Positions 1 through 25,550 of a DNA stretch of 25,550 bases are shown in pieces (within the stretch, counting starts at the first letter, position 1; each line of letters opens with the position of its first letter). The DNA is from a virus, in the IMG/VR virus record IMGVR_UViG_3300042506_000051, positions 1-25,550 of that record; one strand, given 5' to 3'. The notes under the pieces are model-generated. The model ran no database searches, was not told the origin of the DNA, and saw nothing but the letters and a program-made list of their open reading frames with translations. The position numbers and the translations under genes are program-made.

Positions 1-70
1 ACCCCCCTTGCATAATTTGGTTCCATGCATGTAGAATCCAAACACCTTTTGGAGTGCACCCCTTTCCTCC
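1..70 (+). promoter_or_regulatory. leader of the terminase operon, with hairpin and weak promoter candidate
   Basis: Non-coding stretch before the first gene. An imperfect hairpin pairs TTTGGTTC (16-23) with GAATCCAAA (34-42), with one bulged T and a 10-base loop containing CATGCATG. A sigma70-like promoter could be read as TTGCAT (8-13) and TAGAAT (32-37) separated by 18 bases; the -10 matches the consensus at five of six bases, the -35 at only three. A GGAG at 51-54 lies 16 bases before the ATG at 71, too far for a normal ribosome site. The window edge hides what lies upstream, so both the promoter and the hairpin are tentative. Confidence 0.25.
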
Positions 71-742
71 ATGATAAAACTTGATATTGATAAAACGGTT
101 CCGTACCCTAAAAGTACCGAATCAGACAAAGCAGCGACCTTGCGTGAAGACATGCAATTGGCCGCCAACACAGCCGCCGTCTTAAAAGGACTGGGCGCTG
201 ATATTGAAGACTCCCCGATTGCACAAGAAGAGGCTGACGAAGTATTTGCTCAGTTTTCGGAAATTGCAAAGAAACAGTTTGAAGACGCAATGTCTGACAA
301 ACCCAAACGGGGCAGGCCACGCACGCGGCCCGACACTCCAGCGCTACTGGAGAAGGTGCCAGTCGCCCAGCGCATTAGTACAATGTTGCGCGAATACAAC
401 AACCCAATAGTTGCAGACGCAGCTGAGCTGCGCTTAGTTGTAACCAACAAGCTTTTGTATCTTGCCGATTGCGGCGACCCCCGCATTGAAATAAAAGCTA
501 CGGAGATGCTGGGCAAGATTAGCGACGTGGGCCTGTTCACTGAGAAAACTGAGATCACCGTGACGTACAACAACATCTCAGACATTGACGAGGCCATTAA
601 AGACAAAATTCGCAAGATGATGAAGTTGAATGCAATTGATGTGCCCTCGGTAGACTTGGACATGCGTAAAGAATTTGAGGACCCCGAGGTGGTTGAGGAC
701 GTAACGCCTAAAGAGCCGCCCGAGGAAGAAGAGAATGTCTGA
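71..742 (+). CDS. probable terminase small subunit
   Basis: A 223-aa protein whose stop overlaps the start of the large terminase gene, the usual place for the small subunit, which recognises phage DNA and loads it onto the packaging motor. Residues 79-86 (KRGRPRTR) form an AT-hook-like motif that could bind the minor groove of AT-rich DNA. It is followed by a helical segment (about 95-155) ending in a stretch, GLFTEKTEITV, that resembles the end of other small terminases. The C-terminus (200-223) is strongly acidic and may contact the large subunit. The ATG at 71 is chosen because no in-frame start lies upstream, although its ribosome site is poor. The function rests mainly on gene order; a classical N-terminal helix-turn-helix is not obvious. 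Confidence 0.65.
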   Translation: MIKLDIDKTVPYPKSTESDKAATLREDMQLAANTAAVLKGLGADIEDSPIAQEEADEVFAQFSEIAKKQFEDAMSDKPKRGRPRTRPDTPALLEKVPVAQRISTMLREYNNPIVADAAELRLVVTNKLLYLADCGDPRIEIKATEMLGKISDVGLFTEKTEITVTYNNISDIDEAIKDKIRKMMKLNAIDVPSVDLDMRKEFEDPEVVEDVTPKEPPEEEENV

Positions 743-2261
743 CGAGTTGGAAAAACTAGACCCGGAGCTCAAGGCGCTGCTGGCTAATCTTCACCTGTTA
801 ACAGAGAATCAGAAAAATGTTATTCTCGCGGACCTCTCCCACAAAGAGATCATGCTGGAGAAGCAGTTAGCCAGAGATACTTTCTTGGGGTTTGTGAATA
901 AGTGCTGGCCAACCTTCATTTCGGGCAGGCATCACAAGATTATGGCCAAGGCGTTTGAAAGAGTGGCCAACGGAGAGTGCAAAAGACTGATTATTAACAT
1001 GCCACCCCGCCATACGAAGTCAGAATTTGCTTCCTACCTCCTACCAGCGTGGTTTTTAGGTAAATACCCTAGCAAAAAGATCATTCAGAGCTCAAATACA
1101 GGCGAATTAGCGGTCGGATTTGGCCGAAAAGTGCGAAATCTGGTCGATTCTGACGTTTATAAAGCAATTTTTCCTGATTTTGAGCTCCAACAGGACTCAA
1201 AAGCCGCTGGAAGGTGGAATACCAACAAAGGCGGCGACTATTTTGCGATTGGTGTGGGCGGTACGGTGACCGGTAAAGGTGCCGATATCCTGATTATTGA
1301 TGACCCGCACTCGGAGCAAGAAGCAGCAATGGCTGCAAGTAACCCAGATGTGTACGATAAAGTAACCGAGTGGTATACGTCTGGTCCGCGCCAGCGACTT
1401 CAGCCGGGCGGGTCGATCGTAGTCGTGATGACTCGTTGGGCGCAGCGGGATTTAACGGGCCAAGTACTTAAAGCTGCTGCTGCCCGTGGGGGAGAGCAGT
1501 GGGAAGTCATTGAGTTTCCCGCCATCATGCCTAGTGGTAAACCCCTATGGCCAGAGTTTTGGTCTTTGGAGGAGTTGGAAGCCCTGCGGCAAGAATTGCC
1601 TAATAGTAAGTGGCAAGCACAGTACCAGCAGAACCCCGTGGGTAATGAGAGTGCGATCATTAAGCGGGACTGGTGGAAATGGTGGGAACTTGAAAGACCA
1701 CCGGCATGTGATTATATTTTGCAGTCATGGGACACAGCGTTTGAAAAGTCCAATCGTGCTGACTATTCAGTGGGCATGACGTGGGGGGTTTTCTACAACG
1801 ACGAAGACTACAGCTTGCCAAACATCATTTTGCTCAATGTGTACAGGAAACGCGTAGAGTGGGTGCAGCTCAAGAAGGATGTGTTTGAAGAATACAACGA
1901 GTGGGAGCCGGACGGTGTAATCATTGAGAAGAAAGCCACCGGCGCACCGCTTATCTATGAGTTAAGAGCGATGGGTATTCCAGTTCAGGAATACACGCCG
2001 AGCAGGGGTCAAGACAAAATTGCCCGTTTGAACTCGGTCTCGGACATAATTGCGTCAGGGAAAGTATGGGTTCCCCGTACCTCTTGGGCGGAAGAAGCAG
2101 TTGATGAGATTGCCGCATTTCCGTCTGGCGAGCACGACGACTTGGTGGACGCGACCACTCTTGCACTGATGCGGTTCAGGCAGGGGGGTTTTCTTCGCTT
2201 GCCTTCCGACGAACCGGAAGAACAAAAGTTTTTTAAACGCCGTAATGCGGTGTTCTATTGA
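735..2261 (+). CDS. terL: terminase large subunit (packaging ATPase and nuclease)
   Basis: This 508-aa protein is the motor that pumps DNA into the procapsid and cuts the concatemer. The N-terminal ATPase carries a Walker A-like PPRHTKS (90-96), a Walker B ILIIDD (185-190) and a coupling-type VVVMTRW (229-235). The C-terminal RNase H-fold nuclease shows its acidic residues in order: D333 in SWDTA, E398 in IIEKK, and D468/D469 in HDDLVD. The length is normal for T4 gp17/P22 gp2-type terminases and both domains look intact. Translation starts at the ATG at 735, eight bases inside the preceding gene, behind GAGGAA at 722-727. This is one of the surest calls in the window. Confidence 0.96.
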   Translation: MSDELEKLDPELKALLANLHLLTENQKNVILADLSHKEIMLEKQLARDTFLGFVNKCWPTFISGRHHKIMAKAFERVANGECKRLIINMPPRHTKSEFASYLLPAWFLGKYPSKKIIQSSNTGELAVGFGRKVRNLVDSDVYKAIFPDFELQQDSKAAGRWNTNKGGDYFAIGVGGTVTGKGADILIIDDPHSEQEAAMAASNPDVYDKVTEWYTSGPRQRLQPGGSIVVVMTRWAQRDLTGQVLKAAAARGGEQWEVIEFPAIMPSGKPLWPEFWSLEELEALRQELPNSKWQAQYQQNPVGNESAIIKRDWWKWWELERPPACDYILQSWDTAFEKSNRADYSVGMTWGVFYNDEDYSLPNIILLNVYRKRVEWVQLKKDVFEEYNEWEPDGVIIEKKATGAPLIYELRAMGIPVQEYTPSRGQDKIARLNSVSDIIASGKVWVPRTSWAEEAVDEIAAFPSGEHDDLVDATTLALMRFRQGGFLRLPSDEPEEQKFFKRRNAVFY

Positions 2262-2270
2262 GGATGATAT

Positions 2271-4721
2271 ATGGCTACTAATATTGATAAAGCTCTGTAT
2301 TCTTTGATTCCCGGAATGGATGATCAAAGTATGGTTCCAGAAGACGCAATTGAGATTGAGGTCGAGGACCCAGAATCTATGAGTATTAGCATGGGCGGTA
2401 TAGAAATTGACCTATCGCCTGAAAGCAAAAAAGCAAGTGAAAAGTTTGATGCCAACCTTGCAGAAGATATGGACGAGGGTGAGCTGGGTAAGCTTGCGTC
2501 TGAGTTGATGGGATTAGTGGATGCGGATATTGCCAGTCGCAAAGATTGGACAGATGCGTACGTTAAAGGTCTTGAAGTTTTGGGGATGAAATATGAAGAG
2601 AGAACTGAGCCGTGGAACGGCGCTTGTGGAGTGTTTTCTACTGTACTCACGGAAGCGGCAATTAGGTTTCAGAGTGAGACTATCACGGAAACGTTCCCAG
2701 CTGCGGGGCCTGTTAAAACAGAAATTATTGGGGCCATTGATCGTCTTAAAGAGGAGGCTGCGGAGCGCGTAAAAGATGATATGAATTACCGCTTGACTGA
2801 GGAGATGCCTGAGTATCGTCCCGAGCATGAGCGCATGTTGTTTAACCTAGGTCTCGCGGGCGCGGCCTTCAAGAAAGTTTATTACGATCCGGGCCTTAAA
2901 AGGCAGACCGCGATCTTCTTGCCCGCTGAAGATGTGATCATCCCTTATGGGTCGTCGGGCGCACGTACCGCTGAGCGCGTCACACACTTAATGCGTAAGA
3001 CGAAAAACGACATTAAGAAGCTACAAGTTGCAGGTTTCTACCGTGATGTTGACATGGGTGATCCGGTTAGTATTTATAACGATGTTGAGAAGAAAAAAGC
3101 CGAAGAGCAGGGCTACTCCATAACAGACGATGACCGCTATCAATTAGCGGAAATTCAAGTAGATTATGTGATGCCGGGTGATGAGACCGAAGACGAGATT
3201 GCAGTTCCTTACATTATTACCATTGATCGCGGAACAGACGAAGTTCTTGCCATTTACAGAAACTGGAATGAAGATGACTCAACATATGCGAAGCGTCAGC
3301 ACTTGGTTCAGTACGACTATATCCCGGGCTTTGGTGCTTATGGTATGGGTCTTATCCATATCATCGGCGGCTATGCTCGCGCTGGCACTTCTCTTATTAG
3401 GCAACTCGTTGACGCGGGTACTCTAGCTAATCTGCCGGGTGGCTTGAAGTCTCGGGGTCTGCGTGTTAAGGGTGACGATACACCGATTGCACCGGGCGAG
3501 TTCCGCGACGTAGATATCCCAAGCGGGTCTATCAAAGACAACATCATGACGCTCCCGTACAAGGAGCCGTCGCAGGTGTTGCTGGCGCTATTGAATCAGA
3601 TTACTGAAGAAGGTAGACGACTTGGTTCTATTGCTGACATGAAGATGTCGGACATGAGCGCGCAGGCTCCCGTGGGTACAACACTTGCGCTGCTTGAGAG
3701 ACAACTCAAGATCATGGGTGCTGTTCAAGCCCGCGTGCACAACTCGATGAAAGAGGAGTTCAAACTTCTCAAGAGCATCATCAGAGACAACATGCCCGAG
3801 GACTACGACTACGAGCCCGCTGGTGGAGATCGCACAGCCAAGCGCGAAGACTACGACATCGTTGAAGTGATACCGGTCAGTGATCCCAACAGCTCAACAA
3901 TGGCTCAGCGCATCATGCAGTATCAGGCTGTGATGCAGCTTGCGCAGCAGGCTCCGCAAATTTACAACTTGCCTGTTTTACATAGACAGATGATTGAGGT
4001 GCTGGGTGTAAAGAACGCCGATAAGCTCGTGCCGGTTGATGATGATCAGAAGCCCAGAGACCCGATTAGCGAGAACATGGCGTTCCTCAATGGTGAGCCA
4101 ACAAAGGCGTTCATCTACCAAGATCACGATGCGCACATTGCGGTGCACTCGACGTTCATGCAGGACCCCATGATTGCACAGCAGATGGGGCAGAACCCCA
4201 TGGCGCAGCAGATGATGGGCGCAATTCAAGCGCATATTGCAGAGCACTTAGCGTTCCTGTATCGCAAGAAAATTGAAGAGCAGTTAGGTGTAGCACTGCC
4301 CGCTCCGAACGAAGAGTTGCCTGAAGAGACTGAAGTGCAGTTGTCTCAACTTGTTGCGCAAGCGTCCGCTCAGCTCTTGCAGCAGAACATGTCTATGGCT
4401 CAGCAGCAGAAAGCCCAACAGTTGCAGCAAGACCCGCTGATTCAGATGCAGCAAGCGGAGCTCCAGATCAAGGCGCAAGATGCTCAGACTCGTGCGCAGA
4501 AAACTCAGGCCGATATTCAGTTGGCGCAAGAGAAACTCAAACTGGATGCACAGCGCATGCAGATCGATATGCAGAAGGAACAACAGCGTGTAGCCTCGCA
4601 AGAACGTCAGAGCACGGAACGGGTATCTGCACAGGATCGTCAGGTTGCGCATAAGCTCAAGGTTGACCTCGTCAAAACCATGAACAAACCAACATCTACA
4701 CCGAAAGGGCCGGTAAGGTAA
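2271..4721 (+). CDS. portal protein, P22-like, with long C-terminal helical tail
   Basis: An 816-aa protein directly after the large terminase. It would form the dodecameric ring through which DNA enters and leaves the head and on which the terminase and adaptors dock. The length is close to the P22 portal class (about 725 aa) plus an extension. The first ~80 residues are acidic. The middle contains the mixed alpha/beta core (EPWNGACGVFSTVLTEAA and onward). From about residue 690 the protein is a long Gln/Ala/Lys-rich coiled coil, which corresponds to the helical barrel of P22-type portals. GAGGAT (2260-2265) precedes the ATG, overlapping the terL stop. Assignment rests on size, position and core sequence; no single catalytic motif exists for portals. 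Confidence 0.9.
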   Translation: MATNIDKALYSLIPGMDDQSMVPEDAIEIEVEDPESMSISMGGIEIDLSPESKKASEKFDANLAEDMDEGELGKLASELMGLVDADIASRKDWTDAYVKGLEVLGMKYEERTEPWNGACGVFSTVLTEAAIRFQSETITETFPAAGPVKTEIIGAIDRLKEEAAERVKDDMNYRLTEEMPEYRPEHERMLFNLGLAGAAFKKVYYDPGLKRQTAIFLPAEDVIIPYGSSGARTAERVTHLMRKTKNDIKKLQVAGFYRDVDMGDPVSIYNDVEKKKAEEQGYSITDDDRYQLAEIQVDYVMPGDETEDEIAVPYIITIDRGTDEVLAIYRNWNEDDSTYAKRQHLVQYDYIPGFGAYGMGLIHIIGGYARAGTSLIRQLVDAGTLANLPGGLKSRGLRVKGDDTPIAPGEFRDVDIPSGSIKDNIMTLPYKEPSQVLLALLNQITEEGRRLGSIADMKMSDMSAQAPVGTTLALLERQLKIMGAVQARVHNSMKEEFKLLKSIIRDNMPEDYDYEPAGGDRTAKREDYDIVEVIPVSDPNSSTMAQRIMQYQAVMQLAQQAPQIYNLPVLHRQMIEVLGVKNADKLVPVDDDQKPRDPISENMAFLNGEPTKAFIYQDHDAHIAVHSTFMQDPMIAQQMGQNPMAQQMMGAIQAHIAEHLAFLYRKKIEEQLGVALPAPNEELPEETEVQLSQLVAQASAQLLQQNMSMAQQQKAQQLQQDPLIQMQQAELQIKAQDAQTRAQKTQADIQLAQEKLKLDAQRMQIDMQKEQQRVASQERQSTERVSAQDRQVAHKLKVDLVKTMNKPTSTPKGPVR

Positions 4722-5240
4722 ATGATCACTATATTTAGCCCCGAGGAACGCGCTTCGCTTACCGCAGCGTTTGATGCTGTAGAAGATAAGAACGAAGAGA
4801 AAGAAGTTTTCTACAAGAATAGCAAGGGAGTTTATAACTTACCTGCTTCGTTGGCGTACGTTGATCGCATAACCAAACGGATTCAACAGCGTTACCCCGG
4901 CGCTAAGTTTGATAGTACTTACGCACGCGTGTACACGCGGGGCAGTTACCTTGGCATTCATACAGATCGTCGGGGTTTAGACGTTACGTTAAGTGTATGT
5001 CTCGAAGATAGAAACAACCTTGAGTGGCCGCTGTTTATTAGTACAAGCACGATAGATGGTGAGGAGTGGGATCATCACGCAGACCATACGCGGTTTAAGA
5101 AAGAGTTTCTTGGCGTAGTGTGCCCGCCGGGGCAGGGGGCGATGATGGAGGGGCGCAAACACCCTCATTGGCGGGATGAGCTGCTCTGCGGAGAAGCGCA
5201 AAGAGCAGTGTATGTGTTCTATCACTGGAGCTTAACATGA
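4722..5240 (+). CDS. 2OG-Fe(II) dioxygenase, prolyl-hydroxylase-like
   Basis: A 172-aa protein of the 2-oxoglutarate/Fe(II)-dependent oxygenase fold, starting immediately after the portal stop. The metal ligands are visible: H80-x-D82 in GIHTDRRG and a distal His, most likely H147 in GRKHPHWRD. R161 (AQRAVYVFYHW) is the likely 2-oxoglutarate anchor. Spacing and the terminal YVFYHW strand fit the P4H/SM-20-like group. Known family members hydroxylate protein prolines or other side chains, and some act on nucleic acids; this substrate is unknown. Sitting inside the head-assembly operon suggests co-expression with virion proteins, hence possibly a virion or host-protein target, but that is inference. 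All catalytic residues look present. Confidence 0.8.
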   Translation: MITIFSPEERASLTAAFDAVEDKNEEKEVFYKNSKGVYNLPASLAYVDRITKRIQQRYPGAKFDSTYARVYTRGSYLGIHTDRRGLDVTLSVCLEDRNNLEWPLFISTSTIDGEEWDHHADHTRFKKEFLGVVCPPGQGAMMEGRKHPHWRDELLCGEAQRAVYVFYHWSLT

Positions 5241-5428
5241 CAGAAGCAGAAATACTCAAGCGACAAAACGACGAGTTTCGCCAGCAGGCGATTAACAAAC
5301 TGATATCCGGGGCAGTTAAAGACTATCCTGAATACAGAGAATTGGTTGGTGTTATTAGGGGTCTTGACCATGCCAATTACAACCTTCAAGACCTCAAACA
5401 ACGTATGGAAAGATTAAATGATGAGTGA
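5237..5428 (+). CDS. small hypothetical protein
   Basis: A 63-aa protein starting in a 4-base ATGA overlap with the oxygenase gene, with GGAG at 5227-5230 as ribosome site. The sequence is charged and predicted helical throughout, with no cysteines, membrane segment or recognisable motif. The first half (EILKRQNDEFRQQAINKLIS) and the last 20 residues are amphipathic and could form a short coiled coil. It lies between an oxygenase and a co-chaperonin in the head operon and overlaps the next gene by 11 bases, so translational coupling is likely. A minor assembly factor is possible, but I do not recognise the family. Confidence 0.6.
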   Translation: MTEAEILKRQNDEFRQQAINKLISGAVKDYPEYRELVGVIRGLDHANYNLQDLKQRMERLNDE

Positions 5429-5825
5429 AATCCTAGTAAGCCAAGACGGTGCCACAGCCACTGTACTTCCCGCGACGGCTGAAGAGAAAGCAAAACAGGT
5501 TCCTGATCCTGTTACTTTTCACATTCTTTGTATGCTCCCTAAAGCAGCAGAAGAATTTACCGAAACCGGTATTCTTAAGTCAGCAACTGCCATGTATCAC
5601 GAGGAGCTCCTCTCCCCTGTGTTATTCGTTGCAAAGCTTGGACCCGACTCGTTTAAAGATGAAAAGCGTTTTCCTTCTGGACCTTCATGCCAAGTTGGGG
5701 ATTTCATTATCACCCGCCCAAATACTGGTACCCGTATGAAAATACACGGTACAGAATGGCGTTTGATTAGTGACGACTCGATTGAAGCTGTTGTGCAAGA
5801 CCCTCGCGGTATTCAACGTCCATAA
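5418..5825 (+). CDS. GroES-like co-chaperonin
   Basis: A 135-aa protein whose C-terminal ~100 residues follow the GroES (Cpn10) pattern. An opening strand (VTFHILCMLP) leads to a loop with TETGILKS (48-55), in the place of the GroES mobile loop GGIVL. Then come a strand like GEVLAVG (SPVLFVAKLG, 66-75), VGDFIITR (93-100) matching the GroES VGDIVIF, NTGTRMKIHGTEW (102-114), and a final ISDDSIEAVV (117-126) matching MSESDILAIV. Phage co-chaperonins such as T4 gp31 replace host GroES so that GroEL can fold the capsid protein. Its place just before the scaffold and capsid genes fits that role. An extra ~30-residue N-terminal segment is of unknown purpose. Alternative start: the second ATG three bases later. 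Confidence 0.75.
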   Translation: MMSEILVSQDGATATVLPATAEEKAKQVPDPVTFHILCMLPKAAEEFTETGILKSATAMYHEELLSPVLFVAKLGPDSFKDEKRFPSGPSCQVGDFIITRPNTGTRMKIHGTEWRLISDDSIEAVVQDPRGIQRP

Positions 5826-5834
5826 GGAAAAATC

Positions 5835-6800
5835 ATGGCCACATTTGAAAAAACTGAGTTTACATTCCCAGATGAGAAGGAAGAGGCTGAGAAAAATGCA
5901 AATCAGCTTCTAAAAGACGACGATATCGAGATTGAAATTGTCGACAACACGCCTCCGTCAGACCGCAATCGCGCTCCCCTAGATACTCCCCCCGAGGAGG
6001 TTACAGACGAGGAACTTGATAAATACACTGATGTCAAGCTCAAAGAACGTCTAGCCAAACTGGGTAAGGGGTATCACGACGAACGCCGCGCCAAAGAAGC
6101 CGCCTTCCGGGAAAAGGAAGAGGCTATCCGCATGACGCAGTCGGTTGTTGAGGAGAACAAGAAGCTAAAAGGTTCGCTAAACACGAACCAAGAAGTTCTC
6201 TTAGAACAGGCTAAAAAAGTTGTAGCCAATGACCTCGACAAAGCCAAGATTAAATACAAGGCGGCGTATGAGTCAGGAGACTCCGAAGCCATGGTTGAGG
6301 CGCAGGAAGAGCTAACCGTAGCCCGGATGAAAGTCGAGCGCGTAAATAGTTTTAAGCCTACCCCTTTACAAGAGGAAAAAAATGAGGTACAAAACACACA
6401 ATTCACGCAAGCACCCCCTGTGGACCGCAAAGCCGAGGCTTGGAAAGATTCCAATCCGTGGTTTGGCAAAGATAGGGAAATGACCGGTTATGCGTTTGCG
6501 TTGCATGAAAAACTGGTCGTAGAGGATGGCATTGATCCTAGTTCGGATGAGTATTACCGGAAACTCAACGGACGGATTCGCCAAGTGTTTCCAGAGAAGT
6601 TTAACTCTGGGGACTCCGCTGATGCACAAACATCTCAGCGCTCAAGTAAATCAAACGTAGTTGCACCTGCGACGAGAAGTACTGCACCACGAAAAATCGT
6701 ACTTTCACCGGACCAAGTGCGCATGGCAAATAGGCTTGGAGTCCCATTAAAACTCTATGCCGAGAAAGTTGCTGAACAAGAGAGGAATAAAAATGGCTGA
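5835..6800 (+). CDS. probable capsid scaffolding protein
   Basis: A 321-aa, highly charged protein with AAGGAAA as ribosome site just before the ATG. The first ~65 residues are acidic; residues ~75-190 are rich in Lys/Glu with heptad-like spacing and should form a coiled coil. The centre is Gln/Pro-rich. The last ~35 residues are basic and amphipathic (LSPDQVRMANRLGVPLKLYA), like the C-terminal capsid-binding helices of phage scaffolds. Position between portal/co-chaperonin and major capsid genes is where P22-type phages keep the scaffold, which templates the procapsid and then leaves. Sequence identity to a named scaffold cannot be shown here, so the call rests on composition, architecture and order. 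Confidence 0.72.
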   Translation: MATFEKTEFTFPDEKEEAEKNANQLLKDDDIEIEIVDNTPPSDRNRAPLDTPPEEVTDEELDKYTDVKLKERLAKLGKGYHDERRAKEAAFREKEEAIRMTQSVVEENKKLKGSLNTNQEVLLEQAKKVVANDLDKAKIKYKAAYESGDSEAMVEAQEELTVARMKVERVNSFKPTPLQEEKNEVQNTQFTQAPPVDRKAEAWKDSNPWFGKDREMTGYAFALHEKLVVEDGIDPSSDEYYRKLNGRIRQVFPEKFNSGDSADAQTSQRSSKSNVVAPATRSTAPRKIVLSPDQVRMANRLGVPLKLYAEKVAEQERNKNG

Positions 6801-7260
6801 ACAAAATCGAATGAACCGCGCTTTAGAGACTCGTGAAAAAGAAGCAAGACCCGTTGCAAAGTGGGCTCCTGCCGAATTACTCCCGCACGTTGATGAAGAA
6901 CCCGGTTATGCAATGAGATGGATTCGCACCAGTATGGGTGGTGTAGGTGACGCCAAAAATATTTCTGCAAAACTCCGCGAAGGATGGGAGCCCGTAAAGG
7001 CTTCACAACACCCTGAAGCGCAAACTTATATCGATCCTAATTCTCGATTTAAAGATGCGATTGAAATTGGTGGACTTATTCTTTGCAAAACACCGGCTGA
7101 GTTTATTGACCAACGCGCTGCGTACTACCGTAATTTGGCTGAATCGCAGATGCAATCAGTAGACAACAGCTTCATGCGCGAAAACGACGCCCGGATGCCC
7201 CTGTTTAGCGATAAACGCACGACAGTGACTAAAGGTGCCGGTTTCGGTTCTGGATCTTAA
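6793..7260 (+). CDS. hypothetical head-region protein
   Basis: A 155-aa protein between the scaffold and capsid genes. I start it at the ATG at 6793, preceded by AGAGGAAT (6781-6788), rather than at an in-frame ATG 36 bases upstream that lacks a ribosome site and lies deeper inside the scaffold gene. The N-terminus is basic and Arg-rich (MAEQNRMNRALETREKEAR). The middle has WIRTSMGGVGDAKNI and a globular stretch around IEIGGLILCKTPAEF. The C-terminus is disordered-looking and Gly/Ser-rich. Similar proteins occur at this position in environmental phages, but I know no assigned function. A minor head or capsid-maturation role is possible from location alone. Confidence 0.65.
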   Translation: MAEQNRMNRALETREKEARPVAKWAPAELLPHVDEEPGYAMRWIRTSMGGVGDAKNISAKLREGWEPVKASQHPEAQTYIDPNSRFKDAIEIGGLILCKTPAEFIDQRAAYYRNLAESQMQSVDNSFMRENDARMPLFSDKRTTVTKGAGFGSGS

Positions 7261-7276
7261 TTTTTAGGAGTCTTAA

Positions 7277-7879
7277 ATGGCACTAACAGCAGCACCCTAT
7301 GGGCTACGTCCCATCAATCGTATCGACGGCATGCCCTATGCTGGCGCTACGAGTCAGTTCTTGATTGACCCCGCTGGCGAAGGTACTAACTTGTTTTATG
7401 GACAAGTTGTTATCATCGGCGCTGACGGTTATATCGCTCTGTCTACCGCTACCGGCGCAGACATCACTACCAATAACCTTGGTGGTGCTAACGTAGGTGC
7501 AATCGGCGTTTTCGTCGGCGCATCCTATATCAACGCACAAGGTCAGCAGATTTACGGTCAGTACTACCCCTCCGGCACAACCGGCGTGGTGACTGCATAC
7601 GTGATCACTGACCCTAACGTTACTTTCCAAGCACAGCTAGATGGTTCTGGCGCTCAATCAGTTTTGGGCAGCAACACCTTCTTTGCCGCTGTACAGAGCA
7701 CTAGCACTGGTTCAACCCAGACTGGTAACTCGACCAGTGCTTTGGAGTCAACCGTGGTTCAAACTGCTGCGGCCTTCCGTATTGTGGGCTTTGCCTCCAC
7801 TCCGGGCGATGCGTTTACTGATGTGTTGGTTAAGTTCAACCCCAGTGCTCATTCGTACATGAACAACGTTGGCCTGTAA
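7277..7879 (+). CDS. probable head structural or decoration protein
   Basis: A 200-aa protein beginning MALTAAPYGLRPINRIDG, preceded by TTAGGAG, directly upstream of the capsid gene. Composition is that of a beta-rich virion protein: abundant Gly, Thr, Ser, Ala and Val, almost no charge in the middle, and no cysteines. The PYGLRPINRIDGMPYAGAT opening recurs in small structural proteins next to capsid genes in aquatic phages. A decoration protein stabilising the expanded shell is the most natural reading, as many phages place it beside the capsid gene, but no family-specific residue proves it. A minor tail or spike protein is the alternative. Confidence 0.6.
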   Translation: MALTAAPYGLRPINRIDGMPYAGATSQFLIDPAGEGTNLFYGQVVIIGADGYIALSTATGADITTNNLGGANVGAIGVFVGASYINAQGQQIYGQYYPSGTTGVVTAYVITDPNVTFQAQLDGSGAQSVLGSNTFFAAVQSTSTGSTQTGNSTSALESTVVQTAAAFRIVGFASTPGDAFTDVLVKFNPSAHSYMNNVGL

Positions 7880-7892
7880 GGAGTAAATTACC

Positions 7893-8801
7893 ATGGCAAT
7901 TTCACGCGCACAACTACTTAAAGAACTTCTTCCCGGCTTAAACGCTTTGTTTGGTCTGGAGTACGCTAAATATGGTGAGGAACATAAAGAAATTTATGAA
8001 ACCGAATCTTCTGAGCGTTCTTTTGAAGAAGAGACAAAACTGTCTGGCTTCGGTCAAGCACCAGTCAAAAATGAAGGCTCAGCCATCAACTATGACAATG
8101 CACAAGAAGCATGGACCGCACGTTATACACACGAAACAATCGCGATGGGATTCTCCATCACTGAAGAAGCCGTGGAAGATAACTTGTATGACTCTTTGTC
8201 TTCGCGCTATACCAAGGCTTTGGCCCGCGGTATGGCTTACACCAAGCAGGTTAAAGCCGCTTATGTGTTGAACAACGCCTTCACTGGCGGCCCAACATAT
8301 GGCGACGGCGTGGTGCTTTGCTCCACTGCTCACCCGCTGGTATCAGGTGGTACCAACAGCAACACTCCTTCCACTGCTGCTGACTTGAATGAAACATCGT
8401 TGGAAAACGCTGTTATTCAAATCGCTGCTTGGACAGACGAGCGTGGTTTGTTGATTGCTGCTAAGCCTAGGAAACTAGTCATCCCACCCTCACTGCAATT
8501 CGTTGCTACTCGTCTGTTAGAAACCGAACTCCGCGTCGGTACTGCTGACAACGATATCAATGCGTTGAAGAACAATGGCTCGATCGCTGAAGGTTACTGC
8601 GTTAACCACTATTTGACCGACACCAATGCATGGTTCTTGACTACAGATGTACCTAACGGCCTGAAGCACTTTGTTCGTTCACCCTTGTCTAACAGCATGG
8701 ACGGCGACTTTGACACAGGTAACGTTCGCTATAAAGCTCGTGAGCGTTATAGCTTTGGCGTGTCTGACCCCTTGGGTATCTTCGGTTCACCCGGAGCTTA
8801 A
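7893..8801 (+). CDS. major capsid protein, Mu gpT-like
   Basis: A 302-aa protein with a strong ribosome site (AAGGAG) before the ATG. Length and sequence fit the Mu-like major head subunit gpT family of HK97-fold capsid proteins. The N-terminal arm contains an acidic helix (YETESSERSFEEETKLSG). A following region (YTHETIAMGFSITEEAVEDN) and the later KPRKLVIPPSLQFVATRLL segment are typical of that family. It is followed by a strong terminator, consistent with being the most abundant late product. Folding probably depends on GroEL together with the phage GroES-like protein encoded upstream, and assembly on the scaffold gene; both are inferences from order. Confidence 0.9.
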   Translation: MAISRAQLLKELLPGLNALFGLEYAKYGEEHKEIYETESSERSFEEETKLSGFGQAPVKNEGSAINYDNAQEAWTARYTHETIAMGFSITEEAVEDNLYDSLSSRYTKALARGMAYTKQVKAAYVLNNAFTGGPTYGDGVVLCSTAHPLVSGGTNSNTPSTAADLNETSLENAVIQIAAWTDERGLLIAAKPRKLVIPPSLQFVATRLLETELRVGTADNDINALKNNGSIAEGYCVNHYLTDTNAWFLTTDVPNGLKHFVRSPLSNSMDGDFDTGNVRYKARERYSFGVSDPLGIFGSPGA

Positions 8802-8821
8802 TATTTTTTAGGAAATATTTG

Positions 8822-8850
8822 AAGGGGGGCCTTGTGCCCCCTTTTCTTTT
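8822..8850 (+). terminator. intrinsic terminator after the capsid gene
   Basis: AAGGGGG (8822-8828) pairs with CCCCCTT (8837-8843) around a short loop, followed by TTCTTTT. A GC-rich stem followed by a T-run is the standard form of a rho-independent terminator. It ends 21 bases past the capsid stop and should stop or attenuate transcription of the head operon. Confidence 0.85.
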
Positions 8851-8867
8851 GTTGTATATTGCTTTTA

Positions 8868-8948
8868 ACCCGGGCTTATCCGGTGTTCTGACAGTCCCGG
8901 CTGACGACATGCAGACAGAACACCCCAACTTGCATGTAAGGAATTATC
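8868..8948 (+). ncRNA. candidate structured leader RNA with pseudoknot-forming repeats
   Basis: Between the terminator and the next start codon lie two interleaved perfect inverted repeats. P1 is GGTGTTCTG (8882-8890) with CAGAACACC (8916-8924). P2 is ACATGCA (8907-8913) with TGCATGT (8931-8937). The arms alternate P1-P2-P1'-P2', the topology of an H-type pseudoknot, and a small hairpin CAG...CTG (8892-8903) fits in the first loop. The P2 3' arm abuts the ribosome site AAGGA (8938-8942) of the gene starting at 8949, so folding could affect translation. A candidate motif named Mu-gpT-DE has been described downstream of gpT-domain capsid genes; this may be an instance, but I cannot compare it here. 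The 6-base third loop across a 9-bp stem is tight, so the stems may instead be alternatives. Confidence 0.5.
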
Positions 8949-9497
8949 ATGGCACGCACTACGTTTCAAGGCCCAGTTCGTTCATTGGGCGGCATTTATC
9001 AACAAGGCCCAGCGGCTGTTGTTGAAATCACAACAAGCACCACATTAAGCCCCGAAGCTCACGGCGGTCGCATCATTTCTGTTGGCGGTTCTTTAGCAGC
9101 AGCAGTCACTTTGACTTTGCCAGCAATCAATGTTTCAACTAACTCTGTTACATCTGGCCCCGGTCAAGACCCAAGCACAGCTAACAACGAAGGCGTTGTT
9201 TACACGATATGGGTTCCCACTACCATCTCCACAAGTTCTTTGAAGATTGGTACAACTTCTGGTTCTAGCGACTTGTACGTTGGCGCTGTGATCTCTATTG
9301 ATTCAGATACATCTGGCGCAGTTGTTGGCTTTTCTGCCAATGGTTCTTCCAATGACTTCATCAACTTAAACGGTACAACTACCGGCGGTGTTGCTGGCAC
9401 ATGGATTCAAATTGTGGCGATTGCTGCTGACAAGTACATGGTGAGCGGGAATGTTATTGGTTCCGGCACTGTTGCTACACCATTTGCAGATTCCTAA
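8949..9497 (+). CDS. beta-rich structural protein of unknown role
   Basis: A 182-aa protein starting MARTTFQGPVRSLGGIYQQG behind AAGGA (8938-8942). It is Thr/Ser/Gly/Val-rich with alternating hydrophobic residues, no cysteines, few charges and no membrane segment, typical of a beta-structured virion component. It stands alone between two intrinsic terminators and has its own structured leader, so its expression may be set separately from the capsid and connector genes. A head decoration, fibre or neck protein are all possible. I do not recognise a named family. Confidence 0.6.
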   Translation: MARTTFQGPVRSLGGIYQQGPAAVVEITTSTTLSPEAHGGRIISVGGSLAAAVTLTLPAINVSTNSVTSGPGQDPSTANNEGVVYTIWVPTTISTSSLKIGTTSGSSDLYVGAVISIDSDTSGAVVGFSANGSSNDFINLNGTTTGGVAGTWIQIVAIAADKYMVSGNVIGSGTVATPFADS

Positions 9498-9506
9498 TCA
9501 ACCCAA

Positions 9507-9526
9507 GGGGCTTCGGCCCCGTTTTT
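9507..9526 (+). terminator. intrinsic terminator with UUCG tetraloop
   Basis: GGGGC (9507-9511), TTCG, GCCCC (9516-9520), then GTTTTT. A C(UUCG)G-capped five-pair GC stem followed by a T-run is a compact, very stable terminator. It lies 10 bases after the stop at 9497. The next start codon follows only 14 bases later, so downstream genes must rely on read-through or on a promoter inside the preceding gene. Confidence 0.85.
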
Positions 9527-9540
9527 AAAGGAGATTGATT

Positions 9541-10056
9541 ATGATGCAAACAGACGTTAAACAAGGGCATTTAAACCAAAGTGGTTTTTTTGTTCTTGGA
9601 CGAAATCGCGTTAAAGGCATTTCGTTTTTTGGTTCTGGCACGGATGGCACTGTCGTGTTGTTTGATACAGCTTCTGTTCCAGTAACTTCTAGCGTTACAT
9701 ACGCTCGTTCTGGTACAACTGTAACGGTAACAAAAACTGCTCACGGCCTGTCTACGGGCAATGTTGTTGGTATTCACTTTGACAGCAATACAAGTCAGTC
9801 TGCAACAGATGGCAACTATGTTATCACTGTTGCTTCGTCAAGCACATTTACGCTAACAGACATTAACACCGGAACAATCACTTCTACTGCGGCTTCGTAT
9901 GTAAGTGGCGGTGGTCGGTGGCTGATGACTTACGAAATAGACGGCACTGATACTTTTAGTAACGCACCGTTTATTCCGGGCGAAGGTGTTCTGGCGGTCA
10001 ACGGCATTTATGCACTGATGACCAACATCGATTCGGTGCAGATTTATTATGGCTAA
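9541..10056 (+). CDS. virion protein with FCCH-like beta domain
   Basis: A 171-aa protein. The start is taken at the ATG at 9541, preceded by AAAGGAG (9527-9533); the next codon is also ATG, and an in-frame TTG six bases earlier is disfavoured. Residues ~51-115 form a beta-rich unit (SGTTVTVTKTAHGLSTGNVV and a later FTLTD) resembling the FCCH-like domain found in many phage tail and fibre proteins. The N-terminus, GFFVLGRNRVKGISFFGSGT, and the C-terminus, ALMTNIDSVQIYYG, look like strands of a small beta protein. Its stop overlaps the next start by eight bases. Likely a minor virion component; exact place unknown. Confidence 0.6.
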   Translation: MMQTDVKQGHLNQSGFFVLGRNRVKGISFFGSGTDGTVVLFDTASVPVTSSVTYARSGTTVTVTKTAHGLSTGNVVGIHFDSNTSQSATDGNYVITVASSSTFTLTDINTGTITSTAASYVSGGGRWLMTYEIDGTDTFSNAPFIPGEGVLAVNGIYALMTNIDSVQIYYG

Positions 10057-10294
10057 GAGTCCAGCATGGCAGAGGAAAGAAGGCAAGTCCGAGAAGGGCG
10101 GCTTGAACGCCAAGGGTCGGGCCTCCGCGAAAGCGCAAGGTATGAACTTGAAACCTCCCCAGCCAGAAGGCGGCTCCCGGCGAGACTCTTTCTGTGCGAG
10201 GATGGGCGGGATGAAAAAGAAGCTAACCTCTGCCAAGACCGCCAACGATCCGGACTCACGTATTAACAAGGCATTGAGGGCATGGAATTGTTAG
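10049..10294 (+). CDS. small basic conserved phage protein (DUF6321-like)
   Basis: An 81-aa, Lys/Arg-rich protein. The sequence MAKSPAWQRKEGKSEKGGLN, followed by AKGRASAKAQG, SFCARMGGMKKKLTSAKTA and a final SRINKALRAWNC, is a pattern I recognise from many aquatic phages as a domain of unknown function (DUF6321, from memory). Two cysteines (the one in SFCARM and the C-terminal residue) and a net positive charge stand out. It overlaps genes on both sides, pointing to coupled translation within the connector region. Nucleic-acid contact would fit the charge but is unproven. Confidence 0.75.
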   Translation: MAKSPAWQRKEGKSEKGGLNAKGRASAKAQGMNLKPPQPEGGSRRDSFCARMGGMKKKLTSAKTANDPDSRINKALRAWNC

Positions 10295-10530
10295 ATATAA
10301 ACACCGTTTGGCTATCCTCAATATCACTGTTAATTGCAGTGTTAGCGTATATAGCCAATGAAAAGTTCAGAGAACTGGCTCGTGTCACGATCCTGTTAAA
10401 CAAAACACGCGAGGAGGTTGCCCGTGATAACGTTACTCAAGCAGAAATTGACAGAATTACTAACCACATTGACCAACGCTTTAACAAGCTTGAAGCAAAA
10501 ATTGACCAGCTTCTTCAAGCGGGGAAATGA
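10282..10530 (+). CDS. small membrane protein with coiled-coil tail
   Basis: An 82-aa protein with one clear hydrophobic segment at about 9-25 (VWLSSISLLIAVLAYIA), then a charged helical tail with heptad-like spacing (IDRITNHIDQRFNKLEAKID). It overlaps the previous gene by 13 bases and the next by 4. A single N-terminal membrane span followed by a cytoplasmic coiled coil is seen in several small phage proteins, including some holin-associated or ejection-related ones, but nothing here singles out a role. It is far from the lysis genes at the other end of the window, so I do not call it a holin. Confidence 0.6.
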   Translation: MELLDINTVWLSSISLLIAVLAYIANEKFRELARVTILLNKTREEVARDNVTQAEIDRITNHIDQRFNKLEAKIDQLLQAGK

Positions 10531-10856
10531 TGCCGAGCACAAGTAAGAAGCAACATAATTTCATGGCAGCGGTGGCTAACAACCCAGCGTTTGCTAAGAA
10601 AGCAGGCGTCCCACAGTCTGTGGGTAAAGATTTTAACAATGCCGATAAAGGCAAAACTTTTAAACAAGGTGGCGATATGAAAAAGATGAATATGGGTGGA
10701 TATTCCAGCGGCGGCGCGGCTAAAACCAAAAAAATGGCTGGTGGCGGTATGACATCAATGGGCAAAGTAAAAACTGGCAAAACACCAGACGGTGTTGCTG
10801 TTAAAGGCAAAACCAAAGGCAAAATGATCACCATGAAAAATGGCGGCAAGTGTTAA
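10527..10856 (+). CDS. small basic protein with SKKQ-type N-terminus and C-terminal KGKTKG tag
   Basis: A 109-aa protein with pI clearly basic. The N-terminal half (SKKQHNFMAAVANNPAFAKK, then GVPQSVGKDF) resembles short phage proteins with an SK-Q-FM motif, distantly like DUF3008. The second half is Gly/Lys/Met-rich and low in complexity. It ends ADG-like (TPDGVAVKGKTKGKM) followed by MKNGGKC. That tail recurs in two neighbouring genes, at 10871 and 11544, so the module seems shared. A terminal cysteine is unusual. The start ATG overlaps the preceding stop; a second ATG follows immediately. Role unknown, possibly virion-associated. Confidence 0.65.
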   Translation: MMPSTSKKQHNFMAAVANNPAFAKKAGVPQSVGKDFNNADKGKTFKQGGDMKKMNMGGYSSGGAAKTKKMAGGGMTSMGKVKTGKTPDGVAVKGKTKGKMITMKNGGKC

Positions 10857-10870
10857 TTTAAGGGGCTATC

Positions 10871-11533
10871 ATGGCTATTAAAACTGGTGAAGACACAGAA
10901 CCGCTAGCAGACCCTGAAGATAAAAGGTCGTTTTTTGACCGTTTAAAATCTGATGTGTCTAGGATAACAGCGGGGAACATTGACGACCCAAAGTCTGAGG
11001 CGTATAAAAAATATGGCGCTGGGGCAAATCAACTAACACCACGCAAAGTAAGTATTGGCGATGCGGAGTATGAAGATAACAGGCTTAAAAAACGCGCGAT
11101 GGAACGAAGCCGCGTAATGCAGCAAGATATTTCGGCGGGGACTGATTTTATTGATAGACCTCAAGATGAAGGTTACAGACCTTATATTTCACCAAGAGAT
11201 CGTGCTGTAGCAGAAGGTGAAAAAGACGCAGGTAAGATTATTGAGAATACCGGCCCTAGAAAAAAACCTGTTGCGGAAAAGCCACGCATTGTTTCTAAGA
11301 AAGAATTGGAAGATTCTGGCTTTGATAACTTACGTGATTATTTAAACGACCAGAAAGGCTTGCGCCGCAAACCTTCTGACAAACACGCCGAAGCGCGTAA
11401 GAATCTTAGTTCCGGTAAGAAAAACATTGACGAAGGCGGTAAGCCTTACCGTTCCGGCGGTTCAGTTTCTTCCGCTTCTAAACGTGCTGATGGCATCGCC
11501 CAACGCGGTAAAACCCGCGGCAGAATGTACTAA
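10871..11533 (+). CDS. basic low-complexity protein with C-terminal RADG/GKTRG tag
   Basis: A 220-aa hydrophilic protein preceded by AAGGGG. It is rich in Lys, Arg, Asp and Glu throughout, with no hydrophobic core longer than a few residues, so it is probably extended or helical rather than globular. A segment YRPYISPRDRAVAEGEKDAG and a later SGFDNLRDYLNDQKGLRRKP are the only ordered-looking parts. It ends GGSVSSASKRADGIAQRGKT, then RGRMY, matching the tag of the adjacent small basic proteins. No known domain recognised. An internal head protein that travels with the DNA is a possibility from charge and place only. Confidence 0.6.
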   Translation: MAIKTGEDTEPLADPEDKRSFFDRLKSDVSRITAGNIDDPKSEAYKKYGAGANQLTPRKVSIGDAEYEDNRLKKRAMERSRVMQQDISAGTDFIDRPQDEGYRPYISPRDRAVAEGEKDAGKIIENTGPRKKPVAEKPRIVSKKELEDSGFDNLRDYLNDQKGLRRKPSDKHAEARKNLSSGKKNIDEGGKPYRSGGSVSSASKRADGIAQRGKTRGRMY

Positions 11534-11543
11534 GGAGAATTTT

Positions 11544-11798
11544 ATGAGCCCAGCAGAAAAAGCAGCACGGGAAGAAATGGCCGACCGTAAGATGAATACG
11601 GCCACTGAAAAGGCTTACTCTAAGTCTTTGACCAACACCGAATACGCGCCTGAAAAGAAAGACCCACGCGACGCTGTTCGCGGCCAGCGTGGTTATGCTA
11701 AAGGTGGTATGACGGCTTCTAGCCGCGCTGATGGTTGCTGTACTAAAGGCAAGACCAAGGGCACTATGGTTACGATGAAATCTGGCGGGATGTGCTGA
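11544..11798 (+). CDS. small basic protein with C-terminal RADG/KGKTKG tag
   Basis: An 84-aa protein. The start ATG at 11544 has AAGGAG (11532-11537) overlapping the previous stop; a longer reading from 11427 has no such site and lies inside the upstream gene. The N-terminal half is charged and helical (PAEKAAREEMADRKMNTATE). Then come YAKGGMTASSRADGCCTKGK, TKGTMVTM and a final KSGGMC. The last ~25 residues align closely with the tail of the protein at 10527, although the codons differ, implying selection on the peptide. Three cysteines are all in the tail. Function unknown. Confidence 0.65.
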   Translation: MSPAEKAAREEMADRKMNTATEKAYSKSLTNTEYAPEKKDPRDAVRGQRGYAKGGMTASSRADGCCTKGKTKGTMVTMKSGGMC

Positions 11799-11799
11799 C

Positions 11800-12054
11800 A
11801 TGATCGCCAGTCGCGGTATGGGTGACATCATGCCTTCCAAGATGCCCAAGGCAGTGAAGAAGGCTCGCCGAGACGATACTGATTTTACTCAGTACGCTAA
11901 AGGCGGCGAAGTTTGGGATAAGCCAAGACCCGAAGGTTTAGGTAAACCCAAAAAACTTGATCCCGCAAAGAAAGCTAAAGCAAAAGCTATGGCTAAAGCA
12001 GCAGGTCGCCCGTACCCAAATTTAGTTGACAACATGAGAGCGGCTAAGAAATGA
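11800..12054 (+). CDS. small basic protein with AKGG motif
   Basis: An 84-aa Lys/Ala-rich protein. The most upstream ATG (11800) is used, but ATGs at 11818 and 11830 are equally plausible because none has a strong ribosome site. The middle has QYAKGGEVWDKPRPEGLGKP, sharing the AKGG step with the proteins at 11544 and 13371. The C-terminal half is a run of Lys/Ala repeats (AKKAKAKAMAKAAGRPYPNL) ending VDNMRAAKK, a segment I have seen at the end of other phage proteins. Its stop overlaps the next start by four bases. Charge suggests nucleic-acid or capsid-wall contact; not shown. Confidence 0.6.
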   Translation: MIASRGMGDIMPSKMPKAVKKARRDDTDFTQYAKGGEVWDKPRPEGLGKPKKLDPAKKAKAKAMAKAAGRPYPNLVDNMRAAKK

Positions 12055-12977
12055 CCACTACCGGCTCAACCCTCTTCAATATGGACTTCACGGAGATTGC
12101 CGAGGAAGCGTGGGAGCGGGCGGGTCGGGAGATGCGTTCAGGTTACGACTTGCGGACAGCTCGTCGTTCTATGAACCTGATGACTATTGAGTGGCAGAAC
12201 AAGGGCATCAACATGTGGACCATGGAGCAGGGTGTTATTACGCTTGTTCCCGGTCTAGCAACGTATGCGTTACCTACAGACACCATTGATTTGTTAGAAC
12301 ACGTTATTCGCACTGGGCAGAATACAGCTTCTACTCAAGCTGACCTAACTATTACACGTATTAGTGTTTCTACTTATGCGACCATTCCAAACAAATTACA
12401 GCAAGCTCGTCCAATCCAAGTTTGGGTTCAGAGGCTTTCTGGCGAAACTAACCCAACGACTGCGGTCTTGGATGGAGCCATCACCTCCACGGCAACGACG
12501 ATCACGCTTAACACGGTGGTTGGACTAGCTGGATCAGGTTTTATTCGCCTTGGCACAGAAGATATTTACTACACATACGTATCAGGGAATACCCTAAGTG
12601 GTGTATTCCGTGGTCAGAATAATACAACAGCCGCTGCACAAGCCGACGGGACTGCGGTTTTTGTCCCACAACTTCCGGCTGTGACCGTGTGGCCCACACC
12701 TGATAACTCTACTACCTATCAGTTTGTGTATTACCGACTGCGTAGGGTGCAAGATGCTGGCGCGGGTTCCGCTACAGCAGATATGAACTTTCGCTTTTTG
12801 CCGTGTCTTGTGGCTGGATTGGCGTACCACATTGCTGTCAAAGTTCCTGAGCTAATGCCGCGTATTCAAATGCTCAAACAGATTTACGATGAAACCTTTG
12901 AGATTGCCGCTGGTGAAGACCGAGAGAAAGCAGCAATTAGGTTTGTTCCTCGTCAGATGTTTATTGGGTCAACGTAA
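12051..12977 (+). CDS. head-tail adaptor-like protein (P22 gp4-type candidate)
   Basis: A 308-aa protein. The N-terminal half is helical (FTEIAEEAWERAGREMRSGY, DLRTARRSMNLMTIEWQNKG) followed by LVPGLATYALPTDTIDLLEH, a layout shared by podoviral adaptor proteins that bind under the portal and stabilise packaged DNA. A beta-rich insertion (about 140-205: ATTITLNTVVGLAGSGFIRL ... SGNTLSGVFRGQ) resembles a unit found in tail-fibre proteins. The C-terminal helix VPELMPRIQMLKQIYDETFE closes the fold. It overlaps neighbours by 4 bases and 1 base. The gp4-like role is inferred from architecture and place; another neck protein of this class is possible. Confidence 0.65.
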   Translation: MTTTGSTLFNMDFTEIAEEAWERAGREMRSGYDLRTARRSMNLMTIEWQNKGINMWTMEQGVITLVPGLATYALPTDTIDLLEHVIRTGQNTASTQADLTITRISVSTYATIPNKLQQARPIQVWVQRLSGETNPTTAVLDGAITSTATTITLNTVVGLAGSGFIRLGTEDIYYTYVSGNTLSGVFRGQNNTTAAAQADGTAVFVPQLPAVTVWPTPDNSTTYQFVYYRLRRVQDAGAGSATADMNFRFLPCLVAGLAYHIAVKVPELMPRIQMLKQIYDETFEIAAGEDREKAAIRFVPRQMFIGST

Positions 12978-13360
12978 TGGGTAATCGATACGCATCAGGC
13001 AAGATAGCGATTGCTGAATGTGATCGTTGTGGGCAGCAGTACAAATTAAAACAGCTTAAGACTGAGATCATTAAGCAGCGTCTGTATCAACTGTTAGTTT
13101 GCCCTGAGTGTTGGGACCCAGACCAGCCGCAGTTAATGCTAGGTACGTTCCCTGTAGATGATCCACAAGCATTACGTAATCCTCGTAGGGATACAACGTA
13201 TGTAACTTCTGGTGTTAACTCTGCTGGAAATTTATCTGGTGGATCGCGTGATATTCAGTGGGGCTGGAACCCAGTAGGTGGGTCTAGTTTAAATGATGCA
13301 GGATTGACACCGAATTACTTGGTGGCAACGACATTTGTTGGTACAGTAACGATATCTTAA
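12977..13360 (+). CDS. zinc-ribbon protein of the connector region
   Basis: A 127-aa protein with CDRC (C15, C18) and CPEC (C42, C45), a four-cysteine zinc ribbon in the first 50 residues. The remainder is Gly/Ser/Asn-rich and disordered-looking (about 75-115), ending in a short beta-like VATTFVGTVTIS. Proteins with this ribbon next to adaptor genes are common in podoviruses of aquatic metagenomes, but I know no function. Its start ATG shares one base with the previous stop, so it is probably translationally coupled to the adaptor gene. A structural or DNA-contact role is possible. Confidence 0.7.
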   Translation: MGNRYASGKIAIAECDRCGQQYKLKQLKTEIIKQRLYQLLVCPECWDPDQPQLMLGTFPVDDPQALRNPRRDTTYVTSGVNSAGNLSGGSRDIQWGWNPVGGSSLNDAGLTPNYLVATTFVGTVTIS

Positions 13361-13370
13361 GGAGCTTAAA

Positions 13371-13550
13371 ATGAACAAAGCGGATTTAAAACAAGACAAG
13401 AAGATGATGGCTGGAGCCGTGCATAAACACGAAAAAAAGCTGCATCCCGGTAAGCCTATGACTAAACTTGCTAAAGGCGGTAAAACCAACGCCAATATGA
13501 AGTCTATGGGTCGTGGTATGGCAAAAGTTGTTAATCAGCGTGGAGGTTAA
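13371..13550 (+). CDS. 59-aa basic Lys/Gly-rich protein
   Basis: A short gene with a good ribosome site, AAGGAG (13359-13364), overlapping the previous stop. The product begins MNKADLKQDKKMMAGAVHKH and continues with LAKGGKTNANMKSMGRGMAK to a final VVNQRGG. It is strongly basic, has no cysteine and shares the AKGG step with neighbours at 11544 and 11800. The next gene starts two bases after its stop and uses GGAGG inside its last codons as ribosome site, supporting real translation. Function unknown; it belongs to the cluster of small basic proteins in this region. Confidence 0.65.
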   Translation: MNKADLKQDKKMMAGAVHKHEKKLHPGKPMTKLAKGGKTNANMKSMGRGMAKVVNQRGG

Positions 13551-13552
13551 TC

Positions 13553-13816
13553 ATGGCTACATTTAGTAAAAAAATGATGGGTAAAGAAGTTGGCGATGCT
13601 AAGGTCTATGCCACACCCCATACCATGACCGGTAAAGTTGTTAAAGTTTCTACTAACCCTGGTTCTGGTCCTGATCGCAGTGATGCTGGCACAGTTAATA
13701 TGTCCGTAGGTAATATTTCCCGTTATCCAGCGCCAGCAGCTAAGACAACTGGTATCAAAATTCGTGGTACCGGCGCAGCGACCAAAGGCGTAATGGCCCG
13801 TGGCCCGATGGCATAA
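13553..13816 (+). CDS. small basic protein ending RGTGAATKG...ARGPMA
   Basis: An 87-aa protein with GGAGG (13542-13546) before the ATG. The first half has KKMMGKEVGDAKVYATPHTM and TGKVVKVSTNPGSG. The end, GIKIRGTGAATKGVMARGPM plus a final Ala, is a motif I have seen at the C-terminus of small proteins in other environmental phages. It is basic and low in aromatic residues, without cysteines. Like its neighbours, it is likely flexible. Position between a zinc-ribbon protein and an adaptor suggests a virion or assembly role; the specific one is unknown. Confidence 0.65.
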   Translation: MATFSKKMMGKEVGDAKVYATPHTMTGKVVKVSTNPGSGPDRSDAGTVNMSVGNISRYPAPAAKTTGIKIRGTGAATKGVMARGPMA

Positions 13817-13826
13817 GGTTTACACA

Positions 13827-14495
13827 ATGGCAATGACTTACGCTCAACTTGTAGCTGCGGTAACGGATTACACGCAGAACACGTTTGAAACGACCTCAAT
13901 CAATGTAATGATTAAGCAGGCGGAGCAACGCATCTATAACACGGTGCAGATTGCCAACTTGCGTAAGAACGTGACGGGCGTATTAGCTACGGGTAATAAG
14001 TACTTGGCCTGTCCAGAAGACTTTTTGTCAACGTATAGCCTTGCCGTGTATCCAGCCGCAGGCACGGGTGACTACCTTTACCTGCTTAACAAGGATGTGA
14101 ACTTCATGCGTGATGCATATCCTAACCCTGCAACTACGGGAAAGCCTAAGCATTACGCCATCTTTGGCCCACAGTCAGCCAACGTCAATGAGTTGTCGTT
14201 CATCCTTGGCCCAACGCCAGATGCCAACTACAACGCAGAACTGCACTACTTCTATATCCCCGAGTCTATTGTCACTGCTAATACGTCATGGTTAGGCGAC
14301 AATTTTGATTCAGCTTTGTTATATGGAACGTTAAGCGAAGCGGGTACGTACATGAAAAGCGCCCCCGAAGATGGTATGTACAAGCTCTATCAGGAACGTT
14401 ATGTACAAGCAATTGCTTTGCTTAAAAACCTCGGCGACGGAAAACAGCGCGCTGACGCATACCGCGACGGTCAAATACGAGTGGCGGTGTCTTGA
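13827..14495 (+). CDS. adaptor-like connector protein (SU10-adaptor type candidate)
   Basis: A 222-aa protein. The ATG at 13827 is preferred over an in-frame ATG at 13800, which lies inside the previous gene. It begins MAMTYAQLVAAVTDYTQNTF and goes on to INVMIKQAEQRIYNTVQIAN, a helical start typical of connector proteins that bind portal rings (phage SU10 adaptor, T7 gp11-like). The middle is beta-rich with PEDFLSTYSLAVYP, KPKHYAIFGP and FILGPTP. The C-terminus is helical (MYKLYQERYVQAIALLKNLG). Likely part of the neck. Assignment to that family is from pattern memory and order, not alignment. Confidence 0.65.
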   Translation: MAMTYAQLVAAVTDYTQNTFETTSINVMIKQAEQRIYNTVQIANLRKNVTGVLATGNKYLACPEDFLSTYSLAVYPAAGTGDYLYLLNKDVNFMRDAYPNPATTGKPKHYAIFGPQSANVNELSFILGPTPDANYNAELHYFYIPESIVTANTSWLGDNFDSALLYGTLSEAGTYMKSAPEDGMYKLYQERYVQAIALLKNLGDGKQRADAYRDGQIRVAVS

Positions 14496-14496
14496 T

Positions 14497-15003
14497 ATGA
14501 AACAGTGCAGCGCCTGCAAACAAGAAAAATCTTTAGTTGAGTTTCATAAAGATGCGTCTAAAAAAGACGGCTGCACAAGTACCTGCAAGGTATGCGCTAT
14601 TGCAAGAACCAAACAATACTACGCTCAGAACAAAGATGCGGTAGTTGCCCGCGCTAATGAGTGGGTCGCCAACAATCGTGATAAGCACAATAAGAAATGC
14701 AATGCTTGGGCTAAGCGCAACAAAGCGTCTGTCAATGCGAGGACTGCTAGACGGTACGCATCCAAAACACAAGCTACACCAAGTTTTGTAACGCATAATC
14801 CTGATCTGTTGTGGATGATCCAAGAAGCGTATGACCTTGCACAGTTGCGTACAAAGATGTTTGATACTCCTTGGGAAGTTGACCACATCATCCCATTGCG
14901 CGGTAAAAAAGCATCTGGTTTGCATACGCCTTGGAATTTGCGAGTAATACCTATGAGTGAAAACAGACGCAAGTCAAACATCATGGCTGGGGAATTCGCA
15001 TGA
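14497..15003 (+). CDS. free-standing HNH endonuclease
   Basis: A 168-aa protein starting one base after the preceding stop. The N-terminus has paired cysteines, CSAC (C4, C7) and C30/C33 in CKVC, forming a likely zinc site. The centre is Lys/Arg-rich and helical and could contact DNA. The C-terminal HNH core is WEVDHIIPL (D129, H130), then GLHTPWNL (H143, N147) and SENRRKSN (N156, N161). HNH enzymes nick or cut DNA; free-standing ones in phages are often homing endonucleases. It ends in an ATGA overlap with the next gene, so if it is a mobile insertion it has become well fitted to the operon. A packaging-associated role is less likely, as it is far from terL. Confidence 0.85.
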   Translation: MKQCSACKQEKSLVEFHKDASKKDGCTSTCKVCAIARTKQYYAQNKDAVVARANEWVANNRDKHNKKCNAWAKRNKASVNARTARRYASKTQATPSFVTHNPDLLWMIQEAYDLAQLRTKMFDTPWEVDHIIPLRGKKASGLHTPWNLRVIPMSENRRKSNIMAGEFA

Positions 15004-15416
15004 GTAGCATTCTCCAAACCCAGACGACCAGCTTTAAAACAGAGCTATACACAGCCGTCCACAATCTATCCACAGATACGTTAAAGATCGCTTTGTACAC
15101 GGCTGCGGCTGATTTAAACGAAGCTACCACTGTGTACAGTGCAACCAATGAAGTTACAGGTACTGGATATGTTGCGGGCGGGGTGGCTTTGACTGGCGTA
15201 ACCATTAACTCCTCTGGGTATACAGCGTATGTAGATTTTGCCGATGTGGTGTTTAACGCATCCGTTACGGCTCGTTGTGCTTTGATCTACAACGTTACTC
15301 AAGGTAATAAATCCATTGCTGTGTTGGACTTTGGGTCTGACAAAACATCTACCAATTTCACCATCACAATGCCTGCTAACACAGCCACGGCAGCGTTAAT
15401 CCGTTCTTCTAATTAA
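15000..15416 (+). CDS. small virion structural protein
   Basis: A 138-aa protein in ATGA overlap with the HNH gene. The sequence FKTELYTAVHNLSTDTLKIA, then LYTAAADLNEATTVYSATNE and VTGTGYVAGG, is a pattern widespread in phage structural proteins of unknown detail. A helical start is followed by a beta sandwich-like remainder with few charges. The C-terminal part (LDFGSDKTSTNFTITMPANT) continues the beta pattern. Position after the adaptors and before tail-fibre genes suggests a tail or neck role. No enzyme motif seen. Confidence 0.6.
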   Translation: MSSILQTQTTSFKTELYTAVHNLSTDTLKIALYTAAADLNEATTVYSATNEVTGTGYVAGGVALTGVTINSSGYTAYVDFADVVFNASVTARCALIYNVTQGNKSIAVLDFGSDKTSTNFTITMPANTATAALIRSSN

Positions 15417-15426
15417 GGAGTCTCAT

Positions 15427-15990
15427 ATGAGCTTGGACAAAATGACCGCTACCGACCAAGTAGCTGCAATCACAAAATACAACACCATGCCCTCTGATGA
15501 GATGGCTATCCACGGTACATACCACGCCATTTGCTACAGCATTGATGGTTTTATCAAATGGGACGAACCCATCCAGAACTTGGTAACGACTGTTGGTAAA
15601 AACTTGACTTTGGACACCATTCTTGGTAACTCAGCCGCTGGCGCGGTTGTGATGGGTTTAAAAGGTGTGGGCACTGCTGACGTTGCAGACACACAAGCTT
15701 CTCACGCAAGCTGGTTGGAAGTGGGTGGCACTAACGCTCCTGCATATTCTGGCAATCGTCCTACACCTTCTTTTGCTTCTGCCGCCGCCTCTAGCAAGGC
15801 TACGTCTTCTGCCGTGTCATTCTCTATGACCAGCACAGGTACTGTTGCAGGTTGCTTTATCAACATTGGCGGTAGCGCAACTAAAGACTCAACCACTGGT
15901 ACATTGTTCTCTGCGGGTGATTTCTCTAGTTCTAAGGCTGTGGTTAACGGTGACACGATTGCGGTAACGTACACATTAACATTGACTTGA
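15427..15990 (+). CDS. virion structural protein
   Basis: A 187-aa protein with AAGGAG (15415-15420) overlapping the previous stop. It opens with a helical stretch, then GTYHAICYSIDGFIKWDEPI and QNLVTTVGKNLTLDTILG, a segment I recognise from structural proteins of many environmental phages. The remainder is Ser/Thr/Gly/Ala-rich and beta-like, with a low-complexity run near 112-130. Together with the gene at 15000 it probably forms part of the tail. Its stop falls just before the next start. Named function unknown. Confidence 0.6.
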   Translation: MSLDKMTATDQVAAITKYNTMPSDEMAIHGTYHAICYSIDGFIKWDEPIQNLVTTVGKNLTLDTILGNSAAGAVVMGLKGVGTADVADTQASHASWLEVGGTNAPAYSGNRPTPSFASAAASSKATSSAVSFSMTSTGTVAGCFINIGGSATKDSTTGTLFSAGDFSSSKAVVNGDTIAVTYTLTLT

Positions 15991-15991
15991 T

Positions 15992-16825
15992 ATGGCGTTA
16001 GCTTGGGGTGATGGCGCATGGGGTGATAACGCATGGGGCGGGGGAGAAACTTTCCCTGTCAGCGTTACTGAAACTGCCCTGATTGCCGACTCTCCAGCCG
16101 CTGGGTTGTTGATTGATGTAAGTATTACGGAGTCGTTGACTGGCGGTACGGCTTGGGGTGAGGATACGTGGGGTTCTGGTTCGTGGAGTGGCACATCAGG
16201 CATTCAGGATGTTCAGACTGTAGCCTTAACAATGAATGTAACAGTAGATGAGTCTGCTGCCATTGCTGAAGTCCAGTCTGCTACTGCGGTGTTTGCTGGT
16301 TCTGTCACTGAGACTGCGGCTATTGCTGATGTAAACGAGGCAATAACCAGCTACAACGTCAGTGTGTCAGATAGTCAAACCATTACGGATGATGAGGCCG
16401 CGCAGACAAGTTACAACGAGAGCGTTGCGGATTCGTTAGGGATTGTGAGTGTAGAAGAAGCAGTTGCTACATTCTTGGGTGATATATCGGAGTCGATTGC
16501 AATAGCAGAAGCGCAGGTGGCTGTGCTGATTATGACCATCGTAGAGACGATGGCTATTGAAGAAGGAACGACTGTAGGTACGTATTATCAAGAGTTTTTA
16601 ACTGAGTCTGCGGCTATTGCGGAAGTAAACGGCGGTATAGCAAACTACAATTTAAGTGCATCAGATACGATGGCAATAACAGAAACAAACGGTGGACGAT
16701 ACTTGTGGGAAATTATTGATGACACGCAAGGCGTAAACTGGCAAAATATCAGCAATCCGCAAACACCGGGCTGGGGTGCTGTTGATACAACGGAATCGCC
16801 CGGTTGGACACAAATTTCTACATAG
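15992..16825 (+). CDS. acidic 20-residue-repeat tail protein
   Basis: A 277-aa protein with three parts. Residues 1-20 carry a Trp/Gly pattern (AWGDGAWGDNAWGGG). Residues ~23-240 are repeats whose conserved acidic residue falls at 27, 47, 87, 107, 127, 147, 167, 185, 205 and 225: a 20-residue period with one 18-residue step. The consensus is roughly V-T-E-S-x-A-I-A-E-V followed by x-x-A and an aromatic. One slot (about 52-80) is filled by another Trp-rich stretch. The end has regular Trp (NWQNISNPQTPGWGAVDTTE then GW). No signal peptide and no cysteine. A tail fibre or surface protein is likely from neighbours. The ATG lies one base after the previous stop. Confidence 0.65.
   Translation: MALAWGDGAWGDNAWGGGETFPVSVTETALIADSPAAGLLIDVSITESLTGGTAWGEDTWGSGSWSGTSGIQDVQTVALTMNVTVDESAAIAEVQSATAVFAGSVTETAAIADVNEAITSYNVSVSDSQTITDDEAAQTSYNESVADSLGIVSVEEAVATFLGDISESIAIAEAQVAVLIMTIVETMAIEEGTTVGTYYQEFLTESAAIAEVNGGIANYNLSASDTMAITETNGGRYLWEIIDDTQGVNWQNISNPQTPGWGAVDTTESPGWTQIST
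16058..16711 (+). repeat. 20-codon repeat array inside the acidic tail protein
   Basis: About ten diverged 60-base units encode the [TS]-[ED]-[ST] ... AIAEV-type repeat. Period is exact at the protein level except for one unit two codons short. The DNA has drifted enough that few long identical stretches remain, so the array is old or kept by protein selection rather than recently amplified. Confidence 0.7.
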
Positions 16826-16837
16826 TAGGAGCATTAA

Positions 16838-17644
16838 ATGGCAAATACGGCACTAATTGGCCTCACGCTACCAGCCACGGGCACACTGTCCGGGCAGTGG
16901 GGCGACACAGTTAACAACGCCATCTCGCAGATTGTGGACGTTGCCGTTGCTGGTACACAGACAATCTCCACTGATGCAGACATTACGCTGACCCTGACTA
17001 CAGGCACATACGCAAGTACAGGTCTGACTGCTAATAGCTCTCAGTACGCAGTGATCCTGTGGACTGCGGGCGGTACGGCTACACGAACCATCACGGTTCC
17101 TGCCCAGTCTAAGACTTACGTTGTCATCAACAAAACGTCTAGCACCCAGTCAATTATTATCCAAGGTACAACCGGAACGGGTGTTACTGTAGTGGCTGGT
17201 ACACGGGCTATTGTGGCTTGGGACGGTACTAACTTTGTTAATGTTGGCGGTGGCTCTGCGGCTGGATCTACAACGCAGGTTCAGTTTAATAGCTCTGGTG
17301 CATTTGGTGCTTCGGCTAACTTGACCTTTGATGGTACAACGCTGACAGCCAACGATCTAATTGATTCTTCGCTAACAGCCAGCAAGCCTGTATTTACAAA
17401 CGGCAGCAAGAACTTGGTATCTACTGGAACTCTTGGCGTTGACCAAGGCGGTACAGGTCTAACTACGCTGACTGCTAACAACGTGATTCTGGGTAACGGA
17501 ACATCTACACCCACTTTTGTTGCACCTAGTACAAACGGTAATGTTTTGGTGTCTAACGGCACTACGTGGACATCAGCCGCACCCGCAGCTTCTGGCGTAA
17601 CGCAAGCCAAAGCTACCATGTTTTCATTTATTTTCGGATTCTAA
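16838..17644 (+). CDS. tail-fibre protein
   Basis: A 268-aa protein with AGGAG before the ATG. The N-terminal GLTLPATGTLSGQWGDTVNN is a common opening of phage tail-fibre proteins of aquatic phages and probably the virion-attachment part. A beta-rich middle follows. The C-terminal third contains GTLGVDQGGTGLTTLTANNV, ILGNGTSTPTF and GNVLVSNGTTWTSA, a fibre repeat seen in many phages. It ends in an aromatic FSFIFGF. This is probably a base or shaft component to which the glycine-rich proteins downstream could attach, but that link is inference. Confidence 0.75.
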   Translation: MANTALIGLTLPATGTLSGQWGDTVNNAISQIVDVAVAGTQTISTDADITLTLTTGTYASTGLTANSSQYAVILWTAGGTATRTITVPAQSKTYVVINKTSSTQSIIIQGTTGTGVTVVAGTRAIVAWDGTNFVNVGGGSAAGSTTQVQFNSSGAFGASANLTFDGTTLTANDLIDSSLTASKPVFTNGSKNLVSTGTLGVDQGGTGLTTLTANNVILGNGTSTPTFVAPSTNGNVLVSNGTTWTSAAPAASGVTQAKATMFSFIFGF

Positions 17645-17654
17645 GGAGCTTTAA

Positions 17655-18050
17655 ATGGCAAACCCAAACCTCTTAGCCGCGACCACAGCTTCCGGCACGA
17701 CAACCTACTTAACCCCCAGCGCAACCACTGCGGTGGTTTTGGTTCCTAATGCTGCTTCTAGCGGTCAGGTTTTCAAGATCAACCAGATTGTTGCGGCTAA
17801 TGTGAATGGCACTTCAGCAGTGGATACAACTGTGGCTATCTACACCAATGGTGCAGTAGCTCAAGGCTCTGCTCCTTCTAGCGGCACGGCCTACCCGGTT
17901 GCCTCTACGGTGTCTGTTCCTCCTGATGCTTCTTTAATTGTTGTTGATAAAACGTCATCCATCTATTTGATGGAAGGTTCGTCAATTATTGTTACATCTG
18001 GTACAGCCAGCGGCATCACTTACACGATCTCATATGAGGTCATATCCTGA
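17655..18050 (+). CDS. small beta-rich structural protein
   Basis: A 131-aa protein with AAGGAG before the start. It is rich in Thr, Ser, Ala and Val with alternating hydrophobic residues, has few charges and no cysteine. Segments KINQIVAANVNGTSAVDTTV and DKTSSIYLMEGSSIIVTSGT look like successive beta strands. It sits between the tail-fibre gene and the first glycine-rich gene, so it may be a linker, cap or knob in the same fibre. No family recognised. Confidence 0.6.
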   Translation: MANPNLLAATTASGTTTYLTPSATTAVVLVPNAASSGQVFKINQIVAANVNGTSAVDTTVAIYTNGAVAQGSAPSSGTAYPVASTVSVPPDASLIVVDKTSSIYLMEGSSIIVTSGTASGITYTISYEVIS

Positions 18051-18062
18051 CCGGAGGCTACT

Positions 18063-18917
18063 ATGTCTCTTAGTAAAGTTGGCGGGATTCTCTCAGCCGG
18101 TTTAAACGGCATTAACTACCCTGTCACAGCGGTGGAGTACCTTGTCGTGGCTGGCGGGGGTGGTGGCGGAGGTTGTTCATTAACTGCAAATGGCGCTGGT
18201 GGCGCTGGTGCTGGTGGCCTTTTAACGGCTACTGGTTACGCTGTAACTATTGGTTCAAGTATTACTGTTACTGTTGGTGCAGGCGGTGCTGGGGGTTCTA
18301 CTAGCCCGACTGCTGGCGCACAAGGCACAAATTCTGTATTTGGTTCAATAACTTCTACAGGTGGCGGTTTTGGCGGTGGAAATACGGCTGGCGGCAATGG
18401 TGGTTCTGGCGGCGGTGCGGCATTAAGCACACCCGGTACTGGCACAGCAGGCCAAGGAAAAAATGGCGGTAGTGCTGGTGGTGGGCCAAATTATGGTGGC
18501 GGTGCTGGTGGTGGTTCTGGCTCTGATGGTGTTAATGGGAGCCTTACAAACGGCGGTGTAGGTGGAACTGGCACAGTTTCATCTATTTCTGGGAGTCAAA
18601 TCCAATACGCTGGCGGTGGTGGCGGTGGTACTTATGCAGGCGGCACTGTTGGTTTAGGTGTTGCTGGCGGTGGTAATGCAGGGAAATCAACTGGCGGTTC
18701 AGCATTTAGTGGTTTAGCCAATACTGGCGGTGGTGGAGGTGGTGCTTCTAGCGGTTCGGCTGTAGGTGCTGGCGGCGCAGGCGGCTCTGGCATCGTAATC
18801 TTACGCTACCCATCTTACTTAGCCCCTGCTACATCAACAACAGGATCACCAGAAACTTATGTGTCTGGAAACTATCGTGTGTACAAATTCATAGCCAGCG
18901 GCACAATTACATTCTGA
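18063..18917 (+). CDS. glycine-rich fibre-tip protein A (one module)
   Basis: A 284-aa protein with GGAGG (18053-18057) as ribosome site. After a 23-residue leader (MSLSKVGGILSAGLNGINYP) comes one glycine-rich module, from VEYLVVAGGGG to GSGIVILRYP, in which runs of Gly alternate with short strands such as ITVTVGAGG, NSVFGSITSTGGG and IQYAGGGGG. It ends with a 34-residue tail, TSTTGSPETYVSGNYRVYKF and ASGTITF. Such glycine-rich domains can form polyglycine-II helix bundles in phage adhesins such as the S16 gp38 tip. A receptor-binding role is likely. Leader and tail match protein C at 20566. Confidence 0.75.
   Translation: MSLSKVGGILSAGLNGINYPVTAVEYLVVAGGGGGGGCSLTANGAGGAGAGGLLTATGYAVTIGSSITVTVGAGGAGGSTSPTAGAQGTNSVFGSITSTGGGFGGGNTAGGNGGSGGGAALSTPGTGTAGQGKNGGSAGGGPNYGGGAGGGSGSDGVNGSLTNGGVGGTGTVSSISGSQIQYAGGGGGGTYAGGTVGLGVAGGGNAGKSTGGSAFSGLANTGGGGGGASSGSAVGAGGAGGSGIVILRYPSYLAPATSTTGSPETYVSGNYRVYKFIASGTITF
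18132..18812 (+). repeat. glycine-rich module 1 of 6
   Basis: The single module of protein A, from VEYLVVAGG to VILRYP. Shares with the other five modules the order: opening strand, Gly run, TVTVGAGG-type strand, NSVF-SITSTGGG, a long variable Gly-rich middle, YAGGGGG, NTGGGGG, and closing GSGIVI. Confidence 0.75.
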
Positions 18918-18923
18918 GGATAT

Positions 18924-20564
18924 ATGGCACAAGGAATCTTCACACTCAGACAAGTTAACCAAGCCATTCGTCAAGGCGCATGGTCAGCATTTAATCCACC
19001 TCAATTTGTAGAGTACCTTTGTGTTGCTGGCGGGGGTGGTGGCGGTGGTTCTTATGAAGGCGGCGGAGGTGGTGCGGGTGGTTTGTTAACAGGTATGGTT
19101 CCTGTTACGGTTGGCGCTTCTTACACGGTTACTGTGGGTGGTGGTGGAACAGGCGGGGCCGCACACTCAACTAGTGTTACTGTTACTAACGGTTCAAATT
19201 CTGTTTTTGGTTCTATTACAACTACAGGCGGTGGAAGAGGTGGTTCAGCAGAGCCAGCAACTCCACTAACTGTATTAAACGGCGGTAATGGTGGCTCTGG
19301 CGGTGGTGGCTCAAGATGGGGAATTTATGGCTTTGGTATACCCGGTGAAAGTGTTGCTGGGCAAGGAAATTATGGTGGTCGGTCTGAGAGCAATTCTGGT
19401 GCAACTGGAGGTGGTGGTGGTGCAGGAACTGTTGGTTTAAATGGGATTGCAGATTCAGTAGCTGGTAATGGTGGTGCTGGTATTGCTTCAGCTATTTCAG
19501 GAACAGTTACCGCATACGCTGGTGGCGGTGCTGGCGACAGTGGTGGCACAAGAGGAGTTGGTGGTGTCGGAGGTGGTGGTAATTATGAAACAGCAGGCAC
19601 AGCAAACACGGGCGGTGGCGGTGGAGGCTCAAGAGCTAGTGGCAGTGGTGGCGCAGGCGGTTCAGGCATCGTAATAGTCAGATACCCCGGCTCTGTGCAG
19701 TTTTACACTGGTGGGACTGTAGTAGCAATTAACGGCTATGTTGTTCATACATTTACTGCATCAGGTACTTTAGCGCCTACAACTCCTATTGCAACGCCGC
19801 AAACGGTGGTGTTTTATTCTTCTGGCACATGGACTGCTCCCGTTGGTGCAACACAAGTTCAATATCTTGTGGTCGCTGGCGGTGGCGGGGCTGGTTCTGG
19901 TGCGGCATCGGGTGGTGGTGCAGGTGGATTCCGTACAGCCACAGGACTTGCAGTTACTGCTGGAACAACCTATGCCGTGACTGTAGGTGCTGGTGGTAAT
20001 GGTTGTGTTGGAGATAACGAAGGTTCAACAAACGGTGGTGATTCCATATTTAGCACCATTACTTCTACAGGTGGCGGAAGAGGTAGGTCTAATAATGCAG
20101 GGGCCGCTGGCACAGGTGGTTCAGGCGGTGGTGGAACAACTAACTTCTGGGCTGGCGGGGCTGGCAATACACCATCAACATCACCTAGCCAAGGCAATAA
20201 TGGTGGCGCAGGTGCTGCTTCTTATGCTGGTGGAGGAGGTGGTGCAGGCGCTGTAGGAGCCGCTGCAACTAGTTCGTCTGGTGGTAATGGTGGCGCTGGA
20301 ACAGCATCAACTATTCTTGGCCCTTCTATCACCTATGCTGGTGGTGGGGGTGGAGGCACATTCCAAACTGCGGCAAACCAACAAGGAAGCGGCGGCGCAG
20401 GCGGCGGCGGTAGTGCTGGATTAAGTGGCACTTCGGGAGTCGGTAGTTCTGGAGTATCAGGCGCTTCGAACACAGGTGGCGGTGGCGGCGGTTGTTCGTT
20501 TATCAGTGATTATTTTAATGGCGGCAAGGGCGGCTCTGGCATCGTGATTATTAAATGGAGTTGA
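18924..20564 (+). CDS. glycine-rich fibre-tip protein B (two modules)
   Basis: A 546-aa protein starting behind GAGGA that overlaps the stop of protein A. The leader is MAQGIFTLRQVNQAIRQGAW. Module 1 runs from VEYLCVAGG to IVIVRYPGS. A linker, FYTGGTVVAINGYVVHTFTA, then SGTWTAPVGATQVQYLVVAG, opens module 2, which ends GGSGIVIIKWS at the stop. Both modules follow the Gly-run and short-strand pattern of protein A. The last codons (TGG AGT) also supply the GGAG ribosome site (20557-20560) for protein C. Leader, linker and end match protein E at 21864. Probable receptor-binding adhesin. Confidence 0.75.
   Translation: MAQGIFTLRQVNQAIRQGAWSAFNPPQFVEYLCVAGGGGGGGSYEGGGGGAGGLLTGMVPVTVGASYTVTVGGGGTGGAAHSTSVTVTNGSNSVFGSITTTGGGRGGSAEPATPLTVLNGGNGGSGGGGSRWGIYGFGIPGESVAGQGNYGGRSESNSGATGGGGGAGTVGLNGIADSVAGNGGAGIASAISGTVTAYAGGGAGDSGGTRGVGGVGGGGNYETAGTANTGGGGGGSRASGSGGAGGSGIVIVRYPGSVQFYTGGTVVAINGYVVHTFTASGTLAPTTPIATPQTVVFYSSGTWTAPVGATQVQYLVVAGGGGAGSGAASGGGAGGFRTATGLAVTAGTTYAVTVGAGGNGCVGDNEGSTNGGDSIFSTITSTGGGRGRSNNAGAAGTGGSGGGGTTNFWAGGAGNTPSTSPSQGNNGGAGAASYAGGGGGAGAVGAAATSSSGGNGGAGTASTILGPSITYAGGGGGGTFQTAANQQGSGGAGGGGSAGLSGTSGVGSSGVSGASNTGGGGGGCSFISDYFNGGKGGSGIVIIKWS
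19008..19690 (+). repeat. glycine-rich module 2 of 6
   Basis: First module of protein B, from FVEYLCVAGG to VIVRYPG. Differs from module 1 mostly in the central Gly loops. Confidence 0.75.
19857..20561 (+). repeat. glycine-rich module 3 of 6
   Basis: Second module of protein B, opening VQYLVVAGGG and closing SGIVIIKWS. The VQYLVV/IIKWS version is found only here and in module 6. Confidence 0.75.
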
Positions 20565-20565
20565 A

Positions 20566-21486
20566 ATGAGTCAAACTTTATTAGGTGGATTCCTTTCCGC
20601 AACCTTTAACCCACTGTCTGGTGCGCCTACGACTGTTGAATATCTAGTGGTTGCTGGTGGGGGTGGGGGTGGCTCTTGTAATGAAACGCCTTCTGGTGCA
20701 GGGGGCGGTGCTGGAGGTCTTTTGACTGCGGCTGGCTTTGCTGTGGCAACTGGCTCTGCATTAACTATTACCGTAGGCGCTGGAGGTAATGGCGGTGCGG
20801 TTGGTAAAAACAACGGAAGCAGTGGTTCAAACTCAGTTTTTTCTTCCATTACTTCAACTGGCGGTGGTGGCGGTTCAGCATTTGATAGCACTGGTAGTAG
20901 TAGCGGTGCTTCAGGTGGCTCTGGCGGTGGCGGAGTGTATTCAGCAGGTAACGGAGGTGCTGGAACTTCGGGTCAAGGATTTGCTGGCGGTGCTGGGGGT
21001 TCTGGCGGTCAAGGTGGCGGAGGTGGTGGTGGTTCTGGCTCTGCTGGCACATCACCAGCGGTTTCTTCACTTCCTTTTGGCGGCAATGGTGGTACTGGAA
21101 CTTGCTCTACGATTACTGGGGCAAGAGTTTTTTATGCTGGCGGCGGTGGAGCAGGTGGCCCAAATCCTAGCGGTACTGCCTTTCCTCCCGGACTAGGATG
21201 TGCTGGCGGAGGCGATGGGGGCATTGCTTACCCAACTGTAGCTTCTGCACAGCCCGGTTATCCTGCTGTAGCAAATACAGGTTCTGGTGGCGGTGGTGGT
21301 GGCTCTAACCGTGCTGGTAGTCCAGCCGCTGGTGTTGCTGGTGGCAATGGCGCTTCTGGCATCGTTATTGTCCGTTACCCCTCATCTCTCTTACCACCCA
21401 CTTCCACAACAGGAAGCCCTCAGATAAACTACTCTGATGGGTATCAGATTTATACTTTCACATCTTCTGGCACTATCACTTTTTAA
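20566..21486 (+). CDS. glycine-rich fibre-tip protein C (one module)
   Basis: A 306-aa protein with a short leader, MSQTLLGGFLSATFNPLSGA, one glycine-rich module (VEYLVVAGG to GIVIVRYPSS) and the tail TSTTGSPQINYSDGYQIYTF then SSGTITF. The same three-part plan as protein A, with related leader and tail but divergent Gly-loop sequences; it carries three cysteines (residues 38, 180 and 213) in its loops. Divergence limited to the loops is what one expects of receptor-contact surfaces under selection, though I cannot measure it here. It lies two bases after protein B. Confidence 0.75.
   Translation: MSQTLLGGFLSATFNPLSGAPTTVEYLVVAGGGGGGSCNETPSGAGGGAGGLLTAAGFAVATGSALTITVGAGGNGGAVGKNNGSSGSNSVFSSITSTGGGGGSAFDSTGSSSGASGGSGGGGVYSAGNGGAGTSGQGFAGGAGGSGGQGGGGGGGSGSAGTSPAVSSLPFGGNGGTGTCSTITGARVFYAGGGGAGGPNPSGTAFPPGLGCAGGGDGGIAYPTVASAQPGYPAVANTGSGGGGGGSNRAGSPAAGVAGGNGASGIVIVRYPSSLLPPTSTTGSPQINYSDGYQIYTFTSSGTITF
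20635..21381 (+). repeat. glycine-rich module 4 of 6
   Basis: The single module of protein C, from VEYLVVAGG to VIVRYP, flanked by the same type of leader and tail as module 1. Confidence 0.75.
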
Positions 21487-21495
21487 GGAGCAAAC

Positions 21496-21852
21496 ATGAG
21501 CCATTTCGCAAAAGTAGAAAACGGTGTAGTGACGCAAGTCATCGTCATCGAGCAAGACGTTTTAAACCTTGGTCACTGGGGCGACCCAGCATCTTGGGTT
21601 CAGACTTCATACAACACACAAGGTGGAGTTCACTCACAAGGTGGTACGCCACTGCGTAAGAATTTTGCTGGTATTGGTTACAGCTACGACTCAGGTCGTG
21701 ATGCGTTTATCCCTCCTAAGCCCTTTGCGTCTTGGATTTTGGATGAAGGCACTTGTCAGTGGGGCGCACCTACAGCTATGCCTGTTGTAGAAGGCAAGCG
21801 TTTCACATGGGACGAACCCACATTAGCATGGGTTGAAGTCGTTACCGCCTAA
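21496..21852 (+). CDS. conserved fibre-region protein of unknown function
   Basis: A 118-aa protein with AAGGAG (21485-21490) before the ATG. The sequence MSHFAKVENGVVTQVIVIEQ, then GDPASWVQTSYNT, NFAGIGYSYDSGRDAFIPPK and PFASWILDEGTCQW is a pattern I recognise from tail regions of marine and freshwater phages. It is globular, Trp-rich and without glycine runs, so unlike its neighbours. It could be a fibre cap, an assembly helper or a small tail protein. Only the second of the two glycine-rich pairs contains it. Confidence 0.7.
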   Translation: MSHFAKVENGVVTQVIVIEQDVLNLGHWGDPASWVQTSYNTQGGVHSQGGTPLRKNFAGIGYSYDSGRDAFIPPKPFASWILDEGTCQWGAPTAMPVVEGKRFTWDEPTLAWVEVVTA

Positions 21853-21863
21853 TAGGAATAATC

Positions 21864-23564
21864 ATGGCTCAATACAGTGGAATGTGGACGCTAAGTCAAG
21901 TCAGTCAAGCCGTAAAAGACTTGAATTGGACGGGTTTGCCCCCCGCTGTTGTTGAGTATTTAATTGTTGCTGGTGGTGGGTCTGGTGGATATTCTCCTAA
22001 CAGTAGCGGATCAAGTGGTGGTGGTGGTGCAGGTGGACTACTTGCTGGTTATGCTGGCATCACTCTTGGATCATCTTATTTTGTTACTGTAGGCGCTGGC
22101 GGCACTGGAACAAGTAGCTCAGTTAGTAATGGTAATAACTCTGTTTTTGACTCTACAACTTCTGCCGCGTCTACAGGACGTATTGTTTCTTTAGGCGGCG
22201 GGGCTGGTGGTATTGGTCAGACGGCCTCTGGTGTATCTGGTGGTTCAGGTGGTGGAGGCCCGTGGAGTTCAGCGTCAGTTGGTGCGCCGGGAGCAGGAAC
22301 TTCAGGTCAAGGAAATAGTGGTGGGCAAGGTGGGCCAGTTTCTGCGGGTAACTATAACGGAGGTGGCGGGGGGGGTGCTGGGACAATTGGACTATCTTTT
22401 ACCACAAATGTCGCAGGTAATGGCGGCGCTGGTATTGCTTCTGCACTCAGTGGAACTGTTACAACTTATGCTGGCGGTGGTGGAGGCGGAAGCGAAGGTA
22501 CTGCTGGTGTTGGTGGTGTAGGTGGAGGCGGTGCAGGTGGTACATCAGGCACGGCGGGAAGTTCTGCAACAGCCAATACAGGTGGTGGAGGCGGTGGAGG
22601 CGGTAACACGGGTTCAGGGGCTAGAGCAGGTGGCACAGGCGGTTCAGGCGTTGTCATTCTTCGCTACCCCGGCTCAATTCAATATTTCACTGGTGGCACA
22701 GTAGCCTATGCCGCTGGTAATGTCGTTCATACGTTTACGTCTTCAGGCACATTGGCTCCAACAACGCCAACTGACTTTATTACAAGCGCAAACACAATCG
22801 TATTCTTCTCATCTAACACATGGACAGCCCCTGCTGGTGCAACACAGGTTCAGTATTTAGTTGTTGGCGGCGGCGGCGGAGGTGGTGGAAGACGCGATAC
22901 TGTTCGCGCCTCTGGTGCGGGTGGTGCTGGCGGTTTCCGAACTGCAACTGGTTTATCTGTAACTGCTGGTACAACTTATACCGTTACAGTTGGTGCTGGC
23001 GGTAATGGTGGTTTTGGTAAAAGCGCTCCTTCATCTGGTAATAATTCGGTTTTCTCTTCTATTACTTCTACTGGTGGGGGATATGGAGGCTATACCGATG
23101 GCACTGCATATGCTGGTGCGGCTGGCGGTTCAGGCGGTGGCGGTGCTGGTTTCCCAACAAACGCAGGGGGAGCCGCTTCTCCTGTAACAAGCCCAGTCCA
23201 AGGATATGCAGGGGGTGCTGGTTTTGACCCTGCTAATTACATGGGCGGAGGCGGAGGCGGTGCGAGTGCCGCAGGCGGAGCCGCAACATCATCAGTTGCT
23301 GGTAACGGTGGCGCTGGAACAGCTTCATCACTTAGTGGATCATCAGTTACTTACGCTGGCGGTGGCGGTGGTGGTGGTGGTAGTGGTAATGCTGGCGGTA
23401 CAGGTGGCGCTGGCGGTGGTGGCGCAGGCGGTCAAAGTGATACTTTGGCAATTTCTGGAACCGCATACACAGGTGGCGGCGGCGGTGGCGCGGGAGGCGC
23501 AAACTCCACAATTGTGCCGGGCGGTAACGGCGGCTCTGGCATCGTAATCATCAAGTGGAGCTAA
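21864..23564 (+). CDS. glycine-rich fibre-tip protein E (two modules)
   Basis: A 566-aa protein behind AGGAA. The leader is MAQYSGMWTLSQVSQAVKDL. Module 1 goes from VEYLIVAGGG to GVVILRYPGS. The linker (YFTGGTVAYAAGNVVHTFTS, then NTWTAPAGATQVQYLVVGGG) and module 2, ending GGSGIVIIKWS, follow protein B step by step. As in B, the final TGGAGC codons give the GGAG (23557-23560) that serves the next, 30-aa gene. Likely adhesin paralogue of B. Long open frames on the other strand and frames here come from GGN codon runs and are not genes. Confidence 0.75.
   Translation: MAQYSGMWTLSQVSQAVKDLNWTGLPPAVVEYLIVAGGGSGGYSPNSSGSSGGGGAGGLLAGYAGITLGSSYFVTVGAGGTGTSSSVSNGNNSVFDSTTSAASTGRIVSLGGGAGGIGQTASGVSGGSGGGGPWSSASVGAPGAGTSGQGNSGGQGGPVSAGNYNGGGGGGAGTIGLSFTTNVAGNGGAGIASALSGTVTTYAGGGGGGSEGTAGVGGVGGGGAGGTSGTAGSSATANTGGGGGGGGNTGSGARAGGTGGSGVVILRYPGSIQYFTGGTVAYAAGNVVHTFTSSGTLAPTTPTDFITSANTIVFFSSNTWTAPAGATQVQYLVVGGGGGGGGRRDTVRASGAGGAGGFRTATGLSVTAGTTYTVTVGAGGNGGFGKSAPSSGNNSVFSSITSTGGGYGGYTDGTAYAGAAGGSGGGGAGFPTNAGGAASPVTSPVQGYAGGAGFDPANYMGGGGGGASAAGGAATSSVAGNGGAGTASSLSGSSVTYAGGGGGGGGSGNAGGTGGAGGGGAGGQSDTLAISGTAYTGGGGGGAGGANSTIVPGGNGGSGIVIIKWS
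21951..22670 (+). repeat. glycine-rich module 5 of 6
   Basis: First module of protein E, from VEYLIVAGG to VILRYP, followed by the FTGGTV linker that also follows module 2. Confidence 0.75.
22848..23561 (+). repeat. glycine-rich module 6 of 6
   Basis: Second module of protein E, from VQYLVVGGG to IVIIKWS, counterpart of module 3. Confidence 0.75.
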
Positions 23565-23566
23565 CC

Positions 23567-23659
23567 ATGTGGGACTGGGCTGAAGCATTGATTGCCGCAG
23601 CCTGTCTAGTGGCCTTCGTCATTTTTGGCACTTACATAATTGCATGGAGTTGGGGTTGA
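23567..23659 (+). CDS. 30-aa single-span membrane peptide
   Basis: A short gene between protein E and the lysis genes, product MWDWAEALIAAACLVAFVIF then GTYIIAWSWG. Residues ~8-26 are a clean membrane span and the ends carry Trp residues typical of membrane interfaces. GGAG at 23557-23560 stands six bases before the ATG, inside the last codons of the previous gene, and its stop is followed one base later by the next start. Spacing and composition support translation. In a lysis region a tiny membrane peptide could be a holin, an antiholin or a regulator; the sequence alone does not decide. Confidence 0.55.
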   Translation: MWDWAEALIAAACLVAFVIFGTYIIAWSWG

Positions 23660-23660
23660 T

Positions 23661-24134
23661 ATGGAACTTGAGTATTACACCAAGATTATTGGTGCGGTAA
23701 CTGCCTCAACTGCCATGATCGGTGGTGGTTATACGCTTGCTGACAAGTTTGGTGTGTTTCATAAAGACATCCTCAAGTGGGCACCAGAACACTTTCAAAT
23801 ATCCGATGCACCTGCAAATGGCGAATTTAAGGTTGTAGTGGCTCGTCAGAAGCTCAGAGATAACTGTGAAGTTACGTCATTTAAGATAGAGGTGCGGGAT
23901 TCTGAATTGGTTGTACACCAAGCCAAACCTAGCATTGCCACGTTTTCAGGCCCAGCCAGCGACACAATAGATAAGTTTGGGTACAAGTTTAAACTTGACA
24001 CCACCACGCAAGTGACACCCGGCGTTGCTACGTTGATGGCTCACATTAAATATAAGTGCCCCGAGGGTGAAATAATTGTCAATTACCCTGCACATAAAAA
24101 CCTAATGTTTACGATAAAGGAATCCAATGTTTGA
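23661..24134 (+). CDS. membrane-anchored protein of the lysis region
   Basis: A 157-aa protein started at the ATG at 23661, directly after the small peptide gene; a longer reading from 23640 would overlap that gene and lacks support. Residues ~8-26 (IIGAVTASTAMIGGGYTLAD) form a probable membrane anchor. The rest is a beta-rich soluble domain (WAPEHFQISDAPANGEFKVV, later GVATLMAHIKYKCPEGEIIV). The only cysteines, C69 and C133, could form a disulfide if the domain is periplasmic. Similar proteins sit beside holins in other environmental phages. A spanin-like role is conceivable, but the coiled-coil or lipobox features of spanins are missing. Confidence 0.6.
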   Translation: MELEYYTKIIGAVTASTAMIGGGYTLADKFGVFHKDILKWAPEHFQISDAPANGEFKVVVARQKLRDNCEVTSFKIEVRDSELVVHQAKPSIATFSGPASDTIDKFGYKFKLDTTTQVTPGVATLMAHIKYKCPEGEIIVNYPAHKNLMFTIKESNV

Positions 24135-24621
24135 TATTCTAAGTGGTGGTATTCTAGGTTCTGTCTTTGGTGGCTTGTTCCGTATGGCTCCCGAAGTGCT
24201 AAAGTTCTTTGACAAGAAGAACGAGCGCCAGCATGAACTCTTAATGTTTACACGCCAGTGCGAACTAGAAACACTGCGCGGTCAGCAGAAGTTGGCTGAG
24301 ATTGGCGCACAGCGGGAAGCCGCTATTGACGTAGGCGTAATGGATGCGTTTCAGTCTGCCATAGAACAACAAGCCACAATGGTCAAAGCCGCTGGTGGTT
24401 GGGCTGCATCTTTATCCGCATCCGTCAGGCCGGTTGTAACTTACTGGGTGTTGTTTGTTTGGTCATTCATCCACGTATGGTTTGCATGGAACGCATGGAT
24501 TACAGGCGCTCCTCCCGTAGAAGTGTTCAAGATAATGATGTCACCTGACTTCTCGGCATTGCTTGCGGGCACAATTAACTTCTGGTTTTTGGATCGCACA
24601 TTGGCTAAGAGGGGTTTGTAA
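24127..24621 (+). CDS. holin-like membrane protein (GTA-holin/3TM type)
   Basis: A 164-aa protein with AAAGGA before the ATG, which lies eight bases inside the previous gene. A short hydrophobic N-terminus (GGILGSVFGGLFRMAPEVLK) is followed by a charged helical stretch (~28-68) and an amphipathic segment. Two membrane spans follow: RPVVTYWVLFVWSFIHVWFA (101-120) and FSALLAGTINFWFLD (142-156). The APEVLKFFD start and the VRPVVTYW motif match the GTA-type three-span holin family, which makes the inner-membrane lesions that release endolysin. Its position three genes from the end and next but one to the lysozyme supports this. Confidence 0.7.
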   Translation: MFDILSGGILGSVFGGLFRMAPEVLKFFDKKNERQHELLMFTRQCELETLRGQQKLAEIGAQREAAIDVGVMDAFQSAIEQQATMVKAAGGWAASLSASVRPVVTYWVLFVWSFIHVWFAWNAWITGAPPVEVFKIMMSPDFSALLAGTINFWFLDRTLAKRGL

Positions 24622-24846
24622 ATGAAACCCGCAGAACTATTGCACACAGATGCCGCAAGGTACGCAACCAACCGCAAAAATGCTTACCTTGAAAAGATGC
24701 AACAGGGCGATGTTGCAGATAAAACTCAGGATGAATTAAACTGGATTTGGGTAGCGCATTACGAAGGCTATAGGGAAGGTCATTGGGTGGCAACAGGTGA
24801 TGACCGCTATACAACAGACCCTGTCAAGCTTAAAGAAACACAATGA
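24622..24846 (+). CDS. small hypothetical protein of the lysis cassette
   Basis: A 74-aa soluble protein starting directly after the holin stop, behind AGAGGGG. It contains AAELLHT-like and helical charged stretches (AARYATNRKNAYLEKMQQGD), then DELNWIWVAHYEGYREGHWV, rich in Trp, His and Tyr. No signal peptide, lipobox or membrane span is visible, so it is not a spanin. Its stop overlaps the lysozyme start by four bases (ATGA), so the two are probably translated together. Function unknown. Confidence 0.6.
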   Translation: MKPAELLHTDAARYATNRKNAYLEKMQQGDVADKTQDELNWIWVAHYEGYREGHWVATGDDRYTTDPVKLKETQ

Positions 24847-25286
24847 ACCTAGCACTAGCCGCAGAGATGTGCAAACGGTTTGAGGGCTTTCGCTCCAAGC
24901 CTTATCTTTGCCCTGCCAACGTAGCCACGATTGGCTACGGATCTACCTACTACGCAGACAAACGCAAAGTGACGTTAGAAGATGCGCCAATGAGTCAGGA
25001 AGAAGCTCACGCGCTTTTAATGATTGAGCTTGAGCATACGTATCTACCCGGAGTTCTGCGTAACTGTCCCGGCCTAATTCTGGACGAACGCAGGTGCAAC
25101 GCCATCGTGGACTTTGCCTACAATTTGGGCACAGGACGCTTGCAAACATCTACGTTAAAGAGGAAAATCAATGCCAATGATTGGGAAGGTGCAAAAGAAC
25201 AACTGATGCTCTGGACTAAGGGTGGCGGTAAGGTACTGCCGGGGCTATTAAAACGACGCACGGCTGAGTGCGCCCTACTGGATTAA
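24843..25286 (+). CDS. endolysin, GH24 lysozyme (muramidase)
   Basis: A 147-aa T4/P22-type phage lysozyme that cleaves the beta-1,4 bond between N-acetylmuramic acid and N-acetylglucosamine in peptidoglycan. The catalytic glutamate is E14 in FEGFRSKPYL. In the usual E-8-D-5-T layout the second position is C23 (LCP) and the third T29 (TIGYG). Cysteine at that position also occurs in phage P1 Lyz, so activity is expected. IVDFAYNLGTGRLQTSTL and the LLKRRTAECALL end complete the fold at normal length. There is no signal or SAR anchor at the N-terminus, so it should need the holin to reach the wall. It starts in ATGA overlap with the preceding gene. Confidence 0.93.
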   Translation: MNLALAAEMCKRFEGFRSKPYLCPANVATIGYGSTYYADKRKVTLEDAPMSQEEAHALLMIELEHTYLPGVLRNCPGLILDERRCNAIVDFAYNLGTGRLQTSTLKRKINANDWEGAKEQLMLWTKGGGKVLPGLLKRRTAECALLD

Positions 25287-25289
25287 CCG

Positions 25290-25550
25290 ATGGCACTTAA
25301 GAAACTTGTACTAAAGCCGGGAGTTAACCGGGAAAATACCCGTTACACCAACGAAGGTGGGTGGTATGAGTCCGACAAAGTGCGGTTTCGTCAAGGTACG
25401 CCTGAAAAGATTGGCGGCTGGGCACGTATTTCTGTATCTACATTCCAAGGTCTGTGCCGGTCGCTGTGGAACTGGATCACGCTAGACAACTTAAACTTAA
25501 TCGGAGTGGGTACTAACCTTAAGTTTTACCTTGAACTAGGCGGTCAGTAC
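25290..25550 (+). CDS. tail/DNA-stabilisation protein, partial at window end (gp10-like candidate)
   Basis: An ATG four bases after the lysozyme stop opens a frame with no stop before the window ends (87 codons seen). The product starts MALKKLVLKPGVNRENTRYT, continues with YESDKVRFRQGTPEKIGGWA, and then LWNWITLDNLNLIGVGTNLK. This opening is frequent in podoviral tail/neck proteins and resembles the P22 gp10-type packaged-DNA stabilisation protein, but only the N-terminal part is visible. The ribosome site is weak, so translation may be coupled to the lysozyme gene. That a virion gene follows the lysis cassette shows lysis lies inside the structural region in this phage. Confidence 0.6.
   Translation, partial: MALKKLVLKPGVNRENTRYTNEGGWYESDKVRFRQGTPEKIGGWARISVSTFQGLCRSLWNWITLDNLNLIGVGTNLKFYLELGGQY

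Follow-up and report, generated by a model that had tools for sequence, protein, structure and literature searches.

Phage co-chaperonins and the T4 precedent

Co-chaperonins encoded by phages are usually explained by the case of T4, in which a bigger cage is provided for a big capsid protein. The T4 capsid protein needs its co-chaperonin, gp31, and the size of gp23, at about 56 kDa, makes a bigger cage useful. The mobile loop of gp31 is longer (22 versus 16), its roof is missing, and the resulting cage is 8% larger (PMC6318259). GroES genes have been recorded in several other phage groups. Co-chaperonin GroES is among the 13 core genes of 82 HTVC023P-type genomes (PMC9599517), GroES is named in the CRP-901-type phages (PMC10149686), it is reported from siphovirus B8b with a suggested role in capsid or tail (PMC4294664), and it is listed in viral genomic islands (PMC6487183). 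Viral GroEL is the subject of a further paper (PMC8390657).

Identity of the GroES-type gene

The DNA analyzed here, called the window throughout, is a virus record of 25,550 bases. Its GroES-type gene (5418..5825, plus strand) was identified by ORF calling, Pfam, PHROG, a family profile, hhalign, and a predicted model and encodes a protein of 135 amino acids. This ORF overlaps the preceding 63-amino-acid ORF (5237..5428, plus strand, from the ORF list) by 11 bases, and many relatives begin at its second Met codon, at 5421. A small ORF in the place of the preceding one is also found in several named relatives. The gene is under purifying selection, with a pN/pS of 0.14 across 49 close sequences, a ratio that is relative only since pS is near saturation.

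Cpn10 is the best Pfam match of the window protein alone (E 0.006, 17.0 bits), although this falls below the curated cut-off of 21.1 bits for PF00166, while its PHROG match is phrog_3188, co-chaperonin GroES (9.5e-6). Nine matches were found by tblastn among 50,697 phage records. All nine carry a GroES annotation, with identities of 22 to 44%. A relative is encoded in 539 of 558 pattern-matched stretches of IMG/VR, and searches there with two named relatives as queries gave at least 600 matches each, so the family is large. Closed ORFs of more than 90 amino acids were obtained from 298 of 310 loci, and 225 of these were distinct. Our alignment A2 consists of the window protein and 45 of 69 chosen representatives. 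It omits locus L310, a plainer GroES, which is also outside the anatomy counts (224 sequences) and is counted as a miss in every tally of GroES-started loci below.

All 46 members of A2 matched PF00166 at E 0.1 or better. The A2 profile retrieved Cpn10 chains from the Protein Data Bank starting at 4.9e-11, with Thermus GroES (7e-11) and E. coli GroES (0.0011) among the solved structures, and gp31 was absent from the matches of this search. By hhalign, the family profile aligned with six cellular GroES proteins at 98.4% (8.2e-15), while comparison with 14 gp31 proteins detected no sequence relation (2.9%, E 0.016); GroES against gp31 gave 5.2%. The HMM search that the original prediction had put forward as a check bore it out for the family as a whole, but not for the window protein taken alone, which is below the cut-off, nor for a relation to gp31.

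An AlphaFold model of the window protein has a mean pLDDT of 79, with values of 95 (residues 31-40), 88-97 (residues 71-130), 64-77 (mobile-loop segment), and 47-78 (N-terminal 30 residues). Cpn10 chains ranked first in a Foldseek search with this model (3.8e-6), and the top match in a viral library was a GroES from an uncultured virus (4.7e-11). VIA-align placed GroES chains at up to Z 9.7 (3.0 A over 92 residues), gp31 at Z 8.1 and 7.8, and the first unrelated fold at Z 6.5. The comparison of a predicted structure with GroES, also envisaged beforehand, thus returned a Cpn10 barrel. Judged from profiles and model together, the ORF encodes a real Cpn10/GroES co-chaperonin, and Pfam and PHROG matches, profile, hhalign, and model all agree with the earlier proposal of a Cpn10-fold co-chaperonin encoded by a phage within its capsid operon.

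Anatomy of the co-chaperonin

We compared the protein with E. coli GroES and T4 gp31 by counting residues between four anchors: a hydrophobic residue of strand 1, the glycine of the loop, the one following strand 2, and the one in the VGD motif. The anchors were chosen by hand, and the placement of gaps in the hhalign alignments agrees with them. The predicted order of Cpn10 motifs, with a mobile-loop equivalent and VGDFIITR, was confirmed, the glycine-hydrophobic motif being ETGILKS at residues 49-55. In front of strand 1 the window protein has 35 residues versus 9 in E. coli GroES, and the roughly 30 extra N-terminal residues claimed at the outset come to about 26. This N-terminal extension (residues 1-30, 5418..5507, plus strand) is not present in cellular GroES, is the least constrained part of the protein, and is modeled with low confidence.

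The stretch running from strand 1 to the glycine that follows strand 2 counts 38 residues in the window protein (14, the loop glycine, and 23), 33 in E. coli GroES (13, glycine, 19), and 38 in gp31 (17, glycine, 20). The mobile-loop segment itself was placed at residues 43-67 (5544..5618, plus strand) by hhalign and anchor counts. The roof segment, from the glycine after strand 2 to the VGD glycine, is 18 residues long in the window protein, 17 in E. coli GroES, and 10 in gp31; by the same two approaches, it corresponds to residues 76-93 (5643..5696, plus strand). A longer insertion before VGD, which had been part of the first description, was rejected on these counts: that segment exceeds its GroES counterpart by a single residue, and it is the mobile-loop segment that is lengthened (38 versus 33).

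The 23-residue stretch after the loop glycine has the same length in all 224 distinct sequences, the window included, and the glycine itself, followed by hydrophobic residues, is present in 221 of them. In the window, Gly51 and the following Ile-Leu-Lys (5568..5579, plus strand) form a loop with a glycine and two hydrophobic residues and then a lysine at the third place, where GroES has leucine. This lysine is found in 75/75 sequences that share at least 48% identity with the window, while the third place is Leu, Ile, Phe, or Met in 142/143 sequences below 38% identity. Three close relatives (L039, L040, and L047) are without the loop glycine, GTN or GTD replacing ETG, and some GroES of the Alcaligenes-phage group (within L370-L418) have an insert before the loop glycine or no clear hydrophobic triplet. 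At the foot of the roof loop, Cys91 (5688-5690) is kept in 222/224 sequences. A cysteine at the aligned place also occurs in T4 gp31.

The protein ends in a tail, DPRGIQRP (residues 128-135, 5799..5822, plus strand), that lies beyond the end of GroES. Among the 49 sequences of the close clade, pN/pS was 0.28 for the N-terminal tail, 0.11 for the loop segment, 0.09 for the barrel, and 0.012 for the last eight residues, values that rank the regions relative to one another; the lowest of them makes DPRGIQRP the most constrained part of the protein in this clade.

The capsid operon

The genes around GroES, all on the plus strand, begin with a terminase large subunit (735..2261, phrog_38, 4.6e-110) and a portal protein (2271..4721, phrog_1216, 1.5e-23). 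Between the portal gene and the GroES cassette lies a 172-amino-acid ORF (4722-5240) that matches PHROG families labeled ferrochelatase (5.9e-15). In Pfam, the same ORF matches 2OG-Fe(II) oxygenases below threshold (E 0.035), and the ferrochelatase label may be wrong. GroES is followed by a 321-amino-acid protein (5835..6800) matching phrog_28737, a family of unknown function, which from its place and composition is possibly the scaffold. Next are two conserved cassette proteins, of 155 amino acids (6793..7260, phrog_36003, present in 261/263 loci) and 200 amino acids (7277..7879, present in 227/228 loci), and then the gpT-like major capsid protein of 32.9 kDa (7893..8801). Its Pfam matches, to Phage_capsid_4 (PF25209, 3.1e-14) and Mu gpT (PF10124, 4.5e-7), bear out the original expectation that the co-chaperonin is linked to a capsid protein of the Mu gpT type.

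Other features were noted farther along the window. Three small basic ORFs at 10527-10856, 10871-11533, and 11427-11798 carry similar end motifs (KGKTKGKMITMKNGGKC, RGKTRGRMY, and KGKTKGTMVTMKSGGMC). An Endonuclease VII / HNH-like ORF (14371-15003, phrog_1035, 3.8e-27) overlaps the ORF before it by 125 bases at its listed start and may in truth begin farther downstream. Within 18063-23564 lie four long glycine-rich proteins whose openings are similar (VEYLVVAGGGGGG); they are probably tail or fibre proteins.

With loop, roof, and client candidate in hand, the precedent of gp31 can be weighed. One reading holds that the window protein is a strict functional analogue of gp31, replacing GroES and enlarging the GroEL cage for an oversized capsid protein. 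The length of the mobile-loop segment (38, as in gp31, versus 33 in GroES), the place of the gene in the capsid operon, and the match of the predicted fold to gp31 (Z 8.1 and 7.8) favor this reading. However, the roof loop is kept, at 18 residues versus 10 in gp31, and the capsid protein is only 32.9 kDa, while the cage argument rests on a gp23 of about 56 kDa (PMC6318259); in addition, the seven N-terminal tails might fill the cage rather than enlarge it. With a roof loop present and a capsid protein of 33 kDa, the argument for a bigger cage does not transfer, and we consider strict analogy unlikely. The likeness to gp31 drawn in the original prediction therefore survives in the length of the mobile-loop segment but not in the roof, in sequence (hhalign 2.9%), or in the size of the capsid protein.

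Linkage of GroES with the capsid lineage

Among loci collected by their GroES, a relative of the 321-amino-acid protein comes next in 290 of the 291 with enough flanking sequence, and the capsid protein is present in 167 of 168; these loci were not dereplicated. Such counts are biased by their starting point, and linkage was therefore also counted from the capsid protein. That search yielded 21 named phage records. In 18 of them GroES occupies the same position ahead of the capsid gene, and these 18 are the records whose capsid protein is at least 39.8% identical to that of the window. As a background, E. coli GroES matches 89 of 50,697 phage records, a tblastn count that misses divergent phage GroES. 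For IMG/VR, 59 of 78 capsid-started loci had enough upstream DNA to be counted. GroES is present in 35/35 loci of the Alcaligenes-phage capsid type with more than 3.3 kb upstream, while it is found in the operon in 0/18 and 0/6 loci of the vir526 and MW202601 capsid types, the two most distant ones.

A Cpn10 gene is nevertheless encoded elsewhere in those records of these last two types that are long enough. In a search of whole records, all 14 named records carried Cpn10; MW202604, which has the same length and capsid match as MW202601, was left out. The gene lies two genes before the terminase in vir526 and close to the gene for a single-stranded DNA-binding protein in MW202601, and a Cpn10 elsewhere in the record was also found in their IMG/VR relatives L353, L354, and L421. 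Twelve of 16 IMG/VR records were positive, and of the four misses L386 was positive with a purpose-built profile while the other three are fragments of 22.6 to 35.4 kb. These vir526- and MW202601-type records show that Cpn10 need not stand in the capsid operon. That an archaeal virus had naturally lost its co-chaperonin was considered, as the capsid operons of vir526 and MW202601 have no GroES at the usual place, and was rejected because the whole-record search finds Cpn10 in both. The host of vir526 (L344, L428) is given as Methanomicrobiales, an archaeal order, and this virus combines a related capsid cassette with its own Cpn10 near the terminase.

The phages with Cpn10 outside the capsid operon, together with the many others that carry GroES in other contexts (as in the E. 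coli GroES search above and PMC4294664), could be taken to mean that this is an auxiliary gene for general protein folding in the infected host, with no special link to the capsid. This is very unlikely in our view, given that nearly all loci, and 18/21 of the records found through the capsid protein, preserve the gene order with the capsid cassette.

Six phages present in both searches (MinM2, DSL-LC04, 023Pt_psg01, HTVC023P, HTVC027P, and CRP-902) have capsid proteins 58 to 73% identical to that of the window but GroES only 27 to 44% identical, which means that the lid changes faster than its likely client. It is only suggestive that this faster change would fit adjustment to the GroEL of each host. 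Cpn60 was not found in the 33 records searched (14 named and 19 from IMG/VR), although those from IMG/VR may be fragments, so that it could have been missed. The sole match in GTDB genomes was a contig in an Armatimonadetes bin, evidence too weak to name a host. We found no description of a fixed link between GroES and the window's capsid lineage in the literature searched, a body of work with subscription papers mostly outside it.

Proposed function

Our preferred reading, to which we assign a probability of roughly three in four, is that the protein is a dedicated cap for the host GroEL that serves virion proteins of the operon, most likely the capsid protein. The GroES-type protein would form a heptameric lid, this lid would cap the host's own GroEL through its mobile loop, and capping would lead to efficient folding of late virion proteins made from the same operon, with the gpT-like capsid protein as the most likely client. 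Because the phage brings the lid and not the barrel, we infer that the GroEL of the host must be used. Two points make the capsid protein the best guess for the client: the linkage tracks it across diverse phages, and T4 needs its co-chaperonin for its own capsid protein (PMC6318259). At 32.9 kDa, it does not need a bigger cage.

At the level of sequence, capping would be favored by the loop glycine in 221/224 sequences and by a relative pN/pS of 0.11 in the loop segment, while the sub-cut-off Pfam score of the window protein, the charge in Ile-Leu-Lys, and the three relatives without loop glycine would speak against it. The last two observations fit a GroES derivative that has given up capping GroEL and works instead as an assembly factor specific to the capsid, using its barrel and C-terminal tail. 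The gene is linked to the capsid lineage and not to a chaperonin gene, its tail, missing in GroES, is under the strongest constraint within the close clade (pN/pS 0.012), and part of the Alcaligenes-phage group has altered loops, which also points this way. We nonetheless find it quite improbable, since the loop segment is nearly as constrained as the barrel (0.11 and 0.09) and almost all sequences retain the loop glycine with hydrophobic residues after it.

A bolder variant can be imagined in which the co-chaperonin, retooled from general GroES work, would now be the obligate partner of one capsid family. Its changed loop (Ile-Leu-Lys, five residues longer) would tune or loosen the capping of GroEL, and its C-terminal tail would hand folded capsid protein to the neighboring scaffold or capsid, so that the protein would act as an assembly chaperone for a specific client. 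We offer this as speculation that is unlikely to be right.

For the dedicated cap, a reason other than cage size is needed, since this lineage retains a GroES of its own even with the roof in place and a capsid protein of just 33 kDa. GroES and the capsid protein can be traced together in phages annotated for SAR11, roseobacters, cyanobacteria, Caulobacter, and Alcaligenes. Such phages are well suited to testing what leads a phage to carry a lid. The advance is a moderate one, as phage GroES genes were already known.

Comparison with known co-chaperonins

The window protein has the Cpn10 fold, loop glycine, roof segment, and VGD motif in common with E. coli GroES, from which it differs by 26 additional N-terminal residues, a loop segment longer by five, a C-terminal tail, a lysine in the hydrophobic triplet, and the near-invariant Cys91. 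With T4 gp31 it shares a phage origin, the Cpn10 fold, and a mobile-loop segment of equal length (38), but gp31 is without a roof loop (10 residues) whereas the window protein keeps one (18; GroES 17), and the capsid protein of the window, at 32.9 kDa, is much smaller than T4 gp23 at about 56 kDa (PMC6318259).

The closest described proteins are the GroES of the HTVC023P-type pelagiphages, the CRP-901-type roseophages, Synechococcus phage MinM2, and phage DSL-LC04. They belong to the same family at 22 to 44% identity to the window protein, have the same 23-residue stretch after the loop glycine, and occupy the same place before a putative scaffold and a gpT-like capsid gene. The loop motif sets them apart, being ETGILKS in the window clade and KT[AK]GG[IL]xL in most of the others. 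GroES being a published core gene of the HTVC023P-type phages, the window gene is a further example of a known phage GroES, one whose partnership with a single capsid lineage is unusually strict.
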